Source: a virus. Taken from it: a stretch of 48,118 nt of DNA. Every line of letters starts with the position of its first letter. Position 1 is the stretch's first letter. Of this stretch, positions 1 to 48,118 are shown piece after piece. The translations under genes and the position numbers were made by a program. Location of the stretch: the IMG/VR virus record IMGVR_UViG_3300020472_000048, positions 1 to 48,118 of that record, one strand, 5' to 3'. Under the pieces are notes generated by a model. The model did no database searches. It was given only the letters and a program-made list of their open reading frames with translations, and was not told the DNA's origin.

Positions 1-1
1 T

Positions 2-136
2 CACCTAACCAACGATGAAGTCTATCACATGGTTAAACTCTATGACCACTTGAGAGACATTGATATGATTGATGACTTACATCTTAGAGTCCAAACATCA
101 TTTGAGAAGATCCAAGAGCAAGAGGTAACAGCATGA
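2..136 (+). CDS. hypothetical protein, C-terminal part (left end cut)
   Basis: An open frame enters from the left edge and ends at TGA 134-136, giving 44 visible residues that finish in EQEVTA. The visible part is polar and acidic, rich in D, H and L, and probably helical. Its stop overlaps the next start in an ATGA arrangement at 133-136, the usual sign of translational coupling in T4-like early operons. No family is recognised and the N-terminus lies outside the window. Confidence 0.6.
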   Translation, partial: HLTNDEVYHMVKLYDHLRDIDMIDDLHLRVQTSFEKIQEQEVTA

Positions 137-441
137 CTTACTTACAAGACCAATACAACGAAATGCATCCAAAACCAAAGTCAAGGTATGAACAGTTTCA
201 AGAGTGGTTAAGTGAGTGTCCGACTCAGATTGAGGACTATCAGGACAATGGAGATCATGCGATTGTTCGATTTGATATGCCATTAGATGATGAGGCAGAA
301 GAGGTAGAGCAATGTATTGTGGATACTAATGGTGACTATGCTGAGTGTGTTGATCGTATGGTAGAAACCATGAAGTCTCCAGTAGAACTTGAAAATGTGA
401 CTGATGCGTGGTATGATAAGGAGGGTAATTTAATTCCATGA
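133..441 (+). CDS. hypothetical acidic protein, 102 aa
   Basis: It starts at the ATG that overlaps the previous stop (ATGA) and ends at TGA 439-441, which overlaps the next start. The 102 residues are strongly acidic (runs such as LDDEAEEVEQ) with no membrane segment or signal peptide. Coupled overlaps on both sides place it in the early small-gene operon. The family is not recognised. Very acidic small early phage proteins often bind host proteins, but nothing here identifies a target. Confidence 0.75.
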   Translation: MTYLQDQYNEMHPKPKSRYEQFQEWLSECPTQIEDYQDNGDHAIVRFDMPLDDEAEEVEQCIVDTNGDYAECVDRMVETMKSPVELENVTDAWYDKEGNLIP

Positions 442-626
442 TGAAATTTACTGAAGATCAAAGAAACCTAATCATTTGGTGCTTAGAGCAAATGTGGTTA
501 GACTTTAATCCACAAGAGGAACAGGATGCCCACAATATCATTGAGATGGTATCCAAAATGACTGAGGTTGTGCCAGTTAAAGAAGTGTCCCATGTTCATA
601 GACGTAGCGACTTAGATTCGTTATAA
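438..626 (+). CDS. hypothetical protein, 62 aa
   Basis: There are two adjacent ATG candidates, 438 (overlapping the upstream TGA) and 441. The first is listed, and the difference is one Met. The product begins MMKFTEDQRNLIIWCLEQMW and looks like a short helical cytosolic protein. Its last codons and stop overlap the -10 box of the promoter at 599-627, so the end of this gene doubles as regulatory DNA for the next one. Function unknown. Confidence 0.7.
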   Translation: MMKFTEDQRNLIIWCLEQMWLDFNPQEEQDAHNIIEMVSKMTEVVPVKEVSHVHRRSDLDSL

Positions 627-627
627 T
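599..627 (+). promoter_or_regulatory. sigma70-type promoter TAGACG-N17-TATAAT
   Basis: The -35 TAGACG (599-604) and -10 TATAAT (622-627) are separated by exactly 17 bp and overlap the 3' end of the 438-626 gene. The predicted start is near 634, upstream of the 652 gene. The TAGAC- form of the -35 recurs in the cassettes at 1064, 5788 and 6201. Confidence 0.6.
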
Positions 628-651
628 AACAATGTAAGCAATTCAAACACC

Positions 652-840
652 ATGAACACAACTACAGGACTTACAGAAGATCAGTTGATGGATCTTAGTT
701 CATACATCACCTATCTTGTTACATCAGACGATGACATGCTTGTGGTTGACCATGAGATGTGTATTGATTACCTAGAGACACAGGACATTGACATCAATGA
801 TACTGTGATCGACCAAGTCCACAATTTACTGTTCCCATAA
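652..840 (+). CDS. hypothetical protein, 62 aa
   Basis: ATG start behind the leader AAGCAATTCAAACACC. An AAGCAATT leader also precedes the 1115 gene. The protein is acidic and includes the stretch LETQDIDINDTVIDQ. No family recognised. It is separated by 2 nt from the next gene, so the two are probably cotranscribed from the 599-627 promoter. Confidence 0.7.
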   Translation: MNTTTGLTEDQLMDLSSYITYLVTSDDDMLVVDHEMCIDYLETQDIDINDTVIDQVHNLLFP

Positions 841-842
841 CA

Positions 843-1043
843 ATGACTTATACTGACATTGAAACAATCTTCACTGAACTTAAGACTAAGTACCTTGCTG
901 AAGAGAAAAAGCATGAAATGGATCAAAACATCATGGGTACTCACATGAATGATCTTGATGAAGTGCTTGAGATTCTACATGGTATTGTAGACTATTCTCC
1001 TACAGATGAGGAGATCAATTATAACTCTAACTGGTACAGTTAG
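843..1043 (+). CDS. hypothetical protein, 66 aa
   Basis: Begins 2 nt after the previous stop and ends at TAG 1041-1043, just before a strong terminator. The 66-residue product is acidic and probably helical (TDIETIFTELKTKYLAEEKK) and contains no Cys. It is the last gene of the first operon. Function not recognised. Confidence 0.7.
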   Translation: MTYTDIETIFTELKTKYLAEEKKHEMDQNIMGTHMNDLDEVLEILHGIVDYSPTDEEINYNSNWYS

Positions 1044-1056
1044 ACAACTGTCACAC

Positions 1057-1081
1057 AAGGGGGTAGACACCCCCTTTTTTT
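1057..1081 (+). terminator. rho-independent terminator
   Basis: GGGGG (1059-1063), loop TAGACA, CCCCC (1070-1074), then seven T. It closes the operon ending at 1043. The loop sequence is also the -35 box of the promoter below, so one element stops one transcript and starts the next. Confidence 0.85.
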
Positions 1082-1092
1082 ATGTGTATAAT
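1064..1092 (+). promoter_or_regulatory. promoter TAGACA-N17-TATAAT with -35 in the terminator loop
   Basis: -35 TAGACA (1064-1069) is exactly the terminator loop. -10 TATAAT (1087-1092) follows the T-run with a 17-bp spacer. It drives the gene at 1115. The preceding AACTGTCACAC (1046-1056) matches the block upstream of the 5788-5816 promoter, so the two are related copies. Confidence 0.75.
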
Positions 1093-1114
1093 AAACACAT
1101 AAGCAATTTTCCCC

Positions 1115-1408
1115 ATGAACACTTACTATCTAAACGGTTTCCCTGTATCTTCTCCAAAAGTTATGACAACACTACTTGAAGAATTCATTGATTATGTTTA
1201 TTCATTCTACAATGTAGTAGATGGTCTTTATCCTGTATATGGATGCACCAAGAATAAGATCAAGTTAGCAACTTATGAGTATCTTGGTCAATGTGCTGGA
1301 GATAATCATTGGGAGTGGGGTGATGGTGATAGTGTTGATCGTGAGCATGTAAGAGACATCATGTTTGAAATGTTCCCTTCAATCTCTTATGCCAAAACTA
1401 ACTCTTAA
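1115..1408 (+). CDS. hypothetical protein, 97 aa
   Basis: ATG start about 20 nt downstream of the -10 at 1087-1092. The 97-residue product is rich in aromatic residues (YYLNGFPV, FIDYVYSFYNVV, HWEWGDGDSVDREHV) and looks globular, with no membrane segment. The 3' end overlaps the next gene by 20 nt in another frame. I do not recognise the family. Confidence 0.7.
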   Translation: MNTYYLNGFPVSSPKVMTTLLEEFIDYVYSFYNVVDGLYPVYGCTKNKIKLATYEYLGQCAGDNHWEWGDGDSVDREHVRDIMFEMFPSISYAKTNS

Positions 1409-1616
1409 AATTGATACATGGGGACGGGTTATCGGATCTGTCCTCATTGTTACATCATACTTTGTTGTCCTTCACATTTCTGCCAGAATAGGGGCAATGA
1501 TGTACCTAGCATCAAATCTAATATCCATACCCTATTTTGTACGGACAAAGGGATGGGACGTGGTGGTCATGATGACATTTCTTATCATTATATCACTCAG
1601 TAAGATCTTTAGTTGA
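1389..1616 (+). CDS. small integral membrane protein, 75 aa
   Basis: The start chosen is ATG 1389 (MPKLTLKIDTW), because the longer in-frame start at 1365 lies deeper inside the preceding gene. The protein has three hydrophobic segments, at about residues 11-28, 31-46 and 54-73, with little else. It resembles small three-helix membrane proteins I remember from cyanophages, which have no assigned function. Inner-membrane location is inferred. The stop overlaps the -35 of the promoter at 1613. Confidence 0.75.
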   Translation: MPKLTLKIDTWGRVIGSVLIVTSYFVVLHISARIGAMMYLASNLISIPYFVRTKGWDVVVMMTFLIIISLSKIFS

Positions 1617-1641
1617 CATATCGTAACATTTCCTGTATAAT
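1613..1641 (+). promoter_or_regulatory. consensus sigma70 promoter TTGACA-N17-TATAAT
   Basis: Both hexamers match the E. coli sigma70 consensus perfectly: TTGACA 1613-1618 and TATAAT 1636-1641, with a 17-bp spacer. It drives the cluster beginning at 1685. Such promoters in T4-like phages are recognised by unmodified host RNA polymerase (early class). Confidence 0.9.
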
Positions 1642-1642
1642 G

Positions 1643-1650
1643 TATAAATA
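1643..1650 (+). promoter_or_regulatory. T4-type late promoter motif TATAAATA
   Basis: An exact TATAAATA lies one base downstream of the early -10 at 1636-1641. In T4, this octamer is the -10 recognised by the gp55 late sigma factor. In AT-rich DNA chance matches occur, so dual early and late use is possible but not proven. Confidence 0.4.
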
Positions 1651-1684
1651 CTAACTAACTGTTCTTAAAAGGGGGTCACTTGCC

Positions 1685-1903
1685 ATGAAAACCATTACAT
1701 TAGAGAACGCAGAATTCGATCTGCTTACAAATTTATTAGTAGATCATTTAGAAGAAATTAGTGAGGATGAATTTTTTCATTCATCGTCACATGATGAATG
1801 TGTCAATAACATGGAAGTGACTAAGAATACAATACGCTCAATGCATTGTGCGTTAGAAGATGAGATTACATATACTGAACAGGACGCAGGTTGTACCTGC
1901 TAA
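1685..1903 (+). CDS. hypothetical acidic protein, 72 aa
   Basis: ATG start preceded by AAGGGGGTCACTTGCC, whose purine-rich block could serve as a ribosome binding site. The product is acidic (HLEEISEDEFF) and ends in DAGCTC with two closely spaced Cys. The stop TAA overlaps the next ATG (TAATG at 1901-1905), indicating coupling. First gene after the consensus promoter. Function unknown. Confidence 0.75.
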   Translation: MKTITLENAEFDLLTNLLVDHLEEISEDEFFHSSSHDECVNNMEVTKNTIRSMHCALEDEITYTEQDAGCTC

Positions 1904-2088
1904 TGAGTGATGCTGAGATAGATCAATTCATTATAGCATTTAAGTCTTTCATGGATCATGCGTCTGTGGAGGAACTTAACTATTTGCAACGTGAATCAAG
2001 AAGAAAGTACAATTTAGCATATCACACCTATATGGCACATGAATTAGGTGTGACAATGGATTATTATATGAGTGAGTTTAATGTATGA
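1903..2088 (+). CDS. hypothetical protein, 61 aa
   Basis: The start is ATG 1903 in the TAATG overlap. A TTG four codons upstream is less likely. The product is helical, with acidic and basic patches (DQFIIAFKSFMDHASVEELN) and many Tyr near the C-terminus. The stop overlaps the next start (ATGA at 2085-2088). No recognised family. Confidence 0.7.
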   Translation: MSDAEIDQFIIAFKSFMDHASVEELNYLQRESRRKYNLAYHTYMAHELGVTMDYYMSEFNV

Positions 2089-2264
2089 AAATGAATGAAC
2101 AGACCAAGTTAGTTTTTGCTATTGAACATATACTACACTTACAAGATTTAATAGAAGATAATAAGGAAGAGAAATATCTGTCAACGCATTTATTAGCATT
2201 TAAGGTAGAAGTAGAGAATCAACTACATGAGTTGAAAACTAAAAAGAAACGTGTTATAATGTAA
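2085..2264 (+). CDS. hypothetical helical protein, 59 aa
   Basis: A 59-codon frame starts at ATG 2085, overlapping the previous stop by ATGA, and ends at TAA 2262-2264. The product begins MKMNEQTKLVFAIEHIL, is predicted almost entirely helical with alternating charge, and ends in a basic tail (KTKKKRVIM). Coupling on its left side and codon use like its neighbours support it as real. Its 3' end holds the promoter for the next gene. Confidence 0.65.
   Translation: MKMNEQTKLVFAIEHILHLQDLIEDNKEEKYLSTHLLAFKVEVENQLHELKTKKKRVIM
2232..2260 (+). promoter_or_regulatory. promoter TTGAAA-N17-TATAAT
   Basis: -35 TTGAAA (2232-2237) and -10 TATAAT (2255-2260) with a 17-bp spacer, inside the last codons of the 2085-2264 gene. 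The predicted start is near 2267, ahead of the GTG-started gene at 2284. Confidence 0.6.
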
Positions 2265-2283
2265 TCAATTCACTTATGAAGAA

Positions 2284-2517
2284 GTGGCAAAAACATTATA
2301 CATAGTGGACTATTGGATTCCATTTCCTCAATCAGAATATGGTGGAGTAGTGAATGTCATTGCTGAAGATGATTCTGAAGCATTTGAACTACTTGCCAAT
2401 GAGGAACAATTCAATGAAGATTATGTTGACCTTATCATGCCTAACGTGATTAAGGCAACAAAATTAAATCTATCTGATGAATATGAGTCAGGTATCATAG
2501 ACGCATTTATTACTTAA
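2284..2517 (+). CDS. conserved cyanophage-type hypothetical protein, 77 aa
   Basis: The only sensible start is GTG 2284, since the nearby ATG at 2276 opens a nine-codon frame. The product begins MAKTLYIVDYWIPFPQSEYG and continues with an acidic region (IAEDDSEAFELLANEEQF). This N-terminal pattern is familiar from small proteins of T4-like cyanophages, but I know of no function. It has its own promoter at 2232-2260. It looks cytosolic and globular. Confidence 0.75.
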   Translation: MAKTLYIVDYWIPFPQSEYGGVVNVIAEDDSEAFELLANEEQFNEDYVDLIMPNVIKATKLNLSDEYESGIIDAFIT

Positions 2518-2521
2518 GGTT

Positions 2522-2689
2522 ATGGCAGAAAAACTATGGAGAGTAGAGCAACAATCTACTATGGGATGGGCATTGATTGATGAACGTGCCGTCCATCTAA
2601 CAAAAAAGCAAGCAACGATAGTATTAGAGAACGCAATGGCAGAAGGTATTAAACCGTCTGATCTTAGGGCAGTTCCAGATAAACTATAA
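2522..2689 (+). CDS. hypothetical protein, 55 aa
   Basis: ATG 2522 to TAA 2687-2689, which overlaps the next ATG (TAATGG). The product begins MAEKLWRVEQQSTMGWALID and ends PSDLRAVPDKL. It has an N-terminal beta-like segment followed by a helix containing TKKQATIVLENAM. Short proteins of this appearance recur in cyanophage early regions. Function unknown. Confidence 0.65.
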   Translation: MAEKLWRVEQQSTMGWALIDERAVHLTKKQATIVLENAMAEGIKPSDLRAVPDKL

Positions 2690-3219
2690 TGGGGTTATTC
2701 AATCCTTATAAGGGATTTGATATTATTGAGGTACAAAAGACACTTCCAATTTTTACCACGATCCCTAGAGACGCACCTAATATTCTACCATTAATTAAAC
2801 AATATCGTCAAGAAAATAGTGACAGTATTGAAACTAATGTAGTATGTAATTGGCGGTCAGATTGGATGGTTCAAACTGATGAGCGTTTCAATGAGTTTAA
2901 TGAGTGGATATTAAATGCCTGTAGTTTCGTATGTCAATATCATTTGAATACTCAGGTTACATTTAGTATTGCGAATATGTGGTTAATGATGTATGAGTCG
3001 GGTGACTATGCGATACCGCACGATCATTTCCCATATTGCTTAAGTGTTATATATTATGTTGATTGTGATGAGGATGCCGCCCCTACTACATTTGAGAATA
3101 GCATAGAGATACAACCTGAAGTTAATAAGTTGGTTATATTTCCTTCACAGTTATGCCATGAGGTAAAACAAACTGAAGGACGAAGAGTCACAGTATCCAT
3201 GAATTTAAATCAGTATTAA
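2689..3219 (+). CDS. 2OG-Fe(II) oxygenase-like protein, 176 aa
   Basis: The second half has the double-stranded beta-helix pattern of 2-oxoglutarate/Fe(II) dioxygenases. The motif AIPHDHFPYCLSVIYYV places H111-D112-H113 at the first metal-binding strand. It is followed by KLVIFPSQLCHEV with H157 as the distal His, and then R165/R166, which would bind 2-oxoglutarate. Family members hydroxylate proteins, nucleic acids or small molecules; the substrate here is unknown. It is one of three such enzymes in the window, with 7999 and 9609. The start overlaps the previous stop (TAATG). The fold call is good; the exact ligand assignment is uncertain because the motif is HDH rather than a clean HxD. Confidence 0.75.
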   Translation: MGLFNPYKGFDIIEVQKTLPIFTTIPRDAPNILPLIKQYRQENSDSIETNVVCNWRSDWMVQTDERFNEFNEWILNACSFVCQYHLNTQVTFSIANMWLMMYESGDYAIPHDHFPYCLSVIYYVDCDEDAAPTTFENSIEIQPEVNKLVIFPSQLCHEVKQTEGRRVTVSMNLNQY

Positions 3220-3221
3220 CA

Positions 3222-3593
3222 ATGTATGAACCACAAGTCGATGATTATGTCAAGTGGACTAACAAGTTAGGACAAGTCCATGAAGGGTGGGTATATTTTA
3301 AGGGTGATCCAGTAAACAATGCTTTAAGACGTAAACAGGGATGGAATGAAGTATCTCAGTATATTACAATAGAAATACACAGTTACCCTAAACCCGACAA
3401 TGTTTATTCGTCTGGCAAGTTTCACAGACATAGAAACGTACATTGTTTATTATTATGTAATAGAGAGTGTTGGGGGGAATTAGAATATATCAAGAATAGG
3501 AGAGACACTTACGAGGGGTGCAACGCTGCAACGCCCGATTCTAACACCTATGGATATAAAAGTCAAGAGGGACGGTATTCCGACATACAATGA
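3222..3593 (+). CDS. conserved phage hypothetical protein, 123 aa
   Basis: ATG start 2 nt after the oxygenase stop. The product begins MYEPQVDDYVKWTNKLGQVH and contains EGWVYFKGDPV and HRNVHCLLLCNRECWGELEY. The beta-rich start suggests a small SH3-like or OB-like barrel, but that is only an impression. Four Cys and several His (FHRHRNVHCLLLC) could bind metal. Similar proteins appear in cyanophages without known function. Probably cotranscribed with 2689. Confidence 0.7.
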   Translation: MYEPQVDDYVKWTNKLGQVHEGWVYFKGDPVNNALRRKQGWNEVSQYITIEIHSYPKPDNVYSSGKFHRHRNVHCLLLCNRECWGELEYIKNRRDTYEGCNAATPDSNTYGYKSQEGRYSDIQ

Positions 3594-3596
3594 GGT

Positions 3597-3604
3597 AATA
3601 AATA
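3597..3604 (+). promoter_or_regulatory. late-promoter-like motif AATAAATA
   Basis: Matches the NATAAATA late motif and lies just after the 3593 stop, 24 nt upstream of the small gene at 3628. It could make the following genes (3628, 3735, 3922) late-expressed. The match is weak evidence on its own in AT-rich DNA. Confidence 0.35.
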
Positions 3605-3627
3605 ATACTGTAAACATTTGTTAAGCA

Positions 3628-3735
3628 ATGGACTGGATAGTAACATTTAAGATGGTGGCAATGATACTGAGTGGGGTATCAGCGTTTAGTGTCCTATGGT
3701 TGACAATGATGATGTATATGGTAGAGGAAGAATAG
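3628..3735 (+). CDS. single-span membrane peptide, 35 aa
   Basis: ATG 3628 to TAG 3733-3735. The product is a short protein beginning MDWIVTFKMVAMILSGVSA, with one continuous hydrophobic stretch (about residues 8-31) and an acidic tail (VEEE). This is the layout of small phage membrane peptides. The leader TTAAGCA resembles the AAGCAATT leaders of other genes here. The stop overlaps a GTG that can start the next gene (TAGTG). Support is moderate because of its small size. Confidence 0.55.
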   Translation: MDWIVTFKMVAMILSGVSAFSVLWLTMMMYMVEEE

Positions 3736-3902
3736 TGCCGAGTAAAGAGTATAAGAAGTGGTTACTTGAACAGAGTAAGAAAATACTGAAAGCGAAATAC
3801 CCAGATGGTGAGCATATAGATGAGTGTAGCAAAGAATGGGTTGAGAAACAAGTGACTACACAGGGGATTGTAAAATATTATTCAGCGTATTTCACTACAT
3901 AA
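3735..3902 (+). CDS. hypothetical basic protein, 55 aa
   Basis: Two starts are possible: GTG 3735, in a TAGTG overlap with the preceding 35-aa gene, or ATG 3696, which would overlap that gene by 40 nt. GTG 3735 is preferred because it leaves the upstream frame intact. The product then begins MPSKEYKKWLLEQSKKILKA, a basic amphipathic helix, followed by YPDGEHIDE and a C-terminal KYYSAYFTT. No family recognised. Confidence 0.6.
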   Translation: MPSKEYKKWLLEQSKKILKAKYPDGEHIDECSKEWVEKQVTTQGIVKYYSAYFTT

Positions 3903-3921
3903 TATATCATAGAGAGTAACA

Positions 3922-4344
3922 ATGGGAATTACTACAAGTTGGTCAATTAATAATCTACATGTATTCAAAGCAAGTGGATATGTAGAAGAGATACATTGGA
4001 ACTGTGCTTGTGTTGAGTGGGAGGATATAGAGGTAGTTGGTAATGATACTACACAGGCAGGAATCACGACAGGATTTGTAGGAATTGGTAGTACAAAAAC
4101 AACTCAGAGATTTATTAAAGGGCGACGTGTTGCGAGTGGTAGATTAGAACTCGGAGGTAGTGGAGCATCACCTGATATTGCTTATAATGACCTTACTGAA
4201 GATACAGTTGTAGGATGGGTCAAAACAGGGTTGGGAACTACACAAGTGGCACGAATTCAGAATGATTTAAACCCTAATCCAGTCGTTACAAGCATAGAGA
4301 GTATTAAAGAGATAAGACAGGGTGATGCCTTGCCTTGGACTTAG
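3922..4344 (+). CDS. conserved phage protein, possibly virion-associated, 140 aa
   Basis: ATG start 19 nt after the previous stop. The N-terminus MGITTSWSINNLHVF is beta-like. The middle contains FVGIGSTKTTQRF, the VGIGST signature shared with the tail proteins encoded at 12643. The C-terminal part has YNDLTEDTVVGWVKTGLGTT and ends near GDALPWT. The LTExxVxxWVKxxLG...PW pattern matches a family of small uncharacterised phage proteins I recall as DUF7936. The VGIGST stretch hints at a structural role, but its place in the early region argues for caution. Confidence 0.65.
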   Translation: MGITTSWSINNLHVFKASGYVEEIHWNCACVEWEDIEVVGNDTTQAGITTGFVGIGSTKTTQRFIKGRRVASGRLELGGSGASPDIAYNDLTEDTVVGWVKTGLGTTQVARIQNDLNPNPVVTSIESIKEIRQGDALPWT

Positions 4345-4581
4345 TGTTTTGGTATAAGTTGATACAGAATATAATAAAAATAAGGTTTTAAATACCTTTA
4401 TAAATATAAAACTGTTTTTTATAAGGATACTATCCTTGAGTATCTTTGTGTACCTTTATAGGGTGTAAATGCCTCATAAATGGGTTGAGGTCTTGTGGAC
4501 TAAGCGAGCGTACCATGAGGAGCGAGATCTGTCAAGTCACAGGGCGAATTTTCGTGAAATCCTCATATACTGTGTTCGAGA
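4345..4581 (+). other. 237-nt gene-free stretch at the left edge of the accessory island
   Basis: No credible gene. It begins AT-rich, then becomes more G+C-rich at about 4480, marking the island boundary. Visible items are: AAGGT...ACCTT (4382-4398), a weak hairpin; a late-like TATAAATA at 4399-4406; a palindrome AAGGATACTATCCTT (4423-4437) without a T-run; and from 4564 the first copy of the CATATACTGTGTTCGAGA repeat. GAGATCTG occurs twice, near 4525 and 4595. No attachment-site-like repeat linking the two island ends was found by eye. Confidence 0.5.
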
Positions 4582-4720
4582 TTGACAGTGCCTTCGAGAT
4601 CTGCTATACTGTGTATGTTACATAGAAATCTCGACGAGATTATGGACTTAAGCGAACAGTATTACGACACATATACTGTGTTCGAGAATACAGCGTCATA
4701 CAGTACATATACTGTGTATG
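4564..4720 (+). repeat. partial duplication: CATATACTGTGTTCGAGA and TATACTGTGTATG units
   Basis: CATATACTGTGTTCGAGA occurs at 4564-4581 and again, identically, at 4670-4687. Each copy is followed by a second related unit ending in TATACTGTGTATG (4605-4617 and 4708-4720). The core TATACTGTGT is therefore present four times (4566, 4605, 4672, 4708). The first pair forms the promoter region, and the second pair lies inside the small gene. Confidence 0.85.
4582..4610 (+). promoter_or_regulatory. promoter TTGACA-N17-TATACT
   Basis: Perfect -35 TTGACA (4582-4587), 17-bp spacer and -10 TATACT (4605-4610). The predicted start is around 4617, immediately at or after the ATG at 4615. Translation would therefore be leaderless from 4615 or, more conventionally, begin at 4642. 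Confidence 0.8.
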
Positions 4721-4785
4721 ATGATGATGTGTACGCACGTCCAGATAATACTTATGAGGCACTTGCCAATAAGCATTATATGTGA
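4642..4785 (+). CDS. small Tyr/Asp-rich protein, 47 aa
   Basis: The start chosen is ATG 4642. ATG 4615 in the same frame would give 56 residues but sits only 4 nt after the -10 box, leaving no leader. The product begins MDLSEQYYDTYTVF, is rich in Tyr, Asp and Thr, and carries an internal repeat (TYTVFEN and TYTVYDD). That repeat comes from the duplication of the promoter-region sequence. Its last codons contain the -35 of the next promoter. It may be a small acidic early protein or simply a transcribed repeat. Confidence 0.5.
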   Translation: MDLSEQYYDTYTVFENTASYSTYTVYDDDVYARPDNTYEALANKHYM

Positions 4786-4791
4786 TATAAT
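4763..4791 (+). promoter_or_regulatory. promoter TTGCCA-N17-TATAAT
   Basis: -35 TTGCCA (4763-4768) is inside the 3' end of the small gene, and -10 TATAAT (4786-4791) directly follows its stop, with a 17-bp spacer. The predicted start is near 4798. No gene of useful size follows before the terminator at 4993, so the product is probably an RNA. Confidence 0.7.
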
Positions 4792-4797
4792 ATGCAC

Positions 4798-5020
4798 ATG
4801 TACGCACACATACATTATGGTGTGGTGGTGATGTGTGCCAGTGCATAAACTGTCACATGGGGAGTGACAGTTGGACAGGTGGCACTGTGCCAGTGAGATA
4901 AGTGGCACAGTCACACTTGACTTCTATTACAAATACAATTATCAGACTCCACCCCCATTATAGGAAGGATCAGGAATAAAACACCCTACCTTGTGCCACT
5001 TTGAGAACTGGCACTTTTTT
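4798..5020 (+). ncRNA. candidate structured non-coding RNA, about 220 nt
   Basis: The interval has a good promoter in front (4763-4791), a rho-independent terminator at its end (4993-5020) and no coding frame longer than about 18 codons. It contains strong hairpins: AACTGTCAC (4848-4856) with GTGACAGTT (4864-4872), and CTGTGCCA (4885-4892) with TGGCACAG (4903-4910). TGGCAC (4880-4885) can also pair with GTGCCA (4835-4840 or 4887-4892), giving alternative folds. No known RNA family is recognised. An 18-codon peptide (4792-4848, ending just before the first hairpin) could make this an attenuator-like leader instead. Function is unknown. Confidence 0.5.
4993..5020 (+). terminator. rho-independent terminator
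   Basis: GTGCCA (4993-4998), loop CTTTGAGAAC, TGGCAC (5009-5014), then six T (5015-5020). It is the one copy of the TTGTGCCA...TGGCAC dyad family with a T-run directly after the stem. It would end the transcript begun near 4798. Confidence 0.8.
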
Positions 5021-5021
5021 A

Positions 5022-5050
5022 TTGACTTTTGTTTTCTTATGGACTATAAT
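5022..5050 (+). promoter_or_regulatory. promoter TTGACT-N17-TATAAT
   Basis: TTGACT (5022-5027) overlaps the end of the terminator T-run region. TATAAT (5045-5050) follows after 17 bp. The predicted start is near 5057. There is no gene until 5269, leaving a leader of about 210 nt or a short RNA. Confidence 0.7.
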
Positions 5051-5160
5051 GAAGGTAGAACCTTTTTTTAAAAATAAAACATCGCAGGGGGCGTGGCGAA
5101 GATTTGTTCAGTAGAGCGACCCTGCTCCCTTCTTTGCTTGTTACACTTATTATAGTCCAT
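5039..5160. repeat. 122-bp element bounded by 12-bp inverted repeats containing -10 boxes
   Basis: ATGGACTATAAT (5039-5050) is repeated in perfect inverse orientation as ATTATAGTCCAT (5149-5160). Each arm contains a TATAAT pointing into the element, so two facing promoters are possible. Only the left one has a good -35 (TTGACT); the right one has at best TTGTTT at 16 bp. Inside are a T-run after AAGGTAGAACCTT and a GCAGGG (5084-5089)/CCCTGC (5120-5125) pair. There is no convincing gene inside. No flanking target duplication is visible, so a mobile element is not shown. Confidence 0.6.
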
Positions 5161-5182
5161 CCGAAGCATAAAACAACGCCCC

Positions 5183-5208
5183 TTGTGACACTTTTTAAAC
5201 TGGCACAA
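5183..5208. repeat. dyad repeat TTGTGACA-N10-TGGCACAA
   Basis: One of six dyads of consensus TTGTGMCA...TGKCACA in the island. The other copies are 4834-4857, 4991-5014, 5756-5779, 6584-6608 and 7177-7201. This one lies in the leader of the 5269 gene and has a CTTTTTAAAC centre identical to that of 6584-6608. The following GGCACACC (5211-5218) is also shared with 6617-6624. Confidence 0.75.
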
Positions 5209-5268
5209 CTGGCACACCAAACCTGACAACCTGCGGTTATAGTAAGTACATACAAATCAATCATTCAA

Positions 5269-5472
5269 ATGATTATTAACTCTGAAACACTTGGGTACTC
5301 ATTCTGGAAAGATCAGAACGGAGTGCTTATGAGTTCCCCTCTTTTTATTGATGGAACTACTGATGATGAGAATTCACTAGCGGTTGAAGATTGGCAGTGC
5401 TTAGGAGAATTAAGCATAGAGCAATCAAATTGCTTAGATGATATTATAAAGATCTTTTACCAATTTTCTTAA
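5269..5472 (+). CDS. hypothetical acidic protein, 67 aa
   Basis: ATG start in the leader motif CATTCAAATGA, which also precedes the ArdA-like gene at 6688. The product begins MIINSETLGYSFWKDQNGVL, is acidic (TTDDENSLAVEDW) and ends FYQFS. A TTATAG about 30 bp upstream (5237-5242) may serve as a weak -10. No shared domain is recognised. It is the first gene after the inverted-repeat element. Cytosolic, function unknown. Confidence 0.65.
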   Translation: MIINSETLGYSFWKDQNGVLMSSPLFIDGTTDDENSLAVEDWQCLGELSIEQSNCLDDIIKIFYQFS

Positions 5473-5479
5473 CAATTCA

Positions 5480-5512
5480 GGGGTTGCCAGATCCCCCCAA
5501 AACTGGCATAAT
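5480..5512 (+). promoter_or_regulatory. hairpin-loop promoter TTGCCA-N17-CATAAT
   Basis: GGGG (5480-5483) and CCCC (5493-5496) form a stem. The -35 TTGCCA (5484-5489) begins the loop. The -10 CATAAT (5507-5512) follows with a 17-bp spacer. Same plan as 1059-1092, 5782-5816 and 6194-6229. Drives the 5540 gene. Confidence 0.65.
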
Positions 5513-5539
5513 AAAAACAATTAAACAAATTCATTACAA

Positions 5540-5767
5540 ATGAACTTGACCCCACTTGGTACTAATCGCACCCAACTTGACCTAGCAGACGGGACGACAG
5601 TCCTTTTCAGTTACCAGACACCAGTCGCATGTCTGACTGATAACGGTTATTATAGGACTTCTAAGTATTGGTCAGTCACTACGACCAGACACATTAACAA
5701 GTGGTTAGGTGGTGTACTTGCCAAAGAGCAACCACAAGAGTATTTTGACTCACTATGTGCCAGTTGA
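5540..5767 (+). CDS. small DUF8033-like protein, 75 aa
   Basis: The product begins MNLTPLGTNRTQLDLADGTT and contains VLFSYQTPVACL, TSKYWSVTTTRHINKWL and a C-terminal YFDSLCAS. The order (short beta start, then SYxTPVA, then SxTTxRHINKWL) matches a family of small proteins common in cyanophages and their hosts that I recall as DUF8033. The family has no experimentally known role as far as I know. Codons are visibly richer in C and G than in the flanking phage genes. Its stop lies inside a TGTGCCA...TGTCACA dyad (5756-5779). Confidence 0.7.
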   Translation: MNLTPLGTNRTQLDLADGTTVLFSYQTPVACLTDNGYYRTSKYWSVTTTRHINKWLGGVLAKEQPQEYFDSLCAS

Positions 5768-5779
5768 CAAACTGTCACA
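5756..5779. repeat. dyad repeat TGTGCCA...TGTCACA over a stop codon
   Basis: Copy of the island dyad family with AGTTGACAAAC between the arms. It spans the stop of the 5540-5767 gene, so at RNA level it would form the 3'-end hairpin of that mRNA, although no T-run follows. A near copy of its right half (AACTGTCACAC) precedes the promoter at 1064. Confidence 0.7.
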
Positions 5780-5781
5780 CT

Positions 5782-5816
5782 CAGGGGTAGACAACCTCTA
5801 TCCCCTGACCTATAAT
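5782..5816 (+). promoter_or_regulatory. hairpin-loop promoter TAGACA-N17-TATAAT
   Basis: CAGGGG (5782-5787) pairs with CCCCTG (5802-5807). The -35 TAGACA (5788-5793) is the first part of the loop. The -10 TATAAT (5811-5816) is 17 bp further on. It is the closest relative of the 1059-1092 element and drives the 5821 gene. Confidence 0.75.
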
Positions 5817-5820
5817 AAAA

Positions 5821-6042
5821 ATGTTGAGAGGGAAACTTCTTCAACCGAGAGGGATAACATGGCGAGTGCCTGAATGGTCAGAGCGTAAACCCTCTCAACA
5901 CCTTTTCTTTAATTCATTCTTAAAAGACATGGACGACTTCTTATCTCCCGACGACCTACTTGAGAACTTCTTAAATGAAGAGTTTGAGTATCCAAGGGAA
6001 GAGATGGATGCAGAAACTGCAACCTTATTAAGAGACTTTTAA
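5821..6042 (+). CDS. hypothetical protein, 73 aa (start uncertain)
   Basis: The frame opens at ATG 5821, only 4 nt after the -10 box. That start implies leaderless translation; otherwise ATG 5929 (37 residues, MDDFLSPDDLLENFLNEEF) is used and 5823-5928 is leader RNA. The longer version reads plausibly as protein, with a basic aromatic first half (RGITWRVPEWSERK) and an acidic second half ending LLRDF. The stop overlaps the next ATG (TAATG). Family not recognised. Confidence 0.5.
   Translation: MLRGKLLQPRGITWRVPEWSERKPSQHLFFNSFLKDMDDFLSPDDLLENFLNEEFEYPREEMDAETATLLRDF
5823..5899. repeat. 10-bp inverted repeat GTTGAGAGGG/CCCTCTCAAC
   Basis: GTTGAGAGGG (5823-5832) and CCCTCTCAAC (5890-5899) are perfect inverse copies closing a 57-nt interior. 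A second GAGAGGG (5847-5853) could compete for the same CCCTCTC, allowing two alternative folds. The interior also has a small GGC-GAGT-GCC hairpin (5861-5870). The predicted transcription start falls at the first base of the repeat. Confidence 0.6.
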
Positions 6043-6188
6043 TGGCACTTTACGAAGGCATCATGCCCTGGCACATCCCTGTCTACTCATTCGACAAGGA
6101 AGACGCTAAGAAGGAAGTCGCTGCAGAGCAATTAGAACTAAACCTAACTGCACCCAGACGACGGACTTCTATCCTTAACGATTTCTAA
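6042..6188 (+). CDS. hypothetical protein, 48 aa
   Basis: ATG 6042 overlaps the previous stop (TAATG) and the frame ends at TAA 6186-6188. The product begins MALYEGIMPWHIPVYSFDKE, continues with a charged helix (DAKKEVAAEQLELN) and ends RRRTSILNDF. Translational coupling and the island's C-rich codon use support it despite the small size. It is followed within a few bases by the promoter hairpin at 6194. Function unknown. Confidence 0.65.
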   Translation: MALYEGIMPWHIPVYSFDKEDAKKEVAAEQLELNLTAPRRRTSILNDF

Positions 6189-6193
6189 AGGTT

Positions 6194-6229
6194 TATAGGG
6201 TAGACAGTCCTCACTCTACCCTATACAAT
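6194..6229 (+). promoter_or_regulatory. promoter TAGACA-N17-TACAAT embedded in an 11-bp inverted repeat
   Basis: TATAGGGTAGA (6194-6204) and TCTACCCTATA (6215-6225) are perfect inverse copies with a 10-nt loop. The -35 TAGACA is 6201-6206 and the -10 TACAAT is 6224-6229, with a 17-bp spacer. Here the boxes partly lie in the stem, so folding or protein binding would mask them. Drives the 6257 gene. Confidence 0.75.
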
Positions 6230-6256
6230 AAGTACATACAAACACGGGTTAACCCA

Positions 6257-6502
6257 ATGCTTTTTGAAATCATCTCTGACAATGTTGACTTTATGTTCAC
6301 AGACGTTGACTCAATCGGAACCAGCGACGTCAGTATATGTGTCAATCGGATCATTAAAGAGTATGCACCCTTTACTGAGGATTATGCATCCACACCAACC
6401 AGGCAGGTCATCCGACGCATGGTTAACAACTGCATTAACTCATTAAATGACCTACATGAGACGCAGTGTTGGGAGAACGCCTTCTACATTAGAGAGTCAT
6501 AA
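6257..6502 (+). CDS. hypothetical protein, 81 aa
   Basis: ATG start behind the leader AAGTACATACAAA, which is shared with the 5269 gene. The product begins MLFEIISDNVDFMFTDVDSI and contains a helical middle (TRQVIRRMVNNCINSLNDL), ending FYIRES. No known domain is recognised. It is a single-gene unit with its own promoter (6194-6229) and terminator (6491-6517). The G+C-rich codon style matches the island genes. Confidence 0.7.
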   Translation: MLFEIISDNVDFMFTDVDSIGTSDVSICVNRIIKEYAPFTEDYASTPTRQVIRRMVNNCINSLNDLHETQCWENAFYIRES

Positions 6503-6517
6503 GACTCTCTTTTTTTT
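6491..6517 (+). terminator. rho-independent terminator overlapping the stop codon
   Basis: AGAGAGTC (6491-6498), loop ATAA, GACTCTCT (6503-6510), then a T-run to 6517. The stop TAA (6500-6502) of the 6257 gene is in the loop. Strong and unambiguous. Confidence 0.9.
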
Positions 6518-6687
6518 GTCCATTTTTTTCTACCTATGGGCTCTACCTTCATTCTAGCACGGCAACCGCTTTTATGTTGCACCTTGTGCCACTTTTTAAA
6601 CTGTCACACTGAGTATGGCACACCTAAGAAACCAGAGTTATTATAGGTGCACGGGGAACAATAACCCCACAACAAAAGAACATTCAA
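6518..6687 (+). promoter_or_regulatory. ArdA-gene upstream region with dyad repeat and weak promoter
   Basis: No gene. TCTACCTTCATT (6542-6553) is the reverse complement of 5049-5060, in the inverted-repeat element. From about 6556 to 6624 it resembles 5152-5218, including the dyad TTGTGCCA...TGTCACA (6584-6608) and the shared GGCACACC. TATTAT (6639-6644) with ATGGCA (6615-6620) at 18 bp is a possible promoter. GGGG (6653-6656)/CCCC (6665-6668) may form a small leader hairpin. Confidence 0.5.
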
Positions 6688-7176
6688 ATGACTCTTTCAA
6701 CAGCAAACTGGACAACTGAGTGGTTAGAGGAGGTCCAGTATATGATCGCTCTCATTGAAGATCAGGCAGAAGACCCCACATGGTTCACAAGTGTTATCCG
6801 CACGACTGCTAACCTATTGCTAGAGGAGGAGGTCACCAGAGAGGAGGTCGAAGCATTTGTTGACAGATATTCCGCTTATGACCTTGACCACCTTGAGGAC
6901 TACATGACAGCATGCAATGACCTTGACGAAGATGTGGTCCATGCTTACATTGATGAGCAAGGCGACGTCGCATACGCTGAGAGCGTTTTAGAAGCATATC
7001 AAGGGCAATATGAGAGCATGGAAGACTTTGCAAGACAAATGGTTGACGACTGTGGTGATCTTCAGGACGTACCGCATTTCATAGAGAATGCAATTGACTG
7101 GGAAGTAATCGCAGAGCAATTCCATTGGGACTATAGCATCACCATTGACGGGTATGTTTTCAACAACAACGTTTAG
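6688..7176 (+). CDS. ardA: ArdA-like antirestriction protein, 162 aa
   Basis: The C-terminal half matches the ArdA signature: an acidic stretch, then AYQGQYESMEDFARQMVDD (about 103-121), DVPHFIENAIDWEVIAEQF (128-146) and a final IDGYVF. ArdA proteins are dimeric, highly acidic DNA mimics that occupy the DNA-binding groove of type I restriction-modification enzymes and block them. The overall composition here is strongly acidic, as expected. The length is close to the usual 165 or so. The first 80 residues are helical and do not show the usual N-terminal ArdA strand that I remember, so this may be a divergent or hybrid form. It sits alone between a dyad upstream and another directly after its stop. 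Confidence 0.72.
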   Translation: MTLSTANWTTEWLEEVQYMIALIEDQAEDPTWFTSVIRTTANLLLEEEVTREEVEAFVDRYSAYDLDHLEDYMTACNDLDEDVVHAYIDEQGDVAYAESVLEAYQGQYESMEDFARQMVDDCGDLQDVPHFIENAIDWEVIAEQFHWDYSITIDGYVFNNNV

Positions 7177-7236
7177 TTGTGACACTTGGGGAACTGGCAC
7201 ACGGTTCCCCCATTCGTTCCTTTATCCCCTTATAAT
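7177..7236 (+). promoter_or_regulatory. dyad repeat, GGGGAAC/GTTCCCC hairpin and -10 TATAAT
   Basis: The dyad TTGTGACA...TGGCACA (7177-7201) starts immediately after the ArdA-like stop. Overlapping it is GGGGAAC (7188-7194) with GTTCCCC (7204-7210). TATAAT at 7231-7236 is a clean -10, but no acceptable -35 is found at 17 bp (CCCCAT). An activator may be needed, or the real -35 is degenerate. Confidence 0.5.
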
Positions 7237-7265
7237 AAGTGAGTAACAAACAAACAAAGCACTCT

Positions 7266-7478
7266 ATGAATAGAGCAATCGGAACAGTAAGAGCAACAGA
7301 CACTAATGTCAAGGGGCACGTTCTGAGAGCATCATCAGGTGGCGGCATGACATTTACCAAAGCAGGTGGACTGGGTAAGTGTATGGTCAAAGACTTGGAC
7401 GCTGTAGTAGTTCGTGCGAAGGCACAGTACAGAGCAGACAGACGTGCCATGATCTTAGAGGGTAGTGCCACTTCGTGA
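7266..7478 (+). CDS. hypothetical basic Gly-rich protein, 70 aa
   Basis: The start chosen is ATG 7266 (MNRAIGTVRATDTNVKGHVL). An in-frame GTG at 7239 sits only 2 nt after the -10 box and would not be transcribed. The protein is basic with a Gly-rich middle (SSGGGMTFTKAGGLGK), followed by a helical end rich in Arg and Ala (VRAKAQYRADRRAM). It could bind nucleic acid, but no domain is recognised. Last gene of the G+C-richer island. Confidence 0.6.
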   Translation: MNRAIGTVRATDTNVKGHVLRASSGGGMTFTKAGGLGKCMVKDLDAVVVRAKAQYRADRRAMILEGSATS

Positions 7479-7681
7479 ATTGACACAGTTATTGGGGGTC
7501 GGGCGTTCGCCCCCCGTGCCGCCCTGAAAACGAAAGGAACCCCTAAGCTATAAAGTGTTACGGAAGCGAGGTCAATATTACAATGGAACTCAAATTTTTT
7601 TTCGCTGTGTAAAAACGCCCACAAGGTCGACTTGCGGATTATTAAGTTTTGATATATAATGGAAAAACAGAATACCACATA
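7479..7681 (+). other. 203-nt gene-free stretch at the right edge of the island
   Basis: Contains a GGGCGTTCGCCC hairpin (7501-7512) with no T-run, an eight-T run at 7595-7602, and short motifs reminiscent of glutamine-type RNA elements (judged insufficient). Composition changes back to AT-rich at about 7640. The promoter at 7632-7660 serves the next gene. No gene of more than about ten codons. Confidence 0.5.
7632..7660 (+). promoter_or_regulatory. promoter TTGCGG-N17-TATAAT
   Basis: TTGCGG (7632-7637) is a half-matching -35 and TATAAT (7655-7660) a perfect -10, with a 17-bp spacer. The predicted start is near 7667, 15 nt before ATG 7682. Confidence 0.5.
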
Positions 7682-7849
7682 ATGCTAAAAAATAACCCTG
7701 AGGAAAAACGCCCCATAGAAGTTGATACAGTATCTGGTGAGTATTATATAAGAATACCTGAATGGGTCGTTAATGACCAAGGTTGGTTTGAAGATACAGA
7801 AGTAAGTTTTAAAACAGATGGCGATGAACTCATTATCACAGAAGGTTAG
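7682..7849 (+). CDS. AbrB/MazE-like small DNA-binding protein, 55 aa
   Basis: The start is ATG 7682; a TTG at 7649 precedes the transcription start. The sequence GEYYIRIPEWVVNDQGWFED followed by TEVSFKTDGDELIITE has the pattern of a SpoVT/AbrB-type swapped-hairpin domain: G-x-hhIP, a short helix after P-x-W, then a beta strand ending in LIITE. Such proteins form dimers that bind DNA as regulators or antitoxins. No toxin partner is visible beside it, so a small transcriptional regulator, or a structural use of the fold, is more likely. It overlaps the next gene by 32 nt. Confidence 0.6.
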   Translation: MLKNNPEEKRPIEVDTVSGEYYIRIPEWVVNDQGWFEDTEVSFKTDGDELIITEG

Positions 7850-8012
7850 TACGTATCACATCTATCTAAGAGGAGAGTGTCTCTTCAAGGATCTTGATGA
7901 ATATGAATTTAAGTTGATATGGGGAAGAATATATGAATCATACTTTAGAGATGAACTTACTTATGAAGAAATTCAACTTGATGATGGTATAACAGAAGAT
8001 GCAAGTTATTGA
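7818..8012 (+). CDS. conserved small cyanophage-type protein, 64 aa
   Basis: The first ATG candidates are 7818 and 7824, both inside the 3' end of the preceding gene. No later Met exists before the conserved-looking part YHIYLRGECLFKDLDEYEF. The protein is acidic and ends DDGITEDASY. The pattern (Y/V)xxxECLFKxLDExEF is familiar from many small T4-like cyanophage proteins of unknown role. A related layout is seen in the 9302 protein. It overlaps the start of the next gene by 14 nt. Confidence 0.65.
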   Translation: MAMNSLSQKVSTYHIYLRGECLFKDLDEYEFKLIWGRIYESYFRDELTYEEIQLDDGITEDASY

Positions 8013-8493
8013 TAATTTTTTAGAAGAAGAATACTTTAAATTTCTTTATGATAAAATATCTGATCAAAAGAAATTTGGATGGCAGTTTCAAAGAAAGGTT
8101 GCCACCTATGAAGAAGATGAGAATAGAAATCTAAATCATTTTTACTGGGTACATAGTTTATATTATGATTACAAAGTAGAAAGTGAGCACTACGAAGACT
8201 TTCATCATTTGTTTAGGCAGTTAAAGGTACAGTTCTTACATAGGGCAAGATGTCTATTATTCGTGAATCAAGGAGTACAGCATATACATGATAGACATAT
8301 TGATACACCATGTACTAGTAATACTGCGTTAATCTATATGAATACAAATGATGGGTTTACTGAATTTGAAGATGGTGAGAGAGTTGATAGTGTGAAAAAT
8401 CGGTTGTTACTTTTTGACGGTTCAGTTCCTCACAGTAGCTCAACACCTACTAATACTAGAGAGAGAATGTTGATATCCGTAACCTATCTTTAA
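7999..8493 (+). CDS. 2OG-Fe(II) oxygenase, 164 aa
   Basis: The ATG overlaps the previous gene by 14 nt. The first line MQVIDNFLEEEYFKFLYDKI is the usual beta-helix start (V-I-D-N-F-L, then a helix) of prolyl-hydroxylase-like enzymes. The metal ligands are clear: HDRHIDTP gives H100 and D102, and SVPHSSS gives H145. RERMLISVTYL supplies the Arg (154 or 156) for 2-oxoglutarate. The full jelly-roll core is present and the length is normal for phage members. The substrate is unknown; related phage enzymes may modify proteins or DNA. It is coupled to the AbrB-like and acidic small genes. Confidence 0.82.
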   Translation: MQVIDNFLEEEYFKFLYDKISDQKKFGWQFQRKVATYEEDENRNLNHFYWVHSLYYDYKVESEHYEDFHHLFRQLKVQFLHRARCLLFVNQGVQHIHDRHIDTPCTSNTALIYMNTNDGFTEFEDGERVDSVKNRLLLFDGSVPHSSSTPTNTRERMLISVTYL

Positions 8494-8494
8494 G

Positions 8495-8523
8495 TTGACA
8501 TAGACTACATAATGGGATATAAT
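8495..8523 (+). promoter_or_regulatory. consensus sigma70 promoter TTGACA-N17-TATAAT
   Basis: TTGACA (8495-8500) and TATAAT (8518-8523) match the consensus perfectly with a 17-bp spacer. The predicted start is near 8530. It serves the glycosyltransferase gene at 8547 and, through coupling, 9302, 9460 and possibly 9609. Confidence 0.9.
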
Positions 8524-8546
8524 ATTTGTATAACATTACGTAGGTT

Positions 8547-9302
8547 ATGGCAAAAGGATTTACAGTTAAAGCGAAATCCCCTGTGGTAAAAAAAGAAGCA
8601 GAGTGGGATTTTGAGAAAGCAAAAGAACTCATCAAAGGTAAAACAGTAGTATTCTGTTTACCAGGTCGTGGAGTTTCATATACATTTTTAAAAAGTTTTG
8701 TACAGTTATGCTTCGATCTTGTCCAGGCGGGTGCTTCGATACAGATCTCACAGGATTATTCATCTATGGTGAACTTCGCTCGGTGCAAATGTCTCGGTGC
8801 GAATGTACTGAGAGGACCCGATCAGAAACCTTGGGACGGTAAGTTACAGTATGATTATCAGTTATGGATTGATAGTGATATAGTATTCAACTCTGAGAAG
8901 TTTTGGCAAGTGCTATTAATGGAGAAAGATCTTGCTGCTGGTTGGTATTGTACTGAAGACGGCAAAACCACCTCGGTAGCACACTGGTTAGAAGAAGATG
9001 ATTTCCGCACGAATGGTGGAGTAATGAATCATGAAACCATCGAAAGCATCTCGAAAAGAAAGAAACCATTTACCGTAGATTATACTGGTTTTGGTTGGTT
9101 ACTTATTAAGAATGGTGTATTCGAGCATGAGCAAATGCCTTATCCTTGGTTCGCTCCTAAGATGCAAGTCTTTGAAAGTGGCGAAGTACAGGATATGTGT
9201 GGTGAGGACGTTTCGTTCTGCCTAGATGCGAAGGAGGCAGGTTTTGAAATCTGGTGTGATCCTCGTGTTCGTGTAGGTCATGAGAAGACTAGGGTAATCT
9301 AA
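8547..9302 (+). CDS. glycosyltransferase (GT-A type), 251 aa
   Basis: After a basic N-terminus, KTVVFCLPGRGVSYTFLKSF starts the Rossmann-like half. LWIDSDIVF at about 107-114 supplies the D109-S-D111 metal/nucleotide-sugar motif. TGFGWLLIKNGVF is the acceptor-side strand. CGEDVSFCLDAKEAGFEIW with E220-D221, then VGHEK with H245, is the typical GT-A ending. Such phage enzymes transfer a sugar from a nucleotide sugar, possibly to modified DNA bases, virion protein or a host surface glycan; the target is not shown. It has its own perfect early promoter. The stop overlaps the next ATG (TAATG). Confidence 0.82.
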   Translation: MAKGFTVKAKSPVVKKEAEWDFEKAKELIKGKTVVFCLPGRGVSYTFLKSFVQLCFDLVQAGASIQISQDYSSMVNFARCKCLGANVLRGPDQKPWDGKLQYDYQLWIDSDIVFNSEKFWQVLLMEKDLAAGWYCTEDGKTTSVAHWLEEDDFRTNGGVMNHETIESISKRKKPFTVDYTGFGWLLIKNGVFEHEQMPYPWFAPKMQVFESGEVQDMCGEDVSFCLDAKEAGFEIWCDPRVRVGHEKTRVI

Positions 9303-9460
9303 TGACCAAATATAATATTCTAATTGATGGTAAGATTGCCTTTGAGGGATTAACCCAAGAGGAGTATTTTGATAAAACAGAGGATTTGGCACAGCAGTTT
9401 TATAACTGTGGTGTGCCCGATCCGACTTCTTTAAAAACTGAAATGATTGAGGATGACTAA
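9302..9460 (+). CDS. conserved small protein, 52 aa
   Basis: ATG 9302 overlaps the glycosyltransferase stop, and TAA 9458-9460 overlaps the next ATG. The product begins MTKYNILIDGKIAFEGLTQE and continues through EEYFDKTEDLAQQFYNCGVP to an acidic end. The order (short beta hairpin, then L-(T/S)-x-E-E-Y/F and a helix) resembles the 7818 protein and small proteins of other cyanophages. Function unknown. Double overlap and normal codon use make it a confident small gene. Confidence 0.75.
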   Translation: MTKYNILIDGKIAFEGLTQEEYFDKTEDLAQQFYNCGVPDPTSLKTEMIEDD

Positions 9461-9612
9461 TGGTAGTTAGAACAAAAATGGGTGGATTCGGTACTGGTGA
9501 ATATGTCCAGACAACCCCGAAGAAGACTCGACAAGGAGATGGAAAACATACGAAATACGCAGCATCGTCTCGTAATTCAGCACGTAAAAAGTATAGAGGG
9601 CAAGGGAGATGA
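9460..9612 (+). CDS. small basic conserved phage protein, 50 aa
   Basis: ATG 9460 overlaps the previous stop, and TGA 9610-9612 overlaps the next ATG (ATGA). The protein is very basic, with KKTRQGDGKHTKYAASSRNS followed by ARKKYRGQGR. The TRQGxGxHxKY...KKYRGQGR pattern is one I recall from many T4-like cyanophages. The composition suggests nucleic-acid or RNA binding, but no function is established. It is easily missed because of its size. Confidence 0.75.
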   Translation: MVVRTKMGGFGTGEYVQTTPKKTRQGDGKHTKYAASSRNSARKKYRGQGR

Positions 9613-10253
9613 ATAATTCTCCCTTTTTTAACGTCATTCATCATGACAACTTTATTTCAGAGTTTCATTCCAATATTGATTGTGATTATTTGATTGATTA
9701 CTATGAGAGATTAGTAGATGCTGGTGCTGTAGGACCTAGAGATAATCGAAATATAGTACAAGATGAACAAGTAAACATGAATGGTTTACTTCAAGTTGAA
9801 GAAATTACACAATCAATTACACAAGTTTTTAGAGAATGGCATGGTATAGTACTTGCTGCTGTTCAAGAATACTACAAAAAGTATCCTATTTTAAATACTC
9901 GCTCTTTTGAGTTTAAATATGCTAAATTTCAGAAGACTCGTCCATCTCAAGGATATCATATGTGGCATCATGATTCCGATCCAGATGATCCTTACCGTAA
10001 ATTAGTCACTTTATTATATCTAAATGATGATTTTGATGGTGGAGAAACGGAATTTCTGTATCAGCAATGCCGAATTACGCCAGAAAAAGGTAAATTAGTG
10101 CTTTTTCCAGCACCTTGGACTCATACACACCGTGGAAACCCTCCAATGGGTGGAAATAAGTACATAATGACTGGTTGGGTTGAAGAATTTCCTTCAAATA
10201 AGATCAAATTTCAAGATTTTGGGGAGGAAATAGCACCTATTTTACAAAATTAG
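9609..10253 (+). CDS. 2OG-Fe(II) oxygenase, prolyl 4-hydroxylase type, 214 aa
   Basis: GYHMWHHDSDP gives the HxD pair H120 and D122. LYLNDDFDGGETEFLYQQ is the conserved 'LNDxFxGGExxF' strand of the prolyl 4-hydroxylase superfamily. KGKLVLFPAPWTHTHRG supplies the distal His (H172 or H174), and GGNKYIMTGW supplies K184 for 2-oxoglutarate. The domain occupies about residues 100-192, with a helical N-terminus. This is the clearest of the three oxygenases. Cyanophages often carry several; substrates are generally unknown. It is the last early-region gene before the late promoter of the baseplate cluster. Confidence 0.88.
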   Translation: MNNSPFFNVIHHDNFISEFHSNIDCDYLIDYYERLVDAGAVGPRDNRNIVQDEQVNMNGLLQVEEITQSITQVFREWHGIVLAAVQEYYKKYPILNTRSFEFKYAKFQKTRPSQGYHMWHHDSDPDDPYRKLVTLLYLNDDFDGGETEFLYQQCRITPEKGKLVLFPAPWTHTHRGNPPMGGNKYIMTGWVEEFPSNKIKFQDFGEEIAPILQN

Positions 10254-10262
10254 AAAATCGAG

Positions 10263-10290
10263 TATAAATAAAGTGAGGTAGTACTAAATA
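10263..10290 (+). promoter_or_regulatory. late promoter motifs TATAAATA and CTAAATA
   Basis: TATAAATA (10263-10270) is an exact T4 late -10 octamer. CTAAATA (10284-10290) is a second related motif. They precede gp25 and begin the first late structural unit, 10298-28176. Confidence 0.65.
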
Positions 10291-10297
10291 AACCATC

Positions 10298-10702
10298 TTG
10301 ATAATAGAAAAACGACAATCTAGAGGATTTAAAGACATAAGTTTATCTTTCATACCTCATCCTGTTACGAAAGATTTGCCTGTTTTAACGAATGAACGTG
10401 CTATTATGCGTTCTGTTCGTAATTTAGTAGAAACAATACCTACAGAAAGGTTTTTTAATGCTATTTTAGGTACTGATATACGTGGAAGTTTGTTTGAAAA
10501 CTACTCAAATACTACAATAATGGTAATTGAGGATCAAATTAAGACAACTTTACGTAACTTTGAACCTAGAGTGGGAAATGTATCCATAGAACTCGTTGGA
10601 TCACCTGATCGTAATGCATTTGAAGTGACTGTTTTTTATGATATTCTAGGTCTTCCTCTCCCAAGGCAGAGGTTTACCTTTATATTAGAACCAACTAGGT
10701 AA
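10298..10702 (+). CDS. 25: baseplate wedge protein gp25
   Basis: 134 residues, matching the T4 gp25 length (132). The conserved order is present: an FKDISLSFIPHPVTKDLPVL start, NERAIMRSVRNLVETIPTER, then FFNAILGTDIRGSLFENYSN (the lysozyme-like wedge motif) and a final PLPRQRFTFILEPTR. In T4, gp25 with gp6 and gp53 forms the inner baseplate ring that triggers sheath assembly. The start is TTG 10298: an in-frame stop at 10289 excludes anything upstream, and there is no nearby ATG, GTG or clear Shine-Dalgarno. Four bases separate it from gp6. Confidence 0.95.
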   Translation: MIIEKRQSRGFKDISLSFIPHPVTKDLPVLTNERAIMRSVRNLVETIPTERFFNAILGTDIRGSLFENYSNTTIMVIEDQIKTTLRNFEPRVGNVSIELVGSPDRNAFEVTVFYDILGLPLPRQRFTFILEPTR

Positions 10703-10706
10703 AATA

Positions 10707-12641
10707 ATGCCATATACACAGTTTTCCGACCTTGATTTCGGTCAAATTAAGACACAAATACGAAATTATCTTCAATCAAACTCAAATTTCACTGATTTTG
10801 ACTTTGAAGGATCAAATTTCTCTGTTTTAATTGATACTTTAGCATATAATACGTATATTAACTCATTTAATGCGAATTTGGCAGTAAATGAGGTATTTTT
10901 AGACTCAGCAACTATAAGAGAAAATGTAGTTTCGTTAGCAAGAAACATTGGATATGTTCCTCGTTCCGTTACTTCATCAAAAGCAACTATAAGTTTTCAA
11001 GTAAGAATAGAAGATACTACTGCTACAATCACTCATCTTACGCTAAATCCTGGTTTAGTGTGTGTTGGTAGTGCAAATGATACTTCATATAGATTCTCAA
11101 TAACAACTCCAGTAACATCTAGAGTATATACTGATGCTTCAGGGAATAGGGTATCTGATTTTGAGGTAGATGTCATTCAAGGTACATATTTAACAAGTAA
11201 TTTTGTTGCTAGAATACCCTCTGATCAGAAATTTATCTTAGATAATGCTCAAATTGATACTTCAACGATCAAGGTAAATGTACAAAATTCTCAAATTGGT
11301 AGTCTTGGTAGAGAATTTACAAAAGTTGACAATATTTTAAATTTGAATAAGGATTCTGAAATCTATCTATTACAAGAAATTCAGGATGAAAGAGTTGAAA
11401 TATTGTTTGGTGATGGATATTTTGGTAAGCAACTAACAAATGATGATATTATTACTGTTCAGTACATTGTTAGTAATGGTCCTACTAGTAATGGAGCAAG
11501 TGTTTTTGACTTCCAAGGATCATTTAGTAGACCTGATGGTGTTCTAATAAGACCAATCGCTGCTGTAGATGTAACAACTGTCAGACCTGCCCGTAACGGT
11601 TCCTACAACGAAGATATAGCATCAATCAAGTATTTGGCTCCTAGACTGTATTCGGCACAGTACAGGGCGGTTACACCAAGGGATTATGAAGCAATAATTA
11701 AGACAATATACCCTGCAACTGAATCAATTGCTGTTGTTGGTGGAGAAGAACTATCACCTCCACAATTCGGTAAGGTACAGATCAGTATTAAACCAAAAAA
11801 TGGTACTTATGTCTCTGATTTTGATAAGCAACAGATTAAAAACAAATTAAAGAGTTACGCTATTGCTGGTATAAACTCTGAAATTATTGATCTTAAAATG
11901 CTATATGTTGAGATTGATTCAACGGTTTACTACAATACTTCACAAGTTAGTGATTCTGCCACACTTAAATCATTAATAATAAATTCACTTGAGACTTATG
12001 GTAATACAGTGGATATTAATAAGTTTGGTGGTAGATTTAAATATAGTAAAATTAATCAACTTATTGATAGGGTTGATGATGGAATCACCTCTAACATTAC
12101 AAAAGTGAAGATTAGAAGGGATTTGAAGGCATTAATTAATCAATTTGCTCAATATGAACTGTGTTTTGGTAATAAATTCCATATTAATCCAGAAGGATAT
12201 AATATTAAGAGTACTGGATTCTATATTTCTGGATGGAAAAAAGTTGTTTATTTGACTGATATTCCAAATACCAATGAAAATGGTAAATTAGATAATAGTG
12301 AAAAGGGTGTTATTTGTATTGTTTCTAAGGATACTGATGATCAAATGAAAATCGTTGCCAAGGATATTGGTATAGTTGATTATAAAAAGGGTGAAATCAT
12401 ACTTAACACTATAAACATAACATCTACAATTGCTGCTAACAATCTAGTTGAAATTCAGGCGTTTCCTGACTCTAATGATGTTATTGGATTGAAGGATTTA
12501 TACCTAAAATTTGATACATCTAATAGTACGATAAATATGGTTAAAGATGTAATTGCTTCGGGTGAAGATGTATCAGGCGTTGTATTCTCTAGAGATTATT
12601 ACACTTCAAGTTATTCTAACGGAACACTAGAAAGAAAGTAG
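10707..12641 (+). CDS. 6: baseplate wedge protein gp6
   Basis: 644 residues (T4 gp6 is 660). The N-terminus has FSDLDFGQIKTQIRNYLQSN, then LIDTLAYNTYINSFNANLAV NE-type and ENVVSLARNIGYVPRSVTSS, the hallmark of gp6/gpJ-like wedge proteins. Middle landmarks include the VEILFGDGYFGKQL motif and the LAPRLYSAQYRAVTPRDYEA domain. gp6 dimers form the continuous inner ring of the T4 baseplate and join neighbouring wedges. Followed by the giant gene after one base. Confidence 0.95.
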   Translation: MPYTQFSDLDFGQIKTQIRNYLQSNSNFTDFDFEGSNFSVLIDTLAYNTYINSFNANLAVNEVFLDSATIRENVVSLARNIGYVPRSVTSSKATISFQVRIEDTTATITHLTLNPGLVCVGSANDTSYRFSITTPVTSRVYTDASGNRVSDFEVDVIQGTYLTSNFVARIPSDQKFILDNAQIDTSTIKVNVQNSQIGSLGREFTKVDNILNLNKDSEIYLLQEIQDERVEILFGDGYFGKQLTNDDIITVQYIVSNGPTSNGASVFDFQGSFSRPDGVLIRPIAAVDVTTVRPARNGSYNEDIASIKYLAPRLYSAQYRAVTPRDYEAIIKTIYPATESIAVVGGEELSPPQFGKVQISIKPKNGTYVSDFDKQQIKNKLKSYAIAGINSEIIDLKMLYVEIDSTVYYNTSQVSDSATLKSLIINSLETYGNTVDINKFGGRFKYSKINQLIDRVDDGITSNITKVKIRRDLKALINQFAQYELCFGNKFHINPEGYNIKSTGFYISGWKKVVYLTDIPNTNENGKLDNSEKGVICIVSKDTDDQMKIVAKDIGIVDYKKGEIILNTINITSTIAANNLVEIQAFPDSNDVIGLKDLYLKFDTSNSTINMVKDVIASGEDVSGVVFSRDYYTSSYSNGTLERK

Positions 12642-12642
12642 A

Positions 12643-15600
12643 ATGAGTATAGAATTTGAGAAGAGAGTTCAAGTAAATAGGATTATTGAGAGTCAGCTAC
12701 CCGAATTTGTGGTTGCTGATTTTCCATTAGCTACAGAACTATTAAAAACTTACTATATTTCTCAAGAAAATCAAGGTGCTAACGCAGATTTACTTGATAA
12801 TCTTGATCGGTATATTAAAGTTGACAATTTAGTTCCTGAAGTTATTACTGGAACTACTACTTTAACTAAAGAAGTACTCATAACTGAAACAGAAATTCTA
12901 GTTAATTCTACTAAGGGATTTCCTTCTTCATATGGTCTTTTAAAGATTGATAATGAAATTATTACATATACTGGAAAAACAGATACTAGTTTTACTGGAT
13001 GTATTCGTGGATTTAGTGGAGTTACTGGGCATCATGTTGGTATATCATCATCTTTAGACCATGTTAATAGTGAGCATTTAATATTTGAGGATACCAATGC
13101 CTCTGGTCATGCTAACGAATCTACAGTTACTAATCTTAGTGTTTTATTCTTACAAGAGTTCTATAAGAAGATAAAGAGGACATTTTTACCTGGATTAGAA
13201 GATAATAAGTTTGCTGATGGTATTGATGTTGGTAATTTTATAAAGAATGCTAGATCATTCTACCAATCAAAAGGTATTGCAGAATCAATTAGAATACTTT
13301 TTAAAGTATTATATGGTGTTGAAGCAGAAGTTATAGATCTTGAAGAACGTTTAGTTAAACCATCAAGTGCTGAGTATATTCGTAGAGAAGTTATTATTGC
13401 TGATTCACTTAATGGTGAAGCTCAAAATTTAGTTGGACAAACAATATTTAAATCAACTGATTTAAGAACTAATGCTTCAGTATCAGAAATTGAAGTTTTA
13501 ACTAGAGATAATAAACTTTATTATAAATTATCTCTTTTTGTTGGATTTAATGATAAAGATTTAATAGAAGGTACATTTACTATACCTGGTAAAACAAAGG
13601 TATTGGAGCAAGTTGTTCCTGGTGAATCTATTGTTTCAGTAGATAGTACTATTGGATTTGGGCAGACTGGTAACTTTACTATAGAATATCTTAATGGTAA
13701 TGTTGGGGTCGTTACTTATACCTCTAAGACAGTTAACCAATTCTTTGGATGTAGTGATATAACTGGTAATATTGGAATTGCTAGTGATTTAAGATCAACC
13801 GAAACTATATTTGGGTATGAAAATGGTGATTTAAGTAAGAGAGTTGATTTAAGAATTACTGGAGTAGTTTCTGATTTTGTTCCAGAATCTGATATAGCAT
13901 TAATTTCAGAAAAACAAGAGATAACTGTAAAGAATGTAGGTGAATTTATTCAAAATCCATCAGAAACTACTCAATCATATAAAGAAATATTTGCTAATTC
14001 TTGGATTTATAATACAAGTTCTAGATATGAAATAAATGGATCAATTAATAGTGGTACAACATCATTTACCTTTTTAAGTAAAATTGATAAGTCTAGTTTA
14101 AAGGTTGGTGATAGTTTTGATATTATTCGTAGAGGAACTAATATTAGAGTTGGCGGTGGTATAGTCAAGAGGATTGATAGTGATTATGTATTTACGGGAG
14201 AAGGTGTTAACTATATTGCTAATGAACCACATTCTGCTGTATTTTATGATATAAGAAGAAATTTACGTAAAGCAAATTATAATACTGGAAATGTTGATGG
14301 AATAGAGTTGACTGATGGTAATAATAAGGTTATTGCGGATACTTTAAATGTTTATGTTGATGGGAATGATTTTGGATATGCTGCTTCTAATTCATTATCA
14401 AGCCATAAGATCGATCAGGAACCATTAAATGGCATTATTCCATCTGGAGCACCTCCTCATATACAAACAGGTACTATTAATGCTCTAACAGGTGTTGAGA
14501 TTGATTTTACAGAGATTAAATTTGCTGAGAAGGTTAAGTTCCGTACTGGAGATTCAATAATTTATACTTCTGACAAACCACTTCTTGGTTTGACTAATGG
14601 ATCTAAGTATTTTGTTAAAGCAGATTCTACTGAAAAGATTATAAGGTTATATGATACAATTAATGCGATTGAAAGAGATTCTGCTAAAGAATTTAATCAA
14701 CCATCAGATCCAAATGCAACACATACATTTACCTTAGAAGATCATTACAATAAAAAAATAACATCAAACCATATTTTAAGAAAATTTCCTCTTGGTCAGG
14801 ATTTAAATATACCTTCAAAAGAGGAAAAACAATCTAAAAATATTGGATTATTGATTAATGGTGTTCAATTAAGATCTAACACTAATGATGATTTTATAAC
14901 TTATGGTATAATTGAAAAAACAGAAGTATATAATTCTGGTACTGGATATGACGTAGTTAATCCACCTAAAATTAGAGTAGGGAATGCTAATACCTTTATA
15001 AAACCAGATGGAACTGTTGGTATTGGTACGACAGCACTTGTAGAAGCAGTTATTAGGGGATCTGTAAAGGAAATATTGGTAGATCCACAAGATTTTGATA
15101 TTGATAAGGTTTCTTCAGTAAGATTAACTGGTGGTAATGGTAAGGATTGTTTCTTACAACCAGTAGTTGGACCAAGATATAGAGAAGTTGAGTTTGATAG
15201 TAGAGATATATTCTTCTCAGGTGGATTGGATGTACAAGAAGAGACTATAACATTCAAATCTGAGCATAATTTCGTTGATGGGCAATTAATTTATTATAAT
15301 AAGAATGGGCAAGATCCTATTGGAATTACACCATTTAAGTCCGCAGCAACAACTGTAACAGAATATCTTGTAAATGGAGCACCTTATTATGCTAAGGTAC
15401 TCAATCCAAAGAGAATTAGGTTATTTAAGAGACCTGAAGAGGCTACATTTGGTGTATCTGGTATTAATACTGTAGGATTCTCTACAGCAACAACTGCTGC
15501 TGGTATTCACAAGTTTAGAACAGAATCTAAAAATACGTTAAATTCTGTAAAAGTTATTAATCCTGGTTATGATTATCAATATAGAAAATTACCAGTAACT

Positions 15601-18600
15601 CCATCTGGAATTTCTACTTCTTATGATACTATTAATTTTGTAAATCATGGATTTAGAAATGGTGATATTGTTGAATATTCGTCTGATGGAACTACTATTG
15701 AAGGATTGGATACTTCATTGTCATATCTTGTTATTAAGATAGATGCTAATTCCTTTAGATTAGCAGAATCTGATGCTGCTGGAGTGGCAAAAACTGATTT
15801 TGAAAGAGGAAAATATGTTGATTTGAGATCAACTGGAACTGGATATCAAATATTCAAATACCCTGATATCAAAATAGAAACTACTGTAAGTTTTGCCACA
15901 ACAGTTACTGGATCATATGAAGGAAAAATAACTCCTATTATTGAAGGTGAAATAATTGACACCTACACATATGAAAATGGTAGTAATTATGGTTCATCCA
16001 TTATTAATCATATTATTAAACCTAAAGTTGATATAATAAATGGAAAAGGTGCTGAAATAAAGGCATTTATAGATGATGGTAAGATTTTAGATATTATTGT
16101 TCTTAATGGTGGTCAAGAATATAACTCATTACCACACATAAAAATAGAAGGTCCTTCTGGTAATGGAGCAATATTAAGACCAATTATCTCTGATGGTAAA
16201 TTGGATGATGTTGTTGTTATTAATACTGGTATTGGATATTCTTCAACTGATACTAATGTTTATGTTGATCCTAGAGGAAAGAATGGGTTATTAAGTCCAC
16301 AAATAAGAAGATTGGAGATAGATGATATTCAGAAGAGAGGTATGAATATTCATTTAGAACCTAGTGGAGATGATGGTTTACTATATGAAGTAAAGGCATA
16401 TGATCAATCATTAAGAGATGAATTTGGTGACTCTGGTATTAATAATGCTGGTATAGGTACTCATTCACCCCTAATAGGATGGGCATATGATGGAAATCCA
16501 ATATATGGTGCTTTTGGTTATTCTTCGCCAAATGATATTGGTGAAGTTAAGAGATTAAAATCTGGATATGTTAAAGATAACACTTGGTATGATCGTCCAG
16601 AGCAAGATTCTGGATATTTTCTTGATGATTATAAATTTGATGGTAGTGGTGATTTAGACAAATATAATGGTAGATTTTGTAAAACACCTGAGTTTCCAAA
16701 TGGTGTTTATGCTTATTTTGCGACATTAGATGAAAATGAAAATCCACAATATCCATATTTTATAGGAAAAACTTATAGATCACAATTTATTTCTGATAAT
16801 CTTTCTTTAAATCAGAAATTTGATTTCAATAATTCAACTCTTTCTAGAAATACTTTACCATATAAAGTAAATGATAGATATGCGAATAATGATTTTATTA
16901 TTGAATCTAATGAAATTATTAAACAAAAATCAGTTATTGAATCTGTAACTAGGGGTGTTGTAGATACATTCCAAGTTTTAGATGGTGGAAAAAATTATAA
17001 GGTAGGTGATTTTACTTCATTTGATAATGAAGGTACTGGTGGTAGTGGTGCTAGAGGTCAAGTTGATCGTATTGTTGGTATTGGTGTTTCTAATATTAAG
17101 ACTGAATTAACTACATTTGAGAATGCCACTCTTATTTGGAAAGATGCTCAAACAGTTGAAGCACATTATTTACCAAAAATTGAGTTAAATGATCAAGATA
17201 CTGTATTAATTTCTGGTTTAAGTACTGCTAATTACAAATTAAACAACTCATTTAAGGTTGGTATTAGTACGGATATCATTGGATTGGCAAAGACAATGAC
17301 TGTCAATAACAATCCAAATGGAAAAACTGAGGATATTTACGTAAATATTATACCAAATACTGTGTCTGTTGGTGGTTCTTTACGAGTTGGTGATGAAACT
17401 CTTAAAGTATTGAATCTATATGGTTTAGAGAAGATAATTAGAATACAAAGATATGGAACAGGTATTGGACATACTTATAGTTCTGAGATAGATGTATTAA
17501 ACAATAGAATAAGTATTCCTGTTAAATCTAATTATTTTGATTCTAAATTAGATGAATTAGTATTCTTTAATGGTCATCAGTCTGTAGGTTTAGGTACTAC
17601 TTGTGGTTCCATAATTGATTATGTGTATGGTGAGATAACAAATAATATAAATGTTCCTCAACAAAGCATTTATTTGCCAAGTCATCCATTCCGTAATGGA
17701 CAGAAAATTAAATTATCAAAACCACTAACTGCTACTTCATTCTTGGTTAGTAGAGATGATGATGCATCAAACCAATTCTATATTCCAGATCAATCAACAG
17801 CTATTTCAGAATTATATGTTGTAGATAAAGGTACTGATTATATTGGTCTTGCTACTAATGTTGGTGCTGCCAGTACTGAAAGTGGATTATTCTTCTTTGG
17901 TAATGGTGATAATAATTATCAATATCTAATAGAATCTGATCATGATCAGTTAACTGCTAATATTGATAGAGTAGTTTCTACAGTTACTACACAAGTAGCA
18001 TTGGCAAATACAACTACTCATGGATTGGCAGTAGGTGATATAATTGATTTAGAGGTTGTTCCTAATATTGCTGTTGGTATTGGATCCACTGCTCCATTAA
18101 CTGTTTCATTCAATGATGAGCATCAAAAACTATTAATTAATGAAATTAGTTTCAATGCTACCGCAGTTGTATTAAACACTGATACAATCACTATACCTGA
18201 TCATGGATATAAGACTGGTGATAAGGTATTTTATGATAATCAGGAAATAATATCAGGATCGTCTTTAGTTGGTGGTCTTTCTGTTGGGGCATATTATGTC
18301 CATACAATTGACTCAAATACTATTAATTTGTGTGAAACACATAAAGATTCTATAGTAACTCCTCCTAGAATAGTAGATTTAACTGGACAAGGCAATAATA
18401 AGCATACTTTATCATTAATTAACCCACCAATTACAGTCGTTAAAAGTTCAGATTTAACATTTGGAGTTGGTTCAACATCATTAGAGAATTATAAATTGAA
18501 ATTCTTCTATGATAGAGAATTTAAGAATGAATTTGTAAATGCTACCAGTTATGACCCATTAGAATCTGTTCAAGCATCATTTAGTGTTGTTGGTGTTGGA

Positions 18601-21600
18601 ACTGTTGGTGTTGGAACATTCTCATCTAGTCCTGTAGTTGGTGCTGCTGTATCAATTGGATTCAGCACTTCTGTTCCATCAGTATTATACTACGCTCTTG
18701 AGAAGAATGGGTATATTAGTACTGCTGATACAGGTGTATATGATTATTCAGAAATCAGATTTGTAGATAGTGCTTATAGTGGAGAATTTAGAGTATTTGA
18801 TGTTGATGATGAAACATTTAAGATTTCGCCTAGATCAGTACCTGAAGTATTAGAATATCATGATAATCAGTGCGATTTACTTGAGTATTCTAGTAAATCT
18901 GGAAATATACTTGGACCTATTAAGTCTATAAAAACAATTTCTGAAGGATTTAGTTATAAGAGTATACCTGGATTTACTTCTATTACTAGTGCTAATGGTG
19001 AAAATGCTAATGTTGTAGCACTATCAACATCTATTGGTAGAATTAATAACTTAAGAATTATTGATTATGGATTTGAATATTCTGCTGATAAAACTTTAAG
19101 ACCTGAGGCATATATTTCACCTATTGTTAGAGTTGATGATTTAGATGTAATTGAGTCTATTAAGGTTATTGGTCCTGGAGCAGAATATTTAAGTGCCCCT
19201 GATGTAATCTTATTCAATCCAGAATCTAAAGAGGTTGTTGATACTACTTCATTAATGGCAACGGTTCCTAATCAAGGAATATCTGAAATTAAAGTAATAG
19301 CACCAATTAAAGGTTTAGATTCTGTAAATCATAGAGTTATTACTATCAATAATTCTAATGGTATAGGAATTGTTTCTATGACCACAGAAGGCACTGTTGC
19401 CAGATGTGTAATGGAAACACCAATCAATGGATATGATGTTCCACCATTTGCTGTTGGTGATGATATATTTGTTGAAGGTATATTAATGGGTTGGGAATCT
19501 GGTATCGGTACTCAGACTTCTTCAACTGCTGGTATTTCTACAGAAGGAACAGGATATAACTCAGAAGATTATGATTATCAGTTCTTGAAGGTTAAATCTT
19601 ATGATTCATCAAACCCAGATGTACTGAAATTTGATTTGGTTGGTTTAACTACAAATCCAGGAATTGCTAAAACATATCAGACTGGATATGCTAATATAGT
19701 TAACCGTAAGAATTATCCAGTATTTGAGACTGATCAAAAGAGAGCAGAATTTACAATTAGTGAAAGTTTATTAGTTAGTCAAGGAACTCCTTTTGTGAAA
19801 AGTGATCTTACTGTTACTGAAACAAGAGATGATTATATTAAAGTAGATGGTTTAGACAATCTTAAGATTGGGGATAGAATAGCTGGAGAATCTTCAGGAA
19901 CTAGTGCTACTGTTGTTGGTATTGATAAGCAATATGCTAAATTTAATGTTGATTATTCCAATAGACAAGATTATGGATGGACTGATAATACTGGTAAATT
20001 AAGCGAAGATTTCCAAGTAACACCCAATAATGATTATTTCCAAAATTTATCATACTCCATTAAGAGTGAAAAAACATGGGATGATATTGTAGATCCTGTT
20101 AATAGGTTGGTTCATCCTGCTGGACTCAAGAATTTTGCAGATACTGTTGTTGAAACTACATTAGTAGGTGTTGGTATTGGATCCACATTCTTTACTACAC
20201 CAACATTAGTTCTTGATGTGGTTGGTGAGAGAAGGGTAGATACTATTAATGATTTTGATCTTGGTATTGATTTTGAACCAAGAGAATCTGGAAATACTCG
20301 TGATTCTAAGTTTGTTGATTTCCAAAATGCTAAATTAACAGATTATAGTAAGTGTAAAACAAATAGAGTATTGATACATGATGATATAAGTGGAAGATTC
20401 TCAAGTAAAGGAATACAGGATTTATTTACAGAAATAGAAGAACTTAATACAAATTATGCTCGTTATTTGGTTCAAATTGTTGATGCTGATACATTTGATA
20501 TTCAGATTAGTGATTTAATAGTATTAACTTCTACAGAAAATGCTTATTTGATTGAGAAATCATCAGATTACTCTAATATGAAATTGGGTGATTTTTCTGC
20601 TGATGTTGATTACTTTAAGAGAAAAACTTTATTATTTACCCCAACAGATAAGTTTAATAAGGATCATGATATTAAACTCCTTAAGACTTCATTTAATACT
20701 GATAATATTACAGATGGTACAAAAGAATTTGGGTCTGTTGATTTAATTGGTAATAATGTTTCTGTTAGTGCTGGTCGAACGATGTTCTCAGCAACGATTA
20801 GTGGAACTACTTTAACAACAACAGATTTTGATCTTCTTGGTCTTAAGCATGTAAATGGACTTCCTACTACAAATTCTTTGGTCGGAATCGGTACTACAGT
20901 ATCTGGTTTGGGTCTAATAAAGGATACTCTAGGTAATGAACTTACTGAGATTGTAAGTATTGATAGTTCAAGTACAGCAACAATAAAGATCAATCCTGAT
21001 ACCACTCCAAATGCTCCCACAGTACCTTCTACTTACACTACACCTGTTACGGGTCAATTTGGATTTATCAACACTCCATACTTCGTTAACAACGGTGTTG
21101 GTGGATTAGATCCAGTACCAGTTCCTATTGGTGTTAGTACATCAAATGTTATGGAATTTGCTGATACTAATTGTAATGCTTTCTATGCTAGTGTTGTTGC
21201 TAAGGATGATGTTACTGGTGAACTAGATTATACAGAAGCAATTGTTAATGTTAATGGTAGTGATGTAACAATATCTCAACTTTATGCTGATTTAACTCAA
21301 ACTTCTCTCAGTATTATTGATACTGGAACAGTTGGTATATTAACAGCAAGTTATGATTCTGGTACTATTAAATTTGATTGTATTAATGAAAGACATTCTA
21401 CTTTAAGATTAAGTACATCAGTTGTTGGACTAGGTACAACTACTGCTGGTATTGGAACCCATAGATTTAACGTTCCTGGGCAACCAGAAGGGGCAGAAAG
21501 AAGTGCTAGGTATGAATCAACATATAACACAACTGAAGTTGGTACAGGAGTAACTGTAGCAACAATTGATAGGACTATTGATAGTACTGTTAAATCTATT

Positions 21601-24600
21601 ATTAAAGTTAGACAGGGTGACAAATTTGCTATACATCAACCAATTCTAATACATGATCAGAATAATGATGCTATTACTATTCAATATCCTCATATTGGTG
21701 AAGTTTCTGGTATAGGTACTTTTGGATCAGAAACAGATACTCAAAATGTGAATTTAGTATTTTATCCAGATAATACTGGATTAGTTGAGGTTCAATCATA
21801 TAACGAAGTCTTTAATACTATTAACGATTTTGCCAATGAACCAGATGTTCTACAATATGGTCCTGTTACTAGTGATCTATTATTGACATCATATGATGGT
21901 ATTAACGGAACAAGAGGTAATAAAGTTAATTTCAATTTAACATATCAAGGTATTCCAGTATATGTTAAGAAATTCAATCCTACAGACACTACAAGGGTTA
22001 TAACAGATTCAACTCCAGGTGCTGGAACTACTTTCGCTATACCAAATCATTTCTTTAATACAAATGAAGAATTAACTTATACACCAGAATCTACTTTTAT
22101 TGGTGTTCCTCCTGTTTCAGTTGGAATCGCTGCTACATTAGATGCTGATGGTAGTTTAGTTACTGTTATGCCATCAAAAGTATTTGTTAAGGCAGGTAGT
22201 GCTGATAAATTCCAAATATATTCTAGAAAAGAATATATTGATGTAGGAAATCCAATAACAATAACAACTAATGGTTCTGGTAATTCTCATAAGTTTGAGA
22301 TGACCAAGAAATTAAGTAAAACTGTTATTGGTCTTGATGGAATTGTTCAACAACCAGTTACATATACTGCTATAAAGCATAGTTTACCTTCTAATATTGG
22401 TATTGGAATTTCTCAATTTGCTTTGAGTGGAATTAGTTCAGTTCAACCAAGAGATGTATTGAAGATTAATAATGAGTATATGAAGGTTGAGCAAGTTGGA
22501 TTTGCTACAGAAGTTGATGCGACAATTAACTCTAGTGAGGACTGGGCATCTATACCTGTAGTTAGGGTTAAGAGAGGTGCTTTAGGAATTGATGCTTCTA
22601 CTCATAGTGCTGGAGACGAAGTAAGAATACATAGAGGTTCATTCAATATTGTTGATAGCACAGCATGGTTCTTAGATCCACCTAAAGGTAATACTAGAAC
22701 AAGAAGAAATGATACTAATATTCCTTATGTTAGAGCAGAATACAGTGGTAGAACGTTCTTAAGGACAAATTATGATACCAACATGGTATTTGATGATATT
22801 TCAGATTCCTTTACTGGAATAGGTAAGACATACACATTAACTGTTGGTGGTGCTAATACTGTTAGTGGTGTTGGTGTTGGAAATGGAATTTTATTCATTA
22901 ATGGGGTATTCCAGACACCATTAACTTTAAACAACTTAGGTAATAATTATGAAATAGAAGGAAATGCTACTGCTGGCGTATCTAGTGTTACATTTACTGG
23001 AATTAGTTCTGAAAATGGACAAAAAATTGAATCTGAGTTTGATATTAATCAAAATCAACTTCCAAGAGGTGGACTCATTGTTTCTATGGGATCATCGACT
23101 GGACTTGGTTATGCTCCTTTAGTTGGTGCTAGAGTTTTAGCAAAAGAAACTAATGGTGTACTTGATAGTATTGTAAGCATTGCCTCTTCAGTAGGTCCTA
23201 TTGGTTCTGGTATTGAGACTGCTCATTATGATCCTGTTACTGGAATTATGACAGTTACAACTAATACTGTTCATGGTTTTGCTTTAGAGAGTCCAGAAAC
23301 AGTTAAATTAGAAGATCTACATTTTACTTGCCCAACATACACTATTGGTCAACCTATTACTGGTACAACATATAATCCAGCAACAGGTGATATGGTTATA
23401 AAAATTGCTGGTCATGGACTTTCAAATGGTGATTCAGTTAAATTAAAAGAAGAATCAATCACATTTAGTTGTGGATTTGGTGGTGCTACTGGTTCTGCTG
23501 CTGAAAAGTCATATCCTAGAAAGACTGATCCTGCCTATGACAGATATATGTACATATCTGATGTTACTACTGATACTTTCAAGGTTAATGTATTATTTGG
23601 AGTAACACCTACCAATACAGATGCACATACATTTGTAAGTGCTACTACTGATTGTGTTCAATCACTAAACTATATTGGAGTTACTACATCAATATTCCAA
23701 AATCATGAAAGACCTATTCCATTGGTTGGAGTAACTTCAGAAAGAAGTTTCCAAGTTAATGTTGGTGTTACTAGTATTCCTCACAACTATTTGAAAGGTG
23801 GTGGTGTATATGCGTTCTATGATGAGTTGACACCAGGATCTGGATATCGTGAACCAGTTTCTATTGGTGTTACTGATATCAATTATCTTCATAAGTTTGT
23901 AAGTGCTACTACAGATGCGATAACAGCATATACAGGATCATTCATGGGTCAGAGTCTAAATCCAACTTTAGCGGATTATAATTCTGAAACTGGTAGTTTA
24001 TTATTCACAACAGAGGTACATGGAATACCAGAACCAGTTGATCTTGATATTAATGATGCTAAGTATGATGCTAGAGTTGGTATTTTAACAGCATATGCTG
24101 GTACAAATTTTGATGTTAGTGGTGCTACATATGATCCAACAACAGGTAATATGGTTCTTGAAATTGGAGATCATGATGTAGATACTAATGATAAAGTTAA
24201 GATTGCTCCAAATTCAATAACATTTAGTTGTACTTTTGACAATCAAGTTGGTATAGATTCTCACAAATCATATCCTAGATCCTCTGGAACAGGTAATGCT
24301 GGTGGAGGTGCTGATCCAGCATATGATACTTATTTGAATGTTATTGCTGCTGATAAATTAGCTGGAACAATTACTGTAAAAGTATTAACAACAACACCAT
24401 CAACAAATACAGATCCTCATTTATTTGTAAGTGCTACTGATGGTTGTGTATTTGTTCCAAGAGTCTTTACTAATAATGAACAAGTTAAGTTTGTAGATGG
24501 AGCAATTACCTTCAAATGTGATATGGATGGTAATACTACAAACCATCCTTATCCAAGATTAAGTGATCCAGTAAGAGATAAGTGGTTATTAGTTTCTCAA

Positions 24601-27600
24601 GCAAATAATAATAAGTTTGAGGTTCAGGTTGGAATGAGTCCATTAGTTGGTTGGACTCCACAATTAACAGGTACGAGTTATGATCCAAATACTGGATTAA
24701 TGGTTCTTGAAATAGGAACTCATACTCTAAAAGCTGGTGAAAGAGTTAGATTGGATCCATTATCATTGAAGTTTAGTTGTGGATTTGGTGGTGCTACTGG
24801 TACTGCTGCTGAGAAATCATATCCAAGATCTACTGACCCTTACTATAATACTGCTATTCCAATTCAATCGGTAACAGAGACTTCTATTACCTTACAAGTA
24901 TTGACTTCTGTACCTTCAACAAACACAGATCCTCATACATTTGTCAGTGCTACTGCTGATGCTGTTAAGTCTGGTGGTTTCTATCCACATACTTATGTTT
25001 CATCCATAGCAAAGGGTGTGAGAGCAACAAAATCAATGAAGATTGATGCTAATTCACTAACCTTTAAGTGTTCTAAAGATAATTTCATTGGAAATCATAC
25101 TTATCCAAGAACAACTGATCCAGCATATAATGTATTCCTACCTATAGTTGGTGCTTCACAGAATACACTATTAACCAATATTGGACCTGGTGGTGGAGCA
25201 GGAACTGGAGCAGTTGTAACCGCAATGGTAGCACCAAACAGACATAAGTTTGTAAATGCTATTGGAACACACAAATATGTTGATTCTATAAGTGATGCTG
25301 TTACTGTTGCTGGAGTTAAGAGAGATGTTAGCAATGCCGTTTACACTCCAAGTACAGGAGACTTCACATTAACAATAGGTAATCATAGTTTCACTACTAG
25401 TGATACAGTAACTATTGCCCCTAAAGCAATAATAATGACATGTGATGCTGATTCTCATGGATCAAATCATGCTTATCCAAGACCAACTGATCCAGCATAT
25501 AATACTGCTTTAGCAATTACTGCTGTAACTGCTCAAAAAATTACATGTAATGTTGGAAAACCTGTACAGATAGAAAGTGTAACTGCTGATGTTGGTGGTC
25601 CATTTACTGCTAATACTGCTGATTATGATCCTCAATCAGGTATTATGACAGTAACTACTGCTACTACTCATGGATTTACTGCCTCAGATACTTTATCTAC
25701 AAATACTGCAATATACGACCCAAGAGCTGGTATTTGTACCATAACTACAACTACTAATCATGGATTATCTAATGGTGATTGGGTTAAGTTAGAAGATAAC
25801 TCTATATTCTTTGAATGTTCTGAGGACAATTATGCTAGTGAGCATTCTTATCCAAGAAGTACTGATCCTTTATCTAATAAGTGGGTTCAAATTACAATTG
25901 ATGGTGCTGATAAAATTGAAATTCAAGCATTATCAACACTACCTTCTACAAATATTTCAGCACATCAATATCTACGTTCTGTAGAAAATAACATTCAGAA
26001 AGCAAATAATAGAGTTAAATTTGCTACTGGATCTCTAGTCTTCCAGTGTAACAAAGATCAGTATTCAACAAATCATGCTTACCCAAGAACAACTGATCCA
26101 TATTATGATACCTTTATGGGTGTAGAGACTATTGTTTCTACTAAGAAGTTTACTGTAAATGTTGGTAAATCTCCTGCTGGTACTGGTGGTGCTTTAGAAT
26201 TTACTATTGTGAATGGTGGATCTGGATATGTAAATCCAGAATTAATGATCCCTCAGCCAATTTATGAAGATATGCCTATAGTTGGTGTTTCTAGACTAGG
26301 TGTAGGTAAGACTACAGATACTGGTGAAAACCTATTACTTAACCTAAATGTAGGATCTGCTTCAACTGCTGTTGGTATAGGATCAACATTATTTGAAATA
26401 TCAGAGTTTGCTATATCAAGAGCTGGACATTCATTTAAGGTTGGTGATAGATTCAAACCTATTGGATTGGTTACATCTTCCGAATTAAGAGAACCTCTTA
26501 AAGAGTTTGAACTTGAAGTTGTTGAAATCTTTAATGATTTCTTTGCTGCTTGGCAATTTGGTGAAATTGACTTTATTGATAATATCGAAAATCTCCAGAA
26601 TGGTGTTAGAAGAAGATTCCCATTATTCTTTAATGGACAACTATTAAGTTTTGAAACTGATGAAAATGATTCAATATCATCTGATATTGATTTAAATGCG
26701 GTATTGATTATCTTTGTTAATGGTGTCATTCAAACACCTGGTATTGCTTATCAGTTTGAAGGTGGTGCTACATTTACATTTACTGAAGCACCTGATACAG
26801 GTGATAAAGTTGATATATTCTTCTACCTTGGTCAAAGAGGTATTGATGTTGAGATTATTGACATTCAAGAAACAATAAAACCAGGAGATGATATTAGAAT
26901 AATTCGTCATGTTCCTGGTAGACTAGATCAAAATAGAAATAGAACAGTTAAAGAAATATTATCTTCTGATATTCTTGAAACTGACATTTATACAGGTCCA
27001 GGTATTGATAGTTTGGATGACTTTATATGGAGACCAGTTGATTGGGCAAAACAGAAAGTTGACAAGATTATTGAAGGTAGTTTAGTAAGTAAAGATAGAG
27101 AATCTATTGAACCCTGTGTTTATCCAACAGCAAAAGTTATTTCGGATGTTAAAATTGATTCTGGTATAGGTCTTGATTTACAAGATGGAATATTTGTAGA
27201 TGATGCTGAAATTTTCTTCTATGAAGAAGGACCACTTCGTCTTCCTAGTTCTGAGCGTTATGGTGTTACAGTAGATGCTGTAGACACTATCTTAATGCCA
27301 GCATCTCCAGACCAAACTCCTGCAGATGTTACTTTAGTTTTGGGTAATAATGTTGGTACTGGAAATACAGAGGTCACCTCATATACAATTGCTGATAATG
27401 GTAAAGGTTATTTAACTACTCCTACTGTTAGGATAGCAAATCCACCAGAAATTGGTGTTGGTATTGGATCTACTGCTACTGCTACAGCAACAATTTCAAA
27501 TGGATCCTTGACAGCATTGACAATTACAAGTTCTGGATATGGATATAAGGTAGCACCTCAAGTGATAATTGAAAATCCTTTATATAAGACTGAAGATGTT

Positions 27601-28176
27601 AATCTTATTAAGTATGGACAAGGATTTACTGGTATTATTACAGGTATAGGAACTGCTGTTGGAACTGGTGGACATCCACTTGCTCTTGAGTTCTTCTTTA
27701 ACGTAACTGATGGTAAGCAAGCAAGTTTACTTCAGGCAGGATATCCTATTCTAGTTAAAGAAACATCTATTGGTGATGGTGTTACTTCTGTTGATAGTCA
27801 TGATACTTCAATTGTTGGTATAGGAACAACCTTCCTAGATAATATTTACAAGGTACATTCAATAACTGTAGCAGGTGATAAGGTTGCTAAGATTAAGTGT
27901 AATGTACTAAGTACAACTAACCACGTAGGTTTAGCTTCTACAGGTAGATATCTAACTGGAAATGTTGGGGTAACTACTTGTTTGGGTAAAATCACTTGGG
28001 GTAGATTATATGGAGACACTACAACTAGAGAAGCAAGTCCAATTTCAATTGGTGTGACTGGACTTACTATTGATTCTGGTTTATCCACATTCCCAACAAT
28101 TCAAAGGAGAAACAATGTATTGGGTTCTCTTAAAGGATTGAGGAATACAGGTGCTATTAGATTACAAGTATTATAA
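12643..28176 (+). CDS. giant tail/baseplate structural protein (gp7 position), 5177 aa
   Basis: A single unbroken frame of 15.5 kb between gp6 and gp8, the place of gp7 in T4 (about 1030 aa). The first 60 residues (MSIEFEKRVQVNRIIESQLP, then FVVADFPLATELLKTYYISQ) are the conserved start of cyanophage proteins at this locus, which probably dock on the baseplate wedge. The rest is a string of small beta modules: 'IDNEIITYTG' loops, 'NHGxxxGDxVxY' units, 'GxGYxxxPxVxI' units, many VGIGST turns, and eight copies of a Cys...HxYPRxTDP module at about residues 3525-4505. There is no signal peptide, membrane span or obvious enzyme domain. The C-terminus (FPTIQRRNNVLG and TGAIRLQVL) is again conserved-looking. 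Inferred to form a long peripheral baseplate or fibre-like extension that may bind host surface. Confidence 0.85.
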   Translation: MSIEFEKRVQVNRIIESQLPEFVVADFPLATELLKTYYISQENQGANADLLDNLDRYIKVDNLVPEVITGTTTLTKEVLITETEILVNSTKGFPSSYGLLKIDNEIITYTGKTDTSFTGCIRGFSGVTGHHVGISSSLDHVNSEHLIFEDTNASGHANESTVTNLSVLFLQEFYKKIKRTFLPGLEDNKFADGIDVGNFIKNARSFYQSKGIAESIRILFKVLYGVEAEVIDLEERLVKPSSAEYIRREVIIADSLNGEAQNLVGQTIFKSTDLRTNASVSEIEVLTRDNKLYYKLSLFVGFNDKDLIEGTFTIPGKTKVLEQVVPGESIVSVDSTIGFGQTGNFTIEYLNGNVGVVTYTSKTVNQFFGCSDITGNIGIASDLRSTETIFGYENGDLSKRVDLRITGVVSDFVPESDIALISEKQEITVKNVGEFIQNPSETTQSYKEIFANSWIYNTSSRYEINGSINSGTTSFTFLSKIDKSSLKVGDSFDIIRRGTNIRVGGGIVKRIDSDYVFTGEGVNYIANEPHSAVFYDIRRNLRKANYNTGNVDGIELTDGNNKVIADTLNVYVDGNDFGYAASNSLSSHKIDQEPLNGIIPSGAPPHIQTGTINALTGVEIDFTEIKFAEKVKFRTGDSIIYTSDKPLLGLTNGSKYFVKADSTEKIIRLYDTINAIERDSAKEFNQPSDPNATHTFTLEDHYNKKITSNHILRKFPLGQDLNIPSKEEKQSKNIGLLINGVQLRSNTNDDFITYGIIEKTEVYNSGTGYDVVNPPKIRVGNANTFIKPDGTVGIGTTALVEAVIRGSVKEILVDPQDFDIDKVSSVRLTGGNGKDCFLQPVVGPRYREVEFDSRDIFFSGGLDVQEETITFKSEHNFVDGQLIYYNKNGQDPIGITPFKSAATTVTEYLVNGAPYYAKVLNPKRIRLFKRPEEATFGVSGINTVGFSTATTAAGIHKFRTESKNTLNSVKVINPGYDYQYRKLPVTPSGISTSYDTINFVNHGFRNGDIVEYSSDGTTIEGLDTSLSYLVIKIDANSFRLAESDAAGVAKTDFERGKYVDLRSTGTGYQIFKYPDIKIETTVSFATTVTGSYEGKITPIIEGEIIDTYTYENGSNYGSSIINHIIKPKVDIINGKGAEIKAFIDDGKILDIIVLNGGQEYNSLPHIKIEGPSGNGAILRPIISDGKLDDVVVINTGIGYSSTDTNVYVDPRGKNGLLSPQIRRLEIDDIQKRGMNIHLEPSGDDGLLYEVKAYDQSLRDEFGDSGINNAGIGTHSPLIGWAYDGNPIYGAFGYSSPNDIGEVKRLKSGYVKDNTWYDRPEQDSGYFLDDYKFDGSGDLDKYNGRFCKTPEFPNGVYAYFATLDENENPQYPYFIGKTYRSQFISDNLSLNQKFDFNNSTLSRNTLPYKVNDRYANNDFIIESNEIIKQKSVIESVTRGVVDTFQVLDGGKNYKVGDFTSFDNEGTGGSGARGQVDRIVGIGVSNIKTELTTFENATLIWKDAQTVEAHYLPKIELNDQDTVLISGLSTANYKLNNSFKVGISTDIIGLAKTMTVNNNPNGKTEDIYVNIIPNTVSVGGSLRVGDETLKVLNLYGLEKIIRIQRYGTGIGHTYSSEIDVLNNRISIPVKSNYFDSKLDELVFFNGHQSVGLGTTCGSIIDYVYGEITNNINVPQQSIYLPSHPFRNGQKIKLSKPLTATSFLVSRDDDASNQFYIPDQSTAISELYVVDKGTDYIGLATNVGAASTESGLFFFGNGDNNYQYLIESDHDQLTANIDRVVSTVTTQVALANTTTHGLAVGDIIDLEVVPNIAVGIGSTAPLTVSFNDEHQKLLINEISFNATAVVLNTDTITIPDHGYKTGDKVFYDNQEIISGSSLVGGLSVGAYYVHTIDSNTINLCETHKDSIVTPPRIVDLTGQGNNKHTLSLINPPITVVKSSDLTFGVGSTSLENYKLKFFYDREFKNEFVNATSYDPLESVQASFSVVGVGTVGVGTFSSSPVVGAAVSIGFSTSVPSVLYYALEKNGYISTADTGVYDYSEIRFVDSAYSGEFRVFDVDDETFKISPRSVPEVLEYHDNQCDLLEYSSKSGNILGPIKSIKTISEGFSYKSIPGFTSITSANGENANVVALSTSIGRINNLRIIDYGFEYSADKTLRPEAYISPIVRVDDLDVIESIKVIGPGAEYLSAPDVILFNPESKEVVDTTSLMATVPNQGISEIKVIAPIKGLDSVNHRVITINNSNGIGIVSMTTEGTVARCVMETPINGYDVPPFAVGDDIFVEGILMGWESGIGTQTSSTAGISTEGTGYNSEDYDYQFLKVKSYDSSNPDVLKFDLVGLTTNPGIAKTYQTGYANIVNRKNYPVFETDQKRAEFTISESLLVSQGTPFVKSDLTVTETRDDYIKVDGLDNLKIGDRIAGESSGTSATVVGIDKQYAKFNVDYSNRQDYGWTDNTGKLSEDFQVTPNNDYFQNLSYSIKSEKTWDDIVDPVNRLVHPAGLKNFADTVVETTLVGVGIGSTFFTTPTLVLDVVGERRVDTINDFDLGIDFEPRESGNTRDSKFVDFQNAKLTDYSKCKTNRVLIHDDISGRFSSKGIQDLFTEIEELNTNYARYLVQIVDADTFDIQISDLIVLTSTENAYLIEKSSDYSNMKLGDFSADVDYFKRKTLLFTPTDKFNKDHDIKLLKTSFNTDNITDGTKEFGSVDLIGNNVSVSAGRTMFSATISGTTLTTTDFDLLGLKHVNGLPTTNSLVGIGTTVSGLGLIKDTLGNELTEIVSIDSSSTATIKINPDTTPNAPTVPSTYTTPVTGQFGFINTPYFVNNGVGGLDPVPVPIGVSTSNVMEFADTNCNAFYASVVAKDDVTGELDYTEAIVNVNGSDVTISQLYADLTQTSLSIIDTGTVGILTASYDSGTIKFDCINERHSTLRLSTSVVGLGTTTAGIGTHRFNVPGQPEGAERSARYESTYNTTEVGTGVTVATIDRTIDSTVKSIIKVRQGDKFAIHQPILIHDQNNDAITIQYPHIGEVSGIGTFGSETDTQNVNLVFYPDNTGLVEVQSYNEVFNTINDFANEPDVLQYGPVTSDLLLTSYDGINGTRGNKVNFNLTYQGIPVYVKKFNPTDTTRVITDSTPGAGTTFAIPNHFFNTNEELTYTPESTFIGVPPVSVGIAATLDADGSLVTVMPSKVFVKAGSADKFQIYSRKEYIDVGNPITITTNGSGNSHKFEMTKKLSKTVIGLDGIVQQPVTYTAIKHSLPSNIGIGISQFALSGISSVQPRDVLKINNEYMKVEQVGFATEVDATINSSEDWASIPVVRVKRGALGIDASTHSAGDEVRIHRGSFNIVDSTAWFLDPPKGNTRTRRNDTNIPYVRAEYSGRTFLRTNYDTNMVFDDISDSFTGIGKTYTLTVGGANTVSGVGVGNGILFINGVFQTPLTLNNLGNNYEIEGNATAGVSSVTFTGISSENGQKIESEFDINQNQLPRGGLIVSMGSSTGLGYAPLVGARVLAKETNGVLDSIVSIASSVGPIGSGIETAHYDPVTGIMTVTTNTVHGFALESPETVKLEDLHFTCPTYTIGQPITGTTYNPATGDMVIKIAGHGLSNGDSVKLKEESITFSCGFGGATGSAAEKSYPRKTDPAYDRYMYISDVTTDTFKVNVLFGVTPTNTDAHTFVSATTDCVQSLNYIGVTTSIFQNHERPIPLVGVTSERSFQVNVGVTSIPHNYLKGGGVYAFYDELTPGSGYREPVSIGVTDINYLHKFVSATTDAITAYTGSFMGQSLNPTLADYNSETGSLLFTTEVHGIPEPVDLDINDAKYDARVGILTAYAGTNFDVSGATYDPTTGNMVLEIGDHDVDTNDKVKIAPNSITFSCTFDNQVGIDSHKSYPRSSGTGNAGGGADPAYDTYLNVIAADKLAGTITVKVLTTTPSTNTDPHLFVSATDGCVFVPRVFTNNEQVKFVDGAITFKCDMDGNTTNHPYPRLSDPVRDKWLLVSQANNNKFEVQVGMSPLVGWTPQLTGTSYDPNTGLMVLEIGTHTLKAGERVRLDPLSLKFSCGFGGATGTAAEKSYPRSTDPYYNTAIPIQSVTETSITLQVLTSVPSTNTDPHTFVSATADAVKSGGFYPHTYVSSIAKGVRATKSMKIDANSLTFKCSKDNFIGNHTYPRTTDPAYNVFLPIVGASQNTLLTNIGPGGGAGTGAVVTAMVAPNRHKFVNAIGTHKYVDSISDAVTVAGVKRDVSNAVYTPSTGDFTLTIGNHSFTTSDTVTIAPKAIIMTCDADSHGSNHAYPRPTDPAYNTALAITAVTAQKITCNVGKPVQIESVTADVGGPFTANTADYDPQSGIMTVTTATTHGFTASDTLSTNTAIYDPRAGICTITTTTNHGLSNGDWVKLEDNSIFFECSEDNYASEHSYPRSTDPLSNKWVQITIDGADKIEIQALSTLPSTNISAHQYLRSVENNIQKANNRVKFATGSLVFQCNKDQYSTNHAYPRTTDPYYDTFMGVETIVSTKKFTVNVGKSPAGTGGALEFTIVNGGSGYVNPELMIPQPIYEDMPIVGVSRLGVGKTTDTGENLLLNLNVGSASTAVGIGSTLFEISEFAISRAGHSFKVGDRFKPIGLVTSSELREPLKEFELEVVEIFNDFFAAWQFGEIDFIDNIENLQNGVRRRFPLFFNGQLLSFETDENDSISSDIDLNAVLIIFVNGVIQTPGIAYQFEGGATFTFTEAPDTGDKVDIFFYLGQRGIDVEIIDIQETIKPGDDIRIIRHVPGRLDQNRNRTVKEILSSDILETDIYTGPGIDSLDDFIWRPVDWAKQKVDKIIEGSLVSKDRESIEPCVYPTAKVISDVKIDSGIGLDLQDGIFVDDAEIFFYEEGPLRLPSSERYGVTVDAVDTILMPASPDQTPADVTLVLGNNVGTGNTEVTSYTIADNGKGYLTTPTVRIANPPEIGVGIGSTATATATISNGSLTALTITSSGYGYKVAPQVIIENPLYKTEDVNLIKYGQGFTGIITGIGTAVGTGGHPLALEFFFNVTDGKQASLLQAGYPILVKETSIGDGVTSVDSHDTSIVGIGTTFLDNIYKVHSITVAGDKVAKIKCNVLSTTNHVGLASTGRYLTGNVGVTTCLGKITWGRLYGDTTTREASPISIGVTGLTIDSGLSTFPTIQRRNNVLGSLKGLRNTGAIRLQVL
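23220..26160 (+). repeat. eight coding repeats with F-x-C...H-x-YPR-x-TDP motif
   Basis: Inside the giant gene, YPR-containing modules end near 23520, 24280, 24560, 24828, 25110, 25480, 25858 and 26090. Full units run: YDPxTGxM, H-x(5)-D-x-V, S-(I/L)-x-F-x-C, (N/E/K)-H/K-x-YPR-x-TDP, then TNTDPHxFVSA. Units 1 and 4 share SCGFGGATG and are nearly identical at DNA level, suggesting recent duplication. The invariant Cys and the usual His before YPR could be a metal site. Confidence 0.8.
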
Positions 28177-28180
28177 TGAC

Positions 28181-28188
28181 TATAAATA
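28181..28188 (+). promoter_or_regulatory. late promoter motif TATAAATA
   Basis: Exact late octamer between the giant gene's stop and gp8 (ATG 28210). Begins the second late unit. Confidence 0.65.
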
Positions 28189-28209
28189 AACAATAAAAGT
28201 ATATTTAAG

Positions 28210-29841
28210 ATGCCAGCGATTGTTACTGACCAATTTAGAATACTTAACGCTAGTAATTTTGTAGATTCTGTTACAAATAATAACTACTACGTTTTTATTG
28301 GTTTGCCAAACCCAACCCAAACAAAAGAGGGTGGTATTATAGGGTATGGTAGATCCGAAACTTGGAATCAGTCTTCAGAAACACCTAGACCACTTGATAG
28401 TTTTTCCAGCAATGCTCATGTTGGAGATATTATGATGTTTGGTAAGAAAATACAAGCAAAGAATATAAGAAGAGTTATTAAGAGAATTGACTGGAAAGCT
28501 GGTGAAAGATATGAGATTTATCGTGATGATTATAGTCGTGAAAATCAAAGTCCAAATACTCAAGCAAATAAGTTATACAGATCCAGATATTATGTAATGA
28601 ACTCTGAATACAAAGTTTATATTTGTATTGATAATGGTGGATATGGTTCTAATACATCTCAGTCTGCTAAAGGAAATGTATCTCAAGATGAGCCAACATT
28701 TACTGATTTAGAACCATCTAAAGCTGGTAGTAGTGGTGATGGGTATTTGTGGAAATACCTATTTACGGTTTCACCTAGTGATATTATTAAATTTGATTCT
28801 ACTGAATATGTTGCTGTTCCTAATGATTGGGAAACTAGTACAGACCCTCAAATAAGAGCAGTTAGAGAAAATGGAGATTCTATTTTAAATAATAACCAAA
28901 TTAAACATGTATATATTGAAAATGCTGGAAAATCTTATTCAAACTTAACTGGACAAGAAGTTAACATTGTTGGTGATGGAATTGGTGCTAAAGCAAGAGT
29001 TGATGTTAATTCTGATGGCAATATTACTGATATAACCGTTACTTCTGGTGGTAAGGGATATAGTTATGGATTAGTTGATTTGGGTGCGGTTAATACCAAT
29101 TCGGGTGGATCAAGTGCTAAATTACTTCCTATTATTCCTCCAAGTAGAGGACATGGTTATGACATTTATCAAGAATTAGGAACCGATAAGATTTTAATTT
29201 ATGCTAGATTTGATGATAGTACTAAAGATTTCCCAGTAGATACTAAATTTGCTGTAGTTGGTATAGTAAAAAATCCTACTAAGATTGATCAAGTAACAGT
29301 CTTTAATGAAAATCAGTTTTCATGTTTAGATGCTATGTTATTTAAAGATGATCAATTAAGTCAAGATCCAACTCAACAAGTGACAGGAAATCCACAAGTA
29401 GGTGAAGTAATTGAGCAAACACAAACTGATGCTTTGACTGGTGCTTCAGTTAAAGCAAGAGCATATGTTGCTTCATTTGATGAAGATACTAAAGTATTAA
29501 AATATTTTACTGATAGGTCATTAAATTATAGTGGATCTCAGGATCAGACAGATTATATTGGTATATCTACATTGGGCAGACATTATTCCTTTACTTCAGC
29601 TGATGGTGTTGTTGAAGGAAAAACTTCTGGATTTAAGGGTTATATCAATAATAAGTATACTGGAATCACAACTAATCCTACTGGAAATAAGCAAGTTGAT
29701 CTAGGAATGGCCTTCACAGAAGGGTTGGCGAAATCCGAGATAAATAAAGGATCAGGGGAGTTGGTTTATATTGACCATCGACCATTGATTGCTCGAAATG
29801 AGCGACAAAAAGAAGACGTTAAAATCATCCTGGAATTCTAA
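28210..29841 (+). CDS. 8: baseplate wedge protein gp8
   Basis: The N-terminus PAIVTDQFRILNASNFVDSV, followed by NYYVFIGLPNPTQ and GRSETWNQSSETPRPLDS, is the gp8 pattern (transcript-early 'YxFIGxxxxW' start). DGYLWKYLFTVSPSDIIKF is another conserved gp8 stretch, and YIDHRPLIARNERQKEDVKI forms the typical end. At 543 residues it is much longer than T4 gp8 (334). The extra part, roughly 230-420, includes two GxGY-type beta units (ENAGKSYSNL, TSGGKGYSYG). In T4, gp8 dimers stabilise the wedge with gp6, gp7 and gp10. Six bases separate it from the next gene. Confidence 0.9.
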   Translation: MPAIVTDQFRILNASNFVDSVTNNNYYVFIGLPNPTQTKEGGIIGYGRSETWNQSSETPRPLDSFSSNAHVGDIMMFGKKIQAKNIRRVIKRIDWKAGERYEIYRDDYSRENQSPNTQANKLYRSRYYVMNSEYKVYICIDNGGYGSNTSQSAKGNVSQDEPTFTDLEPSKAGSSGDGYLWKYLFTVSPSDIIKFDSTEYVAVPNDWETSTDPQIRAVRENGDSILNNNQIKHVYIENAGKSYSNLTGQEVNIVGDGIGAKARVDVNSDGNITDITVTSGGKGYSYGLVDLGAVNTNSGGSSAKLLPIIPPSRGHGYDIYQELGTDKILIYARFDDSTKDFPVDTKFAVVGIVKNPTKIDQVTVFNENQFSCLDAMLFKDDQLSQDPTQQVTGNPQVGEVIEQTQTDALTGASVKARAYVASFDEDTKVLKYFTDRSLNYSGSQDQTDYIGISTLGRHYSFTSADGVVEGKTSGFKGYINNKYTGITTNPTGNKQVDLGMAFTEGLAKSEINKGSGELVYIDHRPLIARNERQKEDVKIILEF

Positions 29842-29847
29842 AGTAAA

Positions 29848-32800
29848 ATGCCACAAAAGACTAATTTAAATATAAGTCCTTATTACGATGATTTTGATAA
29901 GGCAAAGAACTATTATAAGGTTTTGTTTAAGCCTGGATATCCAGTTCAAGCAAGAGAATTAACAGGATTACAATCAATATTACAGAATCAGGTAGAATCT
30001 TTTGGTAATCATATCTTTAAAGAAGGATCTATGGTTATTCCTGGATCTGTTACATATGATAGTACATATTTTTCATGTAAAGTAAATCCAGATCATTTAG
30101 GAATAGATATTAGCATTTATCTTGATGCTTTAATAGCTAATGGTGGAACTAGAATAAAAGGTCAGACATCTCAAATTTCAGCAAAAATTATAAATTATAT
30201 TCTACCACCAAAAGAAGGTGTTGATGAAATTACAATATTTGTTAAATATACAAGTTCAGATACTACTGGTGAAAGTACACATTTTCCAAGTAGTGAGATA
30301 ATTGTACTTGAAGAGAATGTTACTTATGGTAATACAACAATAAATTCTGGAGATACTGTACTAACTTTAGTTTCTGATAACCCTACAGCAACTGGTTCTG
30401 CCGTAGGTGTCGATAAAGGTGTATATTTCTTAAGAGGAACTTTTGTAGATGTACCAAAAGCAACAGTTGTTTTAGAACCATATTCAAATAAACCATCATA
30501 TAGAGTTGGTTTTGAAATAGTTGAAGAAATTGTAACATCAAATGATGATACTAGTTTAAATGATAATGCTAAAGGATTTACAAATTACGCTGCTCCTGGT
30601 GCTGATAGATTTAAAATCACTACAAAATTAACTAAAAAGGCACTTGATGATTTTGATGATATCAATTTTATAGAATTGGTTAGAGTTAGAAAGGGTGAAA
30701 TTAAAAAGATACAAAATTCAACAGTATACTCTGAAATTAGAAAGTGGATTGCCAAGAGAACATATGATGAATCTGGCAACTATGCTCTAGACCCATTTAA
30801 TGTAACTATTCAAAATTCTCTTAATGATGAGATAGGATCTAATGGTCTATACGTAGATACAGAAAAAACTGATGAAGGTGGTACACCAACAGACGATTTA
30901 ATGTGTGTTAAGTTGTCTCCAGGTAAAGCATATGTTAGAGGATTTGATGTTCCTTTGCCAGGTACTACAGTTCTTGATATTGATAAGCCAAGAGATACCA
31001 AAACAATAAAATCATCGAGTGTCCCATTCAGGATGGGAAGTCTCTTAAGAGTTAACAATGTAGAAGGAACTCCTTTTGTTAGTATTGGTACTAAAAAGGG
31101 TGGTGCTGCACAGGTTGGTGTTGGTAATACTGTTGCTCTTTATGCTAGAAGAAAAGGATCCACTTCAGGTGCTACACCTCAAGTTGACGTTGGGTCAGCA
31201 GTAGTTGGACAAGCAAGAGTATATTCATTTAATGCTTCAGACGATACTTATAAAGGTGATGAGACTGAATGGGATCTTTTCTTATATGATGTACAAACTT
31301 ATACAGTTCTCACAATAGATCCAGGTCAAGGTGGATTATTGTATCAATCAGGAACCTTAGCACCATCAGGTTCTAGAGTAAGGGGTATGAATAGTGGTGC
31401 TACAGGATATGTAGAGGATCATCCTAATACCAATGAAATTAATGTTATTCAAACATCAGGTACTTTTGTACAAGGTGAAAAAATAGTATTTAATGAAAGA
31501 ACAAGTAATGTTGGTGTTAATACTTCAACAGCAACTATAGAAGCAGTTACAACATATACAACTGATGATATAAAATCAATTTTCCAACAATCTAATGATA
31601 TTGGTGGATTGGGTGCTGCCTTTAGTGCTGACGCTGTTCTGTATCCAAGAACTCTACCCAATTTCTCAAAAGGAGATATACTTAATGTTGAAGATGATAA
31701 AGGAACATCTTTAAATAGAAGATTTAGTGGTAATATTGGTATAAAAACCGATAGTATTGTTCAATATAATTTAGCAGGTAGTGTTGATGGTAATTCTGTT
31801 CCTGTACCAAAATGGAATAGAGTTTCTGCAATATCAGCAAATGGATCAGAATTAACTTTTGATACCATAGAAACTGTTGATAATCTTTGTAATGGTATGA
31901 AGTTAAGTGGTGGAGCAAAGTCAGAGTCAACATTCTCAGTAATGTCACCTAGACTTATAAATCTCAATCGTTCTGGTTTATACAGTAAGTTAGCAAAGAA
32001 AAATATTGCTTCTGCTGATTTTTCAAATTCAAACTTAACTATTACTAGACAACTTAGAAATAGAACAGTATCTGCTACTGGAATAACAATCAATGCCAGT
32101 GAAGCATTTGAAAATTCTGGTGAAGATGGTGCTCTAGGTATTACTACAGCATTTTTTGAACCATTTGATGCTGAGAAGTATTCTATTCATTATTCTGATG
32201 GTACTATAGAGAGATTAACTTCAGATCAAGTAGTTATTACTACTGGAGGATCTGTTATTAATTTTAAAGCATTGGCAAAGACTAGTGGAAGTGCTGATGT
32301 AAATGTTACGTTAAAGAAATTGGGAATTGCTAGTAGAACAAAAAATTATATTAGAAGTGAAAAACTAGAAGTAACAAAATCAAATAATGTTTCTACAGAA
32401 GCAAGTGGTCTATCTCAAAGTAAATCATATGGTTTAAGAGTAGAAGATCAAGAAATATCATTGAATGTTCCAGATGCTGTAAAGGTATTGGCAGTATATG
32501 AGTCCACAAATACAGCAACACCAGTTTTAGATTCTTTAGAATTTGTTTCTGGTTTAGGATTAGATGTTAATACTTATGTTGGGGAACAAGTTATTGGTAC
32601 TCAAAGTAGGGCAATTGGTCAAGTTGTTAATAGAAAAAATGCAACAACAACTGAATTTGTTTATTTAAATGGTAATAAGTTTGTAAAAGGTGAAACAGTA
32701 AAATTTAAAGAATCAAATATAAGTTCTGTAGCCCAGAAAGTAACAGAGGGTAGTTATGTTGACAGAACAGATAATTATGATCTCGATAAAGGTCATAGAA

Positions 32801-35800
32801 AACAGTTCTCAGATTACTCTAGAATTGTTAGAAAAGGTACTTCTGCTAAACCTTCTAAGAGATTATTAATTATTTTTGATTACTATGAAGTAGCTCCAAA
32901 TACAAGTGGAGATTTCTTTACAGTAAACTCATACACTAAGGAGAGATATACTAACGATATTCCAGCTATTGCTGGAAACAGAGCATCTGATGTTCTTGAT
33001 TTTAGACCAAGAGTTAGAAAATTTGTAGAATCTGATCTCCCATTTACAACAGATGCGAAATCACCTTTTGCATATAGTCATAGAATATTTGAAACTACAA
33101 CAAGATATATTGTTACTCCAGATGAAAGTACTATTGTTGGATATAGTTACTACTTACCTAGAGTTGATAAGTTAGTTATTAATAAGAATGAACAGGTAAA
33201 ATTGATAAAAGGTGTATCTGATGATAGACCAGCACCACCTACTGAAGTTGGTGATTCTATGGAGATCGCACAGATAACATTACCTCCATATTTGTATGAT
33301 CCCGTCAAAGGACCAGCAATAAGAATGTATGATAATAGAAGATTTACTATGCGAGATATTGGAAAACTTGAAAAGAGAATTTCCAATCTTGAAGTAATGA
33401 CTTCTTTAACGGCACTTGAATTAGATACAAAGTCTCTTCAAGTAACTGATGCTGATGGTACAGATAGATTTAAGAGTGGTTTTGTTGTTAATGATTTCAA
33501 AAATAGAGATTTTATTAATTTTAATGGTGAAGATTCATCTAGATGTGATGTTGATGTAGTTAATCAGGAACTAATTAGTGCTGTTGATTCTTGGTCAATG
33601 AAAGCAGAACTAGGTGTTAATCCTGCTATTGATGTTCAAACTGCTGATATGTCATCAAATTTAAGTTTATTAGATCCAAATTGTCAAAAAACAGGTGATT
33701 TAATAACACTTAAATATGATGAAGTAGAATGGATTACTCAACCACAGGCATCTGGTTTTGAAAATATTAACCCATTTAATGTTATTGTATATGTTGGTGC
33801 TGTTAAATTAGATCCACCATCAGATAATTGGACTAGAACAATTTATGTTGATAACTTTAGGCAAGAATCAACAGGAAATAGTTGGAATACTATAGCAAAC
33901 GTTGTTTCAGATACAACTACGACTGATACTGATGTAACTGTAACTTCCGAAGAAATTGAAGCAGATCAAGATACATTTGATGGAAATCATACTGATACCA
34001 CCACAACAACTACAACAACTACAACACAAACAGTAGAAACTAGTTTCACCAATCAAATGACTGGTGATAATAGAGAAATGGATTATATTGAGAGTGTTAA
34101 GATAAGTGGTGTAACAGATCCATTTATGAGATCTAGGAATGTATATTTTGCTGCTAATGGATTAAAACCAGATACAAAGCATATTCACAAATTAGATAGT
34201 GGTGTACCTGATGTCTTCCCTAAATTAATTGAGATTACAACAACATCAGGATCTTCTGGTTTCTCAGTAGGTGAAAATGTTAAAGTTATGAATGGAGGTG
34301 TTCAGATAGGATATGTTAAGGCACAAGCACCTAATCATAAGTTTGGAGATACTAGTAGACCAGAATTTGCTGCTGGATTGGGACATCCTGCACTTACTGT
34401 AGAAAAATATACAGTTGACCCATTTGATTCATCTAGACCTGGTCCTGCTTCTACATATTCTTCAACTTCAGTATTGTTTAATTGTGATTGTATTACTTTA
34501 GCAAATAGTGATAATTATTGGGGTTATGTTCTTAAAGGAGCAACACTTGTTGGAGAAACAACAGGAACTGAAGCAACTGTAACCAATATCGATTTAATGT
34601 CTGATAATTGGGGAGATGTTCTTGGAGCATGGTTCTTTAGAAATGCTAATGTAACACCACAACCATCAGTATTATTCTATACTGGAACAAAGACATTTAG
34701 GGTAACTGCCAATACAACAGGAGAATATGTTCCTCCAGGTGCTGGTGCTCTTTCTAGTGATGCCACAGGAACATATAGGGCAACGGGTACTATTTTAACT
34801 CAAACTACAGGTACTGTTGGAGTTAGAAATCCACCCCCTCCTGCTCAGAAACCTAATGAAATTACTACTACAGTAAATCAAAATTCAGAGTCTTCTACAA
34901 CAAGAGTAGAAGCACCTTACAGGGATCCTTTAGCACAATCGTTTACTGTTGATGAAACAGGAGCATTCTTAACTTCTGTTGATGTATTCTTCAGGACTAA
35001 AGATGATAATGCTAAAGTTTTTGTTGAACTTAGAGAAGTTGAATTAGGAACACCAACTACTTTCCTTGTTCAAGATTTTGCTCAGACTACATTAAATCCA
35101 GATCAAATTAAAGTTTCAACTGATGCTTCCGAAGTAACAACTGTCAAATTCCCATCACCAATTTTTCTAGAGTCTGGAAAAGAATATGCTATTGTATTCT
35201 TATCACCAGGATCTGATGGATTTGAGATGTTTGTTGCTACTATGGGTGAAAAGAATCTCACTCCACCTGTGGGATTACCAGCAACCAGTGATCAATCACA
35301 ATTTGGTGTTGTAACTAAACAGTACATTGGTGGTAGTTTATTTAAATCACAGAACGGTTCAATTTGGACACCAAGTCAGTATCAAGATCTTAAATTCACT
35401 CTTAAAAAAGCAGCATTTGTTAGCACAGGAACTGCTACATTCTACAATACTTCTATTGAACCTGGCAATGGTAACACACAACCATTACCAACTAACCCAG
35501 TTAGAACATTACCAAGAAAAATTAGATGTTCGGTTACGAATGTCACTGAAACAGAAGCTGAATCTATTCCAGTTGGAAGAAAGGTTAGTACTGGTTTAAT
35601 AACAGATAAAGAAGACAATTCAATTACTGGTGTAATTGAAGATAGAGGTGCTCCAATAGAATCTGCTAAATTAAAACTTATCAATAAGGGTGCTGGATAT
35701 TCTGCAGGTACTACTGCTGAACAATCTGGTGATAAAACTGTTGCTGCTGCTGAGTTCACTTCTAATGGTAGTGGAACAGGAGCAACAGCAAGTGTTACAA

Positions 35801-37452
35801 TTGATAATGTTAATGGAATTGTAAAATCAATTAATAGTAATACAAGTGGTTCTGGTTATGTTGTAGGTGAAATTTTAACACTTGATGTGGAAGGTACTTC
35901 AGATTTGAATAGAGGTGCTGGTGCTCAGTTTGTAGTAACTGATATTAAAGCAGATATTGATACATTATTCCTAACTGATGTTCAGGGTGAGAAATTTGTT
36001 ACTAATGACAATATTATTCATTATGGAGCAGCAAATGATACAAGAACACTTTTAGGCAATAACGCAAAACATTCAGCAGATTCTGTTGTTGTTAGTGATC
36101 AAAATTCTGGAAATGCCTTAGAAGTGATACAGTATAATCATGCACATCATGGAGTTAATAATAAAATTAGAATTGCTGGAGTTTATCCAGATACAGTTAA
36201 GACAACAATTACACAAGATCTTGGTCAAGGTGATACACAGGTTTCTGTTGCTAGTACCAATCCAGAGTTTAAGTATTTTGGTGGAATTTCAACTGATAGG
36301 GGACAGGCATTAATTAATGGTGAAGTTGTAGATTATATTACTTCTCCTGGTAATATATTAAGCCTATCAGCAAGAGGGCAAGGTGATACTATTGCTTTAT
36401 CTCATTTTGAGGGTGATAGTATTCAACCATATGAAGCTAATGGTATGCCTTTGGTTATGATTAATACTGATCATGATATACCTAGTACTCAAACATTGAG
36501 AGATGCATCTAATATTGACAACTATTTCTTAGAAATAGATAGATCACTAATAAGTAGTGGAAATAGATCAACTGGAAAAAATCAAATTAGTTTTACTAAC
36601 GAAAGAGCTATTGGTGGATCAACTTCCTCAATATCACAAAACCATCAGTTTAATTCATGTTCTGCTAAATTAAATGTTATCACACCAGGTACAACTCGTG
36701 TTAGTTCTTCCTTTAGAACTATAAGTGGTACTAGTGCTGATGGTAATGAGGTTTCCTTTATTGATCAAGGATTTGAACCTACTATTCTTAATGAAACAAC
36801 ATTCTTCCCAACTCCTAGACTTGTTGCTTCTAAACTTAATGAAGCAGAGAGATTAGATTCCTTACCTAGAAATAAATCTCTTACTCTAACTGTTGATTTT
36901 AATTCAAATGATTCTAATTTATCACCAGTATTAGATGTTCAGAATGCAAACTTTATTCTTGGTAGAAATAAAGTTAATAATCCAATTGGTGCGGATAATT
37001 ATGCCACTGATGATAGAACAAATCAAATTAGTGGAGATCCACATGGATCAATTTATGTTACAAAGAAAGTTAACTTAAAGCAACCATCAACTTCTTTGAA
37101 AGTATTTGTTGCTGCTAATGTTCAACCAGAAGCAGACTTTAGAGTTTACTATAGATTATATACTGGAGATTCTAGTGAAGTTAAACAATCATATAGAGCA
37201 TTCCCAGGATATAAGAATCTAATTGATAGTAATGGTGATGGATTTGGTGATAGTGTTATTGATTCTAAAAATAATGATGGTAGACCAGATGCTTTAGTTA
37301 AGAAGAATGGTCAAGATGATTTCTCAGAATATCAATTTACTGCTAATGATCTAGAACAGTTTAGTGGATTTACTATCAAAATTGTAATGACATCTACTAA
37401 TGAATGTGTTCCTATTAGACTTAAAGACTTTAGAGCAATTGCTTTAGCGTGA
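29848..37452 (+). CDS. large virion structural protein with DUF4815-type N-terminus, 2534 aa
   Basis: The start MPQKTNLNISPYYDDFDKAK, followed by YKVLFKPGYPVQARELTGLQ and SILQNQVESFGNHIFKEGS, is the signature I know as DUF4815, found in cyanophage tail or baseplate proteins at the gp10 position. About residues 1100-1190 contain KLEKRISNLEVMTSL, a coiled-coil-like helix. A run of ten Thr lies near residue 1390. The second half is beta-rich with two GxGY units. Near the C-terminus, DSNGDGFGDS and NNDGRPDA look like calcium-binding loops, before a conserved end (FTIKIVMTSTNEC). Probably the wedge-to-tail-fibre connector or a fibre itself. Its stop overlaps the next GTG. Confidence 0.82.
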   Translation: MPQKTNLNISPYYDDFDKAKNYYKVLFKPGYPVQARELTGLQSILQNQVESFGNHIFKEGSMVIPGSVTYDSTYFSCKVNPDHLGIDISIYLDALIANGGTRIKGQTSQISAKIINYILPPKEGVDEITIFVKYTSSDTTGESTHFPSSEIIVLEENVTYGNTTINSGDTVLTLVSDNPTATGSAVGVDKGVYFLRGTFVDVPKATVVLEPYSNKPSYRVGFEIVEEIVTSNDDTSLNDNAKGFTNYAAPGADRFKITTKLTKKALDDFDDINFIELVRVRKGEIKKIQNSTVYSEIRKWIAKRTYDESGNYALDPFNVTIQNSLNDEIGSNGLYVDTEKTDEGGTPTDDLMCVKLSPGKAYVRGFDVPLPGTTVLDIDKPRDTKTIKSSSVPFRMGSLLRVNNVEGTPFVSIGTKKGGAAQVGVGNTVALYARRKGSTSGATPQVDVGSAVVGQARVYSFNASDDTYKGDETEWDLFLYDVQTYTVLTIDPGQGGLLYQSGTLAPSGSRVRGMNSGATGYVEDHPNTNEINVIQTSGTFVQGEKIVFNERTSNVGVNTSTATIEAVTTYTTDDIKSIFQQSNDIGGLGAAFSADAVLYPRTLPNFSKGDILNVEDDKGTSLNRRFSGNIGIKTDSIVQYNLAGSVDGNSVPVPKWNRVSAISANGSELTFDTIETVDNLCNGMKLSGGAKSESTFSVMSPRLINLNRSGLYSKLAKKNIASADFSNSNLTITRQLRNRTVSATGITINASEAFENSGEDGALGITTAFFEPFDAEKYSIHYSDGTIERLTSDQVVITTGGSVINFKALAKTSGSADVNVTLKKLGIASRTKNYIRSEKLEVTKSNNVSTEASGLSQSKSYGLRVEDQEISLNVPDAVKVLAVYESTNTATPVLDSLEFVSGLGLDVNTYVGEQVIGTQSRAIGQVVNRKNATTTEFVYLNGNKFVKGETVKFKESNISSVAQKVTEGSYVDRTDNYDLDKGHRKQFSDYSRIVRKGTSAKPSKRLLIIFDYYEVAPNTSGDFFTVNSYTKERYTNDIPAIAGNRASDVLDFRPRVRKFVESDLPFTTDAKSPFAYSHRIFETTTRYIVTPDESTIVGYSYYLPRVDKLVINKNEQVKLIKGVSDDRPAPPTEVGDSMEIAQITLPPYLYDPVKGPAIRMYDNRRFTMRDIGKLEKRISNLEVMTSLTALELDTKSLQVTDADGTDRFKSGFVVNDFKNRDFINFNGEDSSRCDVDVVNQELISAVDSWSMKAELGVNPAIDVQTADMSSNLSLLDPNCQKTGDLITLKYDEVEWITQPQASGFENINPFNVIVYVGAVKLDPPSDNWTRTIYVDNFRQESTGNSWNTIANVVSDTTTTDTDVTVTSEEIEADQDTFDGNHTDTTTTTTTTTTQTVETSFTNQMTGDNREMDYIESVKISGVTDPFMRSRNVYFAANGLKPDTKHIHKLDSGVPDVFPKLIEITTTSGSSGFSVGENVKVMNGGVQIGYVKAQAPNHKFGDTSRPEFAAGLGHPALTVEKYTVDPFDSSRPGPASTYSSTSVLFNCDCITLANSDNYWGYVLKGATLVGETTGTEATVTNIDLMSDNWGDVLGAWFFRNANVTPQPSVLFYTGTKTFRVTANTTGEYVPPGAGALSSDATGTYRATGTILTQTTGTVGVRNPPPPAQKPNEITTTVNQNSESSTTRVEAPYRDPLAQSFTVDETGAFLTSVDVFFRTKDDNAKVFVELREVELGTPTTFLVQDFAQTTLNPDQIKVSTDASEVTTVKFPSPIFLESGKEYAIVFLSPGSDGFEMFVATMGEKNLTPPVGLPATSDQSQFGVVTKQYIGGSLFKSQNGSIWTPSQYQDLKFTLKKAAFVSTGTATFYNTSIEPGNGNTQPLPTNPVRTLPRKIRCSVTNVTETEAESIPVGRKVSTGLITDKEDNSITGVIEDRGAPIESAKLKLINKGAGYSAGTTAEQSGDKTVAAAEFTSNGSGTGATASVTIDNVNGIVKSINSNTSGSGYVVGEILTLDVEGTSDLNRGAGAQFVVTDIKADIDTLFLTDVQGEKFVTNDNIIHYGAANDTRTLLGNNAKHSADSVVVSDQNSGNALEVIQYNHAHHGVNNKIRIAGVYPDTVKTTITQDLGQGDTQVSVASTNPEFKYFGGISTDRGQALINGEVVDYITSPGNILSLSARGQGDTIALSHFEGDSIQPYEANGMPLVMINTDHDIPSTQTLRDASNIDNYFLEIDRSLISSGNRSTGKNQISFTNERAIGGSTSSISQNHQFNSCSAKLNVITPGTTRVSSSFRTISGTSADGNEVSFIDQGFEPTILNETTFFPTPRLVASKLNEAERLDSLPRNKSLTLTVDFNSNDSNLSPVLDVQNANFILGRNKVNNPIGADNYATDDRTNQISGDPHGSIYVTKKVNLKQPSTSLKVFVAANVQPEADFRVYYRLYTGDSSEVKQSYRAFPGYKNLIDSNGDGFGDSVIDSKNNDGRPDALVKKNGQDDFSEYQFTANDLEQFSGFTIKIVMTSTNECVPIRLKDFRAIALA

Positions 37453-37586
37453 GGAATTCTGTAAATCCAGCAACTAAATTTATTATAGATCCTAGTGGAT
37501 CTGGCAAATTAATAAAATTTCATCTTCCAATAGATCTTAGAACTGTTGATGATAAGTTAAAACAATATCCATTTAATCAGATATGA
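37449..37586 (+). CDS. small conserved-looking protein, 45 aa
   Basis: GTG 37449 overlaps the stop of the 2534-aa gene (GTGA), and TGA 37584-37586 overlaps the next ATG (ATGA). The product begins MRNSVNPATKFIIDPSGSGK and ends VDDKLKQYPFNQI. Without this frame there would be 130 unexplained bases in an otherwise gapless operon, and both overlaps are of the coupling type. No family recognised. A small structural or assembly accessory is the natural guess from context only. Confidence 0.7.
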   Translation: MRNSVNPATKFIIDPSGSGKLIKFHLPIDLRTVDDKLKQYPFNQI

Positions 37587-37831
37587 AATCCTTTAAACAA
37601 TTTTTAGAAGAAGCATCTAATGCTATTACTAGATTTGGATCTTCTAATCATGAATTAAAGAGAAAGGGTGTGCCTCATCCAGATCATTTGGACATGCCTC
37701 ATATCTATAAATGGATATACGGTATTCAGAAAAAAGCAGGTAAAGGTGGATCTCCAGGACAACCTTATACTCCACCTAAAGAAGATCCTAAGAACCCTTA
37801 CGTTCCAGCACCTAAAAGAATAACAGTATGA
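37583..37831 (+). CDS. small protein with capsid-targeting-like N-terminus, 82 aa
   Basis: The first eleven residues, MKSFKQFLEEA, closely resemble the capsid-targeting sequence of T4 internal head proteins (MKTYQEFIAEA). They contain a L-x-E site of the kind cut by the prohead protease gp21 (L8-E9-E10 before A11). The remainder is basic and Pro/Gly-rich (KKAGKGGSPGQPYTPPKEDP). By established T4 biology such a protein would be packed in the prohead and trimmed. This is inference, since the same leader style is widespread in cyanophage proteins. Coupled on both sides by 4-nt overlaps. Confidence 0.65.
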   Translation: MKSFKQFLEEASNAITRFGSSNHELKRKGVPHPDHLDMPHIYKWIYGIQKKAGKGGSPGQPYTPPKEDPKNPYVPAPKRITV

Positions 37832-38028
37832 TACCAGTTGAAGGACATAAAGACCTATTTCGTGATGAAAAAACAGGTGCTATAGTTAGTACAGATACTA
37901 CTGGATATAGTAATTATATTTCCAAAAGAAATAAGAAAAGTGATGAGAGAGCAGAATTAGATAAAATGAAAGAGGATATTAATGAGATTAAACAATTACT
38001 TAAAAATTTAACTAATCAGATAACATAA
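37828..38028 (+). CDS. conserved small phage protein, 66 aa
   Basis: Starts in an ATGA overlap. The product begins MIPVEGHKDLFRDEKTGAIV and has the C-terminal coiled-coil helix ELDKMKEDINEIKQLLKNL. The pattern V-E-G-H-x-x-L-x-R-D-x-x-T-G-A-I plus coiled coil is one I recall from structural-gene clusters of cyanomyoviruses, where it is uncharacterised. It may be a minor virion or assembly protein. The stop lies within the late motif CATAAATA at 38024. Confidence 0.7.
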   Translation: MIPVEGHKDLFRDEKTGAIVSTDTTGYSNYISKRNKKSDERAELDKMKEDINEIKQLLKNLTNQIT

Positions 38029-38031
38029 ATA
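38024..38031 (+). promoter_or_regulatory. late promoter motif CATAAATA
   Basis: NATAAATA match overlapping the stop of the previous gene, 30 nt before ATG 38061. Begins the third late unit (fibre, neck and terminase genes). Confidence 0.6.
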
Positions 38032-38060
38032 AATATATAGATTCTGGATTGCTTACATAA

Positions 38061-38288
38061 ATGGCAGACATTAAGGTACGAATTGGGCAACATAATGCAG
38101 TGAAGGTTGTTTCCTCACTTGCTGGTGCTCAGGGACTATCTCTCTCAGAGCTTAGTGATGTCAATGCCTCGACTCTGTTAAATGGAATGGTATTAGTCTA
38201 CAATTCAGCAACCCAAAAATGGGATGCTACTAATGAATTAACACCTGGAACGGAACAAAATTTAAACATTAACGGGGGTAACTTTTAA
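38061..38288 (+). CDS. small structural/fibre-associated protein, 75 aa
   Basis: The product begins MADIKVRIGQHNAVKVVSSL and contains LSLSELSDVNASTLLNGMVL and VYNSATQKWDATNEL. The motif 'LSDVNxxxLxxGxVLxYNxxTxxW' is the standard repeat of phage tail-fibre/collar proteins of cyanophages. It ends directly at the ATG of the next gene. Most likely a minor virion fibre or baseplate component. Confidence 0.7.
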   Translation: MADIKVRIGQHNAVKVVSSLAGAQGLSLSELSDVNASTLLNGMVLVYNSATQKWDATNELTPGTEQNLNINGGNF

Positions 38289-39860
38289 ATGGCTAGTATT
38301 ATAAGGATCAAACGATCCTCTGGTACTGATAAACCCGCCAGTCTAAATTGGGGTGAATTAGCATATGTAACTGGTATTGGTAGTTACGGTGGTATCAACC
38401 AATATAAGGATAGGATATATGTTGGTGATGATGGAAATAATGTTCATTCAGTAGGTGGTCATTTCTACACCTCTATGATGGAACACGCAGCAGGTGCTAT
38501 TGCTGGTATTCAAAATACAAGAAACCAAGATGGTGGTATAGTTGCGATACTTGATAATCAGAGAAAGGTTGATCAGTGGAATGTAGATAACCTTAGAATG
38601 GATTTGAATACAATATCATCTACTAATGTGGATGGTGATGTTATATTCAATACTAATGGTGATGGACATGTTAATGTTGTAGATGATACATATCTGTCAT
38701 TTGGTTCTGATAAAGATGCCAAAATAGAATATGATGAAGACGGTGATGATAATGTAAAGGTAACTGGTGCTTCATGGGAATTTGATACTAGTCTTAAAGT
38801 TACTGGTAGATCTAAGTTTGGATGTGTTGGAATAAGTTCTAATATTATTGAAACTGAAGCAGGATGTGGAGATCTTCTGTTTATTGACCCATATCCAGAC
38901 GGATTAAGTAATGAAGGTACTGTTGTTATTAAAGGTAGTTTACAAGTAGATGGAACAACAACATCTGTAAACTCTACAACATCAACATTAAATGATCCTA
39001 TTCTACACTTAGGTGATCTTACTAGTGAAAGAACAGTAACACAACCTGTTCTTGCTGGTATTGCTACAATTACCTTAGATTCTGTTGTTGGTATTAATAC
39101 TGGTGATGTTATATCTGGAAGTTCTGCTTTGTCAGCATCTGGTGTAGCAACAGTTACTGAGTATGATACTGGAACCAGAATAGTTACTATTGATCAAACA
39201 ATAGTTGCTTCTGGTATTACTACCACTACACAGTTAACTATTACTCACGCATACGATACTAATACTGATCGTGGTATTTCTTTCGGATACAATACAAGTA
39301 ATGGTGCTGGTAATAATAAGATGGGATTCTTTGGTTATATTGACCAAACAAATCCAGGTAGTAGTGCTGTAGAAAGATCTTGGACTTATATTCCTGATGC
39401 TAGTACTGCTAATGCTTTAGTAACTGGAACTAGAGGATTCCTTGATATTAAAGGTATATACTATCAAACAGGTGATTTCAATACTCATGGTGTTGTATAT
39501 TTTGATGAGAATGGACTACAGACTTCTACTAATGCTGTCGCAACTCCAGTTAATACATCAAAACAATTATTAACTGCTGTTACTAAAAATACTCTTGCTT
39601 TATCTGGCAGTGTAACAGTTAGTGTTGGTGACATTATTAGACAAGATACCAGTAATGCTTATGGTGTTGTTGAGACTGGTGGATCTGGTGCTTCAATAAG
39701 TTTGGTTGGTGTTGAAGGTACATTTGATACTACTAACAATTTAAGAAAAGAAGGTAATAATGGTGCAATTGAAAACTTATCCGTGACAGCATCCTCTGTT
39801 AGTGTGATATATACTAATAAGCCTAGTTGGACTTCTACACTAGACGGGGGTACTTTTTGA
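38289..39860 (+). CDS. tail-fibre-like structural protein, 523 aa
   Basis: The start MASIIRIKRSSGTDKPASLN, then WGELAYV and the KDRIYVGDDG pattern, is the attachment domain of many marine phage fibre proteins ('IKRSS...LxxGELAxN...KxxIYxGD'). Next is a beta-helical middle with FNTNGDGHVNVVDDTYLSFG and SLQVDGTTTSVNSTTSTLND, the familiar fibre phrase before 'DPILHLGD'. The C-terminal half is GxGxT-rich and ends near TSTLDGGTF. No peptidase or chaperone domain is evident. Probably a trimeric fibre or appendage subunit. It starts immediately after the 38061 stop. Confidence 0.75.
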   Translation: MASIIRIKRSSGTDKPASLNWGELAYVTGIGSYGGINQYKDRIYVGDDGNNVHSVGGHFYTSMMEHAAGAIAGIQNTRNQDGGIVAILDNQRKVDQWNVDNLRMDLNTISSTNVDGDVIFNTNGDGHVNVVDDTYLSFGSDKDAKIEYDEDGDDNVKVTGASWEFDTSLKVTGRSKFGCVGISSNIIETEAGCGDLLFIDPYPDGLSNEGTVVIKGSLQVDGTTTSVNSTTSTLNDPILHLGDLTSERTVTQPVLAGIATITLDSVVGINTGDVISGSSALSASGVATVTEYDTGTRIVTIDQTIVASGITTTTQLTITHAYDTNTDRGISFGYNTSNGAGNNKMGFFGYIDQTNPGSSAVERSWTYIPDASTANALVTGTRGFLDIKGIYYQTGDFNTHGVVYFDENGLQTSTNAVATPVNTSKQLLTAVTKNTLALSGSVTVSVGDIIRQDTSNAYGVVETGGSGASISLVGVEGTFDTTNNLRKEGNNGAIENLSVTASSVSVIYTNKPSWTSTLDGGTF

Positions 39861-39868
39861 GTTAAATT

Positions 39869-40105
39869 ATGCAACAACCAAATAATGGAAGTGACGTTGA
39901 CGTTAATGTTTTAGTGAATTTATATCATCAAAGACTTTCTAATACATTGAACCAAAATGTTCTTTTAGAAGCGAAAATTGAAACAATGAAAAGAGATTTT
40001 GAAGAAGAGAAAAACAGTCTTCTGCAAGATATAGCAGAATTACAAGAAAAAGTTGAGTCTGCTCCTAAACCTAAGAAACCAACTAATAATATAGCATCAA
40101 GATAA
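39869..40105 (+). CDS. coiled-coil protein, 78 aa
   Basis: Starts 8 nt after the fibre gene and ends directly before gp13. The middle QRLSNTLNQNVLLEAKIETM, continuing into EEEKNSLLQDIAELQEKV, is a clear heptad coiled coil (about residues 22-66), with a basic Pro-rich tail. Such a protein next to the fibre gene may be a fibre chaperone or a small oligomeric virion component. No homologous name can be assigned. Confidence 0.7.
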   Translation: MQQPNNGSDVDVNVLVNLYHQRLSNTLNQNVLLEAKIETMKRDFEEEKNSLLQDIAELQEKVESAPKPKKPTNNIASR

Positions 40106-40951
40106 ATGGCGAAACCATCAACTAGACAAGGACTTATTGATTATTGTTTGAGAAAGCTAGGTGCTCCTGTCTTAGAAATTAATGTTGCTGATGATCAAAT
40201 AGACGATTTAGTTGATGATGCTATTCAATTATTTAATGAACGTCATTTTGATGGTGTTGAGAGAATGTATCTTAAATACAAACTCACACAAGATGATATT
40301 GATAGGGGAACTGGAAAAGGCACTGATGGAGTTGGTATTGTAACAACAACAGGAACATCAACTAATATATCTGGATATGGCACTACCACAAGTAATTGGT
40401 ATGAGACTTCTAATTTTTTACAGGTTCCAGATTCTGTAGTTGGGGTAGAGAAAATATTTAAATTTGATACCAGTTCAATATCTGGTGGAATGTTTAGTAT
40501 AAAGTATCAGTTGTTTTTAAATGATCTTTATTACTTTAATTCTGTAGAATTGCTTCAGTATGCTATGGTAAAATCGTATCTTGAAGATATTGATTTCCTA
40601 TTAACAACTGATAAGCAAGTAAGATTTAATAAGAGACAAGATAGATTATATTTGGATATAGATTGGGGTGCTGAATCTGTTGGTAACTGGTTAATACTTG
40701 ACTGCTACAGAGCGTTAGATCCAAATTCATTTACTCAAGTTTATAATGATGTATTCTTAAAACAGTATCTCACTGCTCTCATAAAGAGACAATGGGGTCA
40801 AAATATGAGTAAATTTAAGGGTGTTAAGTTACCAGGTGGCATAGAAATGAATGGAGCAGAGATTCTTCAGCAAGCAGAATCTGAATTGGATGCTTTGCGA
40901 GGTAGAATGTTCTCTGAGTATGAGTTACCACCATACGACTTTATAGGATAA
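40106..40951 (+). CDS. 13: neck protein gp13
   Basis: 281 residues (T4 gp13 is 309). The start TRQGLIDYCLRKLGAPVLEI, then DDQIDDLVDDAIQLFNERHF and DGVERMYLKYKLTQDD, is the gp13 signature. Further landmarks are FLNDLYYFNSVELLQYAMVK and FLKQYLTALIKRQWGQNMSK. In T4, gp13 and gp14 assemble on the packaged head at the portal vertex to make the neck that accepts the tail. Followed by gp14 after 4 nt. Confidence 0.93.
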   Translation: MAKPSTRQGLIDYCLRKLGAPVLEINVADDQIDDLVDDAIQLFNERHFDGVERMYLKYKLTQDDIDRGTGKGTDGVGIVTTTGTSTNISGYGTTTSNWYETSNFLQVPDSVVGVEKIFKFDTSSISGGMFSIKYQLFLNDLYYFNSVELLQYAMVKSYLEDIDFLLTTDKQVRFNKRQDRLYLDIDWGAESVGNWLILDCYRALDPNSFTQVYNDVFLKQYLTALIKRQWGQNMSKFKGVKLPGGIEMNGAEILQQAESELDALRGRMFSEYELPPYDFIG

Positions 40952-40955
40952 AAAT

Positions 40956-42365
40956 ATGGCATTAAATCCATTTTTCCTACAAGGTGCTCAGTCAGAACAA
41001 AGACTAACACAAGATTTAATAAACGAACACCTAAGAATGTTTGGTGTTGAAATAACATATATCCCAAGAAAATTTATAGGGACTGATGATGTTTGGAATG
41101 AAGTAGAATCTTCTAAATTTGATGATAATTTTAGTATAGAAGCATATGTTAATACATATGAGGGTTATTCTGGTGCTGGTGATGTATTAACTAAATTTGG
41201 TATGAATATTCGTGATGAAGTTGATCTTACAATATCTAAAGAAAGATTTGAAGATTTCATCGCACCATTCATGGCAGGTTTAGATGATGGTACTGATGAT
41301 AGTGAAATGGTTTTGACATCTAGACCAAGAGAAGGTGATTTAATATATTTTCCTTTAGGACAAAGATTATTTGAAGTTAAGTTTGTAGAACATGAAGATC
41401 CATTTTACCAATTAGGTAAGAATTATGTTTATCAACTTAAATGTGAACTCTTTGAACTTGAAGATGAGGTTATTGATACTTCTATAGAAGCAATAGATAC
41501 TCAAGTTAAGGATGAAGGTTATATTACAACACTTAAGTTGGTTGGTCTTGGAAGAACTGCTATTGCTACAGCATCAATAGGTAGTGGATATGTAGAAAAG
41601 ATATTCTTGAATAATGATGGATCAGGATTTACTTCAGCACCAACTATAACCTTTAGTGATTCACCTGCTAATGATACCACTAGAGCAATTGGTATAATGA
41701 CAACCAGAGCAAATGTCACTTCTATAGAAAAGATTTTGGTATTGAATGCTGGTTCTGGATATAGTACTCCACCAACTATTAGTTTTAGTGGTGGTGGTGG
41801 AACTGGAGCAGCAGCAACTTGCTCTATTGGATCTGGATATAATGGTGTTGTTAGAGTTAATGTTATAGATGGTGGAGTTGGATATGGAACTGCACCTACT
41901 GTCACTATTTCTGCTCCTGGAAATGGAGTACAAGCAACTGGTATATCATCTGTAGGTCCTAGTGGACAAAATAGAATTGTTAAATTTGTTTATGTTGATA
42001 ATCCAGGTAAAGGATATACTTCAACACCAACAATAACTATTGCTGATCCAGAATCTATGGTTGGTGTAGGAACTTATCAATATAATGAAACAGTTAAAGG
42101 TTCTAGGTCTGGTACAACTGCTACTGTTAGAAATTGGGACGGTGACACTAAAATACTTTTAGTTACAAATGTTGGAATTGGATCAACTGTAGCTGGATTT
42201 TATAGTGGTGAAGAAATTGTTGGACAAATATCAGGAGCAGCATATGCTACTGCTTCTTACAATTCTGATGATGCTAATGATAAATATAGTGATGGTGATG
42301 AGTTTGAGTTCCAAGCTGATCAAATCATTGATTTTACAGAATCTAATCCCTTTGGTGTAGTTTAA
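40956..42365 (+). CDS. 14: neck protein gp14 with inserted beta-repeat block
   Basis: The N-terminal 170 residues are typical gp14: NPFFLQGAQSEQRLTQDLIN, then EHLRMFGVEITYIPRKFIG, the RPREGDLIYFPLGQRLFEVK stretch and FYQLGKNYVYQLKCELFELE. The expected end is also present (SDGDEFEFQADQIIDFTESN). Between them, at about residues 190-390, lie four 'G-x-G-(Y/F)-x-x-x-P-(T/P)-(V/I)-x-(I/F)' units (GSGFTSAPTITF, GSGYSTPPTISF, GVGYGTAPTVTI, GKGYTSTPTITI). This makes 469 residues against 256 in T4. The insert resembles the tail-protein modules and probably projects from the neck, perhaps as a whisker-like appendage. Confidence 0.92.
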   Translation: MALNPFFLQGAQSEQRLTQDLINEHLRMFGVEITYIPRKFIGTDDVWNEVESSKFDDNFSIEAYVNTYEGYSGAGDVLTKFGMNIRDEVDLTISKERFEDFIAPFMAGLDDGTDDSEMVLTSRPREGDLIYFPLGQRLFEVKFVEHEDPFYQLGKNYVYQLKCELFELEDEVIDTSIEAIDTQVKDEGYITTLKLVGLGRTAIATASIGSGYVEKIFLNNDGSGFTSAPTITFSDSPANDTTRAIGIMTTRANVTSIEKILVLNAGSGYSTPPTISFSGGGGTGAAATCSIGSGYNGVVRVNVIDGGVGYGTAPTVTISAPGNGVQATGISSVGPSGQNRIVKFVYVDNPGKGYTSTPTITIADPESMVGVGTYQYNETVKGSRSGTTATVRNWDGDTKILLVTNVGIGSTVAGFYSGEEIVGQISGAAYATASYNSDDANDKYSDGDEFEFQADQIIDFTESNPFGVV

Positions 42366-43207
42366 TGTTTGGTACATATTTTTATCACGAGATAATAAGA
42401 AAAACTGTTGTTTCTTTTGGAACAGTATTTAATGATATACATGTTCGTCATCAAGATAATACGGGAAAAGATCTTGTTGATACTAAGGTTCCTATTGCTT
42501 ATGGACCTAGGCAAAAGTTCTTAGCAAGAATACAACAGCAACCAGAACTTAATAAAGCAATTGCTATAAGTTTACCAAGAATGTCATTTGAGATGACATC
42601 AATAACTTATGATCCTAGTAGGAAATCGGGAATAACCCAAACCTTTAAAGCAAAGGATGGTAAGAAATTTAAAAAAGTATTCATGCCTGTTCCTTATAAC
42701 TTAGGATTTCAGCTAAATATTTTAACTAAACTACAGGATGATTCCTTACAAATACTTGAACAGATATTACCGTTCTTCCAACCAGGTTATACATTAACAG
42801 TAGACTTAGTAAATTCTATTGGCGAAAAAAGAGATATTCCTTTAATATTAAATGGTATTTCTTATTCTGATGATTATGAAGGTAACTTTGATACTAGAAG
42901 AGCATTAATATATACTTTAGACTTTACTGCTAAGTCTTATATGTTTGGTCCTATCGCAGATACTACAGATGGACTTATTCGTAAGGTTCAAGTTGATTAC
43001 TATTCAGATACTGACACGAGAACTGCTAATCGTGAAATGAGGTATAGAGTAGAATCAACTGCTAAGAAAGATTATAATGATGACCAGGTTATTGATGCTG
43101 CTGACAACATGCTAATAGAACCAGGTGATGATTTTGGTTTTACAGAAACCAGAGAATTCTTCGACAATTCTAAAGAGTACAGTCCCACTCGTAAAATAGA
43201 CATCTAA
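42365..43207 (+). CDS. 15: tail sheath stabiliser and completion protein gp15
   Basis: 280 residues (T4 gp15 is 272). The start MFGTYFYHEIIRKTVVSFGT, with FNDIHVRHQ, matches gp15. So do PRMSFEMTSITYDPSRK, MPVPYNLGFQLNILTKLQDD and LPFFQPGYTLTVDLVNSIGE. In T4, the gp15 hexamer caps the finished tail tube and sheath and joins tail to neck. It shares one base with the stop of gp14. Confidence 0.95.
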   Translation: MFGTYFYHEIIRKTVVSFGTVFNDIHVRHQDNTGKDLVDTKVPIAYGPRQKFLARIQQQPELNKAIAISLPRMSFEMTSITYDPSRKSGITQTFKAKDGKKFKKVFMPVPYNLGFQLNILTKLQDDSLQILEQILPFFQPGYTLTVDLVNSIGEKRDIPLILNGISYSDDYEGNFDTRRALIYTLDFTAKSYMFGPIADTTDGLIRKVQVDYYSDTDTRTANREMRYRVESTAKKDYNDDQVIDAADNMLIEPGDDFGFTETREFFDNSKEYSPTRKIDI

Positions 43208-43692
43208 TGAAGACATTTAATCAATTCTCAGAAGGCTTAAAGCAAGCACGTAAGAATATTGGGATGGATCCCGACAAACCTTCTTGTTGGAAGGGATATA
43301 AAGCAAAAGGAACTAAAAACAAAGGTGGAAAGGAAGTTCCCAATTGTGTGAAAGAAGAAAAGAAAAAGAAAGTAAAAAAGAAAGTAAAGTTCTGGTGGGA
43401 TGATGATGGTGATGGAAAAGGTTATGAGAAAGGTGAAGTTAAAGAAGGTGCTGCTTGGACAAAGAAAGAAGGAAAAAAGAAATCGGGCGGTCTTAATGAA
43501 AAAGGTCGTAAGTCCTATGAGCGTGAGAATCCTGGTTCGGATCTAAAAGCACCAAGTAAAAAGAAAGGCAACAAGCGTAGAAAGTCTTTCTGTGCTCGTA
43601 TGAAGGGGATGAAGAAGAAACTTACTTCTGCCAAAACTGCGAGAGATCCAGATTCAAGAATTAATAAATCATTAAGAGCCTGGGATTGTTAA
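43207..43692 (+). CDS. Lys-rich protein with DUF6321-like C-terminus, 161 aa
   Basis: The N-terminus MKTFNQFSEGL resembles a head-targeting leader but lacks a clear L/I-x-E site. Residues about 27-55 carry CWKGYKAKGTKNKGGKEVPN followed by CVKEE, a motif repeated in the 44138 protein. The centre is almost pure Lys/Glu/Asp. The C-terminal third, with GLNEKGRKSYERENPGSDLK, then KSFCARMKGMKKKLTSAKTA and DPDSRINKSLRAWDC, is one I recall as DUF6321, common in phages. The strong basic charge suggests binding to packaged DNA. Function not established. Confidence 0.75.
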   Translation: MKTFNQFSEGLKQARKNIGMDPDKPSCWKGYKAKGTKNKGGKEVPNCVKEEKKKKVKKKVKFWWDDDGDGKGYEKGEVKEGAAWTKKEGKKKSGGLNEKGRKSYERENPGSDLKAPSKKKGNKRRKSFCARMKGMKKKLTSAKTARDPDSRINKSLRAWDC

Positions 43693-43694
43693 TC

Positions 43695-44129
43695 ATGAAA
43701 GATAATTATGATGAGTTGAATGATACATTTAATACTGAACTTGAAGTTCAGCAAGTTAATGAAAATGGTTGCGTCCGAAGAAAGGAGGCAACCACTGATA
43801 TTACTGATGATATTGAGAAAGATTATAAGTACACCAGAGCACAATTATATTCCTTAGTTGAGAAAGGTCAGGAAGCACTTAATGGTATTTTAGAACTTGC
43901 TGGTGAAAGTGCCAGTCCAAGAGCATATGAAGTTGCTGGACAAATTATTAAGTCAGTTGCTGATACAACAGATAAGTTAGCAGATTTACAGAAGAAAGTT
44001 AAAGATTTGGATGAGGATGCTGTAAAAGCACCAAGTAATGTTACGAATAATGCCTTATTTGTTGGTTCAACCAGTGAATTATCAAAGATGCTAAAAGATG
44101 GTATTCTAAATAATAATAACGCCAAATAA
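43695..44129 (+). CDS. 16: small terminase subunit gp16
   Basis: The start is ATG 43695 (MKDNYDELND); an upstream TTG at 43686 is inside the previous gene. The 144-residue product has the gp16 layout: an acidic N-terminus, then DIEKDYKYTRAQLYSLVEKG and a coiled-coil core (QEALNGILELAGESASPRAY, VAGQIIKSVADTTDKLADLQ, then KKVKDLDED). The C-terminal LFVGSTSELSKMLKDGI is conserved. gp16 forms rings that regulate the packaging motor gp17. Unusually, the next gene is not gp17. Confidence 0.92.
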   Translation: MKDNYDELNDTFNTELEVQQVNENGCVRRKEATTDITDDIEKDYKYTRAQLYSLVEKGQEALNGILELAGESASPRAYEVAGQIIKSVADTTDKLADLQKKVKDLDEDAVKAPSNVTNNALFVGSTSELSKMLKDGILNNNNAK

Positions 44130-44137
44130 CTTGTTCA

Positions 44138-46390
44138 ATGGACAATATTAGAGTAAAGCAAGAATCTTTATCGGATTGGAGATCTCAATTTGAAATAGAA
44201 GAAGGAAAGAAAAAGGGTCTTGATGGTAAAGCATGTTGGGATGGATACAAGCTTGCTGGAACTAAAAAGAAAGGTGGTAAGACTGTTGATAATTGTGTGA
44301 AAGAAGATCAAGTTGATGAAGGTCTTGTTACTACTGCACTTGGTCTTAGTGCTGTAGGTGGTCTTGCTGCTTGGGCTCTTCCTAAGTTAAAAAAGAATGT
44401 TGATAAAAAAATTGAGGATGCGAGAAATAATTTAAAGATAGGTGGAAATAGAAGAAGTGGTACAACTACTGAAGAAGTTGAAGGTGGTATAAGTGTACAG
44501 AATTATGCTGATGGCGTTCAGTTTAATGAAATAGAGACTGTAGATATAATTAAGGCAGAACCACTTAATTCTTCTAATTGGAGAAATGACTTAATACAGG
44601 TTGACGAGAGATATAAGTTTATAGGTCCAGGTAAGGGTAGGAAAGCTAGAGATGAAGATATGTCCAAACATAAAGGTGAAAAACTAGGTCCTAATTATTT
44701 AATACCACAAGCAAGTATTAATAAAAAGAAAGAAACAGTTTCTGCTTCTCATGAAGTAGAAGGTGATCTTATTGATGAGAACTTAGTAAAAGGTGCTCTT
44801 CAAGGTGCTGGACTACTATGGAAATTTGGTAAATGGGCGATTCCAAAAGCAGCTAGAGCATTAAAAAATAAAGGTGCTACTGATATAAGCAAGTTTAAGA
44901 AGTCTCAGGAATTAGTTAAAAGAGTTAATAATATTGAAAAGATAAGAGCAACAAAGTCTTTAAAAGGTACTGATGTAAAAGGTGTTTTCACTAAGAGTAA
45001 GGTAAAACCAGGACTTAATAAAGTAAACTGGCAATCCACAATTCCTGTAGTATCAAATAGAGTATCTACAACATCAACTAGAGCATTAACTGGTGGTGTT
45101 CAAACTGCTAAACAAATTGGTAGTAAAGTTACAAAAGTAAAAAGACAAAAGATTACTGCAAAAGCACAGGAAGTATTAGATAAAATTAAGAGTGGTAAAA
45201 AACTTCAGAGTAGAATGGATTCAGCAGTATCTACTTCTAGAAAACCAGGTACTCTTTCCCAGAGAACAGATCAACTTATTGCTAGAATAAGAGCAGATAA
45301 AGGAAGTGCTATAGTTAAATCTCAAAAAGGATCTTTAGCAACTCAAAAATCACGGGCATTAACTAAATTACAAAATAAATCATCTTCTATTACTAATAGA
45401 ACAGAAACTCCTAGTAATATTACAACTAAAAGAGGTACTTCTGCTAGTAATGCTACTGTTGATGTTAAAGCAACAACGGTCAAACAAGATTTAAAATCAG
45501 CTAAACCATATTCTGCTAAGAGAGAATATGCTAAAGGTTGGATGAGATATAATAAAGCAGCAGATGCTACTTTAAGAGCAGATAAAGCATCATCAATAGC
45601 AAGAACTGCTGCTTCTGGTCTAGTTGGTTTAACTGTAGGTGGAAAAGTAGGACAAGAATTAGGTAAATCTAAAGAAACACCAAAGGTAACACCAGAGGTT
45701 AAAAAAGAAACACCAAAAGAAACACCAAATGTAACACCAAAAGAAACACCAAAGGTAACATCAGATAGAAAAGATCCACCAAATGAAAATAAAGCAATTA
45801 TTGATACAGAAAAGAAAAAAGTTAATCCTGAGAAAAATCCAGAAGTTATAAAATCTTCACCAAAGGATAGATCATCTACAGAAGATTCTGAAAAAGCTGA
45901 TTGGTTACATAAGACTAGAAATAGTCCAGCAGCAAAATCTGGTGCTTTTAGTAATGATCAAAGATGGGAAACTCAAAAGAAACACCGTAAATGGAAAGCA
46001 GATAGAAAAAAGAAAAAAGTAAATGAAGCTGCTATGGCAATTCCTGTTGGAATTGGTCTTGGTAAGACTCTTCTTAAAGTTGGAGGAGCAGTTCTTGCTG
46101 CTAAAGGTGGAGAAAAGATTCTTAAGGATTTGCTTGGAACACCAAATAGACCAAAAGATACTGATTGGGAAAAAAATCCAAAAGATAAAATAGATGATGA
46201 ACTTAATGTTCGTTCAAGACAAATAAAGGATAAAGTAAAGAATGAACCATTTGATAAGGATCTAAAAGCCTTAAGAAAAGGTGAGAAAAACATATCGCCT
46301 GAAGATAAGATTCAAAGATTAAAGGACGCAGCAGCAAAGCATCCATCGTTGAAGAAATTAAATAAGAAACTAAACAAGGATAAAAAATAA
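44138..46390 (+). CDS. Lys-rich probable internal virion protein, 750 aa
   Basis: The N-terminus SLSDWRSQFEIEEGKK has an I-x-E site (20-22) like those cut by the T4 prohead protease. It is followed by CWDGYKLAGTKKKGGKTVDN, the motif shared with the 43207 protein. Three places combine a V/I-x-E tripeptide with a hydrophobic or amphipathic Gly/Ala stretch: VDE 59-61 then LVTTALGLSAVGGLAAWALP; IDE 212-214 then LVKGALQGAGLLWKFGKWAI; VNE 628-630 then MAIPVGIGLGKTLLKVGGAV. The intervening regions are basic, low-complexity and probably disordered, with a TPK-type repeat at about 512-541. No enzyme motif is seen. Likely packed in the head and perhaps ejected or membrane-active. Inserted between gp16 and the absent gp17. 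Confidence 0.6.
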   Translation: MDNIRVKQESLSDWRSQFEIEEGKKKGLDGKACWDGYKLAGTKKKGGKTVDNCVKEDQVDEGLVTTALGLSAVGGLAAWALPKLKKNVDKKIEDARNNLKIGGNRRSGTTTEEVEGGISVQNYADGVQFNEIETVDIIKAEPLNSSNWRNDLIQVDERYKFIGPGKGRKARDEDMSKHKGEKLGPNYLIPQASINKKKETVSASHEVEGDLIDENLVKGALQGAGLLWKFGKWAIPKAARALKNKGATDISKFKKSQELVKRVNNIEKIRATKSLKGTDVKGVFTKSKVKPGLNKVNWQSTIPVVSNRVSTTSTRALTGGVQTAKQIGSKVTKVKRQKITAKAQEVLDKIKSGKKLQSRMDSAVSTSRKPGTLSQRTDQLIARIRADKGSAIVKSQKGSLATQKSRALTKLQNKSSSITNRTETPSNITTKRGTSASNATVDVKATTVKQDLKSAKPYSAKREYAKGWMRYNKAADATLRADKASSIARTAASGLVGLTVGGKVGQELGKSKETPKVTPEVKKETPKETPNVTPKETPKVTSDRKDPPNENKAIIDTEKKKVNPEKNPEVIKSSPKDRSSTEDSEKADWLHKTRNSPAAKSGAFSNDQRWETQKKHRKWKADRKKKKVNEAAMAIPVGIGLGKTLLKVGGAVLAAKGGEKILKDLLGTPNRPKDTDWEKNPKDKIDDELNVRSRQIKDKVKNEPFDKDLKALRKGEKNISPEDKIQRLKDAAAKHPSLKKLNKKLNKDKK

Positions 46391-47937
46391 TGAAAATATT
46401 ATCTGCTGAAACAAATCTAGGATCTGCTACTAATGTTAGCAACGCTCCTGTTGTACGACTTTTTAATAGTGGTACTGATAATATCCTTGTAACTAGAAAG
46501 GATTATAATGCTGTAGTCGTAGGATCTTTTATGGTTCCTTCTGGTGAAGTAGTATATGTTGAAAAATATTTTACTGATACTCTAGAGGGTAGTGCTGATG
46601 TAAAGGCAACAAAAACTGCATACTCTTCTATGATGAGTTTTGTTAGTTCTGGTTCTTCTGGTCCAACATATACCTATTCAGTATCTGCTAGTTCTGTAGA
46701 TGAAGGTGGTAATTGGACAACTACAGTTACAACTACTAATGTAGATGATAATACCACTCTTTATTGGTCATTATCAGGAACAAATATAACATCTGCTGAT
46801 TTCTCTTCAGGAGCATTAACAGGATCAGGAACGATATCAAATAATACTTTTAATTTTTCACATACAGTTGCTGAAGATACTCTTACTGAGGGTACAGAAA
46901 CTGTTACTATTAAATTATTTGTAGATTCAAGTAGAACCAGTCAAGTTGGTAATACTGTAACTGTTACTCTTAACGATACTTCATTAAGTCCCACATATAC
47001 TGCTACATTATCTCATACTGCTCGTGATGAAGGGGATACACTTACAACTACTATGACAACTACAAATGTTGCTAATAGTACTGAATTGTGGTGGGAATTA
47101 TCAGGAACTGGTATAGCAGCAGGTGATTTTTCATCTGGAGCATTAACAGGATCAGGAACTATATCAAATAATACATTTAATTTCTCTCATACTATTGCTA
47201 GTGATAATACAACTGAAGGAACAGAAACTTTAAATATTAAATTCTATTCAGATTCTGGAAGAACAACACAGGTTGGTAGTACTGTATCTTGTACTATTAA
47301 TGATACTTCAATAGCACCAGTTGGTAATTCTGTTTACTTTGATGGGACTGATGATGCTATTAATTGTGCTGCTAGTACCGATTTTACTTTTGGATCTGGT
47401 GACTTTACCATAGAGTGTTTTTCTTACAAAGCACCTGGTGACTTTATTTGCTTATATGATCATCGAAATCATCCAACAAATAAATTCACGCTCTTTGCTT
47501 ATGGTAATAATGATATTCGGATATGGAATAATCAACATTTAGTTTCTAGTTCGATTCCTCCAAACAATGAATGGTTTCACGTAGCAGCTGTAAGACAAGG
47601 TGGAACTTTAATGTTTTTTGTTAATGGAGTTAAAGCACCAACAACTCATAGCTGGGGTTATAGTATTGGATCAGGTGGAACAGCTGGTGTAACTCTTGGG
47701 GCGACTATGTATGGGGAATTTATGAGAGGTTATATTTCAAACCTCCGTGTTGTAAAAGGAACAGCAGTTTATACATCCAACTTTACCCCACCTACATCAG
47801 CACTTACAAATATAAGTGGTACTGTACTTTTATGTTGTCAATCATCTACATTAGTAACTGCTGCTGCTGTATCTCCTTTCGGCCTTACGTCTTCTGGCAA
47901 TCCAACAGCTCAAACATTTGGTCCTTTCACTTCATAA
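46390..47937 (+). CDS. multidomain adhesin-like virion protein (Calx-beta-like x2, LamG-like), 515 aa
   Basis: The ATG shares its first base with the previous stop. About residues 1-90 are a compact beta domain (NAPVVRLFNSGTDNILVTRK, SFMVPSGEVVYVEKYFTD) also found at the start of the next gene. Residues about 95-197 and 201-303 are two Calx-beta-like repeats (TYSVSASSVDEGGNWTTTVT and TATLSHTARDEGDTLTTTMT), with a 109-residue period. About 310-500 are a LamG/concanavalin-like sandwich: SVYFDGTDDAINCAASTDFT, FTIECFSYK, WFHVAAVRQGGTLMFFVNGV, YISNLRVVKGTAVY. LamG domains commonly bind carbohydrates, so a head- or neck-borne adhesin is inferred. Confidence 0.78.
   Translation: MKILSAETNLGSATNVSNAPVVRLFNSGTDNILVTRKDYNAVVVGSFMVPSGEVVYVEKYFTDTLEGSADVKATKTAYSSMMSFVSSGSSGPTYTYSVSASSVDEGGNWTTTVTTTNVDDNTTLYWSLSGTNITSADFSSGALTGSGTISNNTFNFSHTVAEDTLTEGTETVTIKLFVDSSRTSQVGNTVTVTLNDTSLSPTYTATLSHTARDEGDTLTTTMTTTNVANSTELWWELSGTGIAAGDFSSGALTGSGTISNNTFNFSHTIASDNTTEGTETLNIKFYSDSGRTTQVGSTVSCTINDTSIAPVGNSVYFDGTDDAINCAASTDFTFGSGDFTIECFSYKAPGDFICLYDHRNHPTNKFTLFAYGNNDIRIWNNQHLVSSSIPPNNEWFHVAAVRQGGTLMFFVNGVKAPTTHSWGYSIGSGGTAGVTLGATMYGEFMRGYISNLRVVKGTAVYTSNFTPPTSALTNISGTVLLCCQSSTLVTAAAVSPFGLTSSGNPTAQTFGPFTS
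46808..47195 (+). repeat. duplicated DNA block with 327-bp period
   Basis: GGAGCATTAACAGGATCAGG occurs at 46810 and again at 47137. The following 40 bases are nearly identical in both places. These are the central parts of the two Calx-beta-like repeats, showing a recent in-gene duplication. Confidence 0.8.
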
Positions 47938-47949
47938 ATTAGGTCCAAT

Positions 47950-47956
47950 CTAAATA
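47950..47956 (+). promoter_or_regulatory. late promoter-like CTAAATA
   Basis: The same motif as 10284-10290, lying 24 nt before ATG 47980 in the only clear gap of this gene cluster. Probably the start of a fourth late unit. Confidence 0.5.
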
Positions 47957-47979
47957 ACTCTATAGTGTAAGTAAGAGTA

Positions 47980-48118
47980 ATGTCAAGAACTTTGATTAAA
48001 GGTGCTGAAGCAGCATGTGCTACATCAACAGGAGCAGCAGCTACATTTGGTAGTGCTACTGTTGTGCGTTTAGTTAATACTGACACAAGTGCTCACTTAG
48101 TAACACTTGTAGAAGAAG
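47980..48118 (+). CDS. virion protein of the same N-terminal family, partial (right end cut)
   Basis: ATG 47980 opens a frame running off the right edge, with 46 residues visible. The product begins MSRTLIKGAEAACATSTGAA, and continues with TVVRLVNTDTSAHLVTLVEE. The VVRLxNxxTxxxxLVT pattern matches the first domain of the 46390 protein (VVRLFNSGTDNILVTR), so this is a paralogue. Its downstream domains are unknown. A late motif lies just upstream. Confidence 0.7.
   Translation, partial: MSRTLIKGAEAACATSTGAAATFGSATVVRLVNTDTSAHLVTLVEE

Follow-up and report, generated by a model that had tools for sequence, protein, structure and literature searches.

The stretch of DNA analysed here (the window) is a 48,118-base IMG/VR record whose left 10 kb holds many small genes, with a gp6-like baseplate gene (10707-12641) downstream of them. 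The phage record closest to it is AG-345-F15, a Salacisavirus in the family Kyanoviridae. The equivalent place in P-SSM2, S-SSM7, ACG-2014f, P-HM2 and Syn30 is a gene-rich region adjoining gp25/gp6, bordered in several of these phages by tail-fibre genes, and the promoter sites described below therefore fall within a T4-like cyanophage's hyperplastic region, which is presumably an early one. One of the small genes, ORF 6688-7176, matches the ArdA antirestriction protein (Pfam E 1.8e-9). A tRNA scan found no tRNA, and an Rfam search of 4300-7700 returned nothing credible at either the gathering threshold or E<=1.

Four plus-strand sites at which a hairpin accompanies a promoter, first picked out in a preliminary description of this DNA, could all be located, and in each the -35 and -10 are separated by a 17-bp spacer. 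At the first, an intrinsic-terminator hairpin (AAGGGGG..CCCCCTT followed by a T-run, 1057-1080; MFE -13.2) places the -35 (1064-1069) of a TAGACA-17-TATAAT promoter (1064-1092) in and beside its loop; the inverted repeat itself (1057-1076) is 8 bp long, and 1057-1080 with its -35 is a composite terminator/promoter, predicted to drive ORF 1115-1408 (T4-GC 82 family). At the second (5480-5512), GGGG/CCCC and TGCCAG/CTGGCA pairings (the latter an inverted repeat of 6 bp, 5485-5508) accompany a TTGCCA-17-CATAAT promoter (5484-5512) upstream of ORF 5540-5767. The third is a TAGACA-17-TATAAT promoter (5788-5816) with a 7-bp hairpin (CAGGGGTAGA..TCTATCCCCTG, 5781-5808; MFE -15.4, z -3.6) that covers almost the entire spacer and includes the -35 (5788-5793). 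It is followed at 5824-5900 by a structured leader, formed by the pairing of GTTGAGAGGG and CCCTCTCAAC over 57 nt, which yielded no tRNA and no Rfam match. At the fourth (6194-6229), an 11-bp perfect inverted repeat (6194-6225) overlaps a TAGACA-17-TACAAT promoter (6201-6229) upstream of ORF 6257-6502. The combination of a G+C-rich hairpin and a T-run that marks an intrinsic terminator is found at 1057-1080 only, the T-run being absent from the 5480, 5781 and 6194 hairpins. A candidate hairpin family of the form GGGTAGAC..TCTAYCCC was discarded, as its strict pattern matched the window site alone.

When formalised as a -10 with at least 5/6 matches to TATAAT, a -35 with at least 4/6 matches to TTGACA, a 17-bp spacer and a perfect stem with at least four G-C pairs overlapping the -35, this arrangement is found at exactly the four sites in 1-9000, with none on the minus strand and none in 10001-48118. 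Dinucleotide shuffles of the window's first 9 kb contain a mean of 0.06 such sites (maximum 2 in 100) versus the four observed, an excess over chance. The formalised criterion was fixed after the sites had been seen, unlike that of the test on other phages, and we therefore put the weight on the other genomes.

The class is defined by a 22-bp dyad, GTGMCASTT-N4-AASTGKCAC, which the preliminary description had missed. A repeat search of the window recovered nine copies of a 22-nt element, the dyad, and allowing up to 3 mismatches 11 dyads are found against 0.14 expected. It lies directly upstream of two of the four sites described above, at 1033-1054 (2 mismatches, preceding the promoter at 1064-1092) and at 5757-5778 (an exact match, preceding that at 5788-5816). 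At the class position no dyad is recognisable for either the 5480 or the 6194 site; the 5480 spacer is, though, similar to a P-SSM2 sequence (L181:29766-29796) in which the GGGG/CCCC pairing is kept and the dyad is present. On the plus strand of the window the distance from the first base of a dyad to the -10 is 52-54 for the copies at 570, 1033, 4993, 5185, 5757, 6586 and 7179. The copy at 570-591 (1 mismatch) is embedded in the end of ORF 438-626 and with a -35-like sequence (599-604) and a -10 (622-627) would drive ORF 652-840, an operator/promoter unit resembled by sequences in P-SSM2 (L181:23990) and AG-345-F15 (L186:22401), while that at 7179-7200 (+) precedes a TATAAT (7231-7236) predicted to drive ORF 7266-7478. 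Three of these copies have a -10 on either side: 4993-5014 (plus-strand TATAAT at 5045-5050 and minus-strand TATAAT at 4957-4962, both at offset 52), 5185-5206 (plus-strand TATAGT at 5238-5243, predicted to drive ORF 5269-5472, and minus-strand TATAAT at 5149-5154) and 6586-6607 (plus-strand TATTAT at 6639-6644, upstream of the ardA-like ORF, and minus-strand TAGAAT at 6551-6556).

Several other arrangements were seen around these copies. Three tandem dyads (4835-4856, 4864-4885 and 4887-4908; 1 mismatch each), spaced 29 and 23 bp apart, have no -10 at the class spacing and may be a site for titration, or else a promoter cluster that has decayed. The convergent promoters linked to the 4993 (plus) and 5185 (minus) operators flank about 100 bp without an assigned gene (5045-5154), in whose minus strand a GC hairpin and T-run give the appearance of a short RNA. 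A predicted initially transcribed sequence TA(T/G)AATGAAGGTAGA is common to three operator-linked promoters in two phages, at 5045 (+) and 6551-6556 (-) in the window and at L183:10256 (-). Further upstream, repeated (C)ATATACTGTGT units in 4564-4723 (at 4564, 4670 and 4706, with a similar one near 4600) include -10-like sequence.

The geometry seen in the window recurs across viral contigs, in which a scan for exact dyads recovered at least 120 stretches. The -10 box begins 52-53 bp after the first base of the dyad: for 215 exact dyads among the matches listed, nearly all of them in viral contigs, TATAAT-like hexamers are by far most frequent at offset 52-53 (60 cases on one strand, 74 on the other, versus ~2 per other offset). 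Similarly, in the window together with S-SSM7, P-SSM2, ACG-2014f, P-HM2, Syn30, S-PM2, Syn9 and AG-345-F15, a -10-like hexamer is found at offset 51-54 on at least one side of 82 of 86 dyads, versus 10-17 of 86 at equally wide control offsets. The dyad stands at a fixed helical position from the -10, as operators of activator-dependent promoters do, with 45 and 32 matches at offsets 52 and 53 where the background is 1.2 per offset. With the -10 set at -12 to -7, the centre of the dyad comes near -54. The -35 is weak overall (mean match of 3.4/6, versus 2.4 in shuffled sequence), but its TT/TA-type start is kept, TTGN/TAGR being most frequent at offset 30, which is 8 bp beyond the dyad. That the dyad is instead the operator of a repressor shutting off early genes appears unlikely; dyads are typical of repressor and activator sites alike, and promoterless copies such as 4835-4908 and arrays in other contigs could titrate a protein, but a site near -54 that overlaps neither the -35 nor the -10, a spacing fixed to about 1 bp and weak -35 boxes are all more usual for activators.

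In three annotated genomes a start codon lies 76-92 nt downstream of 44 of 54 dyads (random 4.5-6%) and the stop codon of the preceding gene falls inside the dyad in 28 of the 54. A further reading is that the dyads serve the recombination or insertion of mobile gene cassettes, with the -10 spacing merely hitch-hiking. The position of dyads at cassette boundaries in hyperplastic regions, and the overlap of many ACG-2014f dyads with the preceding stop codon, would suit such a role. However, the -10 spacing is constant over unrelated cassettes and lineages, and a single dyad can serve two divergent -10s, which makes recombination sites the least probable of the explanations considered.

Of 281 distinct exact dyads, 224 have non-complementary bases (G..G or C..C) at the inner S positions, and at the M/K positions the two half-sites change independently of each other, features which together rule out the dyad as an RNA hairpin. 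On the promoter strand G..G (154) is preferred to C..C (91). As the half-sites do not covary, the dyad is best read as a DNA operator with an orientation preference, and selection for a stem does not fit. Nor do the hairpins themselves show strict covariation, which the preliminary description had seen in the differing stems of the four sites; the stems differ because the sites are separate and mostly non-orthologous.

The hairpins belong to the spacer between dyad and -10, which was folded for 334 distinct operator-linked promoters. The mean folding energy is -5.5 kcal/mol compared with -4.0 kcal/mol in dinucleotide shuffles, and 68 of the 334 spacers form a hairpin with an MFE of -10 kcal/mol or lower versus 19.3 (maximum 26) in shuffles, an excess from which we infer that hairpins are selected in a minority of class promoters. 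Among 89 spacer hairpins at -8 or lower, 24 carry a T-rich tail (terminator type, like 1057-1080), 35 have their end within 4 nt of the -10 (as at 5781-5808), and the other 30 belong to neither type. Even orthologous genes can differ in this respect: the window and S-SSM7 both have an operator and hairpin at T4-GC 82, with unrelated stems (AAGGGGGTAGACACCCCCTT and GGGCAGTTGATATTCAATATCACTGCCC, respectively), and no operator-hairpin block is found directly upstream of the T4-GC 82 gene in P-SSM2, AG-345-F15 or P-HM2. The most economical reading is that spacer hairpins terminate or trim the upstream transcript and would thereby insulate each cassette; cyanobacteria are not known to have Rho. The full-spacer hairpins might conceivably play a direct promoter role. 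That a cruciform or RNA hairpin makes these promoters sensitive to supercoiling is nevertheless very unlikely. The excess of operator-to--10 hairpins over shuffles and the number of strong ones ending next to the -10 could be expected of it, but about 80% of class promoters lack a strong hairpin, and the T-tailed fraction needs no promoter role since it is of terminator type. For the supercoiling or cruciform control suggested earlier there is no indication, the strongest hairpins with T-runs being ordinary intrinsic terminators and the dyad lacking stem covariation. What survives of the proposed unnamed promoter class at single-gene cassettes is the class itself and its enriched, sequence-variable hairpins. 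The hairpin as defining element does not survive, a strong one being present in only about 20% of promoters and the 5480 and 6194 sites being without a recognisable dyad.

The dyad is common to P-SSM2, P-HM2, S-PM2, Syn9, Syn30, S-SSM7 and ACG-2014f, and homologues of the ArdA-like ORF are present in many of the viral contigs that bear it. Scans of T4, P-SSP7, Ma-LMM01, S-CBS1, S-SM2 and S-TIM5 recovered none, S-SM2 being almost without recognisable sites. S-TIM5 contains a related, diverged dyad (roughly NRGYCASTT) at 162-171 kb, with a -10 at 51-54 in 7 of 8 copies and 1 of 8 at a control offset; as the variant pattern, with 2 mismatches allowed, derives from sites picked because they had the -10, the result is only suggestive of a diverged operator in the same geometry. 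Among bacterial contigs, 44 contain an exact dyad, which rarely has a -10 at 52-53; only contig L168, binned as Flavobacteriales TMED113, shows a perfect TATAAT at that distance. In L168 TATAAT follows three dyads at offset 52, and the contig is for this reason probably mis-binned cyanophage DNA. In cyanobacterial genomes (L147, L154, L165 and L166), GTGACAGTT-N4-AAGTGTCAC stands beside a repeated GTGGGAAATTC..TTCCCAC without a spaced -10, and is probably an unrelated element. Arrays of operator plus TTGACA units with a period of ~57-62 bp and no clear -10 occur in L077, L034 (IMGVR_UViG_3300008113_001711) and L039; the second of these, a 21-kb contig, contains 31 dyads (<=1 mismatch), and L039 is another contig with a near-identical array.

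The protein that reads the dyad could be encoded by the phage or by the host. No DNA-binding regulator domain was detected with Pfam in 62 P-SSM2 early-region proteins or in the conserved early families checked, and for that reason the predicted factor could be a host protein; a search for transcription factors by conservation profile combined with Pfam/PHROGs likewise gave no candidate. Small phage DNA-binding proteins are often missed by domain searches. A host transcription factor exploited by the phages from the first minutes, as PhoB is elsewhere, would answer to the requirement that early promoters act before phage proteins exist, and to the lack of a recognised phage DNA-binding protein, and has a parallel in the binding of host PhoB to some S-PM2d promoters (PMC10976474). 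However, the dyad is at chance level in the host family (7 matches with <=1 mismatch in 201 Cyanobiaceae genomes versus ~11 for a reversed control pattern), which led us to reject a host operator, and in S-TIM5, likewise a phage of marine Synechococcus, the operator seems to have diverged. A host factor is the less likely reading. The simplest reading of these patterns is a phage-encoded, lineage-specific factor, given that in a distant relative the operator seems to have diverged while the geometry stayed the same.

We consider it probable, from sequence evidence, that these are early-promoter cassettes of activator type, with an operator near -54 and insulating hairpins at single-gene boundaries. 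A full cassette would begin with the stop codon of the preceding small gene, followed by the 22-bp dyad, whose centre would lie at roughly -54 relative to the predicted start. The 30-bp spacer would frequently hold a hairpin or terminator; next would come a weak -35 and a good -10, and finally a start codon ~17-20 nt beyond the predicted transcription start. A dimeric factor, most likely phage-encoded, would bind the dyad and recruit or stabilise host sigma-70-type RNA polymerase at promoters with a weak -35, while spacer hairpins would stop or trim the upstream transcript, and each cassette would be expressed separately. Repetition of the boundary would, in addition, make it easier for homologous recombination to exchange cassettes. 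More tentatively, at slightly less than even odds, marine T4-like cyanophages may share an early regulon under a phage-encoded dimeric regulator whose operator specificity drifts by lineage (GTGMCASTT in many Kyanoviridae and something close to NRGYCASTT in S-TIM5), the operator-terminator-promoter block forming the standard boundary of exchangeable single-gene takeover cassettes. Because a rigidly placed operator is common to several laboratory-model cyanophages, the question of cyanomyovirus early/middle control becomes directly testable. The operator would also allow the early regulon to be predicted from sequence and offers a promoter-based route to small, mostly uncharacterised takeover genes, of which one here is the ArdA-like antirestriction gene.

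The dyad is not described in the passages searched on S-PM2d psbA motifs, PhoB-bound promoters and Ma-LMM01, nor is it known to be part of the PeSL description, and within those sources the dyad-based promoter class looks undescribed. PeSL (promoter-early stem-loop) elements of T4-type phages were reportedly set out by Arbiol in 2010 and Comeau in 2014. In secondary description they combine an early sigma-70 promoter with a stem-loop or terminator, are repeated between small genes of hyperplastic regions and have been suggested to mediate gene shuffling, and the architecture of the cassettes found here resembles theirs; PeSL-like features are given as sparse in the S-PM2 region studied (PMC4503421). 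The sigma-70-type promoters of the class likewise lie in a hyperplastic region between tail-fibre genes and gp25/gp6, their early timing being presumed. A stem-loop joined to the promoter is seen at 1057-1080, 5781-5808 and 6194-6225 and in an enriched minority of the class (68/334), and is absent from most. Compared with PeSL as known from that secondary description, the constant part here is a 22-bp dyad at a fixed upstream distance, and the stem-loop is optional and sits within the spacer, where it encloses or abuts the -35.

Like the class, T4 middle (MotA/AsiA) promoters pair a good -10 with a weak -35 and have a protein-binding motif upstream. That motif, the MotA box, is short, asymmetric and placed at -30, whereas the class has a 22-bp dyad near -54 that ends ~8 bp above the -35. 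The class does not qualify as a T4 middle promoter, in which a MotA box replaces the -35 and MotA/AsiA are encoded; cyanomyoviruses are without alt, modA, motA and asiA, and their early/middle control has been described as unclear (PMC2984593). CRP/FNR- and NtcA-type activators, too, have a palindromic site that stands at a fixed helical position upstream of their sigma-70 promoter. Their motifs are TGTGA-N6-TCACA (CRP/FNR) and GTA-N8-TAC (NtcA), with activator sites centred about -41 or -61. The dyad differs from these in sequence and in its centre near -54, and its consensus contains no GTA-N8-TAC. Finally, the cyanophage promoters with a PhoB Pho-box likewise illustrate control from an upstream operator, but through another motif, a host protein and few genes, induced by phosphorus limitation (PMC10976474), whereas here an inverted repeat stands before dozens of early small genes.
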